Below are positions 1-61,708 of a stretch of DNA of 61,708 nt, piece by piece. Positions within the stretch are counted from its first letter, which is position 1. Each line of letters begins with the position of its first letter. Source of the stretch: a virus; the IMG/VR virus record IMGVR_UViG_3300047457_001340, positions 1 through 61,708 of that record; one strand, 5' to 3'. The notes under the pieces are model-generated. The model worked only from the letters and a program-made list of their open reading frames with translations, ran no database searches and was not told the origin of the DNA. A program made the translations under genes and the position numbers.

Positions 1-164
1 CGCGAGGACCTTACCGGCTCTTCTTTGTTTCCGGGGCCAGCAATAATCTTAGCCTTATTCAGCTCGTCCTGCTTCATTTGAGCGTAGGACTTGGCTACAG
101 CCTCAGATTTATAACATTTTTTCATTTCGGCATGTTTCTTGCCGCAATTCTTGCATAATTCCAT
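1..164 (-). CDS. Small cysteine-rich protein, 3' end outside window
   Basis: The reading frame opens with ATG and runs off the left edge after 54 residues. The N-terminus MELCKNCGKKHAEMKKC has a CxxC pair followed by His and Cys, a compact zinc-finger pattern shared by several other miniproteins in this window; the rest is lysine-rich and probably helical. AGGGTG lies about 5 nt upstream of the start. It is the next gene after the 1052-residue protein and has its own promoter-like sequence. No function can be assigned. Confidence 0.6.
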   Translation of the reverse strand, partial: MELCKNCGKKHAEMKKCYKSEAVAKSYAQMKQDELNKAKIIAGPGNKEEPVRSS

Positions 165-181
165 AAATCACCCTAAAAACA

Positions 182-218
182 ATTATAACCCTTGAATACC
201 AGAAGGTTATTTAACCTT
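182..218 (-). promoter_or_regulatory. Intergenic hairpin and TATAAT box
   Basis: Just after the stop of the 1052-residue gene the minus strand holds an inverted repeat (AAGGTT/AACCTT, 203-218), then GGGTTATAAT (TATAAT at 182-187) 17 nt before the next start codon. The hairpin has no clean U-tract, so terminator function is doubtful; the TATAAT is the likely -10 of the next gene. Confidence 0.35.
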
Positions 219-240
219 AAGATATCTTTAAAAAACCTAT

Positions 241-3200
241 CTATTTGATAGATTTAGCCTTTTTGAGAATTTCCTTGGCCCTCTCCACCTTAATTTGAGC
301 CTTGAGTAGGCGCATGGTGTAGAACGATAGCTGCTCTTTCTCAAACTCTTCTTCAGCCTTGGCGAGCCTTTCCTTAATCTTTTCAGGCTTAAGCTCAAGG
401 ACATGGCCGGGCAAAACAGCCTTATTGGACATGGGCTTCTGAAGAAGGGCGTCCTTCTCATGGGCGAAGGGCTTACCGCCAGCAATGTCGTTGCTTGCGC
501 TTTCCATCTCACCATTTCGCTCAAGCTTATTGATGTCTATGTTGCCCATTCTTTCTTCAAGGTTTTCACCCCCAGCACTGTAGCCAGTGAGCCTGCTCTG
601 GTGCTGACGCGCCATGTTCATATGGTGTTCATAATGGTCCATGTGCTTCTCTGCACTATTGTCATCGCTTGCAGGGCCATTGAACAGGTCGCCTTGGCCC
701 GACTGCTTCAGCCTTGAAGCCAGGTATTTATGAGCCCTCGCCCTCTTAAGGTGGGCGTCCATGGCCTCTATGTGATCTTCTGCCGTCTTGGATGTCTCTT
801 CCCTATTTAGGAATGCTGAGGTCATCTTGCTTGGGACAGGAAGGGTGTTTCCGGGCTGGGGGGTAAAGCCCAATTGCTTGGGGGCCTTCCTATAGGACTC
901 CTTGTAAACAGTGTGGACATTCTTCTCTCCAAGGAAATTGGCCTTGGATTCTGGGGAATGGGTGATAATTCTTTCCACGCCGTGCTTTTTGGCATGATTA
1001 ATGACAGCCGTGAATAGATTCGCTCTCCAGTCACCGTGCATGTCATTGATCTTATCCAGCGCAGCAAGCTTTTCTGCGTCAACTTTTTGACCAGCAGCTT
1101 CTGCAGCTTCGAGCTGAGGGCGAATACCTTTATTCTCAAGGTCCGACTGCATCTCATCCACCACCCAAGTTTTAGGGTCTGAGGTATCCACTCGGGCCCA
1201 GCCGATGGTATTGAAGTTGACGGGGTGCCCACTTCTTTTGGATGTCTCGGTGATGCGGTCAAAGACGTTCTTCAGGGCTGGGTCGGCGTCAATTTCTTTT
1301 AAGCTGTCTGGTGTATGGTCAAGGCGAAAAACAACCTGATCTCCGCCCGTGGAGTTTTGCATAGAATCACTGCCCCATCTATCGTATGAAAGGGCGTATT
1401 TCTTTTTGGGTGTGGCATCAATCTTGTCTTGGATATCCTGAGCAGAAAGCTTGGGTTTATTGAAGTGCTTTTTCCAAGCCTCCTTCAGGTCTGGGTAAGC
1501 TCTATTCATCTTGTCGATGCCGATAGAGCCGCCATTGGCTTCTGCGTGCTCCTTCAACATATTCAGATGATGGAGGTCTTGCCCAAACTCATGCTCATTC
1601 TGCCTATTTGGGATGGTTTCGTTTAGGAAGCCTGCGATCTTTTTTTCTTTGTCTGATGCTTCTGCATGAGCCCTTTCTCTTTCAGACATCAGCCTTCTGG
1701 CTTCTTTATTGTTGATGCTGTCGATCTTCCCACGAACATGGTTGGGCAAGTAGTCGTAATCGTGCATCAATTCATCCATTTTATCGTTAGCCCTACTGTC
1801 AGCGATTTCGCTCTCTCTGTCAGAGAGGCTTTCGCTATAGCCGTCGTAAAGAGAATCCCTTAGGCCCTCTCCTTCTGGGCTATCAACGAAATCGGACTGA
1901 CTGTCAGAAAATCTATCGTCGAATTTGGGGTGGTCGCTGATGCTATATTCGTCGTGGTTGGCGTAGTCAATTTCTTTGGGATTGTGCTTTTCGTCATGCT
2001 CGTCTTTGGCAGCATCATAATCAACCCAATCACTGTCATCCTCTGGGTCAAACCTGTGCTCTCTCTGAAGGTAGTTTGCTACCTCGTCTTTATTGGAGTT
2101 TTTCCAGTCCTTAAAAGCTTTGCCAGTGATTCTTCCATTATCATCTTTGATTTCAGAAAGAGCGTCCATGCCCCTCTCAAGGCTTGGGTCATGATTGGGG
2201 TTTTCTTCTTTCCAATCATGTTTTTCTCTGAGGTAGTCGTAATAGTCGTCTAGATGCCTTTCGGCTTGTCTGCTACTACGCCTTCCGCCGAATATGGGGC
2301 CGATATCATTAACATACTCACTGAACGGATATTCTTCCTCAGCCTGCTCTCTCGCTTCGCCGGAGTCGTAAACATCCTGAATGATGCTATCTCTATGCTC
2401 GTCTTTTAAGTGTTCTTTAAAGTTATCGAGATCATACCCATCATCTTGGTCGTCATTTTCCCACTTATGCCACATTTCCACGGCATGTTTTGGGTCTATG
2501 TGCTCGTTATTGAAGAGATTAAGCTTTGCGTTTTCTGTGCCGTGGCGTTTAATGTGCTCAGCCTGCTCGTCAGAAAGGTGCGGTGAACTTGCTAGGGTCT
2601 TCTCGTAGTCATAACCGTAGCCTTCGCCGCTTTTATAGTTGTCTTCGCCCCAGCTTGCCGTGGCAGGATCGAAGCCCTCCTCATCGGCATCGACATGCTT
2701 TCCGCCAGCGATGCCAAGCTTTTTGTCGATAAACTCTTTTCTTTTGTCCTCTGGAAGCTTGGAAAGCAATCCATTTAGGGTGTATTTGTTGCTGGGGACA
2801 CCCTTATCCAAGTGTTTTAAGATAGCGTCTATGTCTTGGTTTTTTTCGTGAGCCAAGGCTTTGGCTTGAGTGTCTAATGGGACATTCTTTTGGCTGGCTA
2901 GATAGCCGACGCTATCCTGAGACACGTCTGGGTGATTCAAAGCCTCGTCTAGAATTTGTCTTTTGGAATATTCCCCAACATTTTCAGCCTTATGGGTGTG
3001 CTTAATGATTTTATGGAGCTGATCTGGGGTGACACTCTTGTTTCGGACAAGAGCCATCAACTCATCTGAATCCAAGGTTTTGTTTAAAACATGATCTACC
3101 AGCTTATCATCGACATTGGCCAGTCTTAAAAACTTGTCAGCATCATGTCCCGGCGACCCACTGTGCTTCTTTCTGAGCGCCTCGTATATTTTCTTGTTGT

Positions 3201-3399
3201 TTGCCGGGGTATTGTGCTCAGACTTTTGCCAACGCAAATCACTATTGTTGCTATCATCATACCAGTCAAACTCATGAGCCTTATGGCCGTATGCTCCTGT
3301 GAGGAGATTGACATACTCCTCTTTGGTGAGTCCATTTTTAATGTACTCATTGGCTGCCTCTTTATCATCTCCATTTAGGATTCCATGTACCTTAACCAC
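241..3399 (-). CDS. Giant modular virion-type protein with EMQSD domain
   Basis: A 1052-residue hydrophilic protein rich in Asp, Glu, His and Tyr. Residues 100-200 look like short helical repeats, 240-560 are very acidic, and 670-855 form a distinct domain with VVDEMQSD, DWRANLF and ERIITHSPESK. I recognise this layout from the (E)EIQSDW domains of phage and plasmid polyvalent proteins, whose activity is not established. The C-terminal 80 residues are charged coiled coil. The start is GTG, overlapping the stop of the upstream palm-domain gene by 8 nt, so the two are probably translationally coupled. Its size and place at the end of the neck/fibre gene run suggest a protein carried in the particle; that is inference. 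Confidence 0.7.
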   Translation of the reverse strand: MVKVHGILNGDDKEAANEYIKNGLTKEEYVNLLTGAYGHKAHEFDWYDDSNNSDLRWQKSEHNTPANNKKIYEALRKKHSGSPGHDADKFLRLANVDDKLVDHVLNKTLDSDELMALVRNKSVTPDQLHKIIKHTHKAENVGEYSKRQILDEALNHPDVSQDSVGYLASQKNVPLDTQAKALAHEKNQDIDAILKHLDKGVPSNKYTLNGLLSKLPEDKRKEFIDKKLGIAGGKHVDADEEGFDPATASWGEDNYKSGEGYGYDYEKTLASSPHLSDEQAEHIKRHGTENAKLNLFNNEHIDPKHAVEMWHKWENDDQDDGYDLDNFKEHLKDEHRDSIIQDVYDSGEAREQAEEEYPFSEYVNDIGPIFGGRRSSRQAERHLDDYYDYLREKHDWKEENPNHDPSLERGMDALSEIKDDNGRITGKAFKDWKNSNKDEVANYLQREHRFDPEDDSDWVDYDAAKDEHDEKHNPKEIDYANHDEYSISDHPKFDDRFSDSQSDFVDSPEGEGLRDSLYDGYSESLSDRESEIADSRANDKMDELMHDYDYLPNHVRGKIDSINNKEARRLMSERERAHAEASDKEKKIAGFLNETIPNRQNEHEFGQDLHHLNMLKEHAEANGGSIGIDKMNRAYPDLKEAWKKHFNKPKLSAQDIQDKIDATPKKKYALSYDRWGSDSMQNSTGGDQVVFRLDHTPDSLKEIDADPALKNVFDRITETSKRSGHPVNFNTIGWARVDTSDPKTWVVDEMQSDLENKGIRPQLEAAEAAGQKVDAEKLAALDKINDMHGDWRANLFTAVINHAKKHGVERIITHSPESKANFLGEKNVHTVYKESYRKAPKQLGFTPQPGNTLPVPSKMTSAFLNREETSKTAEDHIEAMDAHLKRARAHKYLASRLKQSGQGDLFNGPASDDNSAEKHMDHYEHHMNMARQHQSRLTGYSAGGENLEERMGNIDINKLERNGEMESASNDIAGGKPFAHEKDALLQKPMSNKAVLPGHVLELKPEKIKERLAKAEEEFEKEQLSFYTMRLLKAQIKVERAKEILKKAKSIK

Positions 3400-4789
3400 G
3401 TTTTGTCATCTCCAGCATGATTCTGCGAACATATTTGGGGTCCATATTGTTTTCGCGGGCATACTTATCAGCAGCCTTGTAAACCTCACTCACCTGATCT
3501 CTGGACCTATCAATCCTCATTTGGCGTTCGTCCGTTGGGAATTCGTCTTGATCTTCTTGGGGGGCTTCTTGCTCTTGCGGTGCCTCTTCTTGTTGTTGTT
3601 CTTGTTCAGGGGCTTCCTGTTGAGGTTGGGCAGAGTCTTGCTCTGGAGCCTCTTGTCCTTGGGCGTAGGGGTCTTGGCCTTCTTTTAGGGCTTCTGTGTT
3701 CTGATTGGGCTCTCTTAATGCCACCTGCATCTTGGCGGAGTCGGTCGTGTCCTTGTCCTTTAGGCGCATCTCGATTTCTTGGTTGGTGGAGTCGTCATAG
3801 GTGACTACTTCGCCTTTACCCCTGAGCTTGCCTAAAGTTTTGGCACGGGTGGATTCACTGATCTTTTTGCCGATGCCAATGGTCGCGGTGACATTAGCTC
3901 TAGTGACATAATCTTCTTGTAGGTTTTGGATGAAATTAAGAGCTGTAGATGGGAGCTTGGCCATCATTTCGGTGCCATTGGCGGTGAGGATGGTGCCGCC
4001 CATTTGAATCACCCAAGCTTTAAAAGCCTCTTGGCCAGCATTAAGGCCTTCTGATCTGGCAATCAGCTTAGCCTCATCGTCTTGTAGGGCGGTGCGATCA
4101 AAGGTGTCAACGGAAGAGGTTTTTTCTAGGTCTGCCTCGGCAACATGATTTACAACATAGTCATGGTATTCATTTGGGGACATTGAGCCTACAATACCTG
4201 AGTAATGGTGAAGTCCCGCATATTTAAGAGTCTTAACTGCGATATGCTGCTTGTCTAGCTCACGGTCCTCAAGCGTATTCAGAACCCGCATCGCCTTCTT
4301 ATGGTCTGGGTGTTTAGAAACACTGATTTTTAGGTTACTTAAGCCATCTTCCGACTTAAAGTAGGCCTTGGTTTCCTTCTCTGCCTCGGTCTCCTTATTC
4401 TCTTCACTGAGCTTCTTGACCTGAGCTTCTACTTCTTCACTGTATTCGACAATCTTGTCTTTGCCGGTGAGCTTAGCACCAATCAGGGCCGTTTCACCGT
4501 GTCTCAGTGTGGTCCCAACGCCAACAGAGAGGGTGAAGCCTGTCTTTTTGGCATAGGCCGCCCTCAGCTCTTCAAGCTTTTTGGTTTCAATATCTTTGAA
4601 ATAGAATCTTGCTTCATCTCCGCCGTAGGAGATCATTTCGCCGCCATTGGCCTTAACCCAATCGGCAATGAGGGTTTCGCCCGCCTCAATGATGTTGGCG
4701 ACTTCCTTCACCTTGGCGGGGTCATCGGACATCACTGCCCTTCCAACTCTACTTCCAGCATTGTCTGCATCGACTGAGCAAAACTTCAT
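3392..4789 (-). CDS. Tandem GGDEF/Cas10-type palm protein (putative nucleotide cyclase)
   Basis: 465 residues. Residues 1-125 have the signature of the nucleotidyl-cyclase palm fold of GGDEF enzymes and minimal CRISPR polymerases: an initial SVDADNAG strand with two Asp, YGGDEARFYF at about 55-64, LSVGVG at about 88-93, then AKLTGKDKIVEY. Residues about 235-345 repeat the layout (FKAWVIQMGG, ANGTEMMAKL, TATIGIG, LGKLRGKGEVVTY), but the GGDE is replaced by NGTE, so the second copy should be catalytically dead. A Gln/Glu-rich linker (about 375-425) and a helical tail follow. Such active/inactive palm pairs resemble Cas10 architecture. ATG is chosen because GGAG lies 5 nt upstream; a GTG two codons earlier is the alternative. 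A diguanylate-cyclase-like role is possible, but no input or output domain is visible. Confidence 0.65.
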   Translation of the reverse strand: MKFCSVDADNAGSRVGRAVMSDDPAKVKEVANIIEAGETLIADWVKANGGEMISYGGDEARFYFKDIETKKLEELRAAYAKKTGFTLSVGVGTTLRHGETALIGAKLTGKDKIVEYSEEVEAQVKKLSEENKETEAEKETKAYFKSEDGLSNLKISVSKHPDHKKAMRVLNTLEDRELDKQHIAVKTLKYAGLHHYSGIVGSMSPNEYHDYVVNHVAEADLEKTSSVDTFDRTALQDDEAKLIARSEGLNAGQEAFKAWVIQMGGTILTANGTEMMAKLPSTALNFIQNLQEDYVTRANVTATIGIGKKISESTRAKTLGKLRGKGEVVTYDDSTNQEIEMRLKDKDTTDSAKMQVALREPNQNTEALKEGQDPYAQGQEAPEQDSAQPQQEAPEQEQQQEEAPQEQEAPQEDQDEFPTDERQMRIDRSRDQVSEVYKAADKYARENNMDPKYVRRIMLEMTKRG

Positions 4790-4791
4790 AA

Positions 4792-5211
4792 TCACTCCGT
4801 GTCCGCTGAGAGAGTCAGGTAAACCGTGTATGGGGCATCCATCATGGGCTCAGCCCCAAAGCTCTCATTGGCAGAACCAATCTGGGCGGTTTGCTTCACC
4901 GCTTCTTCAGATTGCTTCCTTTGTTGTACGCGATCAAGTAACTCCCTGAGAATCTGGATTGCTGGACCAATTCGGTCGTCTATAGTAGGATTTGGTTCCT
5001 GCTCCATGGACTCCTCATCGGCAATGGCCTGAAGGTCGCTCCCCATTCCATTAATGTAGTCGGCCACCTCTGGCAGCGTTGAGAACTGCGCCAGATTCAA
5101 GTCTTGGGCTACCTGTGGGTTTCCACCTACAACATCGAATCCGCCAGCCTCGTTTTCGGCAAGCATCACTAGGGGCTGTCCACTTTTTTGGCTGACAATC
5201 GTTAAGTTCAT
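4792..5211 (-). CDS. Hypothetical protein between virion genes
   Basis: 139 residues. The N-terminal 50 residues look like a small beta sheet (MNLTIVSQKSGQPLVML, then GGFDVVGG); the C-terminal part is helical and Gln/Glu-rich. I start it at ATG, five bases after the stop of the upstream gene and behind AAGAGATAG, rather than at a further-upstream in-frame ATG inside that gene. It ends 3 nt before the palm-protein start, so it belongs to the same transcript. Family not recognised. Confidence 0.65.
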   Translation of the reverse strand: MNLTIVSQKSGQPLVMLAENEAGGFDVVGGNPQVAQDLNLAQFSTLPEVADYINGMGSDLQAIADEESMEQEPNPTIDDRIGPAIQILRELLDRVQQRKQSEEAVKQTAQIGSANESFGAEPMMDAPYTVYLTLSADTE

Positions 5212-5215
5212 GAAA

Positions 5216-6934
5216 CTATCTCTTTTTAATAATCTGAGCGGCCTTGCGTTTGATATCAATGATGAAAGCTTCCCTGCTCTCATCATCCCACTTCTTGTCG
5301 AAGGAGAGTTTTAAACTCTTTTTTACCGAATCAAATTTCATCTGTGGTTTTGGGAGGCCTGTGTAGCAATCGCAAAAGATTTCGCCACTGCCACAATCTT
5401 GACAGTCACCTTGCTCCTCATCCATACTCTTAGCTAGGTCTCTGGATGAGATTGATACTTGGGCGCTTTTTTTGATCTCATTGAACTGTGGCAGCTGTTT
5501 AATCTTGCCAGACTTCAATGATTCGAGGGCGTGGTTTTTTAATGACTCAAGTTCCTCATTGAGATCTGAGTAGTCAATGTGTTCAGACAATCTGTTTTTG
5601 AGGTCCTTGATTTTGACGCCCAGTTCTTTTCTTTGCTTGCCTGCCTCTACTAAGTCATCTTTATGGGATGGGGACTCAAGCACATTGATAAGCCGTTTGT
5701 GCTCATTGGTAAACTCTTTCTCGTCCATTTTAATGGATTTACCCATAAATTCCTTAACCTTCCCGTGCTTGATGAAGTGCTCGGTGTCTGCTGAGACATT
5801 AGAGAAATCATCGCCACTTTCCCATCCGTCATGATGAACCATGAAAGATGTGTGGGGGTCGTAAATAGAGTCTTTAATCATGTTGCGAAGAGTTTTATTG
5901 GCGGGATGCTTGGGGTTGTTTAAAACACTCTCTGCCGCAGCAACCTCGTTACCGCCCGCAGATCCTACTTTGATATACCCTCTTTTCAATGCTTCAAATT
6001 CGTCACCCTCTTTATTGGCGATCCAGTCTTCATGGTATTCATTTGGCTTAAGGCGATTAAACTTTCCATCAGGAGAAATCCATCCATGGAAAGAGTCATT
6101 GCCTGAGCCATAGGTGTGCTTTTTGATGTCGTTTGTGGGCTTCAGCTGCTGAAGCGTTACTCTCATTGCTTCGGGAGGGGTGCCGTGAACATATACCATT
6201 TTGGTTTTGTGCTTATTTGCTTCATCAATGGCTTCGTTCAATTCTGCGTTGGTGGGGGAATGAAGATGCTTGCCGATCATGTGGACATGATCTTCGTGAG
6301 TGGCATGAAAAACATGAACACCCTTCATGGTGCCATAGTAGTGGGGATGTCTGTCGTCTGAGCGCTCCAGTGGCTCCGGGTTCACTGCAAGCTGAAACTT
6401 ATGGCCTGAGGGAAGGAGAGTGAAGTGGTTGTCGTAGTGGCCTCCGTGGGAAACGCCTACACCCGGCTCACTCTTTCTACCATCTCCAAACACAAAATGA
6501 TTTGTGAGATATGACGAATGAAGGACGGATGTTTGGTTATATTTGTTTCCAAGGGCTTCAAGCTTTTTCTTGTTCTCTTCAGAGCCGTCATGGGGCACCA
6601 TGTAGCCCTTTTCTTCGGTGTCATATTTGCCGTGAGTCTCAACTGGCTTCAGTCCATGGGCAATAATATCTTGTTTCAGCTGTCGATGAGCCTCTTCGTT
6701 GTGCTCTCCACCAGTCTTTTGCGCAGAAAGGCAGGTGAAATGGTCTGGTAAAACAAGATCTCCTTTGGGCTTCACTTCTCCCGACAGGTGCTTGTGATAG
6801 TGGTCTGGGAGTGGCCAGTGGTCGAGACCTTTAGGTGCGCCCGACTTATCCCAATAGTCGCTTACAGCTTTTGTTTTGGGATCAAAGTCTGGTGTTATAG
6901 TGGATTTGGACAGGGTCTTGTGTTCTTTGGCCAT
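5216..6934 (-). CDS. Modular protein with one GWISPDG domain
   Basis: About 572 residues. Residues 70-190 (LSAQKTGGEHNEEA, HGKYDTEEKGYMVP, YNQTSVLHSS) resemble the spacing of DUF3293-like phage proteins, a tentative link. Around 285-400 lies FHGWISPDGKF, LKPNEYHEDWI, GYIKVGSAGG and NPKHPANKTLR, clearly homologous to two domains in the 986-residue protein. A predicted coiled coil follows, then a small cysteine cluster (CQDCGSGEIFCDC) near the C-terminus that could bind zinc. Start: ATG with GGTGG upstream, preferred over a GTG eight codons earlier. Probably a virion component, judged only from its neighbours. Confidence 0.65.
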   Translation of the reverse strand: MAKEHKTLSKSTITPDFDPKTKAVSDYWDKSGAPKGLDHWPLPDHYHKHLSGEVKPKGDLVLPDHFTCLSAQKTGGEHNEEAHRQLKQDIIAHGLKPVETHGKYDTEEKGYMVPHDGSEENKKKLEALGNKYNQTSVLHSSYLTNHFVFGDGRKSEPGVGVSHGGHYDNHFTLLPSGHKFQLAVNPEPLERSDDRHPHYYGTMKGVHVFHATHEDHVHMIGKHLHSPTNAELNEAIDEANKHKTKMVYVHGTPPEAMRVTLQQLKPTNDIKKHTYGSGNDSFHGWISPDGKFNRLKPNEYHEDWIANKEGDEFEALKRGYIKVGSAGGNEVAAAESVLNNPKHPANKTLRNMIKDSIYDPHTSFMVHHDGWESGDDFSNVSADTEHFIKHGKVKEFMGKSIKMDEKEFTNEHKRLINVLESPSHKDDLVEAGKQRKELGVKIKDLKNRLSEHIDYSDLNEELESLKNHALESLKSGKIKQLPQFNEIKKSAQVSISSRDLAKSMDEEQGDCQDCGSGEIFCDCYTGLPKPQMKFDSVKKSLKLSFDKKWDDESREAFIIDIKRKAAQIIKKR

Positions 6935-6981
6935 AAGGTAATTATCCACCGAAAACACTAGAATTGACTTATGGTTACGCC

Positions 6982-7794
6982 TTAAACAGAGCCATCTTTA
7001 GGCTCTGGTCTGTCGGAAGGACCCACCTTGTCGTAGGGGTCGTGTGGAATGAAGTCCTTTCGAACAACTGCCAACTGAGGGAAGCGCTGTTGAATAGAAT
7101 TTCCATCTTTATCAAGGGTTTGCGTAGCCCTAATCTGATGGGGCAGGCCTATGACGGTGAAAACTGGTCTGGTGTAATAGTTGACCGAATAGATAATCCC
7201 ATTACCTGTGACAGGGTCATATCCGGGCCTTTCTCCAACCCACTCTAAGTACCCTTTTTCATTAATAATTACATCGACCCCAACCCGATACTGGACGCCA
7301 TAGGCATCCATAATGAAGTCAATACTTTTAGCTGGAAAGTGGAGCTTGTCGATTCCTGTCTGACTATGCTCTACAAGCTGATAGTAGCGAACCGTGTAGT
7401 CTGGCACCAAGATCTGATCAAAAAACTGAACATCAAGCTCCGTACCGTCATCGTAGGTAGAGGGAAGGACAATCGTGGCCTGATCGATGTCATAAGAACC
7501 ATTCATCACGAATTGGCGCTGATTACTATTGCCCTGAAAGGCTCCAATAAAAGCCCGCTCGCCGTAGTAGATAAAGCCGTTGTGGCAATCGGTACATCCG
7601 GGATCATGGTCCCCATCATGAATACTTAAGCGCCTCGGACATGGCACAGGTCTTGAATGCACCATGCGAATGCCCTTACTTTTAATCAGCTCATTGAAGG
7701 AATCTGGGTTCATTCCTGCCTGAGGCTGGCCACTGGGCTGCTGACCAAGGAGCTTGGATGGGAGCTTAATGTTTGGAATTTTTGGCTGCGACAT
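6982..7794 (-). CDS. Putative virion neck/tail-completion protein
   Basis: 270 residues with a Pro/Gln-rich N-terminus, then VPCPRRL and PGCTDCHNGFIYYGE (possible CxxC zinc site), followed by a beta-rich body with many Tyr, Val and Ile. The C-terminus is polar and disordered. The gene overlaps the end of the muramidase gene by 29 nt and sits between that gene and the 572-residue modular protein. Its place downstream of the head-tail connector is typical for a neck or tail-completion protein, but no family motif is visible. Confidence 0.55.
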   Translation of the reverse strand: MSQPKIPNIKLPSKLLGQQPSGQPQAGMNPDSFNELIKSKGIRMVHSRPVPCPRRLSIHDGDHDPGCTDCHNGFIYYGERAFIGAFQGNSNQRQFVMNGSYDIDQATIVLPSTYDDGTELDVQFFDQILVPDYTVRYYQLVEHSQTGIDKLHFPAKSIDFIMDAYGVQYRVGVDVIINEKGYLEWVGERPGYDPVTGNGIIYSVNYYTRPVFTVIGLPHQIRATQTLDKDGNSIQQRFPQLAVVRKDFIPHDPYDKVGPSDRPEPKDGSV

Positions 7795-8263
7795 TTCTCA
7801 TGGCCTTCAGGTGCTTATCGAACCTTTTAACATAGTTGTGGTTGACTATTTCTGTTTCAGAAACCTTATTCACTTTATTTGGTCCAAATAACCAGCTATA
7901 AGCAGCTCTCTTGGGTCCAAACTTCTTTCTCAGAGTGCTCCAGTAGTACATCGCAATCTCCCTATCCATCTTTCGATTATGATTGAGGAGCTTTGTGATG
8001 GCCGAATTAGAGAGAGGTAGGATGTTTCCGTACTTCTTTCTTAGGTCCTTTGATCTTAGAACCAAGTCTCTGGCAGTGATTGGCATCAGACCATACCACC
8101 CACCAGCCCTAGTTCCCTTGTGCATCCCACCCTCAATCACTCTATGATTCAGGAAGATACCGCCCTTAGTTTCAACAAGGGCAATTGAGTTCAATTCGTT
8201 GTCAAATGATGCGAAAGCTAGTTGCGAAAAAAATAATGTTAAAACAATACAAGCATTAGTCAT
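7766..8263 (-). CDS. Secreted lytic transglycosylase-like muramidase
   Basis: 165 residues beginning with a Sec signal peptide (hydrophobic residues 4-17 ending AFA), so the product should reach the periplasm. The mature part has the goose-lysozyme/SLT layout: catalytic Glu in IALVETKGG, the GLMPIT segment, a helical lobe, then AAYSWLFG. The same domain occurs inside the 986-residue protein (ASIESSDG, GLMPIT, AYAWRNG), so these are paralogues in one genome. The likely substrate is peptidoglycan glycan strands, in host lysis or entry. The start ATG overlaps the upstream stop as ATGA. Confidence 0.75.
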   Translation of the reverse strand: MTNACIVLTLFFSQLAFASFDNELNSIALVETKGGIFLNHRVIEGGMHKGTRAGGWYGLMPITARDLVLRSKDLRKKYGNILPLSNSAITKLLNHNRKMDREIAMYYWSTLRKKFGPKRAAYSWLFGPNKVNKVSETEIVNHNYVKRFDKHLKAMRNVAAKNSKH

Positions 8264-9086
8264 TCAGGTTAGATTTGATCTTCCTGATATGCTCGATTAC
8301 CCTCTTCCCTTTCTCAATACGGGTATTCGACTCCGACTTATGGAGTTTCACTTGATGTGGCTCCACATACGCAACATCGTTGGTGCCACCCACTTGCACC
8401 TTGATTTTATTGGGTACATTTGGGTTGGTTGGGCGAACTATGGCCAACTTGTTGTGTAGCGCAGTTCCATGCGCGTCGATTCTTACCGTACTGCCGGGGA
8501 TATGCTGCTTGGCGATATGCGGCTGTGCGGTGAGAGCTTGGTTTGAACCTGATTTTTCTTTTAAATTTGGATTGGACATCTTCACTCTGGTTGTGAAAAC
8601 AAACTCGCCACTCTTTTTGTCAGTGGCATAGTGATAGTGGTCCATGTCCTTGTCTTGAAATGCGTGGGTAGCCTTAATTTGGTCGTGAGGAGGTAGCTCG
8701 GAGTAGTGCTTGTAATCGTATTTGGGGTTCAACCCCGCTGGCTTATCTTGGGGATAACTCACTGCCTTTTCAAAGGACTCGCCCTTATTTAGCTTTCTTT
8801 GTCTGGACAATACTCGATTATATACATGATTGGCGCGGTCAAAATAAGGCTTGACGCTTGGGTGGAAATCTGCGGCCTCACTGTGCTTTCCTTCAGAAAT
8901 TAACTGCTTTACGTGGTCTTCGGAGTGTTTCTGTGCCTTACTAATCAGAGCCCTGGCGTGGTGAACTCTTCCAATTCTCAAAGCATCGAAAGCCTGAGCT
9001 AAGCGGTGAAAAATATTCTGATAATGGCTTCTGTTTTCTACGCCATCGTCTCCAAAAAATGGTGATGCAGACTTATTTTTACTCAT
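8256..9086 (-). CDS. Hypothetical basic virion-associated protein
   Basis: 276 residues, His/Lys-rich. Residues 20-110 are helical, with a tetratricopeptide-like look (AFDALRIGRVHHARALISKAQ). The second half is beta-rich, ending in VGGTNDVAYVEPHQVKLHKSESN. It contains KGESFEKA and KSE segments resembling linkers in the other large virion proteins. GGTATAAC lies 12 nt upstream of the start with AAGAGAAG between, so it heads a transcript that runs on into the muramidase. No family recognised. Confidence 0.6.
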   Translation of the reverse strand: MSKNKSASPFFGDDGVENRSHYQNIFHRLAQAFDALRIGRVHHARALISKAQKHSEDHVKQLISEGKHSEAADFHPSVKPYFDRANHVYNRVLSRQRKLNKGESFEKAVSYPQDKPAGLNPKYDYKHYSELPPHDQIKATHAFQDKDMDHYHYATDKKSGEFVFTTRVKMSNPNLKEKSGSNQALTAQPHIAKQHIPGSTVRIDAHGTALHNKLAIVRPTNPNVPNKIKVQVGGTNDVAYVEPHQVKLHKSESNTRIEKGKRVIEHIRKIKSNLND

Positions 9087-9098
9087 ATGCTTCTCTTA

Positions 9099-9107
9099 GT
9101 TATACCT
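9099..9107 (-). promoter_or_regulatory. GGTATAAC promoter-like motif
   Basis: The minus strand reads GAGATAGGTATAAC, a member of the recurrent motif family of this window. It ends 12 nt before the ATG of the 276-residue gene and lies in a 38-nt gap between genes. A convincing -35 hexamer is not seen. Confidence 0.5.
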
Positions 9108-9124
9108 ATCTCACCAAATGCTTG

Positions 9125-9538
9125 TTATAACTCACCATAAACCGTAATAGCTCTGGGCAAGATGGCGATCTTCTTATTGGAGCCCTCGGAAACCTCTACC
9201 TTGAGAGTGCTAGACACTAAGGCCTCTGTTTCTGAGGAGGTTAGGGGAATTTTGTAAATTGAATTGTCACCAACGAATGCCACCACGGCGGATCTGGTAA
9301 GGGTTGGATTTGATCCTACTCTGGTATTATTTGGTCCAGCAGACACTTCATCCATTCTAGGAATAACAAGCTGAACGGTCGCTCCGGGGGAAGGAATGTA
9401 CCTTAGGCCGTTTTGGTCCTGATCCACAAGCTGGACAAAAATTTCAGCTGTTTCTCCCCTGACAATTTCAACACTTGAAACATGTTTGAAACAATTTGCT
9501 GTCGCACCAGAATTTAATAATTTTAAACCAAGTCTCAT
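9125..9538 (-). CDS. Beta-rich virion protein
   Basis: 137 residues of alternating polar and aliphatic residues (VEIVRGETAEIFVQLVDQD, then ATVQLVIP, KVEVSEGS and AITVYGEL), an Ig-like or BppU-type beta-sandwich pattern common in phage neck, baseplate and fibre proteins. It starts 2 nt after the connector gene ends, and the pair is probably co-translated. No catalytic motif. Role inferred from fold pattern and position only. Confidence 0.6.
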   Translation of the reverse strand: MRLGLKLLNSGATANCFKHVSSVEIVRGETAEIFVQLVDQDQNGLRYIPSPGATVQLVIPRMDEVSAGPNNTRVGSNPTLTRSAVVAFVGDNSIYKIPLTSSETEALVSSTLKVEVSEGSNKKIAILPRAITVYGEL

Positions 9539-9540
9539 AA

Positions 9541-10365
9541 TTAAAACGCCGTGAATTGAAGGTCCGTTCCGTAGTGGGCCTTCAACTGCATCGTGAGCTT
9601 ATCTCTCTCTGCTGTTAGCTCCTGAAGCCTTTGAGAAAGCCACTGAGGTCCTGCATTGCCAGTGCTTTGAGAAAGGCCGTCGATACCTACGCCAAACGAG
9701 TTAATGGGGAAAATGGCGGGCCCCATCTGTGAAAGAACAGCAATGGCGGCCATAACGCCAATGCAATGATTAACAATGTGTGGAATCTTATCGTTCTCAA
9801 ATCCTGCAACATAAGTGATGCGCCAGACATTGGGCCACATCTGCTGCCCACCCAGTGCCAATGCGCGGCCAGTGATGGAGAAAACAAAGTTGGCATCGGC
9901 GTTATTGATGGAGCCTGAGGTGGGGACAATGCGGATTAGGCCATTATCTTCTTGGGTGGTAACCCAATCGGTGGGGTAGGAGTATTCCTGTCCTTCCGCT
10001 CTTCCCGGCCAGAGGGCCTCAAGCTTCTCTACCTTCAGAAGAGGCCAGCGTGCCAGCCTGTGCGGAGAAAACTCCATGTCATCTGGACGCTTGAAGTCAA
10101 ACTTCTCTACATTTCTAACTGGGCTTACTGGGATTCTGATGGAAGATTCAAATTCAGACACTGCAGTGAGAATGAAATCCTGCAAGTCTTCGTCATCAAG
10201 CTCGTCATCTGTCATTGCTGCCTTGAGCGGCACTCCAAACAGATACTTCTTCTTGAACTTCTTTGGGCTCAGAAGCGGTCCCACTCTTGTGAAGCTGGGG
10301 TCTCCATTGCCTTGGTTTAGGGGTGTTGGCTGCCCAATCACTGGGCTGTCCTTTGAATCTGCCAT
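9541..10365 (-). CDS. Head-tail connector protein (gp6-like)
   Basis: 274 residues. KYLFGVPLKAAMTDDELD, LQDFILTAVSEFESSI, RIPVSPV and later WRITYVAGFENDKIPHIV with a C-terminal helix pair match the pattern I know for gp6-like/adaptor proteins of long-tailed phages, which bind the portal and form the neck ring. TACAAT ends 6 nt before the ATG. Because YLFGVPL precedes the internal Met, I keep the long form, which overlaps the subtilase C-terminus by 161 nt in another frame. If the internal Met (10215, preceded by AAGG) were used, the overlap would shrink to 11 nt. Confidence 0.65.
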   Translation of the reverse strand: MADSKDSPVIGQPTPLNQGNGDPSFTRVGPLLSPKKFKKKYLFGVPLKAAMTDDELDDEDLQDFILTAVSEFESSIRIPVSPVRNVEKFDFKRPDDMEFSPHRLARWPLLKVEKLEALWPGRAEGQEYSYPTDWVTTQEDNGLIRIVPTSGSINNADANFVFSITGRALALGGQQMWPNVWRITYVAGFENDKIPHIVNHCIGVMAAIAVLSQMGPAIFPINSFGVGIDGLSQSTGNAGPQWLSQRLQELTAERDKLTMQLKAHYGTDLQFTAF

Positions 10366-11047
10366 ACCTATATTGTACTAGCAAACCCTTAGGGCCATAA
10401 TTGGCCTTAAGCCAATTTTCGGCCTCTTTACAAGTAGATGTGGGGTGCTCTTGGAAGTAGCGGATGGCAACTCCACCCATTCGGGCTGCGCTGAATGAGG
10501 TGCCTCCTGCATCTTTGGGCGACCTTTCTAGGTAGGTGTCGCCAGCGTTGGCTATGGGGTCCTTGTTGCCCTTAATGGTTGTAGATACAGAGACAAGGCA
10601 GGGCAGGTCATACTTGGCTGGGAATCCGGGCTCGTCTAGGCCCTCATTTCCAGCTGCCACCACCACGAGTATGCCGCTGGAGGTGGCTCTTTTGATTGCA
10701 GAAAACTCAGCAATATCGGGTTTTTGTCCATTAAGGGAGAGGGATATAACTTTGGGTTTTTTGTCAGTAGCCTCTTCAATTGCCTTGGGAAGGTCCGAGA
10801 TATTATGCCAAATAACTTGCTCAGCCCTCACTGGCTTGACATCCTCAATGCTGAGTTGGTCATCGAGGGATTGGGCGACCTGTGTCCCATGGACATTCCA
10901 GCAGGCCTCTGGCCTATTGATGGGCATGTTCAAATAGCCAGTGTGTGACTTGGTGTTTCCCGTATCAACCTGAATGATTTCTATACCGTCAGCTAGGGCT
11001 GAGGTAGATAAAGACAGTGCTATTATGTATTTGACCCAATTGCTCAT
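10205..11047 (-). CDS. Secreted subtilisin-like serine protease
   Basis: 280 residues. A signal peptide (IIALSLSTSALA) is followed by a minimal S8 peptidase: Asp in IEIIQVDTGN, His in WNVHGTQVAQ, oxyanion Asn in VVAAGNEGLD and nucleophile Ser in GGTSFSAARMGG. The core closes near QYRYGRF, after which about 50 Pro/Gln/Ser-rich residues overlap the connector gene in another frame. The presence of all catalytic elements and a signal peptide implies an active periplasmic or surface protease. ATG chosen; a TTG two codons earlier exists. A TACAAT element sits 5 nt upstream and there is no Shine-Dalgarno. Confidence 0.85.
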   Translation of the reverse strand: MSNWVKYIIALSLSTSALADGIEIIQVDTGNTKSHTGYLNMPINRPEACWNVHGTQVAQSLDDQLSIEDVKPVRAEQVIWHNISDLPKAIEEATDKKPKVISLSLNGQKPDIAEFSAIKRATSSGILVVVAAGNEGLDEPGFPAKYDLPCLVSVSTTIKGNKDPIANAGDTYLERSPKDAGGTSFSAARMGGVAIRYFQEHPTSTCKEAENWLKANYGPKGLLVQYRYGRFKGQPSDWAANTPKPRQWRPQLHKSGTASEPKEVQEEVSVWSAAQGSNDR

Positions 11048-11059
11048 GTACAATTGTAC
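11048..11059 (-). promoter_or_regulatory. Palindromic TACAAT start-site element
   Basis: A perfect 12-bp palindrome, GTACAATTGTAC, directly abuts the ATG of the subtilase gene. It contains TACAAT ending 5 nt before the start codon, so it could be both -10 element and operator. No ribosome-binding site separates it from the ATG, consistent with a leaderless transcript. Confidence 0.45.
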
Positions 11060-11084
11060 GCAAGTGGGCTAGTAGGCGATAGGA

Positions 11085-11420
11085 TTAGGATTCTTCGGTG
11101 AGATAGAGATAAAGGAGGGCAGAGCTTGCCACAATGTATTCGTGGCTGCCTGAATTAAGAAATGTCTTTTCGTTTGGTAGAATGGGAATGGCTTCTGCTG
11201 GGTCTATTGATGGGGTGACGGTGTTGTCGCCAAAGCGGACGAATTCGGTAGTGCCTGAGGGGTTGTAGACGACGCAGGTTCTTGATTTATTTACCCTTTT
11301 TGCAACACTAAAGGTTCCTGCTGGGTCCATGGCAATGCCAGCATCGGCCTGACGGTAGACCTGAGATCTGTCGTCGTAGGTGACTTGATTGATTTTTGCT
11401 GGGTCAGTGACTTTCTTCAT
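11085..11420 (-). CDS. Small beta-rich virion protein
   Basis: 111 residues. The sequence (TCVVYNPSGTTEFVRFGDN, TVTPSIDPAEAIPILPNEK, SHEYIVASSALLYLYLTEE) has the feel of small phage decoration or fibre-associated proteins that recur between fibre and lysis genes. It overlaps the end of the holin-like gene by 17 nt. It is not membrane-spanning and has no enzyme motif. Confidence 0.55.
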   Translation of the reverse strand: MKKVTDPAKINQVTYDDRSQVYRQADAGIAMDPAGTFSVAKRVNKSRTCVVYNPSGTTEFVRFGDNTVTPSIDPAEAIPILPNEKTFLNSGSHEYIVASSALLYLYLTEES

Positions 11421-11646
11421 TTTTATCCTCCACTTGACCCACTTCGCCTTTTGACCACTTCAGGCGTCTGCCAAAATAGAGTGCAGCTGAACCAAACCAC
11501 CACTCGCTGACGAGGTTGATATCCTTAGCTTTTCCAGCCAAGGAAAGCCCTATGGCCACAACCATACAGACAGTAGCCAAGATCAGATGTCCCAAGGACA
11601 CTGATGGCTTTCCGTCTTTTGGGTCTATTGGCCAAGGTATGTTCAC
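11404..11646 (-). CDS. Holin-like membrane protein
   Basis: 80 residues with a hydrophobic helix (LGHLILATVCMVVAIGLSLAG), a second weaker hydrophobic stretch (WWFGSAALYFG) and a charged tail ending DKNEESH. Size, topology and pairing with a coiled-coil membrane protein fit a class II holin. GTG start overlapping the previous stop as GTGA. Its place beside fibre genes and near the murein hydrolases supports a lysis role, though other small membrane proteins cannot be excluded. Confidence 0.55.
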   Translation of the reverse strand: MNIPWPIDPKDGKPSVSLGHLILATVCMVVAIGLSLAGKAKDINLVSEWWFGSAALYFGRRLKWSKGEVGQVEDKNEESH

Positions 11647-11972
11647 TGAATTAAAACTTCCTTAATGATCTTAATAATATAATACACTACAGCAGGTAGA
11701 CCCAAAAAGGTCATGGCAAGCTTTCCATAGGCATTTACCTTGTAGACATGCTCTTCAATGGGCTTAAGCCTATTGTCAACTTTTTCAGACTGATTGGCAA
11801 TCGCATCTTCATTTTGCTGAGTGCGTTTGATGTGAATCTCAAGCTGCTCGGTGTTCCTGATGAGCGTGGTATTCATTACCTTCAATTCTTCGGTAATCTC
11901 ATTCAGTTTATCGGAGTGGTGCTCAAGAATCACTCCCATTTCCTTAAATTCTGCGTAATCTTTTTTATCCAT
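11643..11972 (-). CDS. XhlA-like coiled-coil membrane protein
   Basis: 109 residues: a coiled coil over the first 80 (LNEITEELKVMNTTLIRNTEQ is heptad-like) and one C-terminal transmembrane helix (LAMTFLGLPAVVYYIIKII). This is the layout of XhlA/haemolysin-type lysis accessory proteins, which act with a holin. It begins after a terminator hairpin, behind GGTATAGAAT and CCCCTAGGGG, so the lysis pair is likely transcribed separately from the fibre gene. Confidence 0.55.
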   Translation of the reverse strand: MDKKDYAEFKEMGVILEHHSDKLNEITEELKVMNTTLIRNTEQLEIHIKRTQQNEDAIANQSEKVDNRLKPIEEHVYKVNAYGKLAMTFLGLPAVVYYIIKIIKEVLIQ

Positions 11973-12037
11973 AAAACAACCCCTAGGGGTATTCTATACC
12001 TATAAGGTTAGGTATTCGACCAAAACAATAAGAGAAA

Positions 12038-12063
12038 GCCCCCACAGCATGAGCCATGGGGGC
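12038..12063 (-). terminator. Intrinsic terminator after fibre gene
   Basis: GCCCCCA and TGGGGGC form a 7-bp GC-rich stem with a 12-nt loop; on the minus strand it is followed by TTTCTCTTATTGTTTT. It lies in the gap downstream of the tail-fibre gene and upstream of the XhlA-like gene. Confidence 0.75.
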
Positions 12064-12092
12064 CTTCCTAACTACTTAATTATCTAAGCAAA

Positions 12093-13580
12093 TTAGACGC
12101 GATAAGCGTATTTTGCTCTGATAACATCGCCCGCAGCGAGGGCTTCTTCTCCTGCTGGGAGCAGAGCGCCTGCGACAACCGAAACGGTATAATCAGCGGT
12201 TTGGTGGATAGCAAGGCGATCAACATACATGTTGAGAGACAGTGCTTCAACTTCGTGGCCGAGGTCGATGTAGCCGTTGGAGATATCTCCAGATGTGATC
12301 GTGAACACTTCTTGATTGAACAAGAAATGATCGGCTTCGAGGGAGGTGATGCGGCCATCGAGACCCCCTTCAGCTGACGTTGCGCGGGCAACTTCAACTG
12401 CCAAATTAGCGGTGAGAACGCCTTCAGCATTTTCAGCGCGGCTAACTTCAGCTGCGAGATCAGCGGTCAATACGCCTTCAGCTGCCGTAGCGCGGCTAAC
12501 TTCAGCTGCCAAATTAGCAGTGAGGACGCCTTCAGCTGCCGTAGCGCGGCTAACTTCGTCAATGACAGACTGAGCGAGAGAAGCTTCGGCTGCTTGAGCG
12601 CGGGCAACTTCAGTTGCGATCTGACCATTGAGATTATTATACGCTGCCGCATCGTCAATTTGATTCTGAAGCTCAGCTGCTTGAGCGCGGCTGATTTCAT
12701 CAGCAATAGACTGGGCAAGAGAAGCTTCAGCTGCTTGAGCGCGACTGATTTCTGCAGACAATGCTGCGGAGTTGCCAGAAGCCAAGGAGCTGATAGCACC
12801 CTGCAAGCTGCCATCAGCTGCTTGGAATGCTGCAACAATCTCGGTGAGAGAGTTGAGGGCTATTGGGTCGGAATTGCTAACAATGAAGCTAATCTGCGAC
12901 TGGAGCGATGCTTCAGCTGCGGTAGCGCGAGACACTTCGGCAGAAAACTGATCAAAGTTAACAGAGTCGCCAGAAGAATCGCCAACTGCGAGGTTGGTGA
13001 TCTTGCGGACATTCATGTTGAGGTCTGCTCCAGAGATGGATAGGAGGATGTCGTCCGCCACGTTCTCCATCTTGAATTCAACGGTTTGTCCCGTGTTGTC
13101 ATTGTACATTCCAATGACATTCTTATGGATACCATTGGTGTCATCGGCGTAGCTATGCATATAGCTTTCCCACATGCCGTCGGCGCTATAGGAATTGAGC
13201 ACTGCCGATAAGTCCGAAAGGACGTGGTTAGCCAAATGACCACTCCAGCCCTGAATATCGCCAACAACAACCATACTTCCGTTTGCGGTGACGGTGTGGT
13301 CTAAACCACTAACTGCTAAGTATGCAGGATTTGATCCCGGAATACTCGGATTGGCTTTACCGATAAGGGTGACGGTCTCGCCCTCAACGTCGGTTCTGCT
13401 GTACTCATTTTTGATCATAAGGGTGTCGGTGTTTCCGACGCCATCTGTACCAAGCATGATTAAGTCTTTAACGGTAACATTGTCAATAGACTTAGCTTTG
13501 AACGCATCATTGTTCAGCATCAAAATCTTTGAGCCGTCAATGGCAGCGTCCATTATATGTTTCTTTTTAATCTGTTGCAT
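12093..13580 (-). CDS. Tail fibre protein with SRA(T/Q)AAE repeats
   Basis: 495 residues. Residues 1-210 are beta-rich, 215-407 carry eight copies of an E(V/I)(S/A)RAxxAEx motif, and the C-terminal 85 residues form a beta domain (FTITSGDIS, AAGDVIRAKYAYRV). Repeats of this type build trimeric coiled-coil shafts in phage fibres. The C-terminal domain resembles the end of the adjacent 118-residue protein (ITLSSGDIS, AGERLFISYV), suggesting a shared tip module for receptor binding or trimerisation. The start lies 8 nt after a hairpin containing AAGGAGG in its loop side. Confidence 0.75.
   Translation of the reverse strand: MQQIKKKHIMDAAIDGSKILMLNNDAFKAKSIDNVTVKDLIMLGTDGVGNTDTLMIKNEYSRTDVEGETVTLIGKANPSIPGSNPAYLAVSGLDHTVTANGSMVVVGDIQGWSGHLANHVLSDLSAVLNSYSADGMWESYMHSYADDTNGIHKNVIGMYNDNTGQTVEFKMENVADDILLSISGADLNMNVRKITNLAVGDSSGDSVNFDQFSAEVSRATAAEASLQSQISFIVSNSDPIALNSLTEIVAAFQAADGSLQGAISSLASGNSAALSAEISRAQAAEASLAQSIADEISRAQAAELQNQIDDAAAYNNLNGQIATEVARAQAAEASLAQSVIDEVSRATAAEGVLTANLAAEVSRATAAEGVLTADLAAEVSRAENAEGVLTANLAVEVARATSAEGGLDGRITSLEADHFLFNQEVFTITSGDISNGYIDLGHEVEALSLNMYVDRLAIHQTADYTVSVVAGALLPAGEEALAAGDVIRAKYAYRV
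12360..12752 (-). repeat. Tandem coding repeats of the fibre shaft
   Basis: Units of roughly 16-17 codons encode E(V/I)(S/A)RA(T/Q)AAE(G/A)xL with conserved DNA such as GCGCGGCTAACTTCAGCTGC. Two neighbouring units near 12460-12560 are almost identical at DNA level, so unit gain or loss by recombination is likely. The repeat is protein-coding throughout. Confidence 0.8.
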
Positions 13581-13588
13581 AATTTAAA

Positions 13589-13603
13589 GCCCCTCCTTGG
13601 GGC
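13589..13603 (-). promoter_or_regulatory. Hairpin holding the fibre-gene ribosome-binding site
   Basis: On the minus strand GCCCC-AAGGA-GGGGC folds into a 5-bp GC stem, followed by TTTAAATT and ATG. The AGGAGG Shine-Dalgarno of the fibre gene is split between loop and 3' arm, so the stem could limit initiation; it may also act as a weak attenuator. Confidence 0.5.
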
Positions 13604-13614
13604 AATAATTAGGT

Positions 13615-13971
13615 TTATTCTACATAGGAGATGAAAAGACGTTCTCCGGCCTCTAAGAACCCATCGAGTCCAAGGCCGTCCCACGAAATCTCATTCCCAT
13701 TAATCAATATAAAGTCTTCCCCGTAGACTTGAGGTATTCCGCCCTCAGGTTGTAAAAAAATGTTTGTGAAGGATGGGGTGGCTGATAACACAACTTTTTT
13801 TGCGGATATATCGCCCGAACTTAGGGTGATAACATCTTGTTTTGGTTGAAGACCGCTTACCGAGGTAACAATTAAATCTATTGCTTCCTGAACCGTATTG
13901 GCTGATAGCGAGCTAGAGGTTGAGTCGTATGGTACAGATGCTGCGTGTGGCAGAATGATTGGTGCTGGCAT
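13615..13971 (-). CDS. Small fibre-associated protein
   Basis: 118 residues. VPYDSTSSSLSANTVQEAID is a pattern frequent in phage tail-fibre proteins where a shaft meets a beta domain. The second half (DVITLSSGDISAK, EISWDGLGLDGFLEAGERL) parallels the C-terminus of the large fibre protein. It overlaps the upstream gene by one base (TAATG type). Likely a short fibre or fibre-tip subunit. Confidence 0.6.
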   Translation of the reverse strand: MPAPIILPHAASVPYDSTSSSLSANTVQEAIDLIVTSVSGLQPKQDVITLSSGDISAKKVVLSATPSFTNIFLQPEGGIPQVYGEDFILINGNEISWDGLGLDGFLEAGERLFISYVE

Positions 13972-14669
13972 TATCCAACCTCCCAGATGCGGGCTTCACT
14001 GGTTCCGGCACTTCTCACCAGATAAACACTCATGTTTTCGCTTGCCGCGATGAACATCATCTGGTTCTGAAAGATGGGAATTCCATTGGATGGGGTCACT
14101 GCAGCCGAAAAGCCAAAGTAGTTTCCGCCTGTTAAGCACATGATATAGATGCCCTTGCGATTGGCAAGCTTCGTTGCTCCGCCAAGAGCTTCTGCTGCGG
14201 TGGAGGTGATGGTGAGGGCAGCTCCCTGGGCGGTGCCATTAAAGCCATCGGTAACCTTAAGTTCACCAGCTTCGCTATACTCGGGGTTAAGTGTTTTGCC
14301 AGCGGCATTAACCTGAACAGTTCGCATTGCAACTGCAGGCTCTTCTTCATAAATAGAACGCTGAATTTCTTGGAGGGGGATGACGGGTCTAGGCTGTTCA
14401 TTTGCATAAATGAACGAGGTTCCAGAGGCGTATGCCGACAAGTCCACTCTCTCACTGATTTTACCCCCAACCGGGCCTAATTCGAGTGTGGTGTCGGAAG
14501 AAACGCGCTTCACTTCAAGAGCAAGGCTCGGAAGCATGGCGGTGGACTCAAGGACAATGACTTGCTTGACCCTAAACCCATTGGTTGATTCTAGTGTAAC
14601 CTTGCCTCTAGACGTACCTGCTGAGACAAAAGTGGCAGGGGGCACACTGGCCCAATGTTTCTCAATCAT
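13971..14669 (-). CDS. Hypothetical virion/fibre protein
   Basis: 232 residues, beta-rich and low in charge, with Ser/Thr/Ala-rich segments (ALTITSTAAEALGGATKL) and no enzyme motif. Position immediately upstream of two fibre genes with one-base overlap suggests a co-assembled baseplate or fibre component. The 75-nt gap upstream holds only a weak TATAGG-like sequence. Confidence 0.55.
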   Translation of the reverse strand: MIEKHWASVPPATFVSAGTSRGKVTLESTNGFRVKQVIVLESTAMLPSLALEVKRVSSDTTLELGPVGGKISERVDLSAYASGTSFIYANEQPRPVIPLQEIQRSIYEEEPAVAMRTVQVNAAGKTLNPEYSEAGELKVTDGFNGTAQGAALTITSTAAEALGGATKLANRKGIYIMCLTGGNYFGFSAAVTPSNGIPIFQNQMMFIAASENMSVYLVRSAGTSEARIWEVG

Positions 14670-14744
14670 GCTAACCCTTTAGCTTAATATTTTCCTATAG
14701 CGATGAGGCCGATCCCCACACGCTTTATGAAATTATTACACTTT

Positions 14745-15095
14745 TTAGGTAGAATCTTCTTCTGGGGAAGAAATATTTACATGATTGAAGGGGACTACAA
14801 GGCTGTCCACCTCGGGAAATGAGATGTTAAATATGTCTCTACCGCCTTGGTTGACGGCAAAGGTTACACCATATATCCATGCCCTTGCTAGTAGGGTGCT
14901 ATCGCTTAATGGCGATGGGCCACCTGAGTAGTATCTTATGGCCTGTTCCCTCACCGTTTCTTTGTTTAAATCCTGTGGAATCAATGACTTATCAATCTTT
15001 TTCGACATGATTGATATGGCCGAATTAAAGCCGTCACTAGGGTCAAACCACACTAAGTCACTGTTATAAAAAGCGAATTTATTTGAGAGCGTCAT
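14745..15095 (-). CDS. Hypothetical protein, possible baseplate component
   Basis: About 116 residues. I start it at ATG (MTLSNKFAFYNSDLVWF), which overlaps the end of the preceding gene by 17 nt; an in-frame start 19 codons earlier would lengthen the overlap. The body has DPSDGFNSAISIMSKKI and QAIRYYSGG, then a beta-rich C-terminus. No family recognised. Confidence 0.5.
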   Translation of the reverse strand: MTLSNKFAFYNSDLVWFDPSDGFNSAISIMSKKIDKSLIPQDLNKETVREQAIRYYSGGPSPLSDSTLLARAWIYGVTFAVNQGGRDIFNISFPEVDSLVVPFNHVNISSPEEDST

Positions 15096-15345
15096 TGAGG
15101 AGGTCCAAAAGATCAGATTTAGATTGCATGATATAAGTATCTTCTGGACCAAAGTCTGTATAAGTGACAGTCAAGACATATCCCCCATTGGTGGCTGGCT
15201 TGATGACAAAGGCATCGACAAAAGCTTCCTCGATCTGAGCTTCAATTTTGCTCTTTTTTCTGCCTCCGACAATCAGTTGAATGGGCTCCTTGCCCTTATT
15301 CTTGTCATCGCTGCCGTCATTTCCACCATTATTATTATCGCTCAT
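15079..15345 (-). CDS. Small hypothetical protein
   Basis: 88 residues. An Asn/Gly/Asp-rich disordered N-terminus is followed by a small alpha-beta segment (EEAFVDAFVIKPATNG, YVLTVTYTDFG) and a helix. It has its own CCGTATAA motif and an AAAGG ribosome-binding site. No function assigned. Confidence 0.55.
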   Translation of the reverse strand: MSDNNNGGNDGSDDKNKGKEPIQLIVGGRKKSKIEAQIEEAFVDAFVIKPATNGGYVLTVTYTDFGPEDTYIMQSKSDLLDLLNDALK

Positions 15346-15359
15346 AAGGTTGCCTTTCT

Positions 15360-15367
15360 TTATACGG
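15360..15367 (-). promoter_or_regulatory. CCGTATAA promoter-like motif
   Basis: The minus strand reads CTAATTCCGTATAA, 14 nt before the next ATG with AAAGG between. It lies in the 24-nt gap after the M15 peptidase stop. Same family as the motifs upstream of dnaB, dnaE and the SSB gene. Confidence 0.5.
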
Positions 15368-15369
15368 AA

Positions 15370-15789
15370 TTAGGGATTAAAGAACCTGTTGCCAGACCTT
15401 GGGGCAAAGATTTGAAAATGCACCCAGTTGGGCGTAGCACTAAAGCTCTCGCACCAAAGGCCCGCCTGCTCAAGTGTGGACACATTCGCCAAACACCAAG
15501 CCTGAAGCTCTTGGTTGGGGTCGGAGATATCCAAAGCCGCACCCTTTAAGTGCTGCGATTTCATAGGCACCTTAGATTCATCGAATGGGACTCCAGCCTT
15601 CTCAGCTTTTTCCCTATAGATTCTCAGGTGATCGGCCATGGTTCTCAGACCTGAAGTCACGGTCATTGGCTTGCCGTAGGCCTCCCTGATCTTATTCACC
15701 TTGGCAATGAGGATTGCTAGGTTTGCCCTCACATCCTCGGGCTGATCTTCAAGCTTTGCGCCTTTTAAAACTTCCTTGAGGGTAATCAT
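15370..15789 (-). CDS. M15-type murein peptidase (endolysin candidate)
   Basis: 139 residues with the zinc-binding layout of the peptidase M15/VanY family: TVTSGLRTMADHLRIY, then SQHLKGAALDIS (SxHxxGxAxD) and WVHFQIF with the second metal His. Such enzymes cut D-Ala-containing peptide bonds in peptidoglycan. No signal peptide, so export would depend on the holin, as for a classic endolysin. ATG overlaps the end of the 986-residue gene by 4 nt. Best endolysin candidate of the window. Confidence 0.85.
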   Translation of the reverse strand: MITLKEVLKGAKLEDQPEDVRANLAILIAKVNKIREAYGKPMTVTSGLRTMADHLRIYREKAEKAGVPFDESKVPMKSQHLKGAALDISDPNQELQAWCLANVSTLEQAGLWCESFSATPNWVHFQIFAPRSGNRFFNP

Positions 15790-18746
15790 TGTTTAAACTT
15801 TCCGTGTTTAGCAAAGTGATCAACACTCACCCCCACATGAGACTCGGATGGAGTATGGGTGTCGCCATAGTGGTAGATGTCGCCGTTCATAGTTTGACCG
15901 GGATAAGCATCGCCAAAAATCTGACGAAGCTTCAGGGTGGCTGGGTGCCTCTTATTTGCGATAATGGGGTGAGCAGCGCTAAAGCTTGCGTCTCCGCCGT
16001 GGCCAACAGCAATCCAGCCAGAGTCAAGAGCCGCTGTGGCATTCTCTCCGGTTTTTTCGGCAATCCAATCCATGTGAGACTCATTGGGCTTCATTGGGTG
16101 AAAGTCACCCTCTGGAGATACCCAACCGTGAAGCTTTCCAGATTTACCATCGAAGATGTGCTTATTAAGCTTATTAGTAATTTCTTGAGCCTTTTTTAGC
16201 TTAGATGGGATGCTCTCATCAAACCAGTCTGCCGGGTTTTCTTTAGGAGCTTCTTTCTTGCCGCCCTCAATCACTTTGATTTGTGATTGAACCTTTTTGT
16301 CAGCTTTCTTCTGCTGAAGGCGCTTTAATTGAGCCTCACCCTCTTCTTGGGAAATCTCCACGCCCGTATCTGGGTTATGCCAATTATTGTCGGCAAAACG
16401 CTCCAGCTGAGATTGGGTCATGTTCTTGTGGGGAGACTTGACCTTTTCAAGCTCCTCGCTCTTGTTCATTTGTCCGCTGAGCTTGTTAAACTTCTGAACA
16501 TAGGGGTGGGAGTCGATCTGTTCTTGGGTCGCATTCTTGGCGGCTGTAATGCCATTGCGCCAAGCGTAGGCCATTCTAGGCTTATCGCCACCAAACACAT
16601 GATGTAGCCTGTCCCAGTGGTGATTAGCTATGTCCGCCTCGATGCTGGGGTTATTATTGAGGTGTTGCGTGATCTGGTCACTGGACATGGAAAGGATGTT
16701 TGAGTGTCTCTCCATGAGCTTTGGGTTTTTCTTAATAGCCTCTTTCACCGTAATGGGCATAAGTCCAGTAGAGCCTGCTGCTGTATCTCCAGCATTCAGG
16801 CCTACGGTCGTCTTCTGATGCTTCTTATTTTTTCCGTCAGACGACTCAATAGAGGCAATGTGCCTGAGACTGCCTTTTAGCTCTACCTTGGGGGACACAC
16901 GGGCGGGAACCACGCCTGCACTGGGTGAGGTTGGGGTGGCCATGGCGGTGGCAGATAAGATGGCTAGACCCGCTGCAGCATCCTTCAATGCCCCCTTATC
17001 TAGCTCACTCTTGTCTATATTGGCACTCTTGATCTTGCCGTATTTGGCAAATGTATTGGTGTCGGCTTCATGGAATTGCCAATTATCACCCTGCTCCGGC
17101 TTAATAGTGACACCAAAGGTGGGGCCCCAATGTTTGTGAGCAAGCTCCCTCAGCTTTAGGGTTGCTGGGTGCCTTCTGTTGCCAATAACAGCGTGGTGGC
17201 CAGAAGCCTCTTCCATTCCGGCATGGCCAACCGATATCCACCCCTGATCATAAGCATCCGAAATGGAGCTGATACCATGGCCATTGCGTATAACATCCAA
17301 ATGGTCCTCATGGGGCTGCATGTGGATGTAATCGCCTTCCGGCGTAATCCACCCATGAACCTTGGCGGGAGTGCCTAAGTGGTAATCAACTTTGTCTAGC
17401 GATTCGGGTTTGACCGCCTGCCTTCTGGCAAGCTCCGTCTTTTTATGCTCTATCTCTTTGGGGTCCACGAAATATGAGCGCGGCGGTTTTGAATACTCTT
17501 CAATCTGATCGGCCAACATGGTGGTTGGAGTAGAGGCTGTGTAATCTTTAATTCCATGTTTCTCATATAGGTTTCTAAGATGTATTTTAAGGTCCTGATT
17601 ATCAAATAAATCCAGAGTAGATGAGGCGCGGCTTCTTTTAGCAAATCCGCCCATATCCATGATTTTGAGTTCGCCCTTTGCATTTCTTCCTAATTGAATG
17701 TTATCAATGGGTTTATGCCCGGCAACAAATGCATCATGAAGGCTTTCTCTGACATGAGCAAGCTCGTGCTCGTTTAATTCTCCGTCTTTAATGGGGGTGA
17801 GAGATTCTCTAGCCAGATAAAGCTTATCCCCTTTTCTCCAAGTCCCGTGATGTTTGGGAGTGAGGGGATTTCCTGCCATGCCGGTGATGGCATCGTGCTC
17901 ACTCATGATGTCTCCGCGAGCTTCAGCCGGGGTTTTCTTGGGATTAAACTTGTTATATGGGGTAGTTTTGGAAACCTTTACAACTACATCTGGGGTGGCC
18001 TGATAAACATGGCCCTGATGTCCACTTCCTAAGTATTTCCAATCGTGAGTCTGAAATAATGGAGTTCCCCAATCAGCGCCTTTCTCAAGCTCTTCGGACT
18101 TGCCGAATTTGCGGTTGGGCTGGTTCCAGAAAGCCTCGCCATCTGGCTCCTGTATATCAGAGCGGATTATCTTTAACCCGCTTTTCTTCTCGGCTAACAC
18201 ATACATAGCCGATCCAAGCCCCTTCCGTTGATGCTCTTCGTCTACCCACACGGAGAAATTGCCAGTACCATCTATGGGGTGTAGCGCAGAGCCCTTTTCT
18301 CTAAAAAGAGCCTCTCCGACCTCATTGCCATTTGAGTCATGGGCTGATAGGCTGTGTATTTTCTTTCCTTCTCCTGAATCATCCTTCCAAGAGCGGTAGT
18401 AAATTTTATACCCCTCCTTCTTCCAATCCCCATTCTTGCCCTTGTCGAGGTCCTCGGCCTTATTCAAAAGGCCTGAGGCCTTCATGGACTCAACGACTTG
18501 GTCCATCACCTCTTTGGTAGGCTCAGCTCCCATAGCCTGCATGACAGCCTTAAAGCGGTCAGCCTTATTTGGAATCTGAGAGACCTGCTGAACCAGCTCA
18601 GGTGGGAGCTTCTCTGCTTTAGGGTCTAAGATCTGAACTAGGGCTGAGACCTGAGAAAACGTAGCGGGGTCCTCAAGGTCCGATTCCTTGAGGTTTGCGG
18701 CTAGGTTTATAAGCAGTTCTACAAGCTCGTTTTGGGGGATGGGCAT
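15786..18746 (-). CDS. Polyvalent protein: GNAT, kinase-like, muramidase and two GWxxPEG domains
   Basis: About 986 residues from the ATG (a TTG six codons earlier is possible). In order: helical region 1-100; GNAT acetyltransferase-like region about 115-215 with VWVDEEHQRKGLGSAM; kinase-like domain about 235-390 with GSGHQGHVYQA loop, VVVKVSK, an EHDAI helix, NIQLGRNAKG and IMDMGGFAK in place of HRD and DFG; GWITPEG domain about 460-575; hydrophobic Ala-rich stretch; SLT-like muramidase about 626-760 (ASIESSDG, GLMPIT, AYAWRNG); coiled linker; GWVSPEG domain at the C-terminus. Modules are joined by KSEELEK-type linkers. Likely packaged in the particle and released in the host, by analogy to other giant polyvalent phage proteins. 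Confidence 0.75.
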   Translation of the reverse strand: MPIPQNELVELLINLAANLKESDLEDPATFSQVSALVQILDPKAEKLPPELVQQVSQIPNKADRFKAVMQAMGAEPTKEVMDQVVESMKASGLLNKAEDLDKGKNGDWKKEGYKIYYRSWKDDSGEGKKIHSLSAHDSNGNEVGEALFREKGSALHPIDGTGNFSVWVDEEHQRKGLGSAMYVLAEKKSGLKIIRSDIQEPDGEAFWNQPNRKFGKSEELEKGADWGTPLFQTHDWKYLGSGHQGHVYQATPDVVVKVSKTTPYNKFNPKKTPAEARGDIMSEHDAITGMAGNPLTPKHHGTWRKGDKLYLARESLTPIKDGELNEHELAHVRESLHDAFVAGHKPIDNIQLGRNAKGELKIMDMGGFAKRSRASSTLDLFDNQDLKIHLRNLYEKHGIKDYTASTPTTMLADQIEEYSKPPRSYFVDPKEIEHKKTELARRQAVKPESLDKVDYHLGTPAKVHGWITPEGDYIHMQPHEDHLDVIRNGHGISSISDAYDQGWISVGHAGMEEASGHHAVIGNRRHPATLKLRELAHKHWGPTFGVTIKPEQGDNWQFHEADTNTFAKYGKIKSANIDKSELDKGALKDAAAGLAILSATAMATPTSPSAGVVPARVSPKVELKGSLRHIASIESSDGKNKKHQKTTVGLNAGDTAAGSTGLMPITVKEAIKKNPKLMERHSNILSMSSDQITQHLNNNPSIEADIANHHWDRLHHVFGGDKPRMAYAWRNGITAAKNATQEQIDSHPYVQKFNKLSGQMNKSEELEKVKSPHKNMTQSQLERFADNNWHNPDTGVEISQEEGEAQLKRLQQKKADKKVQSQIKVIEGGKKEAPKENPADWFDESIPSKLKKAQEITNKLNKHIFDGKSGKLHGWVSPEGDFHPMKPNESHMDWIAEKTGENATAALDSGWIAVGHGGDASFSAAHPIIANKRHPATLKLRQIFGDAYPGQTMNGDIYHYGDTHTPSESHVGVSVDHFAKHGKFKQ

Positions 18747-18769
18747 GTCCCTATTATCCCCCAAAAACC

Positions 18770-19015
18770 TTAAGTTTTAACGCTAAGGTCCGAAATTCCT
18801 TCGGGAAGTAGTCCACCAAACAGCGCTACTTTTAAGACTTGTTCCGCGATCTCATTGATATTATTGGGAGCCGTGGGGTAGTCAAAAAGGACCCTGCCCT
18901 GATGGCCATCGTGCTCAAAGTGGACTGTAACCTTAAGACCTTTAAAGAGTTTTCCCCCACCCGGATAATCATCAAACCGCTCTTCGTACCCAATCCCCTT
19001 AATCAAAGAATTCAT
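18770..19015 (-). CDS. Small hypothetical protein
   Basis: 81 residues with a beta-rich centre (LKVTVHFEHDGHQGRVLFDY) and a helical end (INEIAEQVLKVALFGGLL). It overlaps the end of the small membrane protein upstream by 17 nt. No recognised motif. Confidence 0.5.
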   Translation of the reverse strand: MNSLIKGIGYEERFDDYPGGGKLFKGLKVTVHFEHDGHQGRVLFDYPTAPNNINEIAEQVLKVALFGGLLPEGISDLSVKT

Positions 19016-19193
19016 TGATTTTAACCTCCGTAGTCATTCCTAAGAACATTTGCAAAGAGTTTATGGCCACCTTTGTCATGGGTATGATATAAAAAACCAC
19101 AAACAATATGGCCACTATGGCTCCTGCAGAAAGTAACATTGTAAACATCAGGTTCTTAAATAGCCGAACTGTTTGTTTTACAACCTTACTCAT
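18999..19193 (-). CDS. Small membrane protein
   Basis: 64 residues with one strong transmembrane helix (MLLSAGAIVAILFVVFYII) flanked by a basic N-terminus and a short C-terminal tail. I use the internal ATG because GGTATAAC ends 7 nt before it and the upstream in-frame sequence lies in the sbcC gene end. No Shine-Dalgarno is visible, so the transcript is probably leaderless. Confidence 0.55.
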   Translation of the reverse strand: MSKVVKQTVRLFKNLMFTMLLSAGAIVAILFVVFYIIPMTKVAINSLQMFLGMTTEVKINEFFD

Positions 19194-19200
19194 CCAAAGA

Positions 19201-19209
19201 GTTATACCA
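19201..19209 (-). promoter_or_regulatory. GGTATAAC motif, leaderless type
   Basis: TTTTGGTATAAC on the minus strand ends 7 nt before the ATG of the small membrane protein, too close for a Shine-Dalgarno leader if it is a -10 element. Confidence 0.5.
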
Positions 19210-19248
19210 AAATGCTCACCTACTTTATATGGGCTTGAATTCATTGTA

Positions 19249-21261
19249 CTATTCCAATTGGCTATTGCCTGATTTATAAGTGATCTTGATGATATTCGAG
19301 AAGGCTGCTTTAAACTCTGAGGAGTGGTCGATAACAAACACCGGACGGGTTACCGCCGCTTCTTCTAAGAGCTTCATTGCTTCGGTTTTACCCATCACAT
19401 CAAGGCCATCGAGAGCCTCATCAAGGAATAAGGGGCTGTCCTCGTTAACGGCTTCGGCAATGGCCACATCATAAGCAAGCATGGTCATGCGGCGTGCCCC
19501 GCCTGACAGGTCGTCTTGGGGGACTTCTTGGCCGCCCTTAACAATAACGGGCCTCAGAATCAGCTTCTGCTGACCCTTTACGTCCTCACCCACCTGATCA
19601 ACACGGGTGGAGTAGATGCCATCAGTCATGATAGACAGTAGGTGGCCTGCTCTTGCTCCAATTCTTTCGATCAAGCCATTAAAGCAAATGGACCTAAAGC
19701 CTTTTGGCCCAAAGAATTCTATAAGATCTAAGGCCTCACTGAGGTCTGATTCTAGGTCACGAAGGGAGTCTTGTTGCGCCTTAACCTTCTTCTTAAGGTC
19801 CTTCTCTCTGTGTTCAAGCCTATCGATAGACTCTGTACTCATCGTGCGGCGAGACTCAAGAACCCTAATCTGAGATTCGATCTCAGTTTTTTTGGTCGAT
19901 GCTGCGGCAAGTCTCTTCTCTTTGCCTGTCTTAAGTGTTGACACCTTAGACTCATAGTCGATTTGCAGGCTCTTGATGTCAGCATCGACAGACTTAAACT
20001 TGGCTGTGAGGGTCTGAACATCAGCTTTAATCTGATTGGGGGCGGCTTCTACCTGCGCCTTTCTCTCTGCTAATGCTACCTTGGCTTTTAGGAGTGAGTC
20101 TTCAAATGGCTTGATATCGATCTCATCTGGGACATCGATGAGATCTTGGGACAAAAGATTTGCCTGATTAATGTGCTTCTGTATTTCCGCTTCACGGTCC
20201 CAAGTGGGGAGGCTCTGTCCGCATGAGTGACATTTGCCGTCAGCCATGTTGTCGATGGCATCCAGCTCTTTTTGAATCTTTTGCTTGGTTTTTTGGTTCT
20301 TAAATTCAAGAGAAAGGCGTTCTTGGTTTTGTTTCTTAGCAATATCAAGGGCCTTCTGAGCTTGACCAATGGCAATCTCATAGTCTGGCTCAACCCGTGG
20401 GGCCGAATCAAGTGAGGCCTCAAGCTTTTTAATTTGATCAAATAGATTGTGTTTTTCTTTTTTTAGTGACTCTTGGGCAGATTTATTGTAGTCCTCCAGC
20501 TCACCGAGGCTCCTCTGAAAATCCTCCTCTATGACTAAAGCCTCGGCATCTGCAGACAAAGTGGCCTCTTGAAGACCAGCCTCTTGGTTTTTAAGCTCTT
20601 CCTCGATTTTGAAGGCTTGCGAGGTGAGGGAAGCCATTTCGTTGGGGATTTCATTCAGTTGCTCTAGTAGTATGGACAGTCCTCCCGTCTGCTTGTCCAT
20701 GCTAGACTGAATGGAATCCCTTCTTGTCTTTGCAAGCGAAAGCCCCTTGTCCAACTCATCCAAGCCCGCCACAACAGACAAAAGCTGCGTGCGCTCGGTG
20801 TCACTCATAGTGAAAAAGGACGCTGTGCGGTCTTGGGAGATGTAGACCGACAGGAGAAACTGCTGTGGGGTCATGCCAACTAGCTGCTCAATCCTGCCAT
20901 CCAGATCTGAGGTCTTGCCGTGGATTTGTTCCCCATCTACCGTCACGGCAAGCTTGTTGGGCCTCGATCTTGTCACTACAACGGTCTTGCCTTGGTTTTC
21001 AAAAGTGAGTTTTACGGTGCAACTAGACTCCCCTCTTTTGATAACAGCGTCCACAGGGGCACCCTTGGGGCCACCCCACTTTGGCAGGTATCCATAAAGA
21101 GCCCAAGCAATACTGTCAAGTATTGTGGACTTTCCCACCATGTTGCTTCTGCCATTCTCCAGATTGACTCCGTCAATAAGGGTGAGGCCTCTTTGTGGTA
21201 GGCTCCAGTCTAGGGAGCTATAGGAGCGGAAATTGGTGGCTTGGACAGAGCGGATTCTCAT
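19249..21261 (-). CDS. sbcC: SbcC/Rad50-type exonuclease subunit (gp46-like)
   Basis: 670 residues of the SMC/Rad50 ATPase family. The N-terminal ATPase half has [11 protein letters not shown] and a P-loop ending in [11 protein letters not shown]; long coiled coils flank a zinc hook KCHSCGQSL around residue 350; the C-terminal half holds [10 protein letters not shown] (signature) and [13 protein letters not shown] (Walker B and D-loop). With the SbcD-like partner at 49.7 kb it should form the nuclease complex that trims DNA ends in recombination-dependent replication, as T4 gp46/gp47 do. ATG overlaps the thyX stop as ATGA. Confidence 0.92.
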
Positions 21262-21878
21262 GTCCACCCCAGTGCTTTTGCTATGGTGGGAAACTGATCT
21301 TTCATAATATCTTTTACCAAAAGAGCAATTTCCCTGTGTTCCTTTTGAGTTGAGGCATCTGTCCTTACATCAACATAGTGGATGAAGGACCGTATGGTGC
21401 CGTGCATATAGAGTCTGGTTTGGGTACTGAGCGGAAGAAGGAACCGTGCGCACTCCTTAGCGATGCCCTTGGAAATAGCTTCTTGATACAACTTGCTTGA
21501 TAGGGCGACGACATCGCCCTGAGCCTGATCAAACCAAGCCTTAATGTCCTCTGGCAAATCATCCGTACTGTTTTGCTTGTTCTTGAGGTCCTGCCTTCTT
21601 GCCTCGCAAGAGATAAAGACCTGAACCTCTGAGTATCTTTGGCTAAACTCTTGAAAATTAAAGCTTTTGTGCCTTAAAATCTGAGCGGCTATCGCTCTTG
21701 TTGTATTGATTTCAACACACATCGTGGCCATCTCAAATGGCGACCAGTGTTTGTGCTTGATCAAATACTTAATTAACTTTTCAAATTCAGGGTTTTCTTG
21801 ATTACTACTACTCACCCTAGCGCAGTACGCTATTGTGGCTTCTGTATTTGGGGTGACATGAATGAGCTTCACTGACAC
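21258..21878 (-). CDS. thyX: Flavin-dependent thymidylate synthase ThyX
   Basis: About 206 residues. The ThyX motif is present as [17 protein letters not shown] (RHRxxSxNxxSxRY with Lys for the third residue), preceded by [10 protein letters not shown] and followed by [20 protein letters not shown], where the nucleotide-binding and catalytic residues lie. It makes dTMP from dUMP using FAD, NADPH and methylene-tetrahydrofolate. The start is GTG with GGAGG 8 nt upstream; a TTG five codons earlier is too close to that site. With dUTPase it supplies dTTP for phage replication. Confidence 0.93.
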
Positions 21879-21897
21879 TTTCAATTCCTCCAAATTA

Positions 21898-21906
21898 ACT
21901 ATACGG
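21898..21906 (-). promoter_or_regulatory. CCGTATAGT motif overlapping a stop codon
   Basis: AATCCCGTATAGT on the minus strand overlaps the Val-stop codons (GTA TAG) of the 91-residue gene and precedes the GGAGG of thyX by about 8 nt. It is a variant of the recurrent motif. Confidence 0.45.
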
Positions 21907-22174
21907 GATTAGACCAGCTTACTCGAACAAACCCCTCATACTCCCCAACGTCATAGGAGACGGAATAGCCTAAGTCCTCAAAATGATTCTTGATCTCATT
22001 CAAAACAAATGATTTTGGGCGGGCCTTCTTAATAAAGATGGCGGCATAATACTTGCCCTTTCTGGCCTGCTTTTTGATTCTATATTCCAGTGCGGCAATC
22101 AGCCTAACCTGAATCGGCTTTTTGCTTTTGATGTTAAACTCATTTGCTATTGCTAGGGCGTCTTTTGCGTGCAT
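21899..22174 (-). CDS. Small basic hypothetical protein
   Basis: 91 residues, Lys/Arg-rich, with [18 protein letters not shown], then [19 protein letters not shown], an alpha-beta pattern seen in small phage nucleotide-metabolism-region proteins. It overlaps the CYTH gene end by 35 nt. Function unknown. Confidence 0.55.
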
Positions 22175-22697
22175 TTTTGCTTCCTTTCACTAAAATCTCA
22201 TAAAGGCTTCTAGGCTCAAATTTCATCTCTATGCTGACGCTGAGGAGCTTTGCGATCTCCTCCACCTTCTCCTCGGTATCCGCCTCAACCTCAAGATAAA
22301 GCTGACTGTATCCTTCAATAAAGTATAAGGAAATGCTTGTGTGCTCATCAGTGTGGATGCTGTAATAGTGTTTGACAATTCTTTTTACAGGTTCGCCATG
22401 AAGCCTTGTTAAAAACAATAGGGCTTGGTCGGGTTCACTTGTCGGAACATCAATCTCCACCCGGTTGAAATTGGACCTTTGGTCCTTATGTTTAATTGTG
22501 AGTTGTCCATCTCCCTCGGGCATGAATCTCAGACGGATGAAGTCGGCATTCTTTGACTTGCTGTGCCAGTAATAGTCAGCACTTACCCCTGTGGTTTCTT
22601 TTTGTGATGGGAAGAGCTGAAAAAGAGCAATTATGGCTTCGCTTATGGAGCAATTTATAATGAACTTTTTCTCGATCTCCCTGTTCTGAAAGCCCAT
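22140..22697 (-). CDS. CYTH-domain (triphosphate tunnel) protein
   Basis: 185 residues. The N-terminus NREIEKKFII is the ExExK metal-binding signature of CYTH enzymes, and the alternating strands keep the expected charged residues: FIRLRF, LTIKHKD, FNRVEIDVP, LYLEVEAD. Family members hydrolyse tripolyphosphate or thiamine triphosphate, remove RNA 5' triphosphates, or make cAMP; the sequence alone does not say which. A role in nucleotide or 5'-end metabolism fits its place beside thyX and dnaB. One-base overlap with the small membrane gene upstream. Confidence 0.75.
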   Translation of the reverse strand: MGFQNREIEKKFIINCSISEAIIALFQLFPSQKETTGVSADYYWHSKSKNADFIRLRFMPEGDGQLTIKHKDQRSNFNRVEIDVPTSEPDQALLFLTRLHGEPVKRIVKHYYSIHTDEHTSISLYFIEGYSQLYLEVEADTEEKVEEIAKLLSVSIEMKFEPRSLYEILVKGSKNARKRRPSNSK

Positions 22698-22882
22698 TAT
22701 TCACTCCGGTGGGCATTGTAGAACCGGGAGAAATCAAATGCTGCCATCAGTGCTGCAAGAAGTAGGATTGCGCCAAACAGACCTGCCCCAAGCTTAAAGA
22801 AAAACACGCCCAAAGCCACATCAGTTACTGCTAGGGCCAGGGAGTTGGCCATACCTCTCATCATTAAGTCTTTATCACTCAT
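22697..22882 (-). CDS. Small two-helix membrane protein
   Basis: 61 residues with two hydrophobic helices (LALAVTDVALGVFFFKLGAG and LFGAILLLAALMAAF). I start at ATG overlapping the previous stop (ATGAGTGA) rather than at an earlier ATG inside it. Paired with another small membrane protein, between dnaB and the CYTH gene. Role unknown; a second holin or superinfection-exclusion protein is possible. Confidence 0.5.
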   Translation of the reverse strand: MSDKDLMMRGMANSLALAVTDVALGVFFFKLGAGLFGAILLLAALMAAFDFSRFYNAHRSE

Positions 22883-23072
22883 CTTCGCTCTTCTCCTTTT
22901 CTTCATGGGCTCTGATGGCCTCCATTGGCATCAGATAAAAGAACCAGACAATGAGGCCTGTCAGGATGGAAAGAAAGGTTCGTTGGCCTTCTTGCAACTC
23001 GAATGCGTCTGCGATGGCCGAAACCCCGACAGACATAAGAGCAATCATGATAAAAGATTTCAAATAATTCAT
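22875..23072 (-). CDS. Small membrane protein
   Basis: 65 residues: one N-terminal hydrophobic helix (SFIMIALMSVGVSAIADA), a second (TFLSILTGLIVWFFYLM), and a charged C-terminal tail. It follows dnaB by 3 nt and overlaps the next membrane gene. No family recognised. Confidence 0.5.
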   Translation of the reverse strand: MNYLKSFIMIALMSVGVSAIADAFELQEGQRTFLSILTGLIVWFFYLMPMEAIRAHEEKEKSEDE

Positions 23073-23075
23073 AGA

Positions 23076-25661
23076 TTAACCCGAAGCCTGAGCAGGCTCC
23101 TCCTCCTTATCGTCTACCCGGCCTGCTGGACCCATCTCAAGATCTGAGAGTTCCATCTGCTGTGGCTCTCCACGGGGGCCGGGAAACTGTGTATAAACAA
23201 TACAACGATTGTAGTCGGTGACACATTCAACAGCCACTGGACAGCGGCCATTTCGCACCTTGTCTAACAAGAAGACGATTCTGTTTTTCTTGGCATCATC
23301 CTCGGAGCGGTTAATCGTGATGACATTGGAGGCCTTCCTGACAATCCCAAAGCTTTCAGCCACATCGGACATCCTGAGGTAGTCGGTGCCTTTTTTAGAG
23401 AGCTGGTGTCCAAGACGGTTCACTTGAGCCCCACCAGCACCTGCCACATTCAGCTCTAAACAAAGCTGCTTCAGCTCTGAATAGACAAACTCTTGAAGGA
23501 GTCGGGTGTTGTCGAGGGACTTGAATCTTGAGGTGGTCAAGCATTGGCCGTAATCACACAAGAAAAGCTCGAAGGGCCACTCTTTATGGAGCATTCTAGC
23601 CGCCTGCTGCACCTGCTCCACGGTAGCTTCGTGGCTGTACATGTACCTGATCTTAACGTTCTCTTTTAGAAGCTCGTCGGCAATCTTTAGGGCTTCCTTC
23701 TCGTCTTGATTGAGCAGGGTGTATGGGGCCATAAGCTTGGTGAAGGGGACGCCGCTGAAGCGGGATAGGAACCTCAGTTTGGTGGGAAGCTCTTCGTCCT
23801 CATGGACGGTTAGAAACACCTTTTTGCCTGCATTGACTGCAAAGTAGGCCAGATTGGGCATGAGCATGCTGTTGTGTGTTAAGATACCGTTGGCAACGAA
23901 AAGGTTGTCTCCGTCTACCGATAGGTCAAATGTTTCTTGTTCTCCGACATATTCAATTGAAACAACCTCATCTCTATGAAATGAATCGTCAAAATTAAGC
24001 CCATCAGATTCCGCTGTATTGGCAAGAATCCTCCACAAACCTGAGTTGGGGCGCTTTTTTTGGAGCTTTTTCTTTGTTTCAGATGGCAGCAGGTTAGAGG
24101 CTTCGTCGGAGTAATACACCCACTCCCCACCAAGCTTAGAATTTTCTCTACCCACAGCTTTTTCAAGACGACCGTCGCCCCATTTATCCGTCAAACTAAG
24201 TTCTTTTATAAGCCTTCTTGATGACCTTCCGGTTACAAAGATTGAATATACCCCATAGTTTTCCAATGTTCTGTTTTTAAGTTTGACTGTTTTGTGCGAT
24301 GATTTAACATTGGACACATATCCAAGACGCAATAACACTTGTTGAAGGTATCGAACTTGGTGTTCATAATGAAGCGATAAAACTACAGACGACCCCCTCT
24401 TATCCACTGTTCCATCTGCATCCATAATACCAGCAATATAAGCTGCTGCAGATTCCTTGGACCAAGATAAAACATCAATCAAACATTTGTTTTCTTTGGT
24501 TCCTGTCCTAAGACCAAACGCTTCTAGCTGATCTGCAATAAAAGCATTAGCCCAAATAGACTCGCCATTATCGCCCTTTTTGTGCGTTCTTGGATTGTTG
24601 AGTCCCATATTTCCAAGAACTCTTAATAACTTATTTTTCACCGAACTATCTTTATGAATAGCCCAACTGAGATATCGAGTGTTGAAACTATTTTTAAAGT
24701 AGCTGCCGTCGCCAAAAGTAAATCCCAATAACCAAGCGATGTCATTGGGTATTTTTTTTGTTCCAATCCAGTTATCAATGGGAACAACTACAGGATCTCC
24801 AACGCTAATGTCCCTAAGTTGTTTTTGCTCTATTCCATCTCCGCTATCCAGCGCGTGTATGTGATCAAGTGTTGAATCAATATACAGGCCACTGCTGAGT
24901 GTCATACGGTAAAGTGGTTTAATGCCATTTCTATGAACAGCAAGAATCTTTCTTTTCGCGTTGTAGCCAACAACATAATTATGTTGAGATAGCGTTATAT
25001 CCTTAATTTTAACCAAACCCTTATCAGTAGGGACCAACGAATCCCCGCCTAAGCATTTTCCCGTATTCGACCCCCCAAGAAAAGTGGTCCAAGTCTGCGG
25101 GAAAAGTCCGCCGTTCATGGCGGCATCGATTGCGGCAATGCCCGTTGGGATTGCATTTTGAGCCTGAGCAGAGGCCAAATCGATCATGGAGACATGGTCC
25201 CCGAAGGAGGCGACCTTTTCCTTCTCAAAGTCTACCTTGGAGATGAGGTCGAGGTGTTTCTTGGTGATTTCATAAGCATGCTCCCGGTTGCCTGAGTTGT
25301 AGAGTGGGGCTGCCTCTTTGTAGGCTAAGATAAAGAGGCTTGCTCGAATGAAGCCCGTCAGCTCTTTTTTAAGGTAGTTCTCATCCGGTTCACTCTCTTG
25401 GATCTTCTTAAACTCGGCATAATACTTGGAGGCGTCCGTTGCTCCTTGTTTATTGATCTCGTTGGAGAGTGCCGATCGGGTAGGAAGGCTGTTGTGCTCT
25501 GTGTATAAGTCCTTAAATTTACGAAAGAACCACCGCAGCTCTTGAGAGAAGTAGCCCTCTTCTAAGTAGGCCACGCACCGGGCGGCAAAGCGTTCGTCCT
25601 GTAACATCTGCTTAATAACCTGACGCTGGAAGTCTAGACCAAATTTTTCATTGCCGCTCAT
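23076..25661 (-). CDS. dnaB: Replicative DnaB-type helicase, intein-interrupted
   Basis: 861-residue precursor. Extein: N-terminal helical domain 1-180, then the RecA-like motor with TFLGGSNTGK (Walker A) at 193-202, resuming SMLMPNLAYF at 598, FLCDYGQCL (Walker B), AGAGGAQVN and RKASNVITINR. Removing residues 203-597 leaves 466 residues, the normal DnaB size. It unwinds the phage fork ahead of the phage-encoded primase and DnaE. CCGTATAAC ends 8 nt before the ATG and there is no good Shine-Dalgarno. Divergent from the 199-residue plus-strand gene. Confidence 0.92.
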   Translation of the reverse strand: MSGNEKFGLDFQRQVIKQMLQDERFAARCVAYLEEGYFSQELRWFFRKFKDLYTEHNSLPTRSALSNEINKQGATDASKYYAEFKKIQESEPDENYLKKELTGFIRASLFILAYKEAAPLYNSGNREHAYEITKKHLDLISKVDFEKEKVASFGDHVSMIDLASAQAQNAIPTGIAAIDAAMNGGLFPQTWTTFLGGSNTGKCLGGDSLVPTDKGLVKIKDITLSQHNYVVGYNAKRKILAVHRNGIKPLYRMTLSSGLYIDSTLDHIHALDSGDGIEQKQLRDISVGDPVVVPIDNWIGTKKIPNDIAWLLGFTFGDGSYFKNSFNTRYLSWAIHKDSSVKNKLLRVLGNMGLNNPRTHKKGDNGESIWANAFIADQLEAFGLRTGTKENKCLIDVLSWSKESAAAYIAGIMDADGTVDKRGSSVVLSLHYEHQVRYLQQVLLRLGYVSNVKSSHKTVKLKNRTLENYGVYSIFVTGRSSRRLIKELSLTDKWGDGRLEKAVGRENSKLGGEWVYYSDEASNLLPSETKKKLQKKRPNSGLWRILANTAESDGLNFDDSFHRDEVVSIEYVGEQETFDLSVDGDNLFVANGILTHNSMLMPNLAYFAVNAGKKVFLTVHEDEELPTKLRFLSRFSGVPFTKLMAPYTLLNQDEKEALKIADELLKENVKIRYMYSHEATVEQVQQAARMLHKEWPFELFLCDYGQCLTTSRFKSLDNTRLLQEFVYSELKQLCLELNVAGAGGAQVNRLGHQLSKKGTDYLRMSDVAESFGIVRKASNVITINRSEDDAKKNRIVFLLDKVRNGRCPVAVECVTDYNRCIVYTQFPGPRGEPQQMELSDLEMGPAGRVDDKEEEPAQASG
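23871..25055 (-). mobile_element. LAGLIDADG intein in DnaB at GK^S
   Basis: 395 residues. Splice block A starts with Cys (CLGGDSLVPTDKGLVKIKDI), the N3 block has STLDHIHALD, and the C-terminal block is NLFVANGILTHN followed by Ser. A homing endonuclease is inserted, with the two LAGLIDADG helices AWLLGFTFGDG and YIAGIMDADG, both keeping the acidic residue. It splits the Walker A Lys from Ser, so unspliced helicase cannot bind ATP. The DNA looks visibly more AT-rich than the flanking extein, pointing to separate ancestry. Confidence 0.93.
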
Positions 25662-25669
25662 ATACTGGA

Positions 25670-25678
25670 GTTATACGG
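25670..25678 (-). promoter_or_regulatory. CCGTATAAC motif of dnaB, leaderless type
   Basis: TTGATTCCGTATAAC on the minus strand ends 8 nt before the dnaB ATG. As a -10 element it would place the transcription start at or beside the A of the ATG. Confidence 0.55.
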
Positions 25679-25752
25679 AATCAAGATTTACATTTTTCTT
25701 GTTGCATCTGATATAAAATAGCTGTATGCTTGTTAGTAAGGAGATGACAGAA

Positions 25753-26352
25753 ATGGAAAACGCAAACAATATTACCGAATCCAAAAGAGCCCAAGCCACC
25801 AGAGCAAGCATTCTTGCAAGCGTCAAGAAAATCACCGAGCCTAAGGGCGATACTGTTGTTCTGAATTCCTTTAAAGAAAAGGCCGATGAGCTGAATGAGC
25901 TTTTTGCCCTGTCTGAGCTTCTGGACATAAAGAAGGCTGAGCTGAAGGAGGAGATTAAGGCTCTGCGCCGTGGTGATGAGTATTCATCGTCCTACGCTTT
26001 AGTGGGCGAGTCCACCCCCGGTGTGTCTATTGCTTTCTCTGACAGCGGGACCATAAAAGAGGCTGACATACCCCTTTTGAAACAGCTCACTGGGGACAAC
26101 TTTGGAAACTGGTTTACGGAAGAACGGTCTCTTGAGCTTAAGGGACTGTCTGCTGAGGCCACTGACAAGATAGTGGCGGCCCTCATCGGTGTTCTTGGGG
26201 TTGATGGTTTTAAGAATGCTGTGAATTACAAAGTCCAAGCCACCACCAAGAAAGGCTTTGATAAGCTTCAGTTCAACCTGAGCAATGAGATCAAATCGGT
26301 CATCAAGATGCGGGAGCCCACAATCTCCTCCGCTAAAAAAGACTACAGATAA
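25753..26352 (+). CDS. Hypothetical protein divergent from dnaB
   Basis: 199 residues, mostly helical, Lys/Glu-rich, with DELNELFALSELLDIKKAELKEEIKAL and a C-terminal DKLQFNLSNEIKSVIKM. ATG chosen with AAGGAG 9 nt upstream; two earlier in-frame ATGs have no usable site. It opens a plus-strand run with the PagL-like and dUTPase genes; ATATAAAAT about 33 nt upstream is the likely -10. Possibly replication-linked by position; no family recognised. Confidence 0.6.
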   Translation: MENANNITESKRAQATRASILASVKKITEPKGDTVVLNSFKEKADELNELFALSELLDIKKAELKEEIKALRRGDEYSSSYALVGESTPGVSIAFSDSGTIKEADIPLLKQLTGDNFGNWFTEERSLELKGLSAEATDKIVAALIGVLGVDGFKNAVNYKVQATTKKGFDKLQFNLSNEIKSVIKMREPTISSAKKDYR

Positions 26353-26369
26353 TCATTAGTTGAGCGCAT

Positions 26370-26378
26370 CGGTATGAT
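26370..26378 (+). promoter_or_regulatory. CGGTATGAT motif, leaderless type
   Basis: GCATCGGTATGAT ends 5 nt before the GTG start of the PagL-like gene. The intervening AGAGG touches the start codon and is too close to serve as ribosome-binding site. Confidence 0.5.
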
Positions 26379-26383
26379 AGAGG

Positions 26384-26833
26384 GTGAGAAAGATTCTTGC
26401 CCTCTTTTTTTTATATTCAACACTGACATATGCCGATGAACAGTCCACTCTTCGGGTGGGTGCCATGGACAATGACAGGCTGGTCACATTTGGGGCTCAA
26501 TCCAACCTCATCAGCGATTACATCTATACCAACTGGGAAGTGGGGACCTATTATAGCCCTTCCATGAGGTCTTTTTTGGGGTTCTATGGCGGTGGGGTGC
26601 GGGTGGATGCTGGTGACATTCTTGCTCAGGTGGGCATTGCCCTTGGTGGAATCACAAGCACCGATGAATACCTTGGGGGGCATCTCCAGTTTACTGAAAA
26701 CCTTTTCTTGGGACTAAAAAGCCACCGTGATGCTGCCCTCGGGGCTTTCTTTAAACACATCAGTAGTGGCGGCATTTCAAGCCCCAATCTGGGGAGAAAC
26801 TTTGTTGGGATTGAAATCAGAATCCCCCTGTGA
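26384..26833 (+). CDS. PagL-like outer-membrane lipid A deacylase
   Basis: 149 residues. A signal peptide (ILALFFLYSTLTYA) is followed by short amphipathic strands and Gly/aromatic turns of an eight-strand barrel. Near the C-terminus, FFKHISSGGISSPNLGRNFVGIEI matches in pattern the PagL active site HxSxxGIxxPNxG, with His125 and Ser127 and a following Glu. PagL removes the 3-O-linked acyl chain of lipid A in the outer membrane. A phage copy could alter LPS to block superinfection or ease exit. Length is close to mature PagL. Identification rests on this motif and topology only. Confidence 0.6.
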   Translation: MRKILALFFLYSTLTYADEQSTLRVGAMDNDRLVTFGAQSNLISDYIYTNWEVGTYYSPSMRSFLGFYGGGVRVDAGDILAQVGIALGGITSTDEYLGGHLQFTENLFLGLKSHRDAALGAFFKHISSGGISSPNLGRNFVGIEIRIPL

Positions 26834-26839
26834 GGCAAT

Positions 26840-27271
26840 GTGGAATTGAAAATTAAGAAAATGAGAGAAAATGCGAAAGTGCCGACCTATGCAAACCCCG
26901 GAGATAGTGGGTTTGATTTCTACTCTGCGATCGATGCCACCATCGCACCGGGCAAGACCATCATCATCCCTACAGGCATTGCATTTGAGGTCCCGGTGGG
27001 GTACGAGCTTCAGGTAAGAGCGAGGTCCGGCCTATCAGCCAAAACTATGCTGCGGGTAGCCAATGGAATTGGAACTGTTGACGCACCGTTCCGTAATGAA
27101 GTGGGGGTTATCCTCTGGAATGCTGGACAGGAGGAGATTAGCATCAAAGAGGGCGACAGAATCGCTCAGGGCGTTATTTGTCCTGTGGTTCGCGTGACCC
27201 TCGTCGAATCTGAGGAGCTGTCTCTGTCAGAGCGGGGCATGAGTGGTTTTGGCTCTTCTGGTACAAGATAG
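26840..27271 (+). CDS. dut: Deoxyuridine triphosphatase (dUTPase)
   Basis: 143 residues with all five trimeric dUTPase motifs: GDSGFDFYS, RARSGLSAK, GIGTVDAPFRNEVGV, GDRIAQGVI and RGMSGFGSSG. It hydrolyses dUTP to dUMP, which ThyX converts to dTMP. GTG start behind GAGG, 6 nt after the PagL-like stop. The 3' end overlaps, tail to tail, a minus-strand gene. Confidence 0.95.
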   Translation: MELKIKKMRENAKVPTYANPGDSGFDFYSAIDATIAPGKTIIIPTGIAFEVPVGYELQVRARSGLSAKTMLRVANGIGTVDAPFRNEVGVILWNAGQEEISIKEGDRIAQGVICPVVRVTLVESEELSLSERGMSGFGSSGTR

Positions 27272-27497
27272 CCTCTTCTCGAATCAATTCTTTTGCCCTT
27301 TCTACCGTATCCTTCAACCTATCTTCGTCAATCTTGTGATTTCTTTTCTTGAGTCCCTCAAAGAAAAGCAGGATTGTGATGATATTGTTTCTCTTATGAA
27401 CAAGCCTGCCATTATTGATGTCGCGCAGCATGGCGCATAGCCCACGGATATAGTAGATGTCGTTCATGCGGGCAGCTATAAGCCGCCTGCCACGCAT
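27174..27497 (-). CDS. Hypothetical helical protein, antisense to dut end
   Basis: About 107 residues: MNDIYYIRGLCAMLRDIN, a hydrophobic IITILLFFEGL segment, then a charged helix (LKDTVERAKELIREEAI). ATG placed just after the upstream stop; a later ATG (27467) is the alternative. Its last 98 nt lie opposite the 3' end of dut, so the C-terminal 30 residues come from antisense of conserved dUTPase motif 5 and are compositionally odd. The part outside dut looks like a real coding frame. Confidence 0.45.
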   Translation of the reverse strand: MRGRRLIAARMNDIYYIRGLCAMLRDINNGRLVHKRNNIITILLFFEGLKKRNHKIDEDRLKDTVERAKELIREEAILYQKSQNHSCPALTETAPQIRRGSREPQDK

Positions 27498-27499
27498 CG

Positions 27500-27703
27500 T
27501 CAACCGAAATCTGGCTGCTGACCCAAAAGTTCTTCCACCTTGGGGAAGTGGGCCTTGGCGATGATTCGGTACAGGTAGGGGCTTGGGGAATCGTTGATCT
27601 TCATACAAGCTGCAACCGCATCGACTCTAGTCCTATATTCCCCCACTTTTATCCATCTTCTTTTCCACACAAACGCATGAAATCTGATGTCTTTTTCTTC
27701 CAT
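27500..27703 (-). CDS. Small hypothetical protein
   Basis: About 67 residues: MEEKDIRFHAFVWKRRWIKVGEY, then VDAVAACMKINDSPSPYLYRI. Aromatic and basic, without Cys pairs. ATG preferred over an upstream TTG. Adjacent genes on both sides share the strand. Unknown. Confidence 0.45.
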   Translation of the reverse strand: MEEKDIRFHAFVWKRRWIKVGEYRTRVDAVAACMKINDSPSPYLYRIIAKAHFPKVEELLGQQPDFG

Positions 27704-27724
27704 CCCCCAACCATATCTCAATTT

Positions 27725-28411
27725 TCAATTTTGGCAAGAGGCTCTCATGGACATGGCTTGATTGTAATAGTCTGCCGCCCTGCCCTGCGCCATGTTTCCG
27801 GGCGGGGTGTTGTTCACTGCCTCCATCCTCGCCATGGAAAGAAGCCTTTGGGCTTGCTGCTCACAGAGGTTATTGGATGGCTGAGCTTGGGCGAAGCTTG
27901 GTCTTGGGGCCTGAATAATAGTAACAGGCCTCATGCTCTCGATGCGGTCGATCTTTTCATTCACTTCCTGAAGGCCCGCTTGGGTTTCTTCAATGGAGTT
28001 ATTGATCTTCTCAAACCCAGATTTCACCAGCTCCACCAGACCCTCATCTGCTTTTGAGTCCTCTTTGTTGAAGTCTTTCATCAGCTGGATATTGGAGTAT
28101 TTGGCCTTCTTGTCTTTGGGCAAGCCCTTGGTAGTCTCGCAAGACTGGAAATCCACCCCTACAGCAACCTCGGCCTCAAAGCCCTGATCGGTTCTAGAAA
28201 CCTTCTGCTCATAAACTTTGGACTCAGCTGGCGCGACACCGCACTCCACAATAAGATGCCTCACTGCGTTGTTCTGGGCTTCAAGAACAGCCTTGGTGGA
28301 GGTCTTCTGGACGGAGACACCCCGGTAAAGGATGTCTCCACCAACCACTCTGCGGTTTAGATCTTGTGCATTGGCCGTAGCGGCAACGAGCAGAAGGATA
28401 AGAAACCTCAT
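27725..28411 (-). CDS. Secreted coiled-coil protein
   Basis: About 228 residues. A signal peptide (MRFLILLLVAATANA) is followed by a beta-rich domain (VVGGDILYRGVSVQ, EVAVGVDFQSCETT) and a coiled coil (FEKINNSIEETQAGLQEVNEK), then a Pro/Gln-rich linker and a C-terminal helix pair with Cys. The true ATG overlaps the previous stop as ATGA. Probably periplasmic or outer-membrane-associated; no family recognised. Exclusion or cell-envelope modification is possible. Confidence 0.6.
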   Translation of the reverse strand: MRFLILLLVAATANAQDLNRRVVGGDILYRGVSVQKTSTKAVLEAQNNAVRHLIVECGVAPAESKVYEQKVSRTDQGFEAEVAVGVDFQSCETTKGLPKDKKAKYSNIQLMKDFNKEDSKADEGLVELVKSGFEKINNSIEETQAGLQEVNEKIDRIESMRPVTIIQAPRPSFAQAQPSNNLCEQQAQRLLSMARMEAVNNTPPGNMAQGRAADYYNQAMSMRASCQN

Positions 28412-29085
28412 GCTGCCACCTGAGCTTCCTGAGCCGCTTTGGCCACTTTGCAACGGGTGAGAACGGTTTGCTTCACGCCTTGATATTCATCATGCTTTTT
28501 GACGGTGCCCACAATCTCAACCACTTCGCCCTTATCAAGAATAGTGGTGCGGGAGGAGGAGAACCAACGGAACTGATTGCCCTTCTCATCTTCCAAGCCA
28601 TAGAGGGTGGTGACGCCGTAGTGGGTGTGGATGTCCTTGGTGAAAGCCACTTTCACTTTGGCAGTCCACTTCTCACCCACAATACCTTGGTGAGCACTTT
28701 GTGCAAGAAACTCTTTTCTGGCCTCTTCTTTGGCCTTACGCTCATTGAATTGAGCCAAGGCTTTTTTGAGGGCGTTGTGCTGGGCTTCTGAGATCTGGCC
28801 ATACTTCATGATTTTGTAGCGGATTTCACCAATGAAGCCTGCGGTGTTATCATCAATAGCAGCTTCAGAAGGGTTTGCCGCAATCCAGTCAGCCAAGTTC
28901 TTTCTGGCCTTCTCAGCAGCTTTTTTGGCAGCAGTTTCACGGCGCTTTTGAGCAGAGAGGTTCACGCGCACCTTGCCAGAGCCACCACAGGAGAAGCAGC
29001 GGCCACCCTCAATGTGGCTCCAGCAACTGAAAACCTTGGTTCCAATGCACTTGTGGCAATCTCTAATCTCATATTGATCGGCCAT
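28408..29085 (-). CDS. Zinc-finger plus OB-like protein
   Basis: 225 residues. The N-terminus has CHKC, then C..H and CFSCGGSGKV, a DnaJ-type CxxCxGxG cysteine cluster; the middle is Ala/Lys-rich helix (AAKKAAEKARKNLADWIAAN); the C-terminal 90 residues look like an OB-type barrel (KWTAKVKVAFTKDI, GEVVEIVGTVKKHDEY). Such a mix suggests nucleic-acid binding. It is driven by the only classical sigma70 promoter I see here, so it may be an early gene. Confidence 0.6.
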   Translation of the reverse strand: MADQYEIRDCHKCIGTKVFSCWSHIEGGRCFSCGGSGKVRVNLSAQKRRETAAKKAAEKARKNLADWIAANPSEAAIDDNTAGFIGEIRYKIMKYGQISEAQHNALKKALAQFNERKAKEEARKEFLAQSAHQGIVGEKWTAKVKVAFTKDIHTHYGVTTLYGLEDEKGNQFRWFSSSRTTILDKGEVVEIVGTVKKHDEYQGVKQTVLTRCKVAKAAQEAQVAA

Positions 29086-29108
29086 AGTTTCATCTCCCTT
29101 ATATAAAC

Positions 29109-29137
29109 ACTATAGCAGGATTGACCAAATGAGTCAA
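29109..29137 (-). promoter_or_regulatory. Sigma70 promoter with overlapping palindrome
   Basis: On the minus strand TTGACT is followed after exactly 17 nt by TATAGT, a near-consensus host promoter. The -35 lies inside TTGACTCATTTGGTCAA, a TTGAC-N7-GTCAA inverted repeat, which is a plausible operator. It drives the zinc-finger/OB gene. Confidence 0.7.
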
Positions 29138-29192
29138 CAATTATTTTGTAAAAATTACCATTATTAATTAGTTGATTTCAAAGATCAGCCTT

Positions 29193-29200
29193 CGTATAAT
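29193..29200 (+). promoter_or_regulatory. CGTATAAT motif, leaderless type
   Basis: CCTTCGTATAAT ends 6 nt before the ATG of the homing endonuclease gene; no Shine-Dalgarno is present between. Confidence 0.5.
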
Positions 29201-29206
29201 AATTAA

Positions 29207-30835
29207 ATGAGCGACAAATATCGTGGCTTTGAGGAGCATAGAAAAAAGCTGAGGGAAGAATCGGCCCAAAAGCTGATTGGCAAAACCTTTGGATGGCTAA
29301 AAATCCTTGAAATACGGGCACCTAAGGTACTCTGCCTCTGTGTTGGAGATGGGCCACACAAAGGCGAGGCTGGTACGATTGGGGTATGGAAGCACCGTAG
29401 CGATGTCACGTCTTTAAAATCAACCTCTTGCGGCTGCATGCGAAAGAAGAAGCTAGAGTCTACACTTAAAGAGCAGGGAGTTTGGTCAGACAGGGCTGGG
29501 GAGAGAAATGGTCTTGTTGTGTTAACCAAAAAAATTAACTCCAACACCTACGCCTACCGCTGCGACTGCGGCAACACGGGCGAAGTGAGTCTGCCTAACT
29601 GGATTTCTGGAGACCAAAAGTCCTGCGGATGCTCCACCGTGGAGCTGAGAAAGCAGACTAATTTAGAGAAGTATGGGGTAGAGAACCCCATGCAAGATAA
29701 TGAGATCAAGGATCGGCATAAAGAAACGGTACTTGAGAAGTATGGGGCAGAAAATGTCTTTGCCACAGAGGGGGTCAAAAGGAAAATAACAGAAACCAGC
29801 CTCAAGAAATATGGGACGACAAGCCCGATGAAAAATCGGGAAGTTTCCATGAAAATTACCAAACATGTGCTTTCTAGCGGCGTTTCTGTAAATGAATATC
29901 TTATTAAAAATCAAATCCCATATGCCAATGCACTGAATGTTCTTAAAAACCATGGTGAGGAGGCGTTTCTTGAGTATGTGGAAAGCTACGAAGATAAAAT
30001 AACTTCTTTGGAAATTGCCTTTCAAATTCTTATGAAATCCCACTTCCCGGACTTGGAGCATTTCAATAAAAAACCAGCGCCCGATCTTAATTATCACCCA
30101 GACTTCAAGCTTACAAATGGAGACAAAACTATCTATGTGAACGTAGATGGACTTTATCCTCACTCAATGAAAAACCCCCACATGGACAAACATTACCACT
30201 TTAAGATGAGGGAGGGGTATTCGCAGCGTGGGCTTACGATTTTACAATTTACTGGCGATGAAATGTATTACAAAAAACAAATTGTAAAATCTATAGTTCT
30301 TTCAAAATTGGGAATACATGAAAAAACATACATGGCAAGGAGGCTTAGTGTGGGGAATGTTCCATATCGGTCCGCATATAAATTCTTTGAAGAAAACCAC
30401 CTTATGGGAATGCACGTTGGAGCCTCATCTATTGGATTGTATGATGGAGAAAAGCTAATTGCCTGCATGTCCTACAAAGACAGGGGTGGTTATTTTGAGA
30501 TTTCTAGGTTTGCCACCCTCTTAAATACGCGGGTTCAGGGTGGCTTTAGCAGGCTATTGAGCAAACTTAAACTCATTTCCTCAAGTAGGCTTGGGTGCGT
30601 CAATATATTGTCTTTTTGTGATTTGAGATATGGGTCTGGCGATTCGTATAAAAAGTGTGGGTTTCAGCTAGTAGGAACTACCTTGGGGTGGAACTGGACC
30701 GATACCATATCCAAAAAACTGTATCGATGGCACTGTAAGGCGGGTGGTGGAAAAACTGAGAAGGAGAATGCTCAGGAGCGGGGGCTTTGGAAGATCTATG
30801 ATGCTGGGCAGGCTAAGTTTGTTTTGATGGAGTAG
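29207..30835 (+). CDS. Freestanding homing endonuclease-like protein
   Basis: 542 residues on the strand opposite its neighbours. Two cysteine clusters (SCGCMRKKK; YRCDCGNTG with SCGCS) precede three tandem repeats of about 27 residues of the form LEKYGxxNPMQ, which I recognise as DNA-binding repeats of phage homing endonucleases. A nuclease core follows: PDLNYHPDFKL, TIYVNVDGLYPHS and HYHFKMREGY, compatible with the Vsr-like EDxHD family; a C-terminal alpha-beta domain completes it. A hairpin terminator follows the stop. As a monocistronic insert between head and replication genes it is a mobile element. Confidence 0.75.
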   Translation: MSDKYRGFEEHRKKLREESAQKLIGKTFGWLKILEIRAPKVLCLCVGDGPHKGEAGTIGVWKHRSDVTSLKSTSCGCMRKKKLESTLKEQGVWSDRAGERNGLVVLTKKINSNTYAYRCDCGNTGEVSLPNWISGDQKSCGCSTVELRKQTNLEKYGVENPMQDNEIKDRHKETVLEKYGAENVFATEGVKRKITETSLKKYGTTSPMKNREVSMKITKHVLSSGVSVNEYLIKNQIPYANALNVLKNHGEEAFLEYVESYEDKITSLEIAFQILMKSHFPDLEHFNKKPAPDLNYHPDFKLTNGDKTIYVNVDGLYPHSMKNPHMDKHYHFKMREGYSQRGLTILQFTGDEMYYKKQIVKSIVLSKLGIHEKTYMARRLSVGNVPYRSAYKFFEENHLMGMHVGASSIGLYDGEKLIACMSYKDRGGYFEISRFATLLNTRVQGGFSRLLSKLKLISSSRLGCVNILSFCDLRYGSGDSYKKCGFQLVGTTLGWNWTDTISKKLYRWHCKAGGGKTEKENAQERGLWKIYDAGQAKFVLME

Positions 30836-30849
30836 CCACAAAAGCAAAA

Positions 30850-30873
30850 GGCCCGGAGGTTTCCCTCCGAGCC
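30850..30873. terminator. Bidirectional hairpin terminator
   Basis: GGCCCGGAGG and CCTCCGAGCC pair with one mismatch around a TTTC loop, between the convergent endonuclease and capsid genes. AAAAG on the left and TTTAAATAAT on the right give partial U-tracts both ways. Confidence 0.75.
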
Positions 30874-30897
30874 ATTCACTTTAAATAATATAAACTA

Positions 30898-32364
30898 TCA
30901 AGCTTTTCCGATGTTCTGGATGATACCAGATTTACGGGGAGCGAAGATAATTAAGGTGCCCGCGAGCCAAAGCAAAAATTCTTTGCTAGTGCTGACCTGC
31001 GCCAGATTGATCTTCATGAGAGGAGCCAATTGCTTCCACACCATGATCTCAGGACGCATGTCGAGCATGTATGCCGTTGCGCCGCCTTCAACCTTCTCAC
31101 CGCGATCGGTGAAAACGGTCGAAGCGCCTGCAGCCTTGACGTAGCCGACAAACTTCTTGCCTGCGCCGTTCTTGTCAGAGCGGTACACAGCGTAGTGAGT
31201 CGGAGCAGCGCCGCCAGCCGGAGCGGAGATGGTGACCTTGATGTTCTTGCCATCAGCGTCAACCGTCACTTCGGAGGTAGCAGCGGTAGCAGCACACTCG
31301 CCCTGCTCATTAACAGCAGAGACAGAGTAGCTGTACTTTTCGCCAAGCTTCAGCTTGCTGTCGCCATCGGTGGCGAGAGCTGCTGCTGCAGCAGCCGGAG
31401 CCTGAGGAACGCTTGCGCGGTCGTTCTGGGACTTTGGAGCATCTTTTGGCTTCAAGAAGAGGTTCGGGCGGAGGGCGATCGAGCCTGCGGTCGTCACCAT
31501 CTCACGAACAACATAACCAGCTTTTCCATCAGCAATACCGAGGACGTTCACACGCTCCTTCGGGAAGAATTGCTTAATGAAATCGCTCATCTGTTTCGGA
31601 GCGAGGTGGAGCTGGTCAGGGCGTCCGAAATTCTGCATCAAGACGTTTGCGAGGTCTTCGATGGTGCTTTCGGAGATGATATCACCTTCCATGTCCTTGA
31701 TGATGGAGTCAGCGCCGCCGAAACCATCGAATGCACGGGCCTGAGCCGAGAAGTCACTGTCGCCGGAGCGCAGCTGAACTTCTAAACCACTCAGGTTGAG
31801 GTTCTGCATCTTGGAAGGAATTGCAGAGATTTCGCCGTCAAATTTCCCGTTGTTCGAGAAGTCAGCGTTACCTTTGTACAATTCGCGCTCAAGGCGCTCA
31901 AGCATCCACAGAGTTCCAGCTTGAGATTCACGGCTTTCAGCATCACCTGCGAAAGAGCGAACCAAGGTGGAGGCCAACGAGACACCACGGCGGGTGCTCA
32001 GGAAGACCACCTTCTGTGCATGACGATTGTACTCTGAATCGTTCATGGAAGGGCTCCCGGACTCGGGTACAAAGGCGCTGCCTCCGTCTCCGTAGGAGTT
32101 GGTCCTTACATATTGCTCAACCAAGCTGTAAGCGCGATCTTGAGGGATCGAAGGCCACATGATGAGGTTGGAAGCGTCGTAAGTGACAGATTTCAGGGTA
32201 GAATCGAGGGATTCGACCTGAAGAGCAGCACCGCCAACCAGAGAGGTCGGAGCGCCGAGATAACCATGACCTGCTTGAAGAGTTTTTGCCAGCTCTTCAG
32301 CCTGTCCCATATCGAGAGCCTGTGAATTTACAGCTCCCAATTGCGTGTTGAAATCAGAAAACAT
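30898..32364 (-). CDS. Major capsid protein with FN3/Ig-like insert
   Basis: 488 residues. Residues 1-310 and the last 50 fit an HK97-fold capsid protein (ELYKGNADF, FGRPDQLHLAP, YVVREMVTTAGSIALRPN; C-terminal LAPLMKINLAQVSTSKEFLLW). Between about 325 and 425 lies a Pro/Ala linker and a fibronectin-III-like domain (KYSYSVSAVNEQGEC, PTHYAVYRSDKNG) that should project from the capsid surface. AAAGGAG stands 9 nt before the ATG, the strongest ribosome-binding site of the head genes, matching high expression. Scaffold and prohead protease genes precede it. Confidence 0.85.
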   Translation of the reverse strand: MFSDFNTQLGAVNSQALDMGQAEELAKTLQAGHGYLGAPTSLVGGAALQVESLDSTLKSVTYDASNLIMWPSIPQDRAYSLVEQYVRTNSYGDGGSAFVPESGSPSMNDSEYNRHAQKVVFLSTRRGVSLASTLVRSFAGDAESRESQAGTLWMLERLERELYKGNADFSNNGKFDGEISAIPSKMQNLNLSGLEVQLRSGDSDFSAQARAFDGFGGADSIIKDMEGDIISESTIEDLANVLMQNFGRPDQLHLAPKQMSDFIKQFFPKERVNVLGIADGKAGYVVREMVTTAGSIALRPNLFLKPKDAPKSQNDRASVPQAPAAAAAALATDGDSKLKLGEKYSYSVSAVNEQGECAATAATSEVTVDADGKNIKVTISAPAGGAAPTHYAVYRSDKNGAGKKFVGYVKAAGASTVFTDRGEKVEGGATAYMLDMRPEIMVWKQLAPLMKINLAQVSTSKEFLLWLAGTLIIFAPRKSGIIQNIGKA

Positions 32365-32392
32365 TGTTTGTTTCTCCTTTTATTTGTGGAAT

Positions 32393-33106
32393 TTACCCAA
32401 TTAAAGCCTTGATAGTAGCCATGTCCTGTTCGGTAGCACGGTTAGTTTCAAAGCGAGTAATCAGGGCAGTTTCCACTGGCTTCCCCGATTTTTTAAGATT
32501 CAAAAGCTTGTCAATCACTTCAGCCTTATTGAGCGACTGGCCTTCTTCCGACTTGCGGAGAGGGGTTAGGCCAGATACGCCCTTGCGGGGCATCGGTGCA
32601 TTGGCAATCTTTTCGATTTTTTCGTTCAGTGCTGCAACGGTCTTAGAAAGGGATTCAATCGACTCACCGAAGGACTTCTTCAGAGCTTCCACTTCTTCGT
32701 TAGTCTTGATTTCTTCTTTCTTAACTTCTTGAGCCTGTTCAGACTTCAAGAGACCGCGACTTTCCATTTGAGACTTCAAGGCTTCAAATTCGGACTTCAG
32801 AGCGTCATCGCTCATTTCTTCCTCTTCTTCTTCCTTGTCGTCTTCCTTCTTATCCTTCTTTTCGTCTTCTTCTTCAGCAGCTTCTTCAGCAGCAGGCTCA
32901 GCAGCTTCATGAGCGGCTGGTTCTGCAGCTTCGTCTTCCTGAGCTTCTTCAGCTTCGGGAGATGCGGCCAAAGGACGAGAAGGATCTTCAGCGTACTGGA
33001 AGTCGTCCATCTTAGACAACTCTTCGTACTCTCTCAGAGCTTCATCCAGCACCTGTTCGATGCTCTTCAGAAGCTCTTCCTTGCTCTGTTTGGTTTCCTT
33101 AGCCAT
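32393..33106 (-). CDS. Capsid scaffold protein
   Basis: 237 residues, extremely charged: Glu/Ala/Asp-rich residues 45-95 with EEDEKKDKKEDDKEEEEEE, then coiled coils (SIESLSKTVAALNEKIEKI) and a basic C-terminus (KSGKPVETALITRFETNR). Acidic, helical, placed between prohead protease and capsid gene: the classic scaffold position and composition. KSE/KAE segments near 120, 180 and 190 may be cleavage sites for the protease. Confidence 0.7.
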   Translation of the reverse strand: MAKETKQSKEELLKSIEQVLDEALREYEELSKMDDFQYAEDPSRPLAASPEAEEAQEDEAAEPAAHEAAEPAAEEAAEEEDEKKDKKEDDKEEEEEEMSDDALKSEFEALKSQMESRGLLKSEQAQEVKKEEIKTNEEVEALKKSFGESIESLSKTVAALNEKIEKIANAPMPRKGVSGLTPLRKSEEGQSLNKAEVIDKLLNLKKSGKPVETALITRFETNRATEQDMATIKALIG

Positions 33107-33130
33107 AGTCGATTTCTCCTAAACTATGGA

Positions 33131-33556
33131 TTAGTTACCGACAGCGCCGAGGCGAGCGTCGTTAGGGATTTCGGTCGTATTTGCGTCGGTCATGTCAGCT
33201 TCAGCAGGTGCTGCGGAAGCGGCGACTTTGAGCGATGCGCAGCCAACGCCTGCGGCAGCTTTAGCAAGCTTTGCCATGCGGACGAGGGATTGATCGTCTT
33301 TCACGATCAAGAAAGCGTCGTGCTCAGGGAGGCCTTCACCTGCCGAGGACGAGATTTCTGCAACGATATTGAAGCCGTTGAACGACTTGCGTTTGATAGC
33401 AGCTAAAGCAACAACGGTAGCACCGTCCTTGATCTCAATCATGGGCTGTCCGTCAGCAGCAGCTTTGGCAGCACAAGTGAGTTCAGGGGCGAGCTTCTCG
33501 ATGTCCTGCTTCAACCTTTTAGCGATTTGCTCTTTGGTATTAGATGCGAGAGCCAT
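33131..33556 (-). CDS. Head-region hypothetical protein
   Basis: 141 residues, Ala-rich, with IEIKDGATVVALAAIKRKSFNGF, VAEISSSAGEG and AFLIVKDDQSLVRMAK, an alpha-beta domain, then a low-complexity Ala/Thr tail. AAGGAG ribosome-binding site. It lies between protease and scaffold genes; a head-internal or minor capsid role is possible. Confidence 0.6.
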   Translation of the reverse strand: MALASNTKEQIAKRLKQDIEKLAPELTCAAKAAADGQPMIEIKDGATVVALAAIKRKSFNGFNIVAEISSSAGEGLPEHDAFLIVKDDQSLVRMAKLAKAAAGVGCASLKVAASAAPAEADMTDANTTEIPNDARLGAVGN

Positions 33557-33560
33557 TAGT

Positions 33561-34304
33561 TCACTCCTTATTTATGCTGCCTTTATGGGCAGCGATTATT
33601 GATTTCAGTTGCTTCAAAAGCTGCGGACTCTTCAGAGTTACAACCTCTTGACTCTCCGACATCTCAGATGCTTTACGGAGCAGCTGGCGAGCAACAATCG
33701 CCAACTTCAAGACTTTCTCAAGCGGGCTCTCATCCGATACTTCAACGAAGTCGGGGACAAGGGCTGTTTCGCTTTTAATTAAATCATTTTCCGCGATGCC
33801 AAGAGACTTGGTGATCTGGGTCACTTCGGTCTTTGTTTCGCGATTGCAGGGGTGAACGGTGAGCGCAATGCCTTTGATTAAAGTGCGCTTCAAATGGCCA
33901 TTTTCTCCACGCTCAAGGGTTTTGCCTTCGACAGACACCTTGATGGGAGCGGCTTCGTTCTTGGATTGATAGAATTTATAGATGGAGGCGATTGCGTCGG
34001 ACTCTTTATGTCCGTGGCCATCCCACAGTTCGGCTTTGCACCAAAGGAATGGCTTCTTTTTTTCGCTCCAGAATTTGAGCTGGGATGGGGTGGTGCAGTC
34101 TTCTGCTTTATAGATCTTTTTAGCAGAAAGGACGCGACCAATGAGGTGAGCAAAATCATTGCGATGATCAGAATTGACATAACCCCTGTTCTCAAGGAGA
34201 GGGGAAATATCAGCGCCATCGAGGTCTAATGTCTCGTTGGTGACATCGCGATCTGGTGTAGACGCAATGCATTCGATGATTGTGCTTTTTCTTAAATGGC
34301 CCAT
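33561..34304 (-). CDS. Prohead protease (HK97/S78-like)
   Basis: 247 residues. NRGYVNSDHRNDFAHLIGRV supplies the conserved His, and IKVSVEGKTLE the nucleophile Ser, at the spacing typical of S78 prohead proteases; EGKTLER and KGIALTVHPCN are the usual following strands. It should cut scaffold and capsid N-termini during maturation. Gene order protease, small protein, scaffold, capsid supports this. Confidence 0.8.
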   Translation of the reverse strand: MGHLRKSTIIECIASTPDRDVTNETLDLDGADISPLLENRGYVNSDHRNDFAHLIGRVLSAKKIYKAEDCTTPSQLKFWSEKKKPFLWCKAELWDGHGHKESDAIASIYKFYQSKNEAAPIKVSVEGKTLERGENGHLKRTLIKGIALTVHPCNRETKTEVTQITKSLGIAENDLIKSETALVPDFVEVSDESPLEKVLKLAIVARQLLRKASEMSESQEVVTLKSPQLLKQLKSIIAAHKGSINKE

Positions 34305-34365
34305 TATTCATAATTAAACCATGAAAAAGCTAGATTGGATCGGATTGGGGTTTGATTTTGAGGGC

Positions 34366-34662
34366 TTAAGGCTGCTCTACGGGGTCGTCCTCTATGTTCT
34401 TGAGGATTTTTTTGAAGTTGTTGATGATACGCTTCACCTCTGCGTCGTCGATCATGAGTAGTCTGGCAATCCGGTGGGGCTGAACTGGCTTATTGCCATT
34501 GTCCGCTAAGTATTTAAAAACACAATAGTTAGACTCCCTGTCGGCCACAAAGTAGGGGCAGCCGCCCTGACACCCCTTCCTAGCCTCATCAATGGCCTTA
34601 CGGCCCTCTTCGCAGGGGGTTGTGGGTAGGGAGCTTAGCTTTCTAGGGCATCGTGAATCCAT
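34366..34662 (-). CDS. Cys-rich helix-turn-helix protein
   Basis: 98 residues. An N-terminal half with five Cys (CEEGRKAIDEA, CQGGCPYF, NYCVFKYL) likely binds zinc or an iron-sulfur cluster; the C-terminal half (PHRIARLLMIDDAEVKRIINN) is a winged or sigma-region-4-like HTH. A small transcription regulator is the best guess. CGGTATAAC ends 5 nt before the ATG and no Shine-Dalgarno exists. Confidence 0.6.
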   Translation of the reverse strand: MDSRCPRKLSSLPTTPCEEGRKAIDEARKGCQGGCPYFVADRESNYCVFKYLADNGNKPVQPHRIARLLMIDDAEVKRIINNFKKILKNIEDDPVEQP

Positions 34663-34667
34663 GCCCT

Positions 34668-34676
34668 GTTATACCG
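34668..34676 (-). promoter_or_regulatory. CGGTATAAC motif, leaderless type
   Basis: AAAACGGTATAAC ends 5 nt before the ATG of the Cys-rich HTH gene, right after the stop of the preceding gene. Confidence 0.55.
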
Positions 34677-34678
34677 TT

Positions 34679-34963
34679 TTAGCGAACCTTCTTGCGGTAT
34701 TTGCAGGTGGGCCTATCAATACAGAAGTGGTACAGGAACGCTCCGAGGGTTACCTCTTCGGTTTTATTGCTGCATTGGGGGCATTTTCCCGCTATGGCAT
34801 TGCCCTCTTTTTGAGTGTCTTTCTTCTTTGATTTCTTAGGCTTAACTTCTTCTTCTTCGTCTTCATCAAACAACTCGACTGGAACGCCGTTTTTATTCAG
34901 TTCCTTACGGAGCCGCTGATTTTCCCTCTTGAGCTTTTGAAGCTCTTTTTTCATGCGGTTCAT
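34679..34963 (-). CDS. Coiled coil with zinc ribbon
   Basis: 94 residues: a basic leucine-zipper-like coil (LQKLKRENQRLRKELNKNG), an acidic-basic linker, then KCPQCSNKTEEV and FCIDRPTCKYRKKV, a four-Cys ribbon. Looks like a dimeric nucleic-acid-binding protein. Followed directly by the motif driving the next gene. Confidence 0.6.
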   Translation of the reverse strand: MNRMKKELQKLKRENQRLRKELNKNGVPVELFDEDEEEEVKPKKSKKKDTQKEGNAIAGKCPQCSNKTEEVTLGAFLYHFCIDRPTCKYRKKVR

Positions 34964-35060
34964 ATATTAATGGTAAGGGAAAATGGACAGGCGGGTCCTT
35001 TCCGCTCTAAAAAAACAACAGATCACCATAAGTGCTTGTAATAACATAGGTTTCCTGTTT

Positions 35061-35069
35061 CGGTATAAC
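35061..35069 (+). promoter_or_regulatory. CGGTATAAC motif with normal leader
   Basis: GTTTCGGTATAAC lies 17 nt before the start of the 55-residue plus-strand gene, with AGGAGAAGG between. Here the motif drives a leadered transcript. Confidence 0.55.
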
Positions 35070-35086
35070 TAGGACAGGAGAAGGGT

Positions 35087-35254
35087 ATGAACAGAATTGA
35101 ACGTATTCAGATGATCTTAGAAAGCTTAGAAGAGATTGGCTCGTCTGGAGACCAAAACACCCAGACCCTTGAGTCTTACATCAACCTCACTATTTGCCTG
35201 ATTGGGGAAGCCAAGGGCCTTGTTAAAGAAACCAGTGAGGAGAAGGCCGCTTAA
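35087..35254 (+). CDS. 55-residue helical miniprotein
   Basis: ATG follows AGGAGAAGGGT. The product is MNRIERIQMILESLEEIG, a polar linker, LESYINLTICLIGEAKGL and a Glu/Lys tail: two amphipathic helices. Motif, ribosome-binding site and clean frame make it a real gene despite its size. Its stop shares the palindromic TTAA with the stop of the convergent minus-strand gene. Confidence 0.65.
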   Translation: MNRIERIQMILESLEEIGSSGDQNTQTLESYINLTICLIGEAKGLVKETSEEKAA

Positions 35255-35409
35255 GCCTTCTTAAGAGGCTCCTCAAACAGCTCCATCCATTGGCTTTCTT
35301 CTTGAGATTTCTTTTTCTTATCGCAAACGGGGCAATATTTGTCCCCGTCGTCAGTCACAACCATCTGAGTGTCGCAGATAGAGCAAAGCGTTTTTGTTAG
35401 GTTTTCCAT
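35251..35409 (-). CDS. Zinc-ribbon miniprotein
   Basis: 52 residues: CSICDTQMVVTDDGDKYCPVC is a complete two-CxxC ribbon, with a charged tail. ATG follows the upstream stop by one base, with AAGG 9 nt before; a longer upstream frame would run through that gene. Possibly a transcription or protein-interaction adaptor. Confidence 0.6.
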   Translation of the reverse strand: MENLTKTLCSICDTQMVVTDDGDKYCPVCDKKKKSQEESQWMELFEEPLKKA

Positions 35410-35410
35410 C

Positions 35411-35587
35411 TTAGCCAACCTTCTTTTTCCATTGTCTAGCCATGCTTCTGGCGTCATTCGAGATCATCTTAACAAAAATGGTCACTATAAAATAGTCCCT
35501 AAGTGGGACATGAAAATAAGCATTCAAGGCCAATGCCAAACCTGCGTGCATGAGCACAATAAAAATCATGAAAATAGAATCGGTCAT
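35411..35587 (-). CDS. Small membrane protein
   Basis: 58 residues starting MTDSIFMIFIVLMHAGLAL, a hydrophobic helix, then a second hydrophobic stretch and basic tail (MARQWKKKVG). Start overlaps the phosphoesterase stop as ATGA, with GGAGAG 5 nt upstream, in preference to an earlier ATG. Confidence 0.55.
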   Translation of the reverse strand: MTDSIFMIFIVLMHAGLALALNAYFHVPLRDYFIVTIFVKMISNDARSMARQWKKKVG

Positions 35588-37164
35588 TTTACTCTCCACT
35601 TCCCACCAATCGAGTGAACCATTTGTCTAGCGCCATTCTTATAGATGAGGGTTGAGCTATGGAACCAGCTTGATGACCCCTGAGTATAGGGGAGTCTAAG
35701 GAAGCTGGACGTTCCGTTCTGCCAGAACCCGCGCAGTATCTTAGGAGAATGGCTATGGCCAACGACGCAATTGCCATACGCCTTTTCGAGTGTGGTTGCA
35801 CTTCCTTTGGCACCGTTTGCCCCCTTATCACCGTGAGCACCCAGCTCGATTCCGGCAATTCTATATGATTCATCACGCTTCAGCCAGCGTACTTTTTTGG
35901 GACTTTTTAGCCCAACCAAAGTTTCAATCGCATACCTGAACGGGTCTTTTCCTTCGGCCATGGCTGAAACCAGCTTGTGTGCCAAGAAGAAATTCTGAGG
36001 GTCTCTGAGGTATTTGCCTTCCTGCAGGTAGCGGGTGATGAAATCGTGGTGATTGGAGTCCACAATCACAACCTCATCGTACTGGGAGGTTTCTTCATCG
36101 ATAAACTTAGCGACCGACTTTAACTCCTCTTCCAAGGAAAGTCCGTTCTGCATGGCGAGCAGTGCCCTATTGATGTTTCTATTTTCTTCGTGATGATTGA
36201 CCGACAGGCCTGAGAACAGGTCGTGGTGAACCACTCTACGGCATCCCGTTGCCTTGGATACTTCGCGCCAAGCCTTCATGGCGGTGGGGTCGGTCTCAAG
36301 AACGTGGGTATCGCCTAATGAGAAGGCTTCTGGGGCAAGAGTTCCTACTTGATCGCCCTGATAATAAACACCTAAATCGACAAAGCTTCCGCCCTTTTCA
36401 CTTTGAATCTGTCTGAAATGAAAGATCTTATTGTCTTCAATCTCCACCACCACAGCACCCACCATATGGTCGTGCGCTGCAATGTAGTCCACGCGCTTGA
36501 TTTCTCCCTTGCCGGAAGTGTAGGCGCTTTTGGTGAGGGCTCCGGTGGACATGACCACATGGGGCAATTTATTGTCTCCCGTTGGGACAAACTCCATGAA
36601 TTGTTTGGGGGAAGCAACAATCACAGAGCCGTTTCTCTGGCCAATTCTGGAAAGACCCGTCAAAGGGTTGACGGACTTAGAGTTGACCTTAATAGAGGAC
36701 AGATGGAGATTGCTATTGAGGTTGGTGTCCTCAAAGATGAAATGCTCACCCGAAAGAGCCGGGTCCATATCGGACACAGAGCCGTTGGCTGGCAGGAGGA
36801 GTAGGGCTGCTCGGTTCTTTTTACAGTAGGTCTTCAGGCTTTTTAAAAAGCCTTTATGAACAGGGCACCCCGAAACAACCGTTGTTACCACAAACCTCTT
36901 ATAGTTCTTGAGGGTGGTTGCCAAAGACTTCTTTCTCTCCGGGGAATTGATAACATCTTCGATGATTCCCAAGAAGGCCCTTGGCTGCTCGCTCTTTGCA
37001 ACCTTTTTCAGGTTCTGAAGCGAGGTGAAGGCAGCGCGGATAGAATCCCTGCTATAGCCGACCTGAAGCATATCTGATCGGGTGGGGTGTCTGCCTAGCT
37101 TCTGGGCAGCCGCAATATAGGCGCTCAGAAGCTTTGATTGTTTCGGGGTAAGTCCCTTTTTCAT
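35584..37164 (-). CDS. HTH plus metallophosphoesterase protein
   Basis: 526 residues. Residues 1-60 form a helix-turn-helix (GRHPTRSDMLQVGYSRDS). From about 265 the calcineurin-like phosphoesterase motifs appear in order: LGDTHVLETDP, VVIVDSNHHDF, GIELGAHGDKGANG and NCVVGHSHSPKI. Large T5-like phages carry A1-type proteins of this size implicated in host DNA breakdown, and this could be one; that link is weak. The combination with a DNA-binding N-terminus favours a nuclease. TAATG junction with the gene upstream. Confidence 0.65.
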   Translation of the reverse strand: MKKGLTPKQSKLLSAYIAAAQKLGRHPTRSDMLQVGYSRDSIRAAFTSLQNLKKVAKSEQPRAFLGIIEDVINSPERKKSLATTLKNYKRFVVTTVVSGCPVHKGFLKSLKTYCKKNRAALLLLPANGSVSDMDPALSGEHFIFEDTNLNSNLHLSSIKVNSKSVNPLTGLSRIGQRNGSVIVASPKQFMEFVPTGDNKLPHVVMSTGALTKSAYTSGKGEIKRVDYIAAHDHMVGAVVVEIEDNKIFHFRQIQSEKGGSFVDLGVYYQGDQVGTLAPEAFSLGDTHVLETDPTAMKAWREVSKATGCRRVVHHDLFSGLSVNHHEENRNINRALLAMQNGLSLEEELKSVAKFIDEETSQYDEVVIVDSNHHDFITRYLQEGKYLRDPQNFFLAHKLVSAMAEGKDPFRYAIETLVGLKSPKKVRWLKRDESYRIAGIELGAHGDKGANGAKGSATTLEKAYGNCVVGHSHSPKILRGFWQNGTSSFLRLPYTQGSSSWFHSSTLIYKNGARQMVHSIGGKWRVK

Positions 37165-37784
37165 TAGCCGCTCACTTGTGCTTCGGGTTTCTTTCTCAGA
37201 GATAGAAGAGTGGCCTCAAGCTCAAGGGTTTCGCCGTTGATGCTGGCTGCAAAACGGCGAGTTTCGCCCTTTGTTGCTCCAATCATGGCCGTGTCCAGCT
37301 CGGGGTAAAGCTCATTTTTACCCAGCTCCACCTTGCTTCGGGGGATGTTGTTGCTGGTTTCTTGGCCATCCTTAAATATTTTGATGGAGGTGGTGATGAT
37401 CATCCCGGTCTGGGCCTGCTCGCCATCGGCGTTCACAAGACCTCTGTCGGCATCGTCCTTCAAAGAGGCTTCGTCAAATTGCTTTACCTTAATGTCCCGA
37501 ACCGTATTGACAACATCGTCTTCCTTAACGGTGCCAGCTTCATTCAAGAGCTTCAGCATAGCCACGGAGCGCCAATCGGCTGCATCTGCCTTCACTTCGG
37601 TCCTGTTGTGAGCATTGGCGAGGGCCTCGAAGGCTTTTTCGAGTACAAACATTCTTTTATAGGCTGCGATAATGGTTTTGCCCATCTCCTCTAATTTGGC
37701 ATCTACACCAGCTGCTTGAACCTCAAAGTCCTTAACAGTGCTTTTTCCACGAAATCTTTCTTTCTTTTCCTTAGTTTTACTCAT
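37164..37784 (-). CDS. Hypothetical protein with FKBP-like C-terminus
   Basis: 206 residues. The N-terminal 75 are helical and Lys-rich; the centre is acidic. Residues 150-200 (KVELGKNELYPELDTAMIG, TKGETRRFAASING, LELEATLLSLRKK) follow the FKBP/trigger-factor pattern of lG.g.l.p.le..liG...Ge.r.f..., though shorter than a full prolyl isomerase. It is in one run with the ClpP-like protease, so a chaperone-type partner is an attractive guess. Confidence 0.5.
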   Translation of the reverse strand: MSKTKEKKERFRGKSTVKDFEVQAAGVDAKLEEMGKTIIAAYKRMFVLEKAFEALANAHNRTEVKADAADWRSVAMLKLLNEAGTVKEDDVVNTVRDIKVKQFDEASLKDDADRGLVNADGEQAQTGMIITTSIKIFKDGQETSNNIPRSKVELGKNELYPELDTAMIGATKGETRRFAASINGETLELEATLLSLRKKPEAQVSG

Positions 37785-37802
37785 CTTTTCTTCCTTTCAG
37801 TC

Positions 37803-38231
37803 CTAAAAATTGGGCCCCATTGCATCCATCTCTTCAAGCTTCCTAAGAAGGGGGTCTGCTTCCTTTGCTGCCTTCGACTCTTTCAGAGGCTTTGCTCTAG
37901 CCATCATCTCCCGATCTTTGTCTGTTATACTGATTTGGTTTTTCTGAGTAGAAACGGGCAGTTCCTTAACTTGAGTTTGGGCCTGCTGTTGAGGCTCTGA
38001 GGGTTTGGCCATCAGCTTCTTGGTGAATGCCTTCAGGAAGGTTATTTCTTGCTCGGTGAGGTTTGTGGTGGATGGGGTTCCCATCAACTCAGCGAGCTGA
38101 GATTCCACCCAAGACGAAAACTCAACCTGAACCTCTTTTTGAACAGCCTCATCCTTGGTGACGTTCTTGAGGGTTAAGTCCAAAAGCCTTCTATAGGCGT
38201 TAATCTTTTCGATAACAAAATCTCTATCCAT
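37803..38231 (-). CDS. Hypothetical protein downstream of ClpP
   Basis: 142 residues. An N-terminal helical bundle (YRRLLDLTLKNVTKDEAV, SSWVESQLAELMG), a helix (TFLKAFTKKLM), then a Gln/Lys-rich disordered tail. It overlaps the ClpP-like gene by 8 nt, so coupled translation is likely. Substrate adaptor of the protease is possible but unsupported by motif. Confidence 0.55.
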   Translation of the reverse strand: MDRDFVIEKINAYRRLLDLTLKNVTKDEAVQKEVQVEFSSWVESQLAELMGTPSTTNLTEQEITFLKAFTKKLMAKPSEPQQQAQTQVKELPVSTQKNQISITDKDREMMARAKPLKESKAAKEADPLLRKLEEMDAMGPNF

Positions 38232-38799
38232 CTTCTTCTTCTCCTACAATCTTATCTACCAATCCCAGTTCTTTAGCGTGCTCTGCGGAAATGTAAGTGT
38301 CTAAGGCGCACTTCTTTTCCCAAAATTTGGTGTCCTTACCCGACCTCTCGGCGTAGATTTGGTACATCATTTTTCTAGTAATTTTAGATTGCTCAGCCTG
38401 CGACTCGAATGATTTGGGGGTTAGCGATGCTTCTTCGTGGCCATCGTGAATCATAATGAAGGCGTTGGGGTGGATAATTCTTTCATCTGCGGCTTGAAGA
38501 ACAATAGAGCCCATGGAGAATGCCGACCCAACTACCTCTATTGTAACGTGACATGGGCAGGCCTTGATCGAGTCATAGATAGCCATGCCAGAATAAAAGC
38601 ACCCGCCAAAGCTATTCAAGACAACATGAATGGGAGCCTCTGGGTTTTGCTTGCTGAGTAGATGGAGGGCTGTGATGAACCGTTCGGCACTCACATGATC
38701 AATCCCTCCCTCTAAAGAGTCCATCAAGAATATGGTTCTTGATTCCAGATGGATCTTATAATCAAAGGCCCGGTCAATGCTTTCTCGATTGAATCTCAT
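38224..38799 (-). CDS. ClpP-like serine protease
   Basis: 191 residues with ClpP-fold motifs: IHVVLNSFGGCFYSGMAIYD, catalytic Ser in VGSAFSMGSIVLQAA, catalytic His in FIMIHDGHEE, and Asp in LDTYISAEHAKELGLVD. Phage ClpP-type proteases either process head proteins or act as free peptidases; because a separate S78 prohead protease exists here, a non-maturation role is likely. Starts with ATGA overlap after the zinc-ribbon gene. Confidence 0.85.
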   Translation of the reverse strand: MRFNRESIDRAFDYKIHLESRTIFLMDSLEGGIDHVSAERFITALHLLSKQNPEAPIHVVLNSFGGCFYSGMAIYDSIKACPCHVTIEVVGSAFSMGSIVLQAADERIIHPNAFIMIHDGHEEASLTPKSFESQAEQSKITRKMMYQIYAERSGKDTKFWEKKCALDTYISAEHAKELGLVDKIVGEEEDG

Positions 38800-39008
38800 T
38801 GATATTCAGCCTCTTCCCCATACTCCAGCTCGGAGAGCGCTTTTCTGTAGAGCCTGAGTTGGGATGATTCAATTACCTGATCACACTCTGGACAGTCATA
38901 TCCATCGAGTCCAACCGGATTCTCAATAGGAACAACTACCTCATCGCATCGAGGGCATCTAATTCCAATCTGGCCATCACTGAGCTTGTAAACTTTTAGT
39001 TGTCTCAT
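38796..39008 (-). CDS. Zinc-ribbon protein
   Basis: 70 residues: IRCPRCDEVVVP and YDCPECDQVIESS give a two-CxxC ribbon, with a beta N-terminus and an acidic helix at the end. AGGAG 4 nt upstream. First gene of the minus-strand run that includes ClpP; divergent from the plus-strand cassette. Confidence 0.65.
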   Translation of the reverse strand: MRQLKVYKLSDGQIGIRCPRCDEVVVPIENPVGLDGYDCPECDQVIESSQLRLYRKALSELEYGEEAEYQ

Positions 39009-39017
39009 CTCCTATTC

Positions 39018-39043
39018 TTATACGGAACTTGAATCGGTATAAC
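39018..39043. promoter_or_regulatory. Divergent pair of GTATAA motifs
   Basis: Two motif copies face away from each other: AAGTTCCGTATAA on the minus strand (39018-39025) for the zinc-ribbon gene, and GAATCGGTATAAC on the plus strand (39035-39043) ending 5 nt before the ATG of the plus-strand cassette. The upstream halves of the motifs overlap, so the two start sites may compete. Confidence 0.6.
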
Positions 39044-39048
39044 TGCAT

Positions 39049-39384
39049 ATGGGAATAGCCTACTTAATTAGTCTAATGTGTACCGACCCATATAGACCTG
39101 CCAACTATGTGGAGGCATGTAATTATGGGGCTAAAGCCTTTTTTGTGCAGTCTGGAATTGAACGCAATGTCAATAACTTAGAAAGCTTTCTTACCAAAGA
39201 GACTAGGAAAATGGTTATTGCCCAAACTGGCGAAAAGCCCCTCTACTTCGCACTAAGCGCACTAACCGTCGTAAGACAAAGAGGTTTTTCATTCAACTTA
39301 GGCCGAATAGATGTCCTTCGCTCTAATGCCAACATGTCTGTGGGCATGGACGGAGCCTCGCTTGGAATGAGTTGGGGGTTTTAA
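39049..39384 (+). CDS. Hypothetical protein, possible envelope protein
   Basis: 111 residues. An N-terminal hydrophobic stretch (IAYLISLMC) could be a short signal or anchor; the end (NANMSVGMDGASLGMSWGF) has the Gly/aromatic pattern of an outer-membrane strand closing with Phe. Leaderless-type start. The next gene begins in its stop codon (TAATG). Family unknown. Confidence 0.5.
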   Translation: MGIAYLISLMCTDPYRPANYVEACNYGAKAFFVQSGIERNVNNLESFLTKETRKMVIAQTGEKPLYFALSALTVVRQRGFSFNLGRIDVLRSNANMSVGMDGASLGMSWGF

Positions 39385-39887
39385 TGATAAAAGAGTTTTC
39401 ATCAATATTGGTTTTTATGGTTTTCCTTACCGCCTACAGCCACAAGGATACCGCCTCCTACACCTTAGATAAGGCAATCACTGAATATGAGGCTAACCTT
39501 ATAAATAAGGGGATAGGTGTTCTTGAGGGTTATCAAGAAGGTGGGTTTATGCACTCCCAAAACCCGGATATCAGAATCACCCTAAAATTTGGGGAATTGG
39601 ATGGCGACACCGTTGGTCTTGCTGAGGTGGGTGGTGATGAATGTAACATCACGATTGAGAACGAAATCAACCCATCTAATTACACACATTCGGACCCAAA
39701 GATTCGGCGTGAGGTGATGAAGCAGTTTAAGGTCACCCTTATTCATGAGATCGGGCACTGCTTTGGTCTTGAGCACGATGAGGGTCTCAATGAAATCATG
39801 TCTCCGTACTACAATAGTGAGGCCGCGACACAAGAGGCCTTTGATAGGTTTAATGAGGCCCTTCGCCGGGCAAGAAAGGGTTTATGA
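39384..39887 (+). CDS. Secreted metzincin zinc protease
   Basis: 167 residues. A signal peptide (FSSILVFMVFLTAYS) precedes a small matrixin/astacin-like domain: zinc motif HEIGHCFGLEHD (HExxHxxGxxHD) and a Met-turn in EIMSPYY. The upstream half has DIRITLKFGEL and NITIENEIN strands of the metzincin upper lobe. It should cut proteins in the periplasm or outside the cell. ATG overlaps the preceding stop; an in-frame TTG upstream is less likely. Confidence 0.85.
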   Translation: MIKEFSSILVFMVFLTAYSHKDTASYTLDKAITEYEANLINKGIGVLEGYQEGGFMHSQNPDIRITLKFGELDGDTVGLAEVGGDECNITIENEINPSNYTHSDPKIRREVMKQFKVTLIHEIGHCFGLEHDEGLNEIMSPYYNSEAATQEAFDRFNEALRRARKGL

Positions 39888-40243
39888 TTACAATTCACGG
39901 AGTAACCTTATTTAGCGATGTGGATGAAACCCTGATTTTATTTGGAAAAGAAGATCATCCCGAGGCCATCGAGCTTGAAAACAACGGCTTTAAGATGAGG
40001 GTGGTTCCACACAAAAAGCACATCGACATGATTAAAAGGTGCAAGTTTAGGGGTCATCGGATTGTTGTGTGGAGTGCTGGCGGAAGTGAATGGGCTGAGC
40101 ATGTGGTGAAAAGCCTTGGACTTGAAGACTATGTCGATTTGGTGATTTCAAAGCCTGACTTTTACATCGACGACCTGAAATCAGACAAGTTTATGCCGGA
40201 GTCCAACCGAGTCTATTTTAACGATTACGAAGACAAAGAATGA
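39884..40243 (+). CDS. HAD-fold phosphatase-like protein
   Basis: 119 residues with the HAD core: motif I LFSDVDETLIL (DxDxT), motif II VVWSAGG, and acidic motif IV FYIDDLKSD. No clear motif III Lys and no cap domain, so the enzyme is minimal; nucleotide or polynucleotide phosphatase activity is possible. ATGA overlaps with both neighbours show strict co-translation in the cassette. Confidence 0.75.
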   Translation: MITIHGVTLFSDVDETLILFGKEDHPEAIELENNGFKMRVVPHKKHIDMIKRCKFRGHRIVVWSAGGSEWAEHVVKSLGLEDYVDLVISKPDFYIDDLKSDKFMPESNRVYFNDYEDKE

Positions 40244-40434
40244 TACTGTGTAAACGCTGCGGCAAAGAAATCAATGCAGACTGCCTCGACTGCATAGCGG
40301 AAGACATTAAGGCTGCTAAAGTAGCTACAGATTCTCAGCTAGAAGAAGCCAAGCAGCTCGCTCAAAAGATTCAAATTGATGCTATTGAGGCTATTATTGC
40401 CTACCTTCGGAATAGAGATGGAGATAGGGAGTAG
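40240..40434 (+). CDS. Zinc-finger coiled miniprotein
   Basis: 64 residues: ILCKRCGKEINADCLDC (two CxxC pairs) followed by a continuous helix (SQLEEAKQLAQKIQIDAIEAI). Start ATGA-overlaps the HAD gene. Its last 40 nt are antisense to a minus-strand miniprotein gene. Confidence 0.6.
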   Translation: MILCKRCGKEINADCLDCIAEDIKAAKVATDSQLEEAKQLAQKIQIDAIEAIIAYLRNRDGDRE

Positions 40435-40567
40435 GAATAAGGTCTCTGTAGACCTTGACAACCTTTTTTAGATTAAAGGTTCTGAGTGTTGGGTCTTTTC
40501 CAGTGAAGGCTTCATAAATCGTCATTGTTGTGACAACAACAATCAGGGCGCTCAAGATCTTATACAT
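40394..40567 (-). CDS. 57-residue membrane-anchored miniprotein
   Basis: MYKILSALIVVVTTMTIYEAF is an N-terminal anchor or signal, followed by about 35 polar residues (DPTLRTFNLKKVVKVYRDL). The ATG overlaps the preceding stop as TGATG with GGAGG upstream, so it is coupled to that gene. The last 40 nt are antisense to the plus-strand zinc-finger gene, a tail-to-tail overlap. Confidence 0.55.
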   Translation of the reverse strand: MYKILSALIVVVTTMTIYEAFTGKDPTLRTFNLKKVVKVYRDLIPTPYLHLYSEGRQ

Positions 40568-40686
40568 CACTCACCCTCCACAATAAGCTCAACTGGTTCT
40601 TCTTCCCCAATTTCACCATTGAAGAATCTGTCAAGCCACTTGGGGTCAATGGGTTTGTCAAATATCTTATAGTGTTCTTCACTCAT
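40567..40686 (-). CDS. 39-residue acidic miniprotein
   Basis: MSEEHYKIFDKPIDPKWLDR then FFNGEIGEEEPVELIVEGE. A clean frame between two coding genes, coupled by TGATG to the next. Preceded by GGGAGT. Too short to classify; acidic and possibly a protein mimic or regulator. Confidence 0.5.
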   Translation of the reverse strand: MSEEHYKIFDKPIDPKWLDRFFNGEIGEEEPVELIVEGE

Positions 40687-40721
40687 ACTCCCAGACTACA
40701 GCCTTGGAGCAAAAAAGTCAA

Positions 40722-42092
40722 CTACAATTTATCTTTGTGAATGGATTCTTTCGAGTAGAGGCGCATTCCAATAGTGGGGTGGTAAGCCCATGTATAGACT
40801 ACTCTATGGTCTTCTGGGACATGGACATCCTCTTCATTTCCATGTCTAATAGCCTTAAAGATCACATAGTCTTGGCCATTGTGGTTTTGAACCTTCATGT
40901 GGACCGTGTTTTTGTTCTGAAACAGGGCTGCCAAATGCCTTGCCCTCGGGAAGTGGGTCTTGCCCGTCTTCCCCTCTTTGGTGGGGATGAGGTGCTTGTT
41001 GGGGTGCTGCTCAATGGCATTAAAGAAGGAATTCACAAGCTGCTGGTGTTCTGGCTTCTGAATGCTGGTGAAGAACTCCTTGCCTTGGGCAATGGCTTTA
41101 TCGTGTTCCTTGGATACCGCCTCATTGTTGCGCCATGCCAATTCTCCCAAATGCCTTGTGGCCACATAGTCGCCCAAGCTGTCTTTGATGTGGGTCGGGG
41201 GACGATTGGCCTTTACGAGCGGCTCAGGAAGCTCCAAAATGGCTTTTCTTAGGCCTGTCTGGTAATGGTATTCGGAGTGGTCCTTCCCTTTGTAGGTCAG
41301 GTTTGACCCATTGAAACCCCAGCCGGGGGTGATTTCATGGAGGATGTGGCGTTCGTTGGGATGTGTCGAATCGATCGTAGGGAGCCAGTCTTTGGCCTTG
41401 CGCCCGATGTTAGAGCCGTTATTCATGAGGTCTGACATCTTGTAAACTTTGGGTGTGATTCCATCGGCTAGAAACCAAAACTTTAAACAGTGCTTGCAGG
41501 TTGCTTCGTCCGATGGGCCTGATTTATAGACGTAGATTTCATCGGGCTGCCTATTGGGGTTAGCCGTAATGATGGCGTCCATCGAGCCCCAGTTGGAAGC
41601 GCGATTCAGCTCTGTGGTGACAATCGTGCGCCAACGATGCTCCCAGTTGTCCACCTTACCTCTGAGGGTAGCGGCTAAGTTCTTGGAATACTTGTTCTTG
41701 TCTTTGAGAACCTCGTAAATCTGCTGGCCTTCTCGTCTGTCAAAGATCGGCATGAGGTGGCTTTCGATCGTGGCCATCATGTCTGTTTTGAGGCTTTCGC
41801 CCGCTTTCTCAGAATAAGCCTGAAACATTCGCTCCAAAAACTTAATAGCACCATCACGGATAGCCTTGGGGGCAGGCCCCGCCGTGGTTCCCACCAATGC
41901 TTTGGCATGGGTTCTAATATAGGCCTCGCTCACCGCAGTCTTGGTGGGGCGTGAAATCATCCCGTTTCTAGCCAAGTCCTGAAGCTCTGCCCTAGAAAGG
42001 GCGTGTGGCCCGATCGACATATATCTCAGGTAGGCAATGAAGCGTTTGATGGCCGCCTCAATAGTATTTCGAGCTTTATTGGACAGTGCCAT
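40722..42092 (-). CDS. Head morphogenesis protein (Mu gpF/SPP1 gp7-like)
   Basis: 456 residues. The family signature is clear in the middle: IVTTELNRASNWGSMDAI, YKSGPSDEATCKHCLKFW (CxxC) and STHPNERHILHEITPGW. Such minor head proteins sit near the portal and help prohead assembly or DNA entry. The C-terminal 150 residues are an extra beta-rich region (HMKVQNHNGQDYVIFK, DHRVVYTWAYHPTIG) not typical of the short family members. TAATG overlap with the portal gene. Confidence 0.85.
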   Translation of the reverse strand: MALSNKARNTIEAAIKRFIAYLRYMSIGPHALSRAELQDLARNGMISRPTKTAVSEAYIRTHAKALVGTTAGPAPKAIRDGAIKFLERMFQAYSEKAGESLKTDMMATIESHLMPIFDRREGQQIYEVLKDKNKYSKNLAATLRGKVDNWEHRWRTIVTTELNRASNWGSMDAIITANPNRQPDEIYVYKSGPSDEATCKHCLKFWFLADGITPKVYKMSDLMNNGSNIGRKAKDWLPTIDSTHPNERHILHEITPGWGFNGSNLTYKGKDHSEYHYQTGLRKAILELPEPLVKANRPPTHIKDSLGDYVATRHLGELAWRNNEAVSKEHDKAIAQGKEFFTSIQKPEHQQLVNSFFNAIEQHPNKHLIPTKEGKTGKTHFPRARHLAALFQNKNTVHMKVQNHNGQDYVIFKAIRHGNEEDVHVPEDHRVVYTWAYHPTIGMRLYSKESIHKDKL

Positions 42093-44083
42093 TACTCGTC
42101 CTTATTGTCTTTGTCTTCCATGTCATCTTTGATGGCTTGGAAAACGTCTTTCAGAAGGAATTTCGATGCCCTATCAAACTCTTTCATCAGATGATCGCGC
42201 ATTTCCTCGACATGATCATCCTGAATGCGCCTCACTGAACCTTCGGCCTTCTGGAGGTCAAGGTTGTGCTGCATAGCTTTAAAGAGCTGTGGGTTCATGG
42301 CAATATACTGCTCGATAGCCTGAGCTTGAGCTTGAGCCTGCTGTTGCATCATCTCCTGCTGGGCTTGGGCATCTTGCTCAGACTGCTCGCCACCTTGCTG
42401 GTCTTGCTGCTGGTCCTCTTCCCCGCCTTCCTGAGGAGGAGCCTCTTCTTGGCCCTGCTGGGCCATAGCCTGCTGCTGCATCATCTGCATCTGAATCTGC
42501 TGCCACTGGAACCACAGCGGATCTGGGACATATTGGAGGTCTGGGCGTTCGCTTGCGCCTTGAATCCCCATAAATAGCTCCATAAACATCCCCTTAGGCA
42601 TGTTTGTCTGGAGGGTCTGAAGGAGAAGTGGGTTCATGATAAGCTCGCCGCCCACTTCAATAGGCTTCTTATCTACTTGTTTTCTGGCCTCATTGATTGT
42701 GGTATGAAGATTGGTCTCGGCCTGAAGGCGTGCGATTTCTTCCTGCTCAGTCTCTGCGTCCATGCCCACAAACTGGAAGTGATACTTTTCAGCAATCTTG
42801 TGTCCAAAGGCATTGGGAAGAATGTCTTCGTTAAGGATAGACTCAATTCGGTTGAGGATGGGCCTTAAACCACGGTCGCGACTTGCGGTGATTTTCCAGC
42901 TATTGCTACTTTCGGAGAGAGCCCTCTGGCCGGGTTCCTTGGAGAGGTGGCCAAAGCCGATCTCTTCTGCGTCAATGCCGAAGGCTGCGCAAATGGTGAG
43001 CAGGATGTGCTGCTGATAGGCTGCAAACTCCATGTCGCGATTGGACATGGTGAGGGGCTGCCACTGGACGCCTTGAATGCCGGAAAGGACTGGGGTGCGC
43101 CATGCATTTTGCGGTCCAGTGGTTTGCTGGGTCCACTGAGCCTGAAGCGCTTTTAGAGTGTTCGGTGGAACATCTCCCTGAATCACCAACACCCCACGGC
43201 TGGCTACACCGTGCGTAAAGAACTGTTTCTGATGGTTTTCTATCTGAAGATGCGTCGTGATGGCCGAGATCGCTCGTTCAAGCGGTCCATAACAATACCC
43301 ATTGAGATCAATGTCAGACTCAAGGTTGTAGCGGCCAAAGATAAGCTCATCGTGAGCGAAGCCTTCCACAACTTTCCCGCCAATGACTTGGACATACTCG
43401 TATTCTCCGTCTTGAATGGATTTAGCAGAAACTTTCTTTTCATCAATCGCATTGCGCCAAATGTCACGGTAATCTTGAATCATTTTGGCATCGACTTTCT
43501 TGTTGGCGTAATAAATGGTCTCAGCTGCCAAGGGAAGAAATGCGTAGAGGTCCTGCCCGACGCTTCTTACCTTTTCAATGGCACAATGACCATACACCAG
43601 CATATCGCGAGTGACGACGTAGCAGAACTGGTCAAACGCCATCTTGTCGTCGTGGGTGCGATTTCCAGTCTTGCCACAATTGAGGATGTACTCCTCGATC
43701 TTTCTCACCTCATCGGCATCGGCTTCGGTCTCATTGTTCTTTGGAGCAATTTTAAAGCCTAGATCAAAACGATTGACAGGCTTCTTGGCGCAGGATGCCA
43801 CTTGATTAGCCCTAACGTCGATGATGGCAGCAACAAAGGGGTCGCGGCGGGAGACTTGCTTGAGAATGGTGGGTGAAAGGTAGGTGCTCTTGGGCTTAAA
43901 GAGGCCACCACCAGCAAAGACCTGTTCGCTAAAGGGGTCAAACAGGAGGCCTTTTCTCGTGATAGAGCCATCTTCTTTGACAGCTTTAGAGAGGTCTTCT
44001 TCGGACTTGCTTAAGTCCTCAATTCTCTTGTCGAGGGAAGCATTAATGTAGTCATAAAACTTGGTAAAGATATTGTCAGCCAT
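42092..44083 (-). CDS. Portal protein
   Basis: 663 residues. LSPTILKQVSRRDPFVAAIIDVRANQ is the usual portal N-terminal clip region; QFCYVVTRDMLVYGHCAIEK and LNGYCYGPLERAISAI (long helix) and FAAYQQHILLTICAAFGID follow the phage portal pattern. Residues about 525-590 are a Gln/Glu low-complexity tract (QQQDQQGGEQSEQ), and the last 70 are a charged coiled coil. It forms the dodecameric DNA channel and docks TerL. ATG overlaps the HNH stop. Confidence 0.88.
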   Translation of the reverse strand: MADNIFTKFYDYINASLDKRIEDLSKSEEDLSKAVKEDGSITRKGLLFDPFSEQVFAGGGLFKPKSTYLSPTILKQVSRRDPFVAAIIDVRANQVASCAKKPVNRFDLGFKIAPKNNETEADADEVRKIEEYILNCGKTGNRTHDDKMAFDQFCYVVTRDMLVYGHCAIEKVRSVGQDLYAFLPLAAETIYYANKKVDAKMIQDYRDIWRNAIDEKKVSAKSIQDGEYEYVQVIGGKVVEGFAHDELIFGRYNLESDIDLNGYCYGPLERAISAITTHLQIENHQKQFFTHGVASRGVLVIQGDVPPNTLKALQAQWTQQTTGPQNAWRTPVLSGIQGVQWQPLTMSNRDMEFAAYQQHILLTICAAFGIDAEEIGFGHLSKEPGQRALSESSNSWKITASRDRGLRPILNRIESILNEDILPNAFGHKIAEKYHFQFVGMDAETEQEEIARLQAETNLHTTINEARKQVDKKPIEVGGELIMNPLLLQTLQTNMPKGMFMELFMGIQGASERPDLQYVPDPLWFQWQQIQMQMMQQQAMAQQGQEEAPPQEGGEEDQQQDQQGGEQSEQDAQAQQEMMQQQAQAQAQAIEQYIAMNPQLFKAMQHNLDLQKAEGSVRRIQDDHVEEMRDHLMKEFDRASKFLLKDVFQAIKDDMEDKDNKDE

Positions 44084-44612
44084 TTTTCTTTGCCTTCTTA
44101 TATTGAGCCCTTAGCTCTAAAACCTTTTCCACAATCTCCTGTGGGTAAACTTGAAGCTTCTTCTTGGTGAACTTCTTAAGACCTTCTCGGATGAAGTTTT
44201 CGTCATCACTGTTTTGAATCTGCTCCAAAAGCTCGCTATCTTTAATGAGCTGCCTAGCTTGGCGCTCAGAATTAGTCTTGGCCTGATGACAATGCTGGCA
44301 GATAGGTTGTAAGTTGCTTGCGTCACAAAACAGTCTGTCCACAAATTGATTCCAGTCCTTGAATCCGTGAACTGGGTGAATCACGGGTTCAATGTGGTCA
44401 ACTGCTATTTTGGTGGAGCCAACGTATTCTTTACACATATTGCACTGATACTGGACACTATCCTTTTTAGCCCGGCTCCCATCTTTATTGTATTTGGGAA
44501 CCTCTCTTCTGACCTTTTGAAGAACCTCTCTCACAACCGGGCTCCTAGAAAAGGTCCTTCTAATTGCCCCCCTAATTGCGGCATTCTGGTTGAATGGGGG
44601 CCTCTTTTTCAC
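44076..44612 (-). CDS. HNH endonuclease of the packaging region
   Basis: 178 residues with QCNMCKEYV (zinc CxxC), AVDHIEPV (catalytic HxE/H), DASNLQPICQHCHQAK (N and second CxxC). HNH nucleases next to terminase and portal genes take part in DNA packaging cleavage in many long-tailed phages, which is the likely role here, rather than a homing element. GTG start with GGAG 7 nt upstream. Confidence 0.85.
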   Translation of the reverse strand: MKKRPPFNQNAAIRGAIRRTFSRSPVVREVLQKVRREVPKYNKDGSRAKKDSVQYQCNMCKEYVGSTKIAVDHIEPVIHPVHGFKDWNQFVDRLFCDASNLQPICQHCHQAKTNSERQARQLIKDSELLEQIQNSDDENFIREGLKKFTKKKLQVYPQEIVEKVLELRAQYKKAKKNG

Positions 44613-44616
44613 ACAA

Positions 44617-45528
44617 TCACTCCGAAAGAATCAGCATACCGTTAACGGGCTGAATGCCCGGATTACTCACCTTCACCTCAAAAACCTTGCCCCGCTTCAG
44701 AAGAAGGCCGGGGTTTCTTGCCAAGTCACCTTCAACATGGGGCTCAACCTCAATTGAGGTGGTGCTCTCTCCATTGAGAGAAACCAGAACCTTGCGGTCA
44801 GTGGCCATCATCAGCCACTTGTAAGCGTAGGGATAAACAGAGATACCGGACGACGCTCCGGTGACCGATTCTGCAATCACATTAGGGTTCAACACTTCGA
44901 TGAAGTCTGCAGTGACACGGCTAATGACGAATGTTCCGCGATTGGAGAATGCGAATTCGGAGGCTGTGATATCAATCACATCGCCCTTTTGAACGGGGCC
45001 AGCAGAAGAAATCAGAACCTCTCCAGTGACAACCTCAGGGGCACCGAGCGGATTGATGAATTCCACATAACTTGCTCCACGGTTCAGAACAGTGAAGTCG
45101 CCTTGGTTGTAAATGTTAAATGCACCGCTCATGGTGACAATGTCGCCAGCCACAGTGGTGGAAAGGGTTGGGATAGCTCCGCCTGTTGCAGTGAGCTTCA
45201 TGATGTCGCCAGTGCGTGTGAGGGTCCATTCCGTTGTGTTATCTCCTGCATCGCGCTTGGTGGCTTGACCAAAAGACCCCTCGATCTTCATCTTTCCGCT
45301 ACTGGCTGAGATAGCAAACACAGTGAATGGGGTGTAAGAGATGGTTCTTGCTGTGCTTGCCACCACCATGCTTTCGCCGGGGCCGAGGTTAATCGGCATG
45401 TTTCGGAAGTTGTCGGTGGGCAGACCCAGCATTGAATATTTGATATCAGCAAGGCGGACCTGAGGCTGGTTAGAGGCCGGGCCATCGACATAAGAGAGGA
45501 GGTTTAGGGATAGGTTTAATAGTGACAT
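44617..45528 (-). CDS. Virion structural protein, beta-rich
   Basis: 303 residues of beta-strand pattern with repeated FxVLNRGxxYVEFINP and GTFVISRVTADFIEVLNP segments, the two internal copies about 60 residues apart. Ends HVEGDLARNPGLLLKRGKV, VNGMLILSE. Such repeats fit a capsid decoration or head-fibre protein. It has its own promoter motif and a normal leader. Confidence 0.6.
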   Translation of the reverse strand: MSLLNLSLNLLSYVDGPASNQPQVRLADIKYSMLGLPTDNFRNMPINLGPGESMVVASTARTISYTPFTVFAISASSGKMKIEGSFGQATKRDAGDNTTEWTLTRTGDIMKLTATGGAIPTLSTTVAGDIVTMSGAFNIYNQGDFTVLNRGASYVEFINPLGAPEVVTGEVLISSAGPVQKGDVIDITASEFAFSNRGTFVISRVTADFIEVLNPNVIAESVTGASSGISVYPYAYKWLMMATDRKVLVSLNGESTTSIEVEPHVEGDLARNPGLLLKRGKVFEVKVSNPGIQPVNGMLILSE

Positions 45529-45549
45529 AGGATTCCTTTGGCTATCACT

Positions 45550-45558
45550 ATTATACCG
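45550..45558 (-). promoter_or_regulatory. GCGGTATAAT motif with leader
   Basis: CTAAAGCGGTATAAT lies 21 nt before the ATG of the 303-residue virion gene; AAAGGAA in the leader is the ribosome-binding site. Confidence 0.55.
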
Positions 45559-45597
45559 CTTTAGGTTTAGATTTTAGGGGCTTATGTGTATGTGGCT

Positions 45598-45621
45598 GTT
45601 TTAAAAAGGTTTTTCTAAAAC
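45598..45621 (-). terminator. AT-rich hairpin after terL
   Basis: GTTTTA and TAAAAC arms, extended by AAA/TTT around a GGTT loop, form a weak AT-rich hairpin 20 nt past the terL stop. It lacks a GC-rich stem, so it may only slow polymerase. Confidence 0.35.
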
Positions 45622-45639
45622 AACAATGAAAACAGAAAC

Positions 45640-48600
45640 TTAAGTCCAGTAAAAGGTAGGGCCTGAACCACCGCCACCATTGCCGTCATCATCGTCATTG
45701 CTATCGCGATTATCGTTAAAATAGACACCTTGAGCGCGGGCAATTTCGGTCATAGCTGGGTTGGCGGAGTTGAGGGCTCCTTCTTGGGCGTTCTGCCAGA
45801 ACACTTTGGCATTGGCGCGGTGGAAATACCAGTACATAGCATAGCGAAGGGCGTCCATATAGTGGTCGGCTTCCTTCTTGACCTTATCATCAAGGACGTT
45901 GCCAGCGGCATCAATCTCTTTGGAGTAGATGGAAAACTCTTCGATTAGACCGGGGATGTCGGAATTGGAGGAGCGGATATCTGGGCAGATGAACAGGCGG
46001 GAGCGATTGTTGGTGCCCGGCACCTTGAGGAGGCCCTTAACTACGTTGATGCCAGCCTTCACGCTTCCCTTACCCTTGTCAATCTCAGCAACAGGGAGGT
46101 CTGCCTTTCTCAACAAGGATATGCCTGATGGGTTTTCCGAGTCGGGAAGATACATCTGGATATCGTATTTGGTCTGAATCATATCTTTGATGATCTCGAC
46201 CCACTCTGGGTCATCTTTTCTCACCATACCCAAAGCTTCGATAACATAAACATTTTCTTGATCGTCAATGGCGCAAACAACACATGTGGCTGGATGGGTG
46301 TATCCCCAGTCAACGCCTGCGATGATGGTAGTTCCGCGCTTTTTAAGTTCCTTTATGAAGGCGGTCCTATCTACCTCAAACCGTGGCTCTTCCTTGGTGA
46401 GGGTTTCCCAGAGCCTATTCCATGAGGGGATGTGAATAGAGTGGTTGAATTCTGGATACACCAAGCCCTCACTTGATGGCTGCAGGCTCAGGAGCTGCGA
46501 CAATACCCACTCATGTGAGTTTGACGCATTCACTTTGGAGATAACGTCATCAATTTCTCTTAAGATGGGTGACTCTGAGGTCTGATGGCGAGCCCTGCCT
46601 TGGCAGTATTGTAAAAGCGGGCATTTTAGGCAGCCGCTCATCGTTTCTGTGGTGCGCTCAAATCCGTCCTGTTCAGAGGGCTTGAGTTGAGAAAACTGCT
46701 CATCTGTGTAGGCCAGACCCTTGATGATATTGATGTTCATTGGGGCTGGGGTGGTGCCAGATCTTTCTGGTGGGCACTTTTTCATACAGTCAATCGTGGT
46801 CCAATTGACGATTTGAATCCCAGACTTGTGGGCGTTTTTGATCTCTTGCTCAGCCAAGGACGAGCCATTCTGGCGGGAGGTGATTTTAACAATCACCGCA
46901 GGCTTGCCGTTCAGCTTATGTGTTCCCGGCACCCCTGACAAGTCGCGATAGGCTTTGATCTGCTGAGGGTCCATCGAAGATGTCAGCTCGTCCACAGAGA
47001 CAAGGGGGTAGTGGGCTCCTTGCACAGCTTTAGGGGTCAGGGAGATAATTTCAAGTCCCACGTTCTCGTTTGAGACATTGAGCTGAATCACACTTTGGTT
47101 TTCCTTGGTGAGGGCTGATCTTAAGATGGGGTGCTTCAGTATGAAGGCTTGTAAATACTCTCGGGCGCGGAGGGCCTGAGGCTTGGTCATCGCGCTATGG
47201 AGAGCCGATCTTTGGTCATGGAGCATGGCCAATAAATCTATGACGCTAAGGGAGAGGGTATTGTGGCTGATAAAGCCGTTTGACCAGTAAGCATGGCTGT
47301 CGGTTACTTCTAAGTCGTAGAAGTAGGCCCTTTCATAGGTGATCGAAACAACCCTATCTACAGCATATCTTTCAAGGTTTTCAATCCAATCTGGGGTTTT
47401 TATTGAGAGCGCCTTTTTTACCCAATCAGGCTTATGGCAATTAGGGCCCTTCCAAGAAGTAGCTGAATATTTAAGGCCATTAATCGCGTTTCTTTGGTTG
47501 ATTATCTTTTCTCTTGAAATAGACTCATATTTATTAACATGAGACATTTTTACATAGGAAAGCCTGACGCCCTCTGATGGGCCAGCTTTTGGCGATCTAA
47601 GCCCACTAATTTGATCAATCCATGGCTTTAGGTCTTTTGATGGAATTGGATGAGCCTGAGTTGGCTTTTCTCTTACAATGTTCCTGATTTTAGTTCTTGG
47701 ACCTACACTGACAAAAGTTTCAAGCCCAATATCCAAAAGCCTTTGCATTCCCAGACCATTGACTATTAAACTATATGGTTGCTGGTATTTTTCTAAAAAC
47801 TCTTTGGTTACGGTTGTTTTTCTTATGTATGAATACACTCCAAGGGAGGCCAAAATGGACTGACAATCCTGTAAGAGCTTGGGATTGCTTTGATAAAAGA
47901 GCATGTGGCCATTTTGAAAACCACCATCAGTATCATAGAAACCAGCAATAAAACCGAGCATTCTTGACGGGTTCTCATATATAGCTTCTGGCGCACGCTT
48001 TTCTGTGGACTTACAACTTTTAAATCCCAACTTTCTTATTGCATCACATGCTTTTTTGTTGGTTATTCTGTAAGTACATTTTTTGTCAAAGCCTATTTTT
48101 GTGTCTACCGGCAGATATCTACAAGCCAAAAGTTCCCATCTTTTCAGAACTTCTGGGTCTATATTAGAAAACATTATTGTATTATGGTTATCCATCAAGG
48201 AGAGGCCGCCATCTCCGGTCATAAGGCCGCAAAAATAACCCAAATCGTAATCGTATTTATTTATCTCCAATTCACCTTGCGGTAGTGAAACAATGACGTT
48301 ATCACCATCAGATAGGTCTTTAATGTGTTTCCAGATGACCTCGCCGCCCTCTAATACCTGAACCCTGTGTTTTAGGCTTCCTGTTAGGCTTCTGCCAGAA
48401 GCAGTTTTGACGGTCACACCATCCAAATACCCCTCGTCAAACGTATTTATGACGGTTTGGTATTTATTTCCATCCCAGACCCTGTCTCCAACCTTGATGT
48501 CCTCAATTTTAGCTAACCCCCTATCAGTCATGATGAGAGTTCCTTTACGGCAGCATTTCCCGGAATCTCTACCACTGAGACTCATAACATGAAATGGTTT

Positions 48601-48792
48601 CCCATCCATGATAGCTCGATACACCTGCCAGACGAAATCCAGGGGGTTGGAGTTGGCCCACTGAGTAACTGTGCAATCAGGTAGGGTGAATCCTAAGAAA
48701 TGCTGAATCCACGCCTGCAAATGCTCCTTATCTGCGATAGGAGTCATCAAGAGCGTAGCTTCGTTGAGTTGCACTTCGGGCTTTTTACTCAA
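45640..48792 (-). CDS. terL: Terminase large subunit, intein-interrupted
   Basis: 1050-residue precursor. Extein: ATPase with SLSGRDSGK (Walker A, 71-79) resuming TLSLSVIDLL at 512, Walker B LVSVDELTS near 600, a Cys cluster (KKCPPERSG, GCLKCPLLQYC) and the RNase H-type nuclease with IIAGVDWGYTHP (Asp 828) and EADHYMDALRYAMYW. Without residues 80-511 the protein is 618 residues, normal for TerL. It drives DNA translocation and cuts the concatemer. TTG start overlapping the terS stop (TTGA). Confidence 0.93.
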   Translation of the reverse strand: MSKKPEVQLNEATLLMTPIADKEHLQAWIQHFLGFTLPDCTVTQWANSNPLDFVWQVYRAIMDGKPFHVMSLSGRDSGKCCRKGTLIMTDRGLAKIEDIKVGDRVWDGNKYQTVINTFDEGYLDGVTVKTASGRSLTGSLKHRVQVLEGGEVIWKHIKDLSDGDNVIVSLPQGELEINKYDYDLGYFCGLMTGDGGLSLMDNHNTIMFSNIDPEVLKRWELLACRYLPVDTKIGFDKKCTYRITNKKACDAIRKLGFKSCKSTEKRAPEAIYENPSRMLGFIAGFYDTDGGFQNGHMLFYQSNPKLLQDCQSILASLGVYSYIRKTTVTKEFLEKYQQPYSLIVNGLGMQRLLDIGLETFVSVGPRTKIRNIVREKPTQAHPIPSKDLKPWIDQISGLRSPKAGPSEGVRLSYVKMSHVNKYESISREKIINQRNAINGLKYSATSWKGPNCHKPDWVKKALSIKTPDWIENLERYAVDRVVSITYERAYFYDLEVTDSHAYWSNGFISHNTLSLSVIDLLAMLHDQRSALHSAMTKPQALRAREYLQAFILKHPILRSALTKENQSVIQLNVSNENVGLEIISLTPKAVQGAHYPLVSVDELTSSMDPQQIKAYRDLSGVPGTHKLNGKPAVIVKITSRQNGSSLAEQEIKNAHKSGIQIVNWTTIDCMKKCPPERSGTTPAPMNINIIKGLAYTDEQFSQLKPSEQDGFERTTETMSGCLKCPLLQYCQGRARHQTSESPILREIDDVISKVNASNSHEWVLSQLLSLQPSSEGLVYPEFNHSIHIPSWNRLWETLTKEEPRFEVDRTAFIKELKKRGTTIIAGVDWGYTHPATCVVCAIDDQENVYVIEALGMVRKDDPEWVEIIKDMIQTKYDIQMYLPDSENPSGISLLRKADLPVAEIDKGKGSVKAGINVVKGLLKVPGTNNRSRLFICPDIRSSNSDIPGLIEEFSIYSKEIDAAGNVLDDKVKKEADHYMDALRYAMYWYFHRANAKVFWQNAQEGALNSANPAMTEIARAQGVYFNDNRDSNDDDDGNGGGGSGPTFYWT
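47260..48555 (-). mobile_element. LAGLIDADG intein in TerL at GK^T
   Basis: 432 residues. Block A CCRKGTLIMTDRGLAKIEDI, block B SLKHRVQVL, LAGLIDADG helices YFCGLMTGDG and FIAGFYDTDG, and C-terminal SHAYWSNGFISHN followed by Thr. It interrupts the Walker A between Lys and Thr, the same relative site as the DnaB intein, although the two inteins share only short motifs. DNA is more AT-rich than the flanking terL. Confidence 0.93.
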
Positions 48793-49391
48793 GTAGCCTC
48801 ACCCCTCATCTTTCTTAAGAGAGCCTCTTTTACATCCTGCTGGTTCACTTCAATAATCTCGGGCTGTTCAACTACAACGGTTTTAAGCGGGGTTGCAGCC
48901 ACTTCGTCTCCACCCTTTTGTGTCTTGGGTGTGGTGAGTTCGGTGAGAAGCTGGATGAGCGATGAATACTGGTGTAGGCTTGCTGGCAGGCACTTGGGTC
49001 TTTCTTCTCGATCTGGGGCTGCCAAAAACCTCATGATCTCTTGCTTCCATGCTACATGGGTGGCTGTCAAAAGATCAGACAGAAATCGAATGCTCTCGGC
49101 CTTCACTGCCATAGCAGACTGCAACACTTGATCGGTGACACCCCTTCTGTATTTTTCACGCAGAAGGTCCCAATCATACTTCATCTTGGCCCAAAGAAGC
49201 AGCGGAAGCTCATATTCAGGGAAGAAGCGATTGATGTCTTCGCAACTATAGCCCTGCATATAAAGAACCGACAGATGCTCTGCCTTGACCTTGTGCAGAC
49301 CGGGCTTACCTCTGTCCATCCAGTTCTGGATGAGTTTGGCCTCGTCTTCGGACAGGCCTTTTTCTTTCATAATTTCTAGTTCAGTTGACAT
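48789..49391 (-). CDS. terS: Terminase small subunit candidate
   Basis: 200 residues. HLSVLYMQGYSCEDINRF is a helix-turn-helix, followed by LWAKMKYDWDLLREKYRRG, a long central helical region (AVKAESIRFLSDLL) and a basic C-terminus. Such proteins bind pac DNA and regulate TerL, and it immediately precedes terL with overlap. The second ATG is used, since AGGTG is 7 nt before it. Confidence 0.75.
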   Translation of the reverse strand: MSTELEIMKEKGLSEDEAKLIQNWMDRGKPGLHKVKAEHLSVLYMQGYSCEDINRFFPEYELPLLLWAKMKYDWDLLREKYRRGVTDQVLQSAMAVKAESIRFLSDLLTATHVAWKQEIMRFLAAPDREERPKCLPASLHQYSSLIQLLTELTTPKTQKGGDEVAATPLKTVVVEQPEIIEVNQQDVKEALLRKMRGEAT

Positions 49392-49827
49392 AAACATGCA
49401 CCTGATACGATGGGGGCAGATATTGCTTTGACAATGCCTCTATGTTTTTCTCAATCATTCCGGGGATTGGGGCACCAAGCTTCACCAGCGCCAAGATCTT
49501 CAGCTTATTGAAGATGCCTCCACTGGATTGCGCCCTGAGGATGGAGGAGTGGCGGTTTGCTGCCTTGGTCTCCAGCTCCACCTTGAAAGTAACGGACGGC
49601 CTTACCTGGGAGTCTTCTGAGCCGGGGAAGAATTCGATGGTAGCTCCCTTGACATGGGGCTGCATGTAGGCGTACCCCAAAAGAGTTTGAATGGTGGTTT
49701 CGCTTGGAATCCCCATCGTCAGAAGCCACTGATCTGCTAAAAAGAGTTCATTCAGCGAGGAGTTGTTCGATTGCGGAGACAAGCCGCTTAGGCTCAGTTC
49801 TCCACTTCCTTGAATGTACGAATTCAT
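49381..49827 (-). CDS. Hypothetical protein before terminase
   Basis: 148 residues. SLNELFLADQWLLTMGIPSE, EFFPGSEDSQVRPSV, LILALVKLGAPIPGMIE; the C-terminus YLPPSYQVHVYVN is beta. The start ATG has AAGGAGAAGG upstream but overlaps the SbcD end by 80 nt, longer than usual. A later Met (49716) would avoid overlap but has no ribosome-binding site. Family unknown. Confidence 0.5.
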   Translation of the reverse strand: MNSYIQGSGELSLSGLSPQSNNSSLNELFLADQWLLTMGIPSETTIQTLLGYAYMQPHVKGATIEFFPGSEDSQVRPSVTFKVELETKAANRHSSILRAQSSGGIFNKLKILALVKLGAPIPGMIEKNIEALSKQYLPPSYQVHVYVN

Positions 49828-50755
49828 GCACCTTCTCCTTCTGGGTCTTGGCACTGGCTCCGGCAAGCACCTTATCTGGTTTTACCGTTGTCAGTGCGTC
49901 CACCACACGCTTTGCGCTCTTCTTGAGACTCATAACGCTTGAATTCTTCCAGAAATCAGCTATCTCTGCTGGTGTTGCCGTCGCAATAAACTTAATGTTC
50001 ACACTGCTCAAGTCGTTCTCAGTGGCGTTTTCAGCAAATGAGATGAGGCTTTCGATCGACCCCTCAACATTGACGAATATGGGCATTTTAAACTTATGCT
50101 TCTTCATTACAGTATAGCCGTCTGTTGCTAGATCGATGGCATAAACCCCTTTATCTTCGCCAGCATCAGCAAAGGTGTGTTGGTATGGGGTGCCCGGATA
50201 CCAGATTTTGTCTATCTTTTGTTCAGTGTGGATGTGACCTGAGATGACAGCCGACAGATGCTGGATAGACTCGGTGGGGACACCGTGGGGGTCAAAGAAG
50301 CCGTTGACGAATTGAACGCCATTAAAGGACTGGTGACAGAATAGGACAGAGCCTTCTGGCACGGCTTTGGCGATGGCCGAAAACTCATCCACACTTCTGA
50401 CAAATGACATATAGTAGATACCATTGATTTCGGTGAGGTTGTCCACCACGGTGACATTGGGGTAGGACTTGAAAGCCTCCATGGCATGGGTTCCGCCTGT
50501 TTCCCCTGCCATATCGTGGTTGCCTACTAGGAGGACAACCTTGGTGTAGTGCCCTGCGTTAAGGAGAAAGTCGCTCCAAAGGGCCAGCACTTCGGAACGA
50601 ATGACGGCAAAAGAATCAAACTGGTCACCGAGAAGAATGACCTGCTTGGGCTCTTCTTCCCTGATAAGCCCAAGCAGTTGAAGCAGAAACAACTCTCCCT
50701 CTTGGAGAGAGTTGATCTTAATATGCGGATCTCCTACTAGCAAGGTTTTATTCAC
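49748..50755 (-). CDS. sbcD: SbcD/Mre11-type nuclease (gp47-like)
   Basis: 335 residues with all calcineurin-like phosphodiesterase motifs: VGDPHIK, LLGDQFDSF, LVGNHDMAG, LFCHQSF and ISGHIHTEQ, then the capping domain. Partner of SbcC at 19-21 kb, though the genes lie 29 kb apart. It processes double-strand ends for recombination with the adjacent RecA-like protein. GTG start overlapping the recA stop (GTGA). Confidence 0.92.
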   Translation of the reverse strand: MNKTLLVGDPHIKINSLQEGELFLLQLLGLIREEEPKQVILLGDQFDSFAVIRSEVLALWSDFLLNAGHYTKVVLLVGNHDMAGETGGTHAMEAFKSYPNVTVVDNLTEINGIYYMSFVRSVDEFSAIAKAVPEGSVLFCHQSFNGVQFVNGFFDPHGVPTESIQHLSAVISGHIHTEQKIDKIWYPGTPYQHTFADAGEDKGVYAIDLATDGYTVMKKHKFKMPIFVNVEGSIESLISFAENATENDLSSVNIKFIATATPAEIADFWKNSSVMSLKKSAKRVVDALTTVKPDKVLAGASAKTQKEKVHEFVHSRKWRTEPKRLVSAIEQLLAE

Positions 50756-51852
50756 GATTTTTTATCCAAATCGTAGATAGCGGACACGAGCTTGCGCTGC
50801 AGTTCGGGCGAAGACTCGATTTCCGCGACAGCATTGGCAAATCCCACCCACTTCTTGTCACCGAAGACCCATTGTGCTGCAATCGGGGCACCCTTGTCGT
50901 TCAGTGGGTGGTAGATGACACCCAGATTGGCGGCGAGCTTGGCCACTTCCATGCCCGTATTGACGACACCCTTTTGGTAGTCGATCTGAAATTCGGCTTC
51001 ACGGAATGGATTGTCCAGATTCGCCTTATCGACGCGAACGCGCACAGTGTGGCCGCGCTGAACAGGTAGTTCACGGATGGAACTCATGGTTTCATCAAAG
51101 ATTTTCGAGTCCTTAGACTCCACTCGCTCCACCAAAGCCATGCATTCTGCAAAGTGCTTTAGGGCCTGCCCTGAGGGCACAATCCACTTTTTGTTCTGGT
51201 ACTTCACCTCATCTGGGTTCATGTTCATATTGACCTGCTGAACCAAGAGGGTAAGGATGTCGTATTTACGAATAATAGGCAAAAGAGAGCGGAGGGATGG
51301 GTTCAGGTACTTGGAAATGTCTCCCATGAAGTCCTTCTCAACAGACTCTGCCGCCTGCTCTTTAGGGCCCTGAATTCCCTTAATGGAGTCAATGACCAAA
51401 CCCTTAAATGGAGCACCCTGCTCTAACATGAATCTCAAGCCCGGAGAGCCCTTGGAGCCATCTGAGTTGGTAAACTTCTCATCTGGGGAAGCAATCCAGT
51501 CAAACACATCATGTAGGGTGTTCACTTCGCGAATAACAAGGCGGTCTGGGTCCACCCCCAGTGCCTTCAGGCGATCTGGGTTGGGGGCACGCATCTCTGT
51601 AGAGATTAGCACCGCCAAAGCCTCCGGGTCTCTCTGATGAAGAGAGCCGATTGCCATCATGGAAATCAACGACTTACCTGACCCTTCTGGTCCATAAAGG
51701 ACTGTGGAGTAGCCGGTGGTTAAGCCGCCTGAAAACGCCCAGTTAAGGCTTGGGGAAGAAAACTGCACCCGTGGCTTAACAACCACCTCTGATGCTTTGA
51801 CATTCTTTTCGTCTTTGAGCATCATGCTCATCCATTTATTAGTTTCTGCCAT
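50752..51852 (-). CDS. RecA/UvsX-type recombinase
   Basis: 366 residues: Walker A YGPEGSGKSLISM, Walker B GLVIDSIKGI, loop L2 region LLVQQVNMNMNPDEVKYQNKK and GQALKHFAECMAL. It forms filaments on ssDNA for strand exchange. Its run with the SSB-like and SbcD genes mirrors the T4 UvsX/gp32/gp47 set. GAGGAG upstream of ATG and a GGTACAAT motif give a normal leader. Confidence 0.9.
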   Translation of the reverse strand: MAETNKWMSMMLKDEKNVKASEVVVKPRVQFSSPSLNWAFSGGLTTGYSTVLYGPEGSGKSLISMMAIGSLHQRDPEALAVLISTEMRAPNPDRLKALGVDPDRLVIREVNTLHDVFDWIASPDEKFTNSDGSKGSPGLRFMLEQGAPFKGLVIDSIKGIQGPKEQAAESVEKDFMGDISKYLNPSLRSLLPIIRKYDILTLLVQQVNMNMNPDEVKYQNKKWIVPSGQALKHFAECMALVERVESKDSKIFDETMSSIRELPVQRGHTVRVRVDKANLDNPFREAEFQIDYQKGVVNTGMEVAKLAANLGVIYHPLNDKGAPIAAQWVFGDKKWVGFANAVAEIESSPELQRKLVSAIYDLDKKS

Positions 51853-51868
51853 ATAATCTCCTCAGTCT

Positions 51869-51877
51869 ATTGTACCG
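51869..51877 (-). promoter_or_regulatory. CGGTACAAT motif of the recombinase gene
   Basis: TTTCAATCGGTACAAT lies 16 nt before the recombinase ATG, a variant of the recurrent motif with TACAAT. Confidence 0.5.
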
Positions 51878-51903
51878 ATTGAAAAATGTTCCACGGGGAA
51901 CAT

Positions 51904-52104
51904 TTAGGTTTCTTTGTATTTCTTAACTGTTTCAATCACTTCTACGGTGTAATCTTCATCGGGCACAGGTTCAATGGCATAAATGCCGTATGGGCCCATG
52001 ATCTGCAAACGGACGCCCACAGCATCGTCATATTGACGAATACGATACTGAAGATCGTCTTTAATATGATCAAACAACGATTTAGGCACTTTGACTGTCA
52101 TCAT
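51904..52104 (-). CDS. Small hypothetical protein
   Basis: 66 residues: TVKVPKSLFDHIKDDLQYRIR then VGVRLQIMGPYGIYAIEPV and a helix. An alpha-beta mini-domain. ATGA overlap with the preceding gene. Lies within the recombination genes; role unknown. Confidence 0.5.
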   Translation of the reverse strand: MMTVKVPKSLFDHIKDDLQYRIRQYDDAVGVRLQIMGPYGIYAIEPVPDEDYTVEVIETVKKYKET

Positions 52105-52625
52105 TGCGAATCCCTCCCGCTTGGAAGTGCCACGGTAGAGCCTCTTGGATCTCTCATGGAATCAAAGATCTTTTTGGCGTCATCGTGGGCAGCTTGGAAC
52201 TTATCCACCTTATTTCCCATGAGGGTCACCAGTGCCCTGTAACAATCCTCTTTAGCCTTAGACTCTTTGTAGGAGTGGTCGGTTTGGGCGAATTGTTTGC
52301 GGATTTCATCAGTCAGCTTTAAGCCCCTAGCCTTGGCGTAGTCTTCGGCCTTTTCTAAGTAGGCAATGGCATACTTTTCTTTGGCCTCATTCTTAGCTTG
52401 TTCAAAATCAAAGAGCACTTTGGCATAAAAGCCTGATGCTAGTTCCTTGGCCTTGAGGAATTCCCGCATATAGAAAGCGCCATTAATCTGGTTGATGTTG
52501 GTGATTTCTTCAACCAGCTTTTCATATTGATAGATGTCCGTCATATCCATGGGGACTGGGAATGCGGACTCGTGCCTATAAACAGGGGCCAACTCTTGGT
52601 TGGCCCCGTAATTGTTATTGTCCAT
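52101..52625 (-). CDS. Helical protein of the SSB-recombinase operon
   Basis: 174 residues, nearly all helix: YQYEKLVEEITNINQINGAF, ASGFYAKVLFDFEQAKNEAK, ALVTLMGNKVDKFQAAHDD. A helical protein in this exact position recalls the recombination mediator UvsY of T4, though it is longer and no sequence motif proves it. ATG 22 nt upstream of SSB gene end; same transcript. Confidence 0.5.
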   Translation of the reverse strand: MDNNNYGANQELAPVYRHESAFPVPMDMTDIYQYEKLVEEITNINQINGAFYMREFLKAKELASGFYAKVLFDFEQAKNEAKEKYAIAYLEKAEDYAKARGLKLTDEIRKQFAQTDHSYKESKAKEDCYRALVTLMGNKVDKFQAAHDDAKKIFDSMRDPRGSTVALPSGRDSQ

Positions 52626-52647
52626 TTCTTCTAATCTCTAGGGGGGA

Positions 52648-53568
52648 TTAGCTTTTGTTGCCGCCCATGAGGGCGCGAAGGCGGTCCAGCTCAGCCTTGC
52701 GCACCGTTCCACCCTCAGCCGACTGGGCCTTAGGGGCTGCGGCTGCGGGGGCTTGCGTTTCGGTCGCCGTGGCGACCGATTGCGGGGTAGATGGAGCTTC
52801 GCTGGTATCGTCTGAATCGTCTGAGGATTCAGTGGTGGAAGAGGCTGCGTTCTCCATTGGCAGAGGGATTCCACGCAGGTAGTCAGACAATTGTTTGGCG
52901 GTGAACTGCTTGATATTCAAGCCTTCTGCCGTATAGATGTTGGTGGCCGAAGACTTGTAGAGGTTCATGGTCTCGTCTGCAACTGGGGTATGGTCGCGTT
53001 GGTCGGTCTTAGGGTCACGGCGGTAGTCTACGCGCACCGAGTCACGGCCAAAGCCCTGTTTGGTAAACTCAAACCAGACGCCAGTCGTTGGACTGATCGG
53101 GTCAAAGCCCTTTTTGGTGACAGAGTCTTGAAGGAGGGTTTCGACCTGCTTAGACACTGTAGAGGAGAGCTTCAGGATAACGATTTCATTTGAGGCGTTC
53201 AGAGCGTTGTAGTAGACATGACGAGCGGCTCTCAGGGCTTCTTCGGACTCTTTTAGGCGATCTTGAAGAGCTTTGTCCCCAGTCTCTTTGGCGCGTTTTT
53301 GCTCTTCTTCCACCTCTTTGTGGGCGTTACAGACTGGGCAAAACTTCTCTTTATACTGAGTACATTCGGTCTGAAGCTTCTTTCCATTGGGGCCCAAGAG
53401 CCAGTGAACAGCCCAGAACTTGGAGATTTGGCGGGTGCTTGCAACAGCAGAGGGCAGGATGCGGTAGGAGGACACTCCCGGCTTGATAGTTTCTGACTTG
53501 GCGTAGGTCTTTTTGTTACCGCGATTGACGATGGCATTAAGGTCGAATGACAGATTTTCTACAGACAT
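52648..53568 (-). CDS. Single-stranded DNA-binding protein, gp32-like
   Basis: 306 residues. SYRILPSA and FWAVHWLLGPN begin an OB fold; CTQYKEKFCPVC gives zinc ligands; YYNALNASNEIVILKL and FDPISPTTGVWFEF match the gp32-like pattern; the C-terminus is a Ser/Asp/Ala-rich disordered tail ending in a helix, as in SSBs that bind partners. It coats ssDNA at the fork. CCGTATAA lies 25 nt upstream, overlapping the previous stop codon. Confidence 0.8.
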   Translation of the reverse strand: MSVENLSFDLNAIVNRGNKKTYAKSETIKPGVSSYRILPSAVASTRQISKFWAVHWLLGPNGKKLQTECTQYKEKFCPVCNAHKEVEEEQKRAKETGDKALQDRLKESEEALRAARHVYYNALNASNEIVILKLSSTVSKQVETLLQDSVTKKGFDPISPTTGVWFEFTKQGFGRDSVRVDYRRDPKTDQRDHTPVADETMNLYKSSATNIYTAEGLNIKQFTAKQLSDYLRGIPLPMENAASSTTESSDDSDDTSEAPSTPQSVATATETQAPAAAAPKAQSAEGGTVRKAELDRLRALMGGNKS

Positions 53569-53592
53569 TTTATTTCTCTCTTTCTCTTTTCT

Positions 53593-53600
53593 TTATACGG
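53593..53600 (-). promoter_or_regulatory. CCGTATAA motif in a stop codon
   Basis: CTGAATCCGTATAA includes the final Val-stop (GTA TAA) of the upstream 160-residue gene and leads into the SSB gene leader. Confidence 0.5.
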
Positions 53601-54075
53601 ATTCAGATTCGGTTTGTTTTTCTTCTTTAGTTTCTTTGGTTTTCTTCTTTTTGGTCTCATTAACAGCTTCAATAGTGACCTGTGCAACTCCATCCAGCTC
53701 ATCAATCAGTGATTTTGTCAGTTCTTCATTTGCAACGTAAATCCCAAAATTCTCATCTTTAGAGCTTTGAATCTCCTGCGAGATGAGCTTTGAAATCCAC
53801 TGTCCGCCATAGACTGCTTTGCCGATGGCATCAAATGCCTCAGCAGCTTGGTCTAAAGATGACACTTCTTTGCCGCTGTGCTTGGTGACGGCAACGGCCT
53901 TAAACTCGACTCGTTGAATAAAACGACGGACATGCTCGTCGGTGATACGCATGGTATCAAACTCTTCGTCAGTCTTTCTCAAGATGGCCTTGGAAAGGTC
54001 TCTTAAGATCTCATAATCAAGCATTTTCAGGCTTTTGGTTTGGGCTTTATTTGGATTAATCGTTAGTTTTTTCAT
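53593..54075 (-). CDS. Hypothetical protein upstream of SSB
   Basis: 160 residues: MKKLTINPNKAQTKSLKMLDY, a helix-rich centre (MRITDEHVRRFIQRVEFKAVAV), DAIGKAVYGGQW and a Lys/Glu tail. The ATG behind AAGGGAGG is chosen over an upstream in-frame GTG. A short upstream ORF reads into it in another frame. No family recognised. Confidence 0.55.
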   Translation of the reverse strand: MKKLTINPNKAQTKSLKMLDYEILRDLSKAILRKTDEEFDTMRITDEHVRRFIQRVEFKAVAVTKHSGKEVSSLDQAAEAFDAIGKAVYGGQWISKLISQEIQSSKDENFGIYVANEELTKSLIDELDGVAQVTIEAVNETKKKKTKETKEEKQTESESV

Positions 54076-54157
54076 AAATTCCTCCCTTAAAAAGGGACAG
54101 GTGGAAGGCCCGGTTGGGGGAGGGTAGGAATGAGGTCCGTTGCCGCCCACCTGTCAT
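54056..54157 (-). CDS. 33-residue leader ORF
   Basis: ATG stands 5 nt after CGGTATAAC and encodes MTGGRQRTSFLPSPNRAF then HLSLFKGGIYEKTND, ending 18 nt inside the downstream gene. It spans that gene's AAGGGAGG site, so translation of the leader would pass over it. A regulatory leader peptide is possible; chance is not excluded. Confidence 0.3.
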   Translation of the reverse strand: MTGGRQRTSFLPSPNRAFHLSLFKGGIYEKTND

Positions 54158-54162
54158 GTAGG

Positions 54163-54171
54163 GTTATACCG
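54163..54171 (-). promoter_or_regulatory. CGGTATAAC motif
   Basis: CTGAATCGGTATAAC on the minus strand is one of the closest matches to the consensus of the family; it ends 5 nt before the leader ATG and about 87 nt before the annotated gene start. Confidence 0.55.
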
Positions 54172-54191
54172 ATTCAGGTATCCCCACGAAA

Positions 54192-57100
54192 TTAGAGATG
54201 TTCTAGATTTTGGACAAAGATAGACCATTTGCCGGGTTCCCGGCTGGGCTTCAGCTGTCCTGTCACCAGAATGATGCGATTTGCTTTGGGTTTCCCCAAG
54301 ATCTCATATGTGTCTGGCCACATGACACACTCGATAGAATCGCCATCGTTGGCGAGGTTCACTTTCAAAGCCGTCACCTGTTTTCCGCTCTTTCGGTCAT
54401 TGTAGCGGAATTCGTCCATATCATTAATGAGTCCTACATACGCAACGGTGGCCTTGGGGCTATGAGCGTAAGACGCTTTAATGTCGGCTGCATTCTTTAA
54501 GACGTTGGTGGTTCCGCCCGCGACCCGCATAGTGGTGAGGCCATCTGAACCGTAAAGGAACCGGGTGGAAAGAAATCTCCTGAAGTTATCATGCACATCC
54601 ATGCGGTAGATGGGGAGGCTCTTGACTCTTTCAATCTCGATTTCCACTTCATCCCAGTGAAGCTCTGGGACATCCACCTTTTCATCGGGGTGCTTTGTCT
54701 TATGCTCAACAACGGCCTGCTTTAGAGCCTCGCCCAACTTGTCTCGGCCAACCTTGAGGGAGGTCACTCTTTTCAGAGTGTGGTACTCCTCAATCAGCTC
54801 CTTGAAAGTCTTATTGGGCTCAATCTCATCAAAAGCACCTGCTAGAATGAGTTGGTGAAAGATGCCCTGATTGATGGTTTTCTTGTCTACCCTTTCAAAG
54901 AAGTCTTGGAAGGACGTGTATGGGCCAGCCTCTCTTGCTCTTTGGATGGCAAGGCAAGCTGAGTCTCCAATTTTGTCGATCAAGTAAAGTGGACTACGCA
55001 CCACTTCACTATCGAGTTCAAAAGTGGCTGTCGGACCATTGACGCTAGGCGGAATGAGGATTTCTTTGACGGCTTTGGCAAACCCTTTTTCCTTAATGTC
55101 CTCCACTTTGGCGTTGTTCAAAACGCTCGTCCACCACTCGGTGGGGAAGTAGTGCTTCAGGAAGGCGCACTGATAAGCCACCAGAGCGTAGCTGGCGGAA
55201 TGGGAAAGGTTGAAGGAGTAGGCCGAGGAGGCCACGCACAGGGACACGAATGAGTCAGATTGCGCCGAGGTCCAACCCTTCGCCTCAAGCCTTTTTCTCA
55301 GATCTGGGATGCGCTTTTCAAGCTCTTGTTTCTTCTTTTTGGCCAAGATCTCACGCAGTTCATCTGCCTCTTCTTGGCTGTATCCTGCCAGCTCAACGAA
55401 GGCGCGAGACAATTGCTCCTGATAGACAAACACCCCATAGGTGTTTTTGACGATGGGCTCCATGTCCGGGTGGACATAAGACACCTTCATCTTGCCGTTT
55501 TTACGAGCAATGTAGCCCTCGGTCATGGTGGTTTTGCCGTCTTCCAAAAGGGCTTCCAGTGGGCCGGGGCGAACTAAGGCCACAATGTCAGACAGTTCTT
55601 GGACGGACCTTGGGCGAATGCGTTTGGCAAAGCCTGTCATCAGGGCTGAGGACACTTGAAAGATCGACTCGGTCTTCCCGTCGTCAAAGTCTTTAAAGAC
55701 CTCCTCGGTCTCCGGCAACTCGTAAATATCCACAATCATCTGTCCGTCATTTTTATGACAGAGGGGGATCTTCGTGATGGGAAGCTCTCCCTGAACGAGC
55801 TTAAACTCTTCCCCATTGATGATCTGCTTTTCGGCACGGACTTCATAGCCCATCTTTTTCTGGATGAGGCGGACGCAGCCGCTGATATCCGAAAGAGTGT
55901 TCACCCGCAGGAAGTCAAATTTAATGAGGCCCGCCTTTTCCACCATGTTATTGTTTGCAGTGGCAGTGTACTGAGTGCAGAGATGTCCTCCGATGTCGCA
56001 GGTGGGGACCGACTCATAGATAGGGCGGTCTGAGATGAGGTAGGCCGAGGCGTGGCGGGACACGGCTCTGGGGATACCCAAAAGTTGAAGCACCATCTCG
56101 TAAACAGACTTATTCTGCAAAAAGAAGTCAGCAAGCACCTGATTTTGCATCAGATGCCCGTCATGGAGATTGCCTTCGGCGTCCTTGTAGCCTAGCAGGA
56201 AGTCCTTGTCATTGACACCTTGTGGGGTGTTGGGGATGGTTTTACAGATGCCATCCACCCTTTTGTCTTGACTATTCCAGCCTAAAATGACTCGGCAGGC
56301 GTCTTTAATGGCGTTTTTGACCTTAAGGGTGTGGTGGGTGGAGCACTGGGCGAATTTGTCACCATAGGACTCTTCGAGCTTGGCAAGAAGGGGATCTCTA
56401 TCTGATAAGTCCCAATCGATATCTGGGTATTTCAGTCGGTTAATGCGGGCCTGAGACAAGAACCGCTCAAACGGCAGGTTATGCTTGATCGGATCAAGGT
56501 GGGTGATGCCTAAGAGATAGCAGAGAAGAGAACCTGCGCCAGAACCACGGCCCGGAGCCGATAGAACGGAGTGTTCTCGGGTCCATGTGTTCCACTGCTC
56601 CAAGAACAGAAAATAGGGGGAGAAGTCGATGCTACCATTGTCGCAGATTACACTTAATTCCCTCTCTAAACGCTCTTCCCAGACTGGGTCTCCCCACTTC
56701 ATTCGTCCGTGCTGATTGACAGCCCTCAGGATAGTAGCTTTTCTCTGATCGGACTCGGAAAGATTCAGCTCTAAAACCTCTTTTGGGATAGTTGGGGTAG
56801 GCAGGTGATAAGAGTCTTGAATAGATAGGTCTTTAGCAAGCTCCGTGAGGAGGGTGTTGTTCTCCACTGCTTCTGTGAAGATCTTTTGCTGCTCGATATC
56901 TCCACCGTAAGCCTTTTCCCAGTGAGACCACGCCTCTTCTGTGGTCATCATGTGATAGGAATTTTTGAAGTGCCAGCCCGATGGGTCTCCATTCTGGAGT
57001 AGAACGTCCTGAAGCTTCTTCTGGCTTGGCTTCACAAAATGTGAGTCAATGGTCATGAGAAGCGGCAAGTTGTGTTTTTTGGCTACCTCAATCATCTTGA

Positions 57101-58853
57101 TGTTGCAAGATTTCTGGAGATCTCCGTCCGGGGAGAAGTCGGAACACTCGTTATGCTGAAACTGCTTAGTGTCGCGATTGTAGTCATGGGTGCAGTTATG
57201 AACAAGAAGATCGTCTTGGCCAACAAAAAAACAATGAGTATTTTCTACTTCAATGTCATATTTGAATGAGTAATCAATAATCGGGTCCTTTTTAATCCTA
57301 TATGGATTTGGAACCCTAAGAAGGGATACTGTTGGGTAAACAGTCATTTCTTTAGAAATCTGCGCTGGAACATACTTTATTGACCTAAACTCTTCTTTTA
57401 TCTTATACTTACATTCTGGATGAGTATATTTGGAGACCATCTCACACAGCTTGTGATGATCATCTTTGTTCAATCTAATAAAAAAGGTGGATTTTCCAAA
57501 TGTTCGACTTTTTACTGGACTAAATCCAATCTCCATCATTTTTTTAACAATAAAATCAATATCTTCTTCTATAAATCCCTGCGTACAAAAAATTGCCTGC
57601 CTATTTGTTGCTGTTCCGTCGTCCATAAACCAAGAAGCAAGTGTTCTTGGTGTTATTTCCAAATCTCTGGGGACTCTCTTTTTCCCATCTGGATACCACT
57701 TATCCCTAATGCTCATGAAATACGAATCTGAAACAAAAAACCTATGAGTTACACCTTTGCCCTTTCGTTCTTTTATTTCAATATTGCCCCATGTTATCCA
57801 TGACAATAATTGCTCTACCCTGCCTTTTCTTCTTGTTTCCTGTGAGTATGAAAATTTACCATTTCTATCTATTGATGCATCACCAAGCATCATACCCACA
57901 ATTTCTTCTTCCTGTTCTTTTGATGGTTTCCAACCCGGACGACATGCTATCTTAGAATTATCAACCTTTACCCAACCATTTCCATCAAAAAATAAATGAT
58001 CCTTAGTTGAAATAACTGGAGTTTTCTGTGGCTGAGTTCCGGTTCCATATGAATAATGGGAGCAAAAATCGGATTCTTTTGATGGTGTTTTATATGTTCT
58101 TGTTACTATTGAAGTTACAATATTTCCCGTTTTTTCATTGTATGACATAACAGTATCGCCAACACAAATATCTTCTATTGGCTTAAGTGTTGCGTCTGCC
58201 ATTCTTACTTTTGTTCCAGCAACAAAACAATTATGCGGCAAAATCTCTGCAAACAGCCGTCCCTTGTAAACCTCCAAAAGCTTCATGAGGTTTTTCTCTG
58301 CCTGCGTAAACTCCCCATTTAAAAAAGCCTTGTTGAGGGAACCGATCAAGCAGCCTGAGCCCAGAATCAGACCTTCATGGTTGTCCAATAGCTCTTGGAA
58401 GGTGATTCGGGGCTTACTCTCACCCCACTTAGTGACAACCCTGTTGACCTCTCCAAACTCGTGCTTTTTGTCCTTGCGGCTATAGCTCCATCCGGCCAGC
58501 TTATCCTGTGCCCAAGAAAGAGAGCCTAGTTTCAAAAGATTACGGTAACCCTTTTCATTCACTGCCCATGCGGTGACATGAAAGTAATCAAAAGGCTTCT
58601 TGTTGAATTGGTAGTCGGCATCGGGTGCGACATAAAACTCGCAGCCCGGAAGGCTTGAGAGTCCGGCCTTTTTGGCCTTATAGTAGAGTTCAAGGGCCCC
58701 AATGACCCAGCCGTGGTCAGTGATTCCAAGGCCTGAGGCCCCATTCTCAAGGCACCATGAGATGTACTCGTCGATGGTGGATGCGCCGTCCAGAATGGAC
58801 AGCGTGGTGTGGGTGTGTAGTGGGGCTAACTGAGTCTTTGTTGGGCTTTTCAG
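54192..58853 (-). CDS. dnaE: DNA polymerase III alpha (DnaE), intein-interrupted, CTG start
   Basis: 1553-residue precursor. The frame upstream of the first GTG (58562) encodes a perfect PHP start (LAPLHTHTTLSILDG, GITDHGWVIGAL, GCEFYVAP) that homologues need; the only start after the upstream TGA is CTG at 58853, 7 nt behind AGGGAGG. Polymerase motifs: GRGSGAGSL, YPDIDWDLSD (Asp 811, 813) and LIKFDFL (Asp 979); then a helix-hairpin-helix region and C-terminal OB fold. Removing the intein leaves 1208 residues. Main phage replicase. GGTATAAC precedes it. Confidence 0.9.
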   Translation of the reverse strand: MKSPTKTQLAPLHTHTTLSILDGASTIDEYISWCLENGASGLGITDHGWVIGALELYYKAKKAGLSSLPGCEFYVAPDADYQFNKKPFDYFHVTAWAVNEKGYRNLLKLGSLSWAQDKLAGWSYSRKDKKHEFGEVNRVVTKWGESKPRITFQELLDNHEGLILGSGCLIGSLNKAFLNGEFTQAEKNLMKLLEVYKGRLFAEILPHNCFVAGTKVRMADATLKPIEDICVGDTVMSYNEKTGNIVTSIVTRTYKTPSKESDFCSHYSYGTGTQPQKTPVISTKDHLFFDGNGWVKVDNSKIACRPGWKPSKEQEEEIVGMMLGDASIDRNGKFSYSQETRRKGRVEQLLSWITWGNIEIKERKGKGVTHRFFVSDSYFMSIRDKWYPDGKKRVPRDLEITPRTLASWFMDDGTATNRQAIFCTQGFIEEDIDFIVKKMMEIGFSPVKSRTFGKSTFFIRLNKDDHHKLCEMVSKYTHPECKYKIKEEFRSIKYVPAQISKEMTVYPTVSLLRVPNPYRIKKDPIIDYSFKYDIEVENTHCFFVGQDDLLVHNCTHDYNRDTKQFQHNECSDFSPDGDLQKSCNIKMIEVAKKHNLPLLMTIDSHFVKPSQKKLQDVLLQNGDPSGWHFKNSYHMMTTEEAWSHWEKAYGGDIEQQKIFTEAVENNTLLTELAKDLSIQDSYHLPTPTIPKEVLELNLSESDQRKATILRAVNQHGRMKWGDPVWEERLERELSVICDNGSIDFSPYFLFLEQWNTWTREHSVLSAPGRGSGAGSLLCYLLGITHLDPIKHNLPFERFLSQARINRLKYPDIDWDLSDRDPLLAKLEESYGDKFAQCSTHHTLKVKNAIKDACRVILGWNSQDKRVDGICKTIPNTPQGVNDKDFLLGYKDAEGNLHDGHLMQNQVLADFFLQNKSVYEMVLQLLGIPRAVSRHASAYLISDRPIYESVPTCDIGGHLCTQYTATANNNMVEKAGLIKFDFLRVNTLSDISGCVRLIQKKMGYEVRAEKQIINGEEFKLVQGELPITKIPLCHKNDGQMIVDIYELPETEEVFKDFDDGKTESIFQVSSALMTGFAKRIRPRSVQELSDIVALVRPGPLEALLEDGKTTMTEGYIARKNGKMKVSYVHPDMEPIVKNTYGVFVYQEQLSRAFVELAGYSQEEADELREILAKKKKQELEKRIPDLRKRLEAKGWTSAQSDSFVSLCVASSAYSFNLSHSASYALVAYQCAFLKHYFPTEWWTSVLNNAKVEDIKEKGFAKAVKEILIPPSVNGPTATFELDSEVVRSPLYLIDKIGDSACLAIQRAREAGPYTSFQDFFERVDKKTINQGIFHQLILAGAFDEIEPNKTFKELIEEYHTLKRVTSLKVGRDKLGEALKQAVVEHKTKHPDEKVDVPELHWDEVEIEIERVKSLPIYRMDVHDNFRRFLSTRFLYGSDGLTTMRVAGGTTNVLKNAADIKASYAHSPKATVAYVGLINDMDEFRYNDRKSGKQVTALKVNLANDGDSIECVMWPDTYEILGKPKANRIILVTGQLKPSREPGKWSIFVQNLEHL
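57195..58229 (-). mobile_element. Intein in DnaE PHP domain
   Basis: 345 residues between EILPHN and CTHDYN. Block A CFVAGTKVRMADATLKPIED, block B STKDHLFFD, LAGLIDADG-type helices IVGMMLGDASI and LASWFMDDGT (the divergent maturase-like class), and C-terminal CFFVGQDDLLVHN followed by Cys. Endonuclease class and +1 residue differ from the DnaB and TerL inteins, so it was probably acquired independently. Strikingly AT-rich DNA compared with dnaE. Confidence 0.92.
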
Positions 58854-58876
58854 ATAACGCCCTCCCTCTCACACGA

Positions 58877-58885
58877 GTTATACCA
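58877..58885 (-). promoter_or_regulatory. GGTATAAC motif of dnaE
   Basis: GGTTTTGGTATAAC overlaps the stop (GTA TAA) of the 63-residue gene and lies 23 nt before the CTG start of dnaE. Confidence 0.5.
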
Positions 58886-59069
58886 AAACCCAACTTTCCA
58901 ATTGTTTCGATGAGATAAGAATGGCATCGTCACAAATGCCAAATCCGTTGTGCCGAAGAACCCAGCAGCCTTCAATTAAAAAGCCTTGATCTTGGGGAGA
59001 GATCTTATAAATCCGAAACCCAACATCAAGGCTATGAATATGTTTTATCGTTTGAAAGGGCTTAAACAC
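58878..59069 (-). CDS. 63-residue hypothetical protein
   Basis: HIHSLDVGFRIYKISPQDQG, a beta-rich centre and DDAILISSKQLESWVLV. GTG start directly behind GAGAGG is awkward, but composition is protein-like and it fills the gap between two genes. Ends inside the dnaE promoter motif. Confidence 0.45.
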   Translation of the reverse strand: MFKPFQTIKHIHSLDVGFRIYKISPQDQGFLIEGCWVLRHNGFGICDDAILISSKQLESWVLV

Positions 59070-59081
59070 CCTCTCAGGCTA

Positions 59082-59384
59082 TCATTTCTTTTCTGACGCA
59101 GCAAGCTGCTTAATGTGTTCAGCCAAATCGGGGCGAGCGACCACTTGAGCCTTACGCTCATCGCTATAGCGATATCGGGTCCTGCCATCCACATTGACAA
59201 CCCCATAGCCGGGACTATGGAGATACTCTCCTGTTGGAACGACTGGCTGTTCCCGGTATTTAGCAAGCTTTTTCTTAAAGTCTTCCTTAGCGGCCTCTTG
59301 GGTCTCGCCAACACCAACAATCTCTTGATTGGTGAGATTATAAAAGCGTCTAACCTCATAAAGTCCTGTTGCTTTATTTCTCAT
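59082..59384 (-). CDS. Hypothetical protein upstream of dnaE
   Basis: 100 residues: MRNKATGLYEVRRFYNLT, VGVGETQEAAKEDFKKKLA, PGYGVVNVDGRTRYRYSD. Basic, alpha-beta. AAGAGG ahead of ATG and a CGTATAA motif upstream. Unknown; divergent from the plus-strand gene. Confidence 0.55.
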   Translation of the reverse strand: MRNKATGLYEVRRFYNLTNQEIVGVGETQEAAKEDFKKKLAKYREQPVVPTGEYLHSPGYGVVNVDGRTRYRYSDERKAQVVARPDLAEHIKQLAASEKK

Positions 59385-59402
59385 AATAAACCTCTTGATT
59401 TA

Positions 59403-59410
59403 TTATACGA
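59403..59410 (-). promoter_or_regulatory. TCGTATAA motif between divergent genes
   Basis: GTTTTCGTATAAT on the minus strand serves the 100-residue gene. The opposite strand of the same 58-nt gap holds TTATTATACG ahead of the plus-strand gene, so the two genes share a compact divergent control region. Confidence 0.45.
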
Positions 59411-59442
59411 AAACAATTAGCCTCATTTTAGGAGGGCGTTAT

Positions 59443-59868
59443 ATGCCGGAAAATGAAAATCAAGCAAATGATACCAGTCATTCGGAGAGCCTAAAGAGGG
59501 CGTGGGAAGCCAGAAGAAAAAAGGCTGCGGAGCGAAGGGTGGAAAAGGCCGTGGAACAAAGGTCCAAACCCACCATGACCCACTCAGAGAGAATGAAAAA
59601 AGCGTGGGAGACACGCAGGAAGAACTTGCAGGAGAGCGCGGGGGCTAAGGCTCAATCTTTCAGACAGACTATGCAGGCTGTGGCAAAAGAAAAGCCCGCT
59701 GCAGAAAAACCTTCCATTGGGATTAGTGCCGCGACCTTTAATGCCACCTTGGCTAGATACTTGCAATATGTAGACGCAGCAAGAGCCTTGGGAGACACCT
59801 CTATACTGGAAAGCTCCAATTTTAGGACAATAGAGGGATTAATTAAAGAGTTTTTAGTGATTAAATAA
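59443..59868 (+). CDS. Basic protein with SLKRAWEARRK repeats
   Basis: 141 residues. Two copies of a short motif, SESLKRAWEARRKKA and SERMKKAWETRRKNL, are separated by 40 residues; such HSExxKKAWExRRK segments occur as DNA-binding modules in phage proteins and endonucleases. The C-terminal 60 residues are helical (FNATLARYLQYVDAARALG). AGGAGG lies 7 nt before the ATG. A small phage DNA-binding or histone-like regulator is likely. Confidence 0.6.
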   Translation: MPENENQANDTSHSESLKRAWEARRKKAAERRVEKAVEQRSKPTMTHSERMKKAWETRRKNLQESAGAKAQSFRQTMQAVAKEKPAAEKPSIGISAATFNATLARYLQYVDAARALGDTSILESSNFRTIEGLIKEFLVIK

Positions 59869-59875
59869 ATAAAAA

Positions 59876-59893
59876 GGGGGCCGAAAGGCCCCC
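59876..59893. terminator. Strong bidirectional GNRA hairpin terminator
   Basis: GGGGGCC-GAAA-GGCCCCC, a perfect 7-bp GC stem with a GAAA tetraloop, flanked by AAAAA and TTTCTTTTT. It ends both the plus-strand 141-residue gene and the minus-strand sigma-like gene. Confidence 0.9.
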
Positions 59894-59901
59894 TTTCTTT
59901 T

Positions 59902-60930
59902 TCAAGCTTCAGCTTCTTGTGATTCTTCTTCAGCCGCAAGCTCTTGACTAGCCGCTTCCCCGCCCTCAGAACCATCCTCCTCCGATGACTCCGTGGTCTC
60001 GGTTTCTTCTGAGTCAGCCGTTTCCACCACATCGCCAGAAATTCTGCCGCTGAACAGAGCATCAGAGATGCTCTCTTTTTGGCTGGCTGGCAGCATCTCA
60101 TAGATGTGCTTGACATCTAAGCCCTGCTCCATAGCTTCGATCAGGGACTGGATATACTCAGAGGCGGATTGGTCGCGCTCAACATCATTCACCGCCAACT
60201 CATTGACGGCATACACTCCACCCACTTCATTGCTGGTAGGCTCAACGTGATTTTCCTGCAGGATTCCATCATAAGAGATGGAGCGTCCGCCCAGAAACTT
60301 AGGAGAATAGCGGTGGCGGGTGCGGCAGAGGTAGTTCTTGAGTCGGGAATAGACGCTTCTTTTCTCGGCTGCCTCCAGTGTTTCTTCAGGGTTTTTGAGC
60401 TTTTCTTCTACTCTTTTCTTGCCTTCCGAGGCACTTTTGATGGTTTTTGAGTAAGAGAGCATGGCTTTGTTGGGGTCAAAGCTGTCGCGCAGAGCCATCA
60501 TGACCTCAATCCGGCACTCATTCCAGAGGTCTTTCTCGTTCATCGAGCCTTCAAAGAGAGCGCATGATGAGATGTATTTGGGGACAATGGAGCGGACGAA
60601 GGGCTCGTATTTGTTGATACGATTGTCATCGATTCTTTTACCCAGCTTGCAGAACATGCTTCTCAAACGAGTTTCTACAAAGCGCTTTTCAAAAACCAGA
60701 ATCTTCCGCTCAATTTTCTTCGTCCTCTCCTTTTGGGAGTCATTCGGATTAATTGCTGGCTCTGGAACCGATTTTGGGTCGAAATCGGCCAAAGCTAGTT
60801 CTGCGGCTTTTTCGAGAGTGGCAATATAATACTCCCGTGCATGGGGCAGTGGGACGAAACTTGAGTTAAAGCCTGAGACAATACGTTCGATGAGACCTTT
60901 GTAATTTTCTACTTTCGACTTTTTTTCCAT
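59902..60930 (-). CDS. Sigma-factor-like protein
   Basis: 342 residues. Residues 105-170 (KYEPFVRSIVPKYISSCALF, EKDLWNECRIEVMMALRDSF, DPNKAMLSYSKTI) follow the sigma70 region 2 pattern of a core-binding helix and the DL...GxxxLMxALxxFDP helix; a helical segment with an HTH-like part (VKHIYEMLPASQKESISDAL) follows, and the last 60 residues are Glu/Ser/Thr-rich. No second canonical region 4 is seen. If correct it could direct polymerase to the GTATAAC motifs. Ends at a strong terminator. Confidence 0.5.
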   Translation of the reverse strand: MEKKSKVENYKGLIERIVSGFNSSFVPLPHAREYYIATLEKAAELALADFDPKSVPEPAINPNDSQKERTKKIERKILVFEKRFVETRLRSMFCKLGKRIDDNRINKYEPFVRSIVPKYISSCALFEGSMNEKDLWNECRIEVMMALRDSFDPNKAMLSYSKTIKSASEGKKRVEEKLKNPEETLEAAEKRSVYSRLKNYLCRTRHRYSPKFLGGRSISYDGILQENHVEPTSNEVGGVYAVNELAVNDVERDQSASEYIQSLIEAMEQGLDVKHIYEMLPASQKESISDALFSGRISGDVVETADSEETETTESSEEDGSEGGEAASQELAAEEESQEAEA

Positions 60931-60941
60931 TGTTTCCTCTC

Positions 60942-61708
60942 CTAGAGTTTGAGGTAGGCTTCTAAATAAGAAGCTGGAAAACTGGCCAATTCTTGCGCTT
61001 TCTCAATCGAATCAAATACTTCGTCTACATGACACTCCCCAAAGTCCTTTCTATGTTCTGGAGGCAAAATCCTATAAACCTTTTTAGAAGATAGGTGCTG
61101 GGCTATTTCGGACACCTCGTCTGCTGCATCGTGGTCCAGTCCGATATAGATCTCGGAAGCATTGGAATCCACTAAAAGCTTCAGCTGGTCTAAGGAAACG
61201 CCCTTCCCGAAAGAACACACTGCCCCAAATCCATCGACATCGACATGGATACAGTCAAATGGCCCCTCCACTAATATGATGCGATCCATACTCACTGCGC
61301 GATCGTAATTGAGCAAAAACTTGCTCTTATTAAACCCCACCGAGTTAACCAGCCTAAGGCGATTTGGCCCTAAGGGCGGTATAGCTCGACCCTGCCAACC
61401 GTAAATCTCTTCACTTCGCTTCACTGGGAAAACAACTGCATCCAATCCCCCGTGATATCTTAAATCATATCTTAGAATAGTATTTTTGTCAACTACTTTT
61501 CTCTGTCTTAAATAGCCCATTCCCCGTTCAGAGAGAGTGACATCTACGAAGTCTGGGGTAAGGTAAATAGGCTTAAAGTCGTTTTTGGTCTGATCTGAAT
61601 TGTCGGATGAAGAAAGAGCCCTCAAATCAATGGCTTGTAAATCTTCTGGATTAATCATGGAGATGTCATCGACATTTCTGCCTAAAACCTCTTTAGAGAC
61701 TTCCCCAA
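60942..61708 (-). CDS. DNA primase (TOPRIM), 5' end outside window
   Basis: At least 255 residues; the frame stays open to the right edge, so the apparent ATG at 61658 is internal. FVDVTLSERGMGYLRQRKV and AVVFPVKRSEEIYGWQGRAI belong to the DnaG-type core; RIILVEGPFDCIHV (EGxxD) and EIYIGLDHDAADE (DxD) are the TOPRIM metal sites. It should lay RNA primers for phage DnaE with DnaB. A zinc-binding N-terminus is expected beyond the window. Confidence 0.88.
   Translation of the reverse strand, partial: GEVSKEVLGRNVDDISMINPEDLQAIDLRALSSSDNSDQTKNDFKPIYLTPDFVDVTLSERGMGYLRQRKVVDKNTILRYDLRYHGGLDAVVFPVKRSEEIYGWQGRAIPPLGPNRLRLVNSVGFNKSKFLLNYDRAVSMDRIILVEGPFDCIHVDVDGFGAVCSFGKGVSLDQLKLLVDSNASEIYIGLDHDAADEVSEIAQHLSSKKVYRILPPEHRKDFGECHVDEVFDSIEKAQELASFPASYLEAYLKL

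Follow-up and report, generated by a model that had tools for sequence, protein, structure and literature searches.

Organization of the cassette in the window and its relatives

The window is the entire 61,708-nucleotide contig IMGVR_UViG_3300047457_001340, a fragment of an SPO1-related myophage. All open reading frames (ORFs) named in a preliminary description of its sequence were found, all on the minus strand. The genes considered here are as follows.

241-3399, minus strand, EMQSD protein (1052 aa)
3392-4795, minus strand, palm protein (467 aa)
4792-5286, minus strand, small ORF between the palm and GWISPDG genes (start probably 5211)
5216-6958, minus strand, GWISPDG protein (580 aa)
6982-7794, minus strand, neck/virion protein inside the cluster, homologue of SPO1 gp6.4
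7766-8263, minus strand, muramidase (165 aa)
8256-9086, minus strand, basic protein (276 aa)
9125-9538, minus strand, neck gene (PHROG match, Mx1 orthologue)
9541-10365, minus strand, neck gene, SPO1 gp6.3/adaptor (PHROG match, Mx1 orthologue)
15786-18764, minus strand, polyvalent protein (992 aa; GNAT, kinase-like by eye, GWISPDG, lysozyme, GWISPDG)
32393-33106, minus strand, probable scaffold, located between protease and MCP (four K[SA]E sites)
33561-34304, minus strand, prohead maturation protease (phrog_1028, homologue of the Mx1 protease; three K[SA]E sites)

The EMQSD, palm, GWISPDG, muramidase and basic proteins had been described as five consecutive genes in a cluster of giant proteins. 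However, the neck protein 6982-7794 and ORF 4792-5286, which has no significant Pfam or PHROG family match, lie among them, and only the EMQSD and polyvalent proteins can be called giant. The neck protein matches phrog_1004 (E=8e-16), Mx1 31028-31846 (30% identity) and SPO1 gp6.4 (E=1e-13), and the neck genes in 9125-10365 match phrog_772 and 442. All three have Mx1 homologues in the interval from MCP to sheath, in agreement with the proposed placement of the cluster with neck genes. The polyvalent protein gene sits between MCP and the neck/sheath genes, near late virion genes. At the other side, the contig ends 240 bp past the EMQSD gene, and any adjoining sheath gene lies outside the sequence.

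Conservation in related phages had been set as a test of the cluster, which it passes: Myxococcus phage Mx1 and the IMG/VR phages G009-G013 have a cassette of the same kind, flanked by the MCP/neck genes on one side and by the tail sheath gene on the other; SPO1 is without these insertions. The palm gene lies between gp6.4 and sheath in Mx1, G010, G011 and G012 and adjoins gp6.4 in G009, and a palm match is present in G013 as well. Mx1, G010 and G011 also encode a SAM-lyase-like domain, and phmmer gave a match to it in G013. Giants with GNAT, kinase and lysozyme domains adjoin gp6.4 in the relatives, where polyvalent-type domains also include Pfam ART-PolyVal, NUDIX and HipA/PI3-kinase-like domains; Mx1 24404-28843, for example, combines GNAT, ART-PolyVal, NUDIX and lysozyme domains. 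Searches with a neck gp6.3 alignment, a single gp6.3 sequence and a degenerate DNA pattern retrieved no relatives, and the contigs of the portal relatives G001-G007 stop short of the neck region.

As the cassette genes sit among neck genes, their products might instead help to build or assemble neck and tail, as a baseplate-type lysozyme or as spacers; the enzyme folds would then be reused as scaffolding and would do nothing in the host cell. Tail parts commonly include lysozyme domains. Unlike structural parts, however, the cargo proteins have a domain content that is shuffled from phage to phage.

Enzyme domains of the cassette proteins

Homology and structure searches delimited the following domains.

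18087-18332, minus strand, GNAT-like domain of the polyvalent protein (Pfam, tblastn)
16482-16868, minus strand, lysozyme domain of the polyvalent protein (Mx1 homology, BLASTP, alignment)
6479-6706, minus strand, SAM-lyase-like domain of the GWISPDG protein, residues 85-160 (alignment with T3 SAMase)
5750-6136, minus strand, GWISPDG domain of the GWISPDG protein, residues 275-403 (BLASTP and alignment; common to 15786-18764)
4424-4795, minus strand, mCpol domain (D1) of the palm protein, residues 1-124 (sequence alignment and fold match to OptS)
3761-4096, minus strand, degenerate palm (D2) of the palm protein, residues 234-345 (alignments; model pLDDT about 90)

The polyvalent protein joins several unrelated enzymatic domains, of which GNAT (Pfam E=0.003; tblastn match to Tunturi_5) and lysozyme are assigned by homology; the kinase-like region is labelled by eye only, with a Dot/Icm effector at E=0.3 as its best PDB match. 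The muramidase matches residues 633-761 of this protein (BLASTP E=2e-20) and residues 275-403 of the GWISPDG protein match two copies in it (E=8e-22 and 5e-13). The domain sharing proposed for the whole cluster thus holds for these two proteins, each against 15786-18764, and fails for the palm, EMQSD and basic proteins.

The polyvalent proteins that phages and conjugative elements encode (Iyer et al. 2017, PMC5512222) likewise combine enzymes with no common origin, such as GNAT, kinase, lysozyme, ART and GGDEF-type domains, and are found beside late virion genes. A location near virion genes is an established theme for them, and the 2017 paper reports GGDEF domains. The analogy with polyvalent proteins drawn in the preliminary description is supported in part, by the polyvalent-type domains (GNAT, lysozyme), the conserved cluster and a shared motif (see below). 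In contrast to the window, the text of the paper contains no 'SAM lyase', and mCpol was not met in the part consulted.

The muramidase is a small muramidase/lytic-transglycosylase-like protein, homologous also to domains in the giants of Mx1, G009 and G012, and a catalytic-type Glu is present in all five. Its hydrophobic, signal-like N-terminus could mark a lysis enzyme, and late genes may have cytoplasmic products. The cassette genes might then be expressed after infection for cytoplasmic late anti-defence or lysis functions, their products staying out of the particle. Against this stand the location between neck genes, which is kept in distant phages, and a prohead-type motif that matches that of scaffold and portal; we consider this explanation quite improbable.

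The EMQSD protein has an acidic centre and no homologue in Pfam, PHROG, padloc, phage tblastn or PDB searches, and its AF2 model (pLDDT 52) was too poor for a structure search. Weak phage matches (E 0.5-6) were rejected, as two loci that were fetched did not contain the motif. A 1067-aa protein occupies the EMQSD position in G012 and shows no similarity to it.

The GWISPDG protein consists of a SAM-lyase-like N-terminal domain and the GWISPDG domain. Pfam PF23780 scored 28.0 bits, at its cut-off of 28; in relatives it scored 23.1 in Mx1, and the G010 score was 28.3 when the genome was searched and 25.6 with hmmscan. Further matches were to DUF3293 and phrog_2226 (both E=2e-4), and a comparison with PDB sequences gave no match to known SAM lyases. 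SAM lyases use a catalytic Glu (T3 E68/Svi3-3 E69) and a B-loop Gln (PMC7877911, PMC12255297), and the columns of T3 SAMase E68 and Q94 are invariant in the window, Mx1 and T3. The domain resembles phage SAM lyases (T3 SAMase, Svi3-3) and SAM-AMP lyase in both residues, with a Pfam score that is borderline, and its activity is putative. Whereas phage SAM lyases are small early proteins, the domain here is part of a 580-aa head-module protein.

The palm protein contains an N-terminal intact minimal CRISPR polymerase (mCpol) domain followed by a degenerate second palm, an acidic linker and a helical C-terminus. mCpol (PF18182) was detected with 79 bits against a Pfam cut-off of 26.4 (E=4.5e-22), and a PDB search returned OptS/mCpol matches. 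Among the padloc anti-phage models, the only matches were to the mCpol portion of CARF_HEPN_mCpol and, weakly, to a subtilase. D9 and D60 (GGDE) of D1 align with the two metal-binding Asp of OptS, D6 and D57, given as catalytic in PMC12657218. The palm protein contains an enzyme domain of the kind with which bacteria produce signalling molecules for immunity, and cyclase activity is predicted from sequence. Whereas the preliminary description had seen no clear assignment for any member, the palm protein is an mCpol, and the statement is also weakened for the GWISPDG protein by its SAM-lyase-like domain at the Pfam cut-off.

In relatives, PF18182 exceeded the cut-off of 26.4 in G011 (38.8 bits) and G010 (30.4 bits). 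D2 is the half of the palm protein that aligns best with the palm proteins of relatives. Both metal-binding Asp are kept in D1 and in G011 and lost in D2 and in Mx1, G009, G010, G012 and G013. As mCpol is intact in just two of seven phages, cyclase activity is not a universal role of the palm gene, and with both catalytic signatures lost in the other five it cannot be the conserved one. This loss favours the structural explanation, whereas the separate GGDEF gene kept in the same head module of Mx1, G009 and G010 speaks against it. A strict rule by which a phage has either an active mCpol or a separate gene for GGDEF fits Mx1, G009, G010 and the window but was not adopted, as G012 combines a dead palm with the lack of any GGDEF match. 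Viral contigs searched with back-translated patterns from the palm, EMQSD and GWISPDG proteins yielded no close relatives, and the genome contigs searched contained no bacterial relatives of D1 or of MCP.

Both palms of the Cas10/Cmr2 polymerase can be overlaid with the tandem D1-D2 model (3ur3: 200 residues, 2.4 A), although the D1-D2 packing is a low-depth prediction. Unlike in Cas10/Cmr2, no other Cas domains or partners were seen with the window palm, and GGDE lies in the N-terminal palm with the C-terminal one degenerate.

A motif shared with scaffold, portal and protease

Linkers had been described as shared within the cluster, and this is correct in so far as K[SA]E motifs occur repeatedly, far above chance, and are limited to proteins of the head cargo, scaffold, portal and protease. 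With protein classes assigned after the motif had been noticed, [ILMVF]xK[SA]E occurs 40 times in cargo proteins against 3.96 expected, about tenfold (p=2e-26), and 25 times in portal, protease and scaffold against 1.58 (p=1e-21), whereas shell, neck and sheath proteins are not enriched (3 against 1.15; p=0.11). The motif is at background in the rest of the genome (Mx1, G010), and its enrichment was replicated in phages outside its definition set (G009-G012). KSE is the most enriched tripeptide of all in Mx1 head proteins (17 against 2.5), and other Glu motifs ([IL]xE of T4, SxE, AxE) were tested and showed no enrichment.

In the giants, the sites fall at domain junctions. Sites in the polyvalent, palm and GWISPDG proteins are as follows.

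18453-18467, minus strand, LNKAE before GNAT, polyvalent protein
18093-18107, minus strand, FGKSE at the GNAT/kinase-like junction, polyvalent protein
17004-17018, minus strand, IDKSE at the GWISPDG/lysozyme junction, polyvalent protein
16455-16469, minus strand, MNKSE directly after lysozyme, polyvalent protein
4349-4357, minus strand, KSE after mCpol D1, with no hydrophobic residue two before Lys, palm protein
6467-6475, minus strand, KSE after the SAM-lyase-like domain, weak motif form, GWISPDG protein

The basic protein has LHKSE at its C-terminus. In Mx1, the NUDIX/ART/lysozyme giant has LKKSE-610 and LEKSE-1255, and the palm protein has VQKSE-277. Less in line with cargo processing, the enzyme domains of the window palm and GWISPDG proteins are followed by only the weak form, and enrichment is slight in the EMQSD protein (3 K[SA]E against 1.5 expected).

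In SPN3US and phiKZ, the prohead protease cleaves behind the Glu of AxE and SxE (PMC10052503, PMC5694885). The placement at domain junctions fits cleavage after Glu by a prohead protease, and the shared motif offers an independent argument for processing inside the prohead; it could instead serve scaffold binding or as a linker. As in the head and ejection proteins of T4, phiKZ and SPN3US, which are processed by a prohead protease (PMC5694885, PMC10052503), internal head proteins would be cleaved behind a Glu-ending motif that scaffold and portal share. In contrast to these, the motif here is (hydrophobic)xK[SA]E, and sites lie between enzyme domains and not only at N-terminal propeptides. In contrast to the polyvalent proteins of PMC5512222, the window units would be separated via this motif, and not by a metallopeptidase domain.

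The motif is not enriched in neck, shell and sheath proteins, and cargo has it in common with scaffold, portal and protease, making the structural explanation unlikely.

Proposed role as head cargo

Together, these data suggest that the locus is probably a head-cargo cassette of an SPO1-related myophage, encoding enzyme domains that are packaged, cleaved in the prohead and injected; we infer encapsidation, cleavage and injection from the domains, the motif and the conserved neighbourhood that we observed. The large modular proteins would be produced late, together with neck proteins, and enter the prohead along with scaffold. The protease 33561-34304 would then cleave between domains, behind the Glu of (hydrophobic)-x-K-(S/A)-E sites, and the freed GNAT, kinase-like, lysozyme, mCpol and SAM-lyase-like domains would be packaged and injected with DNA. 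Lysozyme domains may aid DNA passage through the host cell wall, and mCpol and SAM-lyase-like domains may change nucleotide or SAM signalling used by host defences. The support for packaging and processing is good but falls short of proof, and an action against defences is plausible, with a speculative target; the interpretation in the preliminary description is thus partly supported. As the motif predicts exact new N-termini, the polyvalent head-cargo idea is open to a direct mass-spectrometry test on the laboratory phage Mx1.

The cassette places mCpol, the synthase in a bacterial alarm system that was described only recently, in a phage virion module, for which we found no report in the open-access papers searched. 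It is conceivable, though a long shot, that mCpol is freed from its fusion in the prohead, packed and injected by the phage, and that it then produces or mimics the cyclic dinucleotide that acts as inhibitor in Panoptes-type defences. The death effector of the host would thereby be kept silent, and other phage proteins would meanwhile destroy the immune messengers. If true, injected mCpol would counter a defence that senses counter-defences, and the Panoptes authors expect phage counters to Panoptes (PMC12657218). No OptE/2TM-beta partner was found, the flanking ORFs to 240 bp past EMQSD being neck/cargo genes, none like a small transmembrane effector. D1 shares with Panoptes OptS/mCpol (PMC12657218, PMC12657230) the fold (Z 17.9, rmsd 1.6 A over 118 residues against 9pd0_A) and both catalytic Asp positions. 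Unlike OptS, the window mCpol is phage-encoded, lies in a head-neck cassette and is fused to a second, degenerate palm, and D1 retains the GGDE sequence, of which little is left in OptS.

Composition and affiliation of the cluster

The window comprises an entire IMG/VR record (61,708 bp). Its major capsid protein (MCP) shares ~32% identity with those of SPO1-group phages and 29% with that of Myxococcus phage Mx1, and its portal, protease, terminase and neck genes point to the same SPO1-type affiliation, indicating that the source is a myophage distantly related to SPO1. The late genes occupy the minus strand, and the contig end coincides with the following cluster, at the expected position of the tail sheath.

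241-3399, minus strand: EMQSD protein
3392-4795, minus strand: palm protein
4792-5286: small ORF within the cluster
5216-6958, minus strand: GWISPDG protein
6982-7794, minus strand: neck protein
7766-8263, minus strand: muramidase
8256-9086, minus strand: basic protein
15786-18764, minus strand: polyvalent protein

The preliminary description took 241-9086 as five consecutive genes that, with the polyvalent protein, share domains. All named ORFs exist, but the run is interrupted by the small ORF and by a bona fide neck protein (6982-7794) with homologues in Mx1 (31028-31846) and SPO1 (gp6.4). Domain sharing held for the GWISPDG/polyvalent and muramidase/polyvalent pairs, but the palm, EMQSD and basic proteins have no domain in common with the rest.

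Elsewhere in the window, ORF 35584-37164, between the protease and portal genes, matches the PHROG 'DNA transfer protein' family (phrog_1745, E=3e-93), and the neck/fibre region encodes a protease of the subtilisin family (10205-11053; Pfam Peptidase_S8, E=3e-11); the relative G005 carries another subtilase downstream of its MCP (contig L016). Mutually similar (E=4e-9) intein-like insertions occur in the helicase and terminase ORFs (23076-25661 and 45640-48792), and a match to LAGLIDADG endonuclease was also obtained within the DNA polymerase ORF (54192-58562).

Enzyme-bearing genes among neck and sheath genes

In SPO1, neck genes gp6.3, 6.4, 7.1 and 7.2 and sheath gene 9.1 are nearly contiguous. 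Large enzyme-bearing proteins are inserted among the SPO1-type neck/sheath genes of Mx1: two of them, a GNAT/ART-PolyVal/NUDIX/lysozyme protein of 1479 aa and a GNAT/HipA-PI3K-like protein of 619 aa, come before gp6.4, which is followed by a palm protein; a SAM-lyase-like protein stands immediately before the sheath. The Mx1 cassette also encodes a Phage_L5_gp82-type protein (L002:24792-25706, E=8e-33), and the window basic protein (8256-9086) may occupy a similar place.

Scanning with a gp6.4 alignment yielded seven further records, five with Pfam mCpol matches. The match in G009 (E=6.5e-6) is to a separate GGDEF protein, and its gene in the palm position was detected through a match to the Mx1 palm. 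G010 (169.6 kb) and G012 have the order neck, palm, gp7-like genes, SAM-lyase-position gene, sheath, although the G012 gene in that position has no SAM-lyase match; G011 has palm, Mx28564 homologue, SAM-lyase-like gene, sheath. As the SAM-lyase-like gene of the window instead precedes the palm gene, cassette content is kept more than order. Directly after its palm gene, at the place of EMQSD in the window, G012 encodes a 1067-aa protein (L050:2868-6071) without detectable similarity to the EMQSD protein.

Cyclase-type and SAM-lyase-like domains

Residues 5-118 of the window palm protein match mCpol (79 bits). The Panoptes defence synthase OptS needs two aspartates, D6 and D57 (PMC12657218), whose counterparts here are D9 and D60, the latter within an intact GGDE. 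When residues 1-345 were modelled with AF2 (mean pLDDT 71, pTM 0.60, five sequences), the N-terminal mCpol domain (D1) and a degenerate second palm (D2) each had good local confidence. D1 resembles OptS in fold with Z 17.9 and 1.6 Å, and OptS was the top-ranked structure in Foldseek. As a pair, D1 and D2 can be overlaid on both palms of Cas10/Cmr2 (3ur3, 200 residues, 2.4 Å), although other Cas10 entries vary and the inter-domain packing comes from a shallow alignment.

The palm proteins of relatives align best with D2, and only the window (in D1) and G011, two of seven phages, keep both catalytic signatures. That most orthologues have lost catalytic residues speaks against a cyclase role common to all palm genes. 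Mx1, G009 and G010 instead encode GGDEF as a gene of its own, located between protease and MCP; in G010 the 408-aa product (L049:6110-7336) fuses the GGDEF cyclase to a SAM-lyase-like domain, joining two activities that the window has as separate genes. The pairing of a palm-type cyclase with a SAM-lyase-like domain is thus a recurrent feature of these head modules, reached by different routes, but it is not universal: G012 lacks an active palm and gave no GGDEF match.

The window SAM-lyase-like domain scores at the Pfam cut-off. It and its Mx1 counterpart, both putative lyases, retain E68 of T3 SAMase and the residue corresponding to Q104 of Svi3-3. SAM lyases serve phages against restriction and BREX, and SAM-AMP, the signal of type III CRISPR, is broken down by one phage enzyme (PMC7877911, PMC12255297).

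A recurrent K[SA]E motif in head-module proteins

K-S-E recurs in linkers of the window polyvalent protein and Mx1 proteins. In an unbiased count of every tripeptide in 23 Mx1 head-module proteins, with expectation from shuffling, KSE ranked first (17 versus 2.5 expected, p=1.6e-9), as it did for Mx1 and window combined; it was weaker in the window alone (13 versus 4.4, p=7e-4, rank 12). K[SA]E in the remainder of Mx1 was at background (20 versus 19.7). Extension by the residue two before Lys gave [ILMVF]xK[SA]E, found 16 times in Mx1 (1.4 expected) and, in the window, 14 versus 2.25 in head and late genes and 2 versus 1.7 in the remainder. Phages not used in defining the motif were also enriched: G010 (head 18 versus 1.8; other regions 2 versus 3.2), G009 (8 versus 1.5), G012 (9 versus 1.05), G011 (7 versus 0.4) and close relatives (head genes 12 versus 2.8; elsewhere 5 versus 3.1). 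By class, counts were 40 versus 3.96 in the candidate head-cargo proteins, 25 versus 1.58 in portal, protease and scaffold, and 3 versus 1.15 in shell, neck and sheath, a contrast that is large in most phages and weakest for G009 cargo (2 versus 0.6). As these classes were assigned after the motif was seen and the homologous phages are non-independent, the motif p-values overstate the case.

Sites in the polyvalent protein fall between domains: one precedes GNAT (104), one separates GNAT from the kinase-like part (224), one separates GWISPDG from lysozyme (587) and one follows lysozyme (770). Mx1 has the same pattern (133, 610, 1255). In giant phages, prohead proteases cleave behind AxE or SxE, trimming the portal as well as ejection proteins (PMC10052503, PMC5694885). 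Given the enrichment, this placement and the protease specificity, we read [ILMVF]xK[SA]E as a putative prohead-protease site. The main alternative, a scaffold-binding motif, would likewise imply head cargo. Domains, conserved placement and motif enrichment are established here; that the proteins are packaged, cut and injected is inferred, and taken jointly these steps are fairly probable. Speculatively, lysozyme domains acting at the wall are the safest guess for injected enzymes, and interference with nucleotide or SAM signalling is plausible.

A 2017 paper described head-located polyvalent proteins that carry GGDEF domains (PMC5512222). No account of mCpol within a phage virion module, or of the [ILMVF]xK[SA]E motif, came up in the open-access literature searched.

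In both Mx1 (L002:5003-8722) and G010 (L049:1535-5623), the prohead protease is part of a larger fusion protein of 1239-1362 aa. In Mx1, a repeat of an MCP N-terminus segment (residues 226-285) precedes further domains of this protein and is possibly a capsid-targeting signal.

Follow-up and report, generated by a model that had tools for sequence, protein, structure and literature searches.

The 61,708-nucleotide stretch of viral DNA analysed here (the window; IMG/VR record IMGVR_UViG_3300047457_001340) encodes a protein of the mCpol family (minimal CRISPR polymerase, PF18182), and the gene lies amongst virion genes at 3392-4795 on the minus strand. In the available text of PMC12657218 and PMC12657230, mCpol is described as an immune synthase of bacteria and archaea. 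The available text of these two Panoptes papers does not mention phage-encoded mCpol, and literature term searches, with partial coverage of subscription papers and bioRxiv, returned no other account of one. What is new here is the carrier and the place in which a known family of enzymes is found, and probably a role opposite to the known one. The features of the window that bear on this are as follows.

241-3399, minus: 1052-aa protein directly downstream of the mCpol gene, near the contig end; no family match
3392-4795, minus: two-domain mCpol protein; open frame, PF18182 79 bits, E 4.4e-22
3395-3709, minus: acidic Gln/Glu-rich disordered stretch (residues 361-417) and helical pair (residues 419-464), delimited by pLDDT
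3797-4108, minus: mCpol copy 2, metal site lost; 27.6 bits, Ser/Asn (ARSEGLNAG) kept
4442-4783, minus: mCpol copy 1, complete catalytic site; 59.4 bits, OptS fold with TM 0.91
about 4613-4621, minus: copy 1 catalytic-site residues G57-D58-E59
about 4763-4771, minus: copy 1 catalytic-site residues D7 and D9
4792-5286, minus: 164-aa protein overlapping the start of the mCpol gene; no family match
5216-6958, minus: 580-aa protein with an S-AdoMet lyase domain (6473-6709) and a c6-like C-terminus (c6 profile, E 1e-4)
6982-7794, minus: virion structural protein, cluster c8, phrog_1004 (8e-16); syntenic with relatives
9125-9538, minus: cluster c12 protein; syntenic with relatives
9541-10365, minus: head-tail adaptor, cluster c13 (phrog_772, 5e-29; phrog_442); query for related phages
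11085-11420, minus: cluster c10 protein, an mCpol neighbour in relatives

Family and fold of the window protein

The frame stops at 3392 and starts at either ATG 4789 (465 aa) or GTG 4795 (467 aa). The curated cut-off of PF18182 is 26.4 bits, and mCpol was the only significant family in the Pfam scan of the whole protein, in which GGDEF was unlisted up to E 10. A preliminary description, made from the letters alone and naming no strand, had read two GGDEF/Cas10-type palms in this protein, and this reading stands: copy 1 has YGGDE and LSVGVG, copy 2 has NGTE and TIGIG, and in a DNA-level search both halves separately exceed the cut-off. Against a profile built from the mCpols of phage relatives, moreover, copy 1 reaches 157 bits (E 8e-48) and copy 2 reaches 90 bits (E 4e-27). 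A chance match or a frame artefact is excluded by the two independent family matches together with synteny.

An AlphaFold2 model of the whole protein was built with 47 sequences. Its pLDDT is 93-98 in copy 1 and mostly 80-93 in copy 2, falls below 50 over the disordered stretch and returns to 86-97 in the C-terminal helical pair. The best six matches of a PDB fold search were all OptS/mCpol structures (9pd0, 9mnr, 9nwn; TM 0.88-0.91 by target length), which superpose with an rmsd of 1.2-1.5 Å, and copy 1 gave the best of these (TM 0.91, rmsd 1.2 Å). GGDEF (5euh, E 4e-4) and Csm1/Cas10 (6ifl) trail OptS with far weaker scores. The phage mCpol family profile, searched against PDB sequences, found OptS at 8e-19 (9nwn) and 2e-18; the next entry is a GGDEF protein at 0.03. 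Since OptS tops both the fold and the profile searches, the palm is of the mCpol type specifically.

The window protein has the palm fold and the GGDE motif in common with GGDEF diguanylate cyclases, but Pfam GGDEF is unmatched, the profile E value is only 0.03 and there is no sensor domain. An ordinary diguanylate cyclase was dismissed on these grounds, in agreement with the preliminary description, which had noted the lack of any sensor or effector domain. Host c-di-GMP, which it had offered as one possible target, is not supported, the family being so much closer to OptS than to GGDEF.

The phage group and exchange of the mCpol domain

The window is part of a virus record with an SPO1-like major capsid protein, portal, maturation protease, terminase, head-tail adaptor and DNA polymerase. 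The virion gene cluster named in the preliminary description is borne out by the adaptor, the phrog_1004 protein, the major capsid protein, the portal and the terminase. The whole window protein found no match in 50,697 named phages (tblastn) or in a single-sequence search of viral contigs, and an initial DNA-motif scan recovered only the one contig already known. That first IMG/VR relative, obtained by an alignment-based scan, is a contig with a 41% identical mCpol domain beside a tail sheath gene. Scanning IMG/VR with the head-tail adaptor of the window gave 13 contigs, with mCpol over the cut-off in 7 records, and scanning with the alignment of phage mCpols gave 31 loci, several of them on contigs of 155-182 kb. 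The mCpol-bearing family consists of uncultured SPO1-like myoviruses of 150-182 kb. Myxococcus phage Mx1 (OR576727) is a cultured member of the group, and its mCpol is degenerate and below the cut-off. A relative by major capsid protein (G001, 67%) has no mCpol, but the part of the window concerned has no recognisable counterpart in its record, which therefore does not count as evidence of absence. In a tree the phage mCpols form one clade against three bacterial mCpols, a sample too small to show when, or from which branch, the domain was acquired. No relative emerged when 85,000 bacterial genomes were scanned twice with mCpol patterns, which were phage-biased and insensitive for a rare family.

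In these phages the mCpol domain forms the N-terminal part of a protein encoded in the neck/tail module. The gene order is fixed in about 30 phages: c8 - c10 - c6 - mCpol gene - c5 - c4 - ... - tail sheath - tail tube, where c6 is the gene directly ahead of mCpol and c4 is tail terminator-like. The window has c8, c10, c12, c13 and the c6-like C-terminus in common with these relatives; its contig ends just past the mCpol gene, so that c5 and c4 are off the contig. The C-terminus of the window mCpol protein shows no recognisable homology to the C-terminal helix that the relatives share, and does not match the profile of that helix.

A scan with the c4 protein gave 80 loci, and in 56 of them the whole gene was covered, with c6 in front and the conserved C-terminal helix behind. 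The mCpol domain is present in 51/56 of these. The remaining five (L088, L091, L098, L147 and L148) retain the gene and its C-terminal helix, and no other mCpol was found in their records, two of which are contigs of 166 and 171 kb. Moreover, the near-identical phages L056 and L047 show 48% identity between their mCpol domains, against 96% over the remainder of the protein and 100% in the neighbours c5 and c4; the exchanged segment extends from an HNH endonuclease gene to codon 92 of the mCpol gene. As the domain is absent from five loci and swapped between these two, the protein can perform its virion-gene function without it. Judged from these loci, mCpol is a cargo domain exchanged by recombination and not a structural necessity. 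The HNH gene borders the swapped segment in L056, which suggests that the exchange may be driven by homing.

Further features of the gene vary within the group. In L056 (302-1228), L067 (9052-9564) and L070, an inserted HNH-type endonuclease gene (cluster c29) separates c6 from the mCpol gene. Zinc-knuckle-like CPYC/CxYC repeats occur in the linker of the protein in L060, L064, L066, L068, L070, L088, L091, L098 and L147, and thus also in members without mCpol. The mCpol proteins of L069, L071-L076 and Mx1 have a common C-terminal ending, GKIKVxHxDGxxGWKxVxxGM...HPVSSRxP, which is possibly a targeting or processing signal.

The S-AdoMet lyase domain in the neighbouring 580-aa protein matches PF23780 with 28-31 bits at a cut-off of 28, together with DUF3293 and phrog_2226. 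Mx1 (38473-38742) and G031 (114975-115178) have weaker SAM-lyase matches, under the cut-off, at a distance of 3-4 kb from mCpol. Restriction and BREX are counteracted by phage SAM lyases, and an anti-CRISPR role has been proposed for a phage SAM-AMP lyase (PMC12255297). The window lyase is probably an anti-restriction or anti-BREX enzyme, or one degrading SAM-AMP, carried on the same late module. These lyases are, like the mCpol proposed here, phage enzymes acting on defence nucleotide signals or cofactors; their fold and chemistry differ from those of mCpol, of which the lyase domain is simply a neighbour. It seems that the late module in this phage group acquires enzymes directed at nucleotides involved in defence.

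Elsewhere on the minus strand of the window, the DNA polymerase (54192-58562), the large terminase subunit (45640-48792) and a DnaB-like helicase (23076-25661) have an intein-bearing look, judged by shared matches to phrog_30356, phrog_9666 and phrog_21587 and by LAGLIDADG in the polymerase. A subtilase-like protease (phrog_3677, 3e-16) is encoded in an alternative frame at 10205-11053, minus, and shares about 160 bases with the beginning of the adaptor gene.

The catalytic site and the second copy

Residues were counted in 48 aligned phage mCpols. D9 and G57 are present in all of them (48/48), D58 in 47/48 and D7 in 41/48, the exceptions at D7 being six Asn and one Ser. The sole member without D58 is Mx1, in which the metal site is altogether lost; GDE and D9 are retained in nearly all other members despite only 25-40% identity. 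In KpOptS, D6 and D57 hold two metals (available text of PMC12657218), and copy 1 of the window protein has D7 and D58 at these places. Four pairs allowed dN/dS to be computed for the mCpol domain: it is 0.04-0.08 in three of them and 0.42 in the fourth, whilst two further pairs had saturated synonymous sites. The three low values suggest that purifying selection acts on the domain and, together with the kept catalytic residues, favour a working enzyme in most members. Catalysis would be dispensable in some of the phages, since six have Asn for D7 and the site of Mx1 is gone. The position of the OptS base contact N34 is variable among the phage mCpols (Asn in 10/48), and therefore the product cannot be predicted from sequence.

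The two copies in the window protein are unequal. In copy 2 the match leaves out profile positions 1-18, which hold strand 1 with its DxD; this motif is unrecognisable in copy 2, NGTE stands where copy 1 has GGDE, and Thr replaces D58. As far as the metal site goes, the second copy is thus dead, as the preliminary description had it. OptS active sites form between protomers, and base recognition in KpOptS involves S30 and N34 (available text of PMC12657218). At these positions copy 1 has A31 and E35, this Ala being unique among the 48 phage mCpols (Ser in 42), and the alignments show that copy 2 retains both Ser and Asn (ARSEGLNAG against ISNKLN in OptS). It is probable, in this one protein, that the copies have degenerated in a complementary manner, so that the metal site of copy 1 and the base-recognition residues of copy 2 would make a composite, Cas10-like active site. 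Because the residues lost from copy 1 persist in copy 2, the "dead" copy is probably not idle. Among the relatives, no second mCpol domain over the cut-off turned up in the same gene. A tandem DNA repeat was considered as the origin of the two copies and none was found.

Cas10 has one intact and one degenerate palm. The window protein resembles Cas10 (Csm1/Cmr2) in having two palms per chain, one with a GGD(D/E) metal site and one without. Unlike Cas10, it has no HD, Zn or D4, its intact palm comes first, and the similarity in sequence is far weaker. No HD or other Cas10 domains and no Csm/Cmr or CRISPR genes were found in the mCpol protein or the scanned window genes. The fused pair may show how a two-palm, Cas10-like enzyme originates.

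A second palm, outside the mCpol gene, occurs in other members of the group. Mx1 has a separate GGDEF-like "nucleotide cyclase" (NGGDEF) at 17173-17904 (13722-14453 in L010), adjoining a giant prohead-protease gene and the major capsid protein gene. Weak matches to the mCpol profile were found in G031 (C1:137687-138019) and G003 (C1:2575-2763), within ORFs of 1473 and 989 aa, about 18 kb from the neck mCpol.

Known systems and possible roles

OptS of Panoptes (9mnr, 9pd0, 9nwn) is the closest known system, with the same Pfam family, the same fold, metal Asp residues at the same places and a similar domain length. The phage gene differs in lying in a neck/tail module, in its long acidic linker and C-terminal region, in having two copies per chain and in its motif, which is GGDE as against AADG in OptS. 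Pfam scans of the direct neighbours found no OptE/S-2TMbeta or 2TM-CARF/SAVED effector beside mCpol. A phage-borne Panoptes operon was accordingly dismissed, the effector gene being absent and the neighbours being virion proteins or proteins of no family.

Polyvalent proteins offer a second comparison. GGDEF domains of such virion-delivered proteins are predicted to interfere with host nucleotide signalling (Iyer et al. 2017; available text of PMC5512222). The window protein resembles them as a nucleotide cyclase domain within a multi-domain protein of a phage with portal and terminase. It combines mCpol, a linker and a C-terminal anchor, portal and terminase are both in the window, and the cargo is gained and lost. 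The available text of Iyer et al. names GGDEF and RelA/SpoT domains and not a phage mCpol, and the window-type mCpol differs from polyvalent-protein cargo in being a recurrent passenger at one fixed position among the neck genes.

We give an even chance to the reading that the phage mCpol works as a nucleotide cyclase and serves against cyclic-nucleotide immunity, perhaps by holding Panoptes effectors in check. In the available text of PMC12657218 and PMC12657230, the mCpol product restrains the Panoptes effector, which fires once phage sponges deplete that product. Panoptes is the natural candidate target because the product of mCpol holds its effector off. The enzyme, whether synthesised late or delivered by the virion, would convert ATP or other NTPs into a cyclic dinucleotide during infection, and this would keep Panoptes-type effectors off when the cell's own pool runs low. 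Alternatively, the phage product might disturb CBASS or type III signalling. In the window protein, the metal site would come from copy 1 and the site of base recognition from copy 2, in the manner of two OptS protomers or the Cas10 palms. The full version of this reading, in which an OptS-like synthase on a virion-module protein is an antidote to Panoptes and the fused copies of the window share one site, is put forward tentatively, its likelihood being well short of even. The late position of the gene is odd for an anti-defence enzyme unless the protein is packaged, which the gene position is suggestive of.

The preliminary description had proposed that the protein makes or mimics a signal molecule, directed either at defence systems or at host c-di-GMP. 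The defence half of that proposal fits the conserved site, the exchangeable domain and the SAM-lyase nearby; the c-di-GMP half is not supported. If the reading as an anti-immune synthase is true, counter-defence would here add a signal rather than destroy one, which is the logical answer to Panoptes. The phage group moreover provides a natural set of variants, with the domain intact, D7 to N, dead, missing, swapped or duplicated.

An unlikely explanation is that mCpol has been exapted as a structural or nucleotide-binding part of the neck or tail, where NTP binding would act as an assembly switch with no signalling product. The fixed site among neck genes and the late-gene context are in keeping with this, as are the persistence of the Mx1 domain without a metal site and the six members with Asn at D7. 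However, the gene persists in five phages that lack the domain and close relatives swap it, which makes it dispensable for assembly, and GDE and D9 are retained in nearly all other members at such low identity. It is likewise unlikely that the cyclic nucleotide steers host or phage physiology rather than immunity, for instance lysis timing, biofilm, motility, c-di-GMP-like signalling or the blocking of competing phages. Phage polyvalent-protein GGDEF domains are indeed predicted to act on the host or on rival elements (available text of PMC5512222), and in Mx1 and G031 another palm, resembling GGDEF, is encoded close to the prohead protease. Against this, the family is OptS-like and not GGDEF-like, no receptor or effector domain lies nearby, and accessory presence and exchange resemble an arms race rather than core physiology. 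Least probable, and in our view very unlikely, is a decoy, catalytically slow or inactive, which would bind cyclic nucleotides or synthase subunits of the host as a sponge or hetero-oligomer poison: copy 2 and the degenerate Mx1 mCpol lack the metal site, and a foreign subunit could poison a host mCpol given the inter-protomer sites of OptS (available text of PMC12657218), but a decoy would need no metal site, and both Asp are kept in 41/48 and GDE in 47/48.

Lastly, an OptS-like mCpol was observed on a Sulfitobacter plasmid (NZ_CP072616.1, 71912-75158; L158), with a small downstream gene and adjoining a DncV-like CBASS cyclase. This locus is likely a plasmid-borne Panoptes/CBASS pair.

Follow-up and report, generated by a model that had tools for sequence, protein, structure and literature searches.

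In phages and conjugative elements, polyvalent proteins carry multiple unrelated enzyme domains on one polypeptide, and GNAT, kinase and lysozyme domains are all among those listed for them, Kinase-PolyVal being listed but not obligatory (Iyer et al. 2017; PMC5512222, accessible sections). For their processing, the same sections mainly propose built-in zincin peptidases, with assemblin-like peptidases in a few of the proteins (PMC5512222). How such proteins are packed, threaded through the tail and delivered, so that wall-, nucleotide- and protein-modifying enzymes each reach their own compartment, is a puzzle. Internal head proteins are known to be cut by the head maturation protease in the giant phage SPN3US, where the cuts made by gp245 remove N-terminal propeptides, except for the protease's own C-terminal propeptide (PMC10052503, accessible sections), and in P1, where an N-terminal piece is removed from DarA (PMC12810830, accessible sections).

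Here we describe a polyprotein gene in a stretch of viral DNA of 61,708 nucleotides (the window). Like the polyvalent proteins as described in the accessible sections of PMC5512222, its product joins unrelated enzymes in one chain, is encoded in a late virion gene cluster and is likely injected; at least two unrelated domains (GNAT and muramidase-like) and a late/virion gene neighbourhood, both features of that class, were found. Unlike those proteins, its borders are marked by a repeated head-protease-like motif, and the chain gave no match to a peptidase domain; unlike the SPN3US and P1 substrates, the motif is Lys-Ser-Glu and is placed between enzyme domains. Protein WNM70333 of the related Myxococcus phage Mx1 (annotated as NUDIX hydrolase, 1479 aa) is likewise a late-gene polyprotein with GNAT and the same muramidase; its linkers contain KSE, and a K site precedes the hydrophobic stretch of the muramidase. 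Where the window protein has the kinase-like and GW domains, WNM70333 has ART and NUDIX domains of polyvalent type. What is new here is the presence of KSE-type linkers at domain borders, the multi-enzyme ejected polyvalent class being already known; no head-protease motif at polyvalent domain borders was found in the titles and abstracts searched, a search that covered subscription papers in part and is no proof of novelty.

The polyprotein gene and its neighbourhood

The gene is located in the late, virion-gene region of a portal-terminase phage (Table 1): terminase, portal, head protease and capsid genes lie upstream on the same strand, structural genes lie downstream, tail-type genes belong to the same region, and an endolysin-family gene (phrog_894) follows directly. 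The single reading frame given in a preliminary description (15786-18746) is real, its ATG at 18746 lying seven codons inside a 992-codon frame that starts from TTG 18764, and all the motifs named there were found in this one minus-strand frame (15786-18764). Counted from TTG 18764, as are the residue numbers in Table 1, these are QRKGLGSA (179-186) for the GNAT, GSGHQG (246-251), VVVKV (260-264) and IMDMGG (368-373) for the kinase-like segment, IASIES (636-641) and GLMPIT (667-672) for the muramidase, and HGWITPEG (470-477) and HGWVSPEG (879-886) for the two GW-PEG domains. The N-terminal acidic segment, which had no relatives among the fetched loci, is a possible propeptide or targeting part.

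Table 1. Features of the polyprotein and of related genes in the window (a slash marks the proposed cut).
Feature	Residues	Position	Strand	Remarks
Whole polyprotein ORF		15786..18764	-	992 aa from TTG 18764, 986 aa from ATG 18746; stop included
N-terminal acidic segment	1-102	18459..18764	-	11.2 kDa, pI 4.5
Border 1, LLNK/AED	100-105	18450..18467	-	second LDKG at 106-109
GNAT acetyltransferase core	118-221	18102..18413	-	profile matches and structure model
Border 2, FGK/SE	220-224	18093..18107	-	then LEKG
Kinase-like segment	236-440	17445..18059	-	GSGHQG loop, VVVKV, HKPIDN, IMDMGG
GW-PEG domain, copy 1	465-578	17031..17372	-	
Border 3, IDK/SE	583-587	17004..17018	-	then LDKG
Signal-peptide-like hydrophobic stretch	about 591-612	16929..16994	-	directly behind border 3
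Muramidase / lytic-transglycosylase-like core	633-759	16488..16868	-	profile comparison, invariant Glu
Border 4, MNK/SE	766-770	16455..16469	-	
GW-PEG domain, copy 2	872-992	15789..16151	-	confident model, no fold match
Gene with third GW-PEG copy (5750-6142) and SAM-lyase-like domain		5216..6958	-	580 aa
Stand-alone muramidase paralogue		7766..8263	-	classic signal-peptide-like N terminus
Major capsid protein, SPO1/A511 family		30898..32364	-	N-terminal LAK-TLQAG, corresponding to LNK-ALEAG of SP8
Scaffold-like gene adjoining capsid gene		32393..33106	-	three KSE and NKAE
Head maturation protease, proposed border cutter		33561..34304	-	phrog_1028, E 1.1e-12
Portal protein		42092..44083	-	N-terminal LSKSEEDLSK, C-terminal LQKAE

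Domains of the polyprotein

The acyl-CoA loop of GNAT enzymes follows the motif [Q/R]xxGx[G/A], which QRKGLGSA fits; R77 and G79 are invariant in 34 relatives, and Pfam GNAT models match 30 of the 34 aligned. A PDB profile search with a small GNAT alignment returned nothing useful. The structure model of the domain has a pLDDT of about 90 over most of its length, and in a structure search with it GNAT-type enzymes account for all 50 matches listed, the best having a Z of 8.4 (93 residues, 2.6 A). The GNAT fold, which had been read from the motif with a structure model named as the check, is confirmed by structure prediction, beyond chance.

In GH23-type lytic transglycosylases (SLT), the catalytic Glu lies within an ES motif, and the putative catalytic Glu of this motif is invariant in 11 of 11 muramidase relatives. 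An hhalign comparison of the muramidase with five E. coli lytic transglycosylases gave a probability of 68.5 and an E of 4.6e-5, against a probability of 0.1 for a GNAT profile used as control. Pfam SLT matches five of the 11 relatives and not the window copy itself, and a PDB profile search with the muramidase alignment found no lysozyme match. On the hhalign result and the kept Glu, the claimed muramidase stands as a well-supported prediction of a lytic-transglycosylase-like enzyme.

For the kinase-like domain, the motifs and the degenerate HRD proposed earlier hold: the catalytic Asp of the protein kinase HRD is absent, its position being occupied by His (AGHKPIDN, five before the conserved Asn; alignment by eye). 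The fold did not follow, as no homologue was found among phages (GNAT matches only), plasmids, viral contigs or fetched loci, and the model has a pLDDT below 50 over most of the segment, only a helix and hairpin around DNIQL...KIMD being modelled well. A search of the window for Kinase-PolyVal (PF18762) gave nothing at E<=10, a missing profile match that does not exclude the family. The sole matches at E<=10 in a PDB profile search were two sequences of one Legionella effector, labelled in the table as a Dot/Icm T4SS effector and aligned over the G-loop only (E 0.34). This effector, which we take to be a kinase, is treated as a lead and no more, and the kinase assignment of residues 236-440 is motif-level and unproven.

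The two GWxxPEG domains described earlier are real, and GW-PEG is present three times in the window. No relatives were found in a scan of viral contigs, the best hit of a PDB profile search had an E of 0.63, and the model yielded no Foldseek match at E<=0.001 against PDB and BFVD and a best Z of 4.5 against VIA. GW-PEG is matched to no known family, and we do not claim it as a new fold.

A Lys-Ser-Glu motif at domain borders and in head proteins

The domain borders of the polyprotein carry the motif hydrophobic-x-K-[S/A]-E. The pattern [LIVMF]xK[SA]E occurs four times, against 0.22 in shuffles, and never inside a domain; border 1 is weaker because KAE, a candidate form of the motif, showed no enrichment in general. 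Across 25 proteins, none of 58 KSE lies inside a GNAT or muramidase core, about 9.7 being expected. In these motif counts, homologous GNATs do not contribute independent sites, and the motif was first spotted in part of the same data. K[SA]E is missing behind the GNAT core in 11 of 26 GNAT copies, and three muramidase ORFs are without any KSE. All ten embedded muramidases have a K site at most 14 aa before a signal-peptide-like stretch (1.1 expected).

The motif is also concentrated in head proteins. KSE ranks first of 493 tripeptides in the Mx1 head set (17, with 2.25 expected) and is absent from the Mx1 tail set, which includes an annotated endolysin (0.8 expected), and from the Mx1 replication set (3.1 expected); the head proteins of the window have 13 (3.5 expected) and its other proteins one (4.2 expected). 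None of the five remaining permutations of K, S and E shows enrichment in the Mx1 and GNAT sets, and 77% of 73 sites have a hydrophobic residue two before K, against a background of 26%. Up to 20 kb from the capsid gene, [LIVMF]xKSE was counted 51 times in six phages, the window left out, against 1-6 per permutation; far from the capsid gene there are still 26 in 210,452 aa. The scaffolds of seven phages contain 16 KSE (0.36 in shuffles), and [LIVMF]xK[SA] occurs nine and 14 times in the SPO1-type scaffolds of SP8 and EalM132 (about one expected), whereas that of A511 shows no enrichment (2 against 1.19). In the window, the scaffold-like gene owes its presumed role to its position and the EalM132 annotation, and the head protease carries a LIKSE of its own at residue 177, C-terminal to the family-model match.

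Listeria phage A511 has a protease and a capsid protein of the same families as the window's (phrog_1028 and phrog_752), the processing considered there being that of the capsid propeptide alone. The mature N terminus of its capsid protein Cps was reportedly determined by experimental N-terminal sequencing. The mat_peptide of Cps in the A511 record DQ003638 starts after Lys23 (...DALK/SFTTG), and at this annotated site, A-L-K/S, the hydrophobic residue is next to K, one position nearer than in the window. We infer that the KSE-type motif is the recognition site of the phrog_1028 head protease, and prefer a cut at K/S because the mature A511 capsid starts there. In SPN3US, as an example of other studied head proteases, the cut follows Glu (PMC10052503); by analogy the site here might instead be KSE/, and the preference for K/S is tentative. 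No report of lysine cleavage in this phage group was found in the literature searched.

Discussion

The gene probably encodes an ejection-type polyvalent polyprotein that is packed in the prohead and cut there by the head protease into pieces that are ejected, a candidate case of cleavage and packaging suggested by sequence comparisons. The polyprotein would be enclosed in the prohead, where the phrog_1028 protease would cut after the border lysine, leaving in the head separate pieces of about 11, 13.5, 41, 20 and 25 kDa to be ejected together with the DNA. Since the border motifs resemble head-protease sites, separation of the pieces probably precedes injection; with cut-site-like peptides between its domains, the polyprotein may thus reach the host as a set of individual enzymes. 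Cleavage ahead of the muramidase would expose a signal-peptide-like N terminus, so that this piece could get into or through the inner membrane and open the wall; modification of cytoplasmic targets would fall to the GNAT (and kinase-like) pieces.

One alternative is that the KSE peptides are head-entry tags, binding scaffold or shell like capsid-targeting sequences, and that the uncut polyprotein enters the head and is ejected. An enrichment confined to head proteins is expected of a targeting tag, and several KSE copies in scaffolds and portals suit a binding motif; however, the annotated mature capsid of A511 begins directly after K at K/S, each strong domain border has a site and no core does, and one tag would be enough, yet the borders repeat the motif. 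We therefore regard this alternative as unlikely.

Still less likely is one intact genome-entry protein that would first cut the wall and afterwards work in the cytoplasm as an undivided multi-enzyme chain, as the preliminary description had suggested. All domains do lie in one frame, injection of polyvalent proteins has been proposed (PMC5512222), and some plasmid-borne ones travel at full length. Part of that suggestion survives, since the combination of a wall-cutting and a protein-modifying-type domain in one product of a virion gene cluster marks a polyvalent, probably ejected protein (PMC5512222), but the KSE-type motifs at the borders speak for separate pieces, as does the export-like stretch behind border 3, which could function only if placed at a new N terminus. 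A host-side late protein that is not packaged, a modular protein of lysis or superinfection with a muramidase that works at the close of infection, would suit the adjacent phrog_894 gene and the secreted-looking stand-alone muramidase, but is quite improbable given that GNAT and the other effector domains have no lysis role and that the head-type KSE is absent from the Mx1 tail set, annotated endolysin included.

Returning to cleavage in the head, we suggest only tentatively, for the window, Mx1 and relatives together, that this lineage of tailed phages might store its early effectors as polyproteins, in exchangeable cassettes bounded by the recognition peptide of the head protease, such that head maturation would also be effector maturation and one of the cuts would unmask a signal peptide, allowing a wall enzyme brought into the cytoplasm to be exported again. 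Virion proteomics with trypsin would miss cuts after lysine, so that any such cuts may have gone unnoticed. A border motif common to scaffold and portal would be a simple answer to the delivery puzzle of polyvalent proteins and could be used to load chosen cargo into the heads of laboratory phages; for this phage group, it would provide a sequence rule for finding ejected effectors, including those directed against host defence.

The multidomain protein and its relatives

All motifs named in the preliminary description were located within the frame of the multidomain protein, and the end given there, 18746, is an ATG seven codons inside the TTG-started frame. Upstream of this frame and on its strand are the genes for the terminase, portal, head maturation protease and capsid; more structural genes follow downstream. 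The capsid gene is of the SPO1/Staphylococcus-phage family (533 phage records matched, best identity about 32%). No end repeats were found in the 61,708-base record, and such records are often fragments. Three intein/homing-endonuclease insertions are hosted by a DnaB-like helicase, the large terminase and the Pol III alpha polymerase.

Features of the window and of related loci
Feature	Location	Strand	Details
Multidomain protein	window 15786-18764	-	992 aa counted from TTG start
1052-aa protein adjoining mCpol gene	window 241-3399	-	LAKAEEEFEK close to C terminus
mCpol (minimal CRISPR polymerase)	window 3392-4795	-	PF18182, E 4.5e-22
SAM-lyase-like domain plus GW-PEG paralogue, same cluster	window 5216-6958	-	PF23780, E 2.4e-6
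Stand-alone muramidase paralogue	window 7766-8263
Protease-like ORF among structural genes	window 10205-11053	-	phrog_3677, E 2.6e-16
Intein/homing-endonuclease insertion	window 23076-25661	-
Intein/homing-endonuclease insertion	window 45640-48792	-
Intein/homing-endonuclease insertion	window 54192-58562	-
GNAT plus muramidase ORF, same cassette type	L142 4523-8176		1218 aa; contig assigned to planctomycete MAG
Mx1 putative prohead protease	L009 13002-16721		1239 aa
A511 protease	L152 43442-44233
SP8 protease	L136 12407-13165
EalM132 protease	L151 6334-7101

The proposed GNAT segment was borne out by its predicted structure. Pfam GNAT gives the window protein itself only a weak match (E 0.0033, under the curated cut-off) and matches 30 of 34 aligned relatives. 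The model of residues 104-444 has a pLDDT around 90 across most of the GNAT part; among the Foldseek matches listed nearly all were GNAT-type enzymes, as were all of the best 50 listed by a second structure aligner (top Z 8.4 over 93 residues). The kinase-like motifs are present, with His at the HRD Asp position (alignment by eye), and in the model fair confidence is confined to a helix and a hairpin around DNIQL...KIMD. No relatives of this segment were found in any collection searched (phages, plasmids, viral contigs and fetched loci), and a PDB search at E<=10 gave only two sequences, both of the same T4SS effector (E 0.34 over 29 residues). The GW-PEG model, built from three paralogous copies, has a mean pLDDT of 84; structure searches with it yielded no convincing match. 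In the muramidase, a Glu is invariant among 11 aligned relatives, and the profile matched five E. coli lytic transglycosylases at a probability of 68.5 and an E-value of 4.6e-5, where a control GNAT profile gave 0.1; Pfam SLT matches five of the 11 family members but not the window's own copy.

Scanning viral contigs with a GNAT profile yielded 59 loci, many of whose GNATs are part of long multidomain ORFs. Pfam (E<=0.05) found at least one family in eight of nine such multidomain or Mx1 proteins and none in the ninth, with NUDIX, polyvalent-type ART and mCpol domains beside GNATs. Phage Mx1 WNM70333 combines GNAT, ART and NUDIX with the same muramidase as the window protein. This layout is the architecture named polyvalent by Iyer et al. 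(PMC5512222, in part). The planctomycete MAG contig may hint at the host of part of the lineage.

A border motif shared with head proteins

Read side by side, these proteins share a recurring between-domain peptide, KSE and then -L-x-K. With proteins sorted into head and other by gene position and annotation, and the motif first noticed on part of the data later counted, KSE occurs 17 times in 18 Mx1 head-module proteins (2.25 expected), ranking first of 493 tripeptides seen at least four times. Each of its five permutations is found there 1-3 times. It is absent from ten Mx1 tail, baseplate and endolysin proteins (0.8 expected) and from 27 replication and other proteins (3.1 expected). In the window, 17 head-type proteins carry 13 copies (3.5 expected; KES and SKE, 5 each) and 25 others carry one (4.2 expected). 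Twelve GNAT polyvalent ORFs hold 37 against 6.4 expected (rank 1 of 1097), sites in homologous proteins not being independent. The residue two before K is hydrophobic in 77% of 73 sites (background 26%); enrichment of KAE was looked for and not found.

Six phages excluding the window were divided into the regions up to 20 kb from the capsid gene (75,338 aa) and the rest (210,452 aa). In the former, [LIVMF]xKSE occurs 51 times and its permutations 4, 6, 4, 2 and 1 times; in the latter the counts are 26 and 7-17. The gene immediately upstream of the capsid gene, annotated as scaffold-like at the matching position in EalM132, carries 16 copies across seven phages (shuffle mean 0.36, maximum 3 in 2000); five of the seven scaffolds, with 12 of the 16 copies, were unseen when the motif was noticed.

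None of 58 KSE in 25 proteins falls inside a GNAT or muramidase core (about 9.7 expected); 14, right behind the GNAT core, are outside by construction, as the model of that core had been cut back to FG, and the remaining 44 likewise all lie outside. K[SA]E immediately follows the GNAT core in 15 of 26 copies and is absent there in 11; in the stand-alone-looking GNATs of loci L030, L032 and L035 this position has FG but no KSE, and some muramidase ORFs lack KSE. The window protein has [LIVMF]xK[SA]E at K102, K222, K585 and K768 (0.22 in shuffles), none within domains as drawn here; cuts after these would give pieces of 11.2, 13.5, 40.8, 19.6 and 25.0 kDa.

The candidate protease

The obvious candidate for the reader of the motif is the head maturation protease encoded in the window (phrog_1028, E 1.1e-12), whose family also includes the proteases of A511 (gp84), SP8 and EalM132, and we infer from sequence that it would cut the window protein at its borders. 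In the GenBank record of A511, the mature capsid protein is annotated as starting at residue 24 (...DALK, then SFTTG). Near their N termini, most capsid proteins of the group have hydrophobic-x-K, then A or T, and LxAG; the SP8 and EalM132 form is LNK-ALEAG, with K at residue 23. [LIVMF]xK[SA] occurs 9 and 14 times in the SP8 and EalM132 scaffolds versus about 1, and is not enriched in the A511 scaffold (2 versus 1.19). The cut point may be between K and S or after KSE. Internal, ejected proteins are cut by the head protease in SPN3US, after Glu (PMC10052503, in part), and so is DarA of P1 (part of PMC12810830).

As judged by sequence, a segment is common to the protease C-terminal part and the capsid N terminus in A511, SP8 and EalM132. 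These three proteases also match the capsid family, phrog_752, over about 50 residues. The Mx1 putative prohead protease matches phrog_1028 only at its N terminus, includes a stretch similar to the capsid N terminus and shows weak PI3/PI4-kinase-like similarity (E 0.019) in its C-terminal part.

A signal-like stretch ahead of the muramidase

A hydrophobic, signal-peptide-like stretch precedes the core in 12 of 13 muramidase copies, the thirteenth (L126) being a weak partial match, and the two stand-alone muramidases begin with ordinary-looking signal peptides. In all ten embedded copies [LIVMF]xK[SGAN] lies at most 14 aa before this stretch (1.1 expected, the residue set having been picked after inspection of the sequences). 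Read most simply, the embedded muramidase would derive from a secreted enzyme, and a cut would restore the signal at a new N terminus. If so, the piece so freed could be exported again out of the cytoplasm or become inserted in the inner membrane during ejection, which would differ from the order suggested previously, passage of the wall followed by action in the cytoplasm.

Novelty and other possible effector genes

Since polyvalent phage proteins are already known, the multi-enzyme architecture by itself is a further case of a known type. The new part would be that the borders resemble head-protease sites and are linked to sites in the scaffold, portal and capsid proteins of these genomes; a head-protease motif at polyvalent domain borders was not found stated in the titles and abstracts listed by searches of open-licence papers. 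The SAM-lyase-like gene is possibly another effector chain, against restriction-modification. The 1052-aa protein had no Pfam or PHROG matches. An annotated nucleotide cyclase lies in the Mx1 head cluster. The window mCpol has an intact GGDE motif in copy 1, with KSE behind it, and a degenerate one in copy 2; an mCpol match also occurs within the GNAT polyvalent ORF L033. Speculatively, mCpol, if delivered by the virion, could keep a Panoptes-type defence (PMC12657230, in part) quiet.
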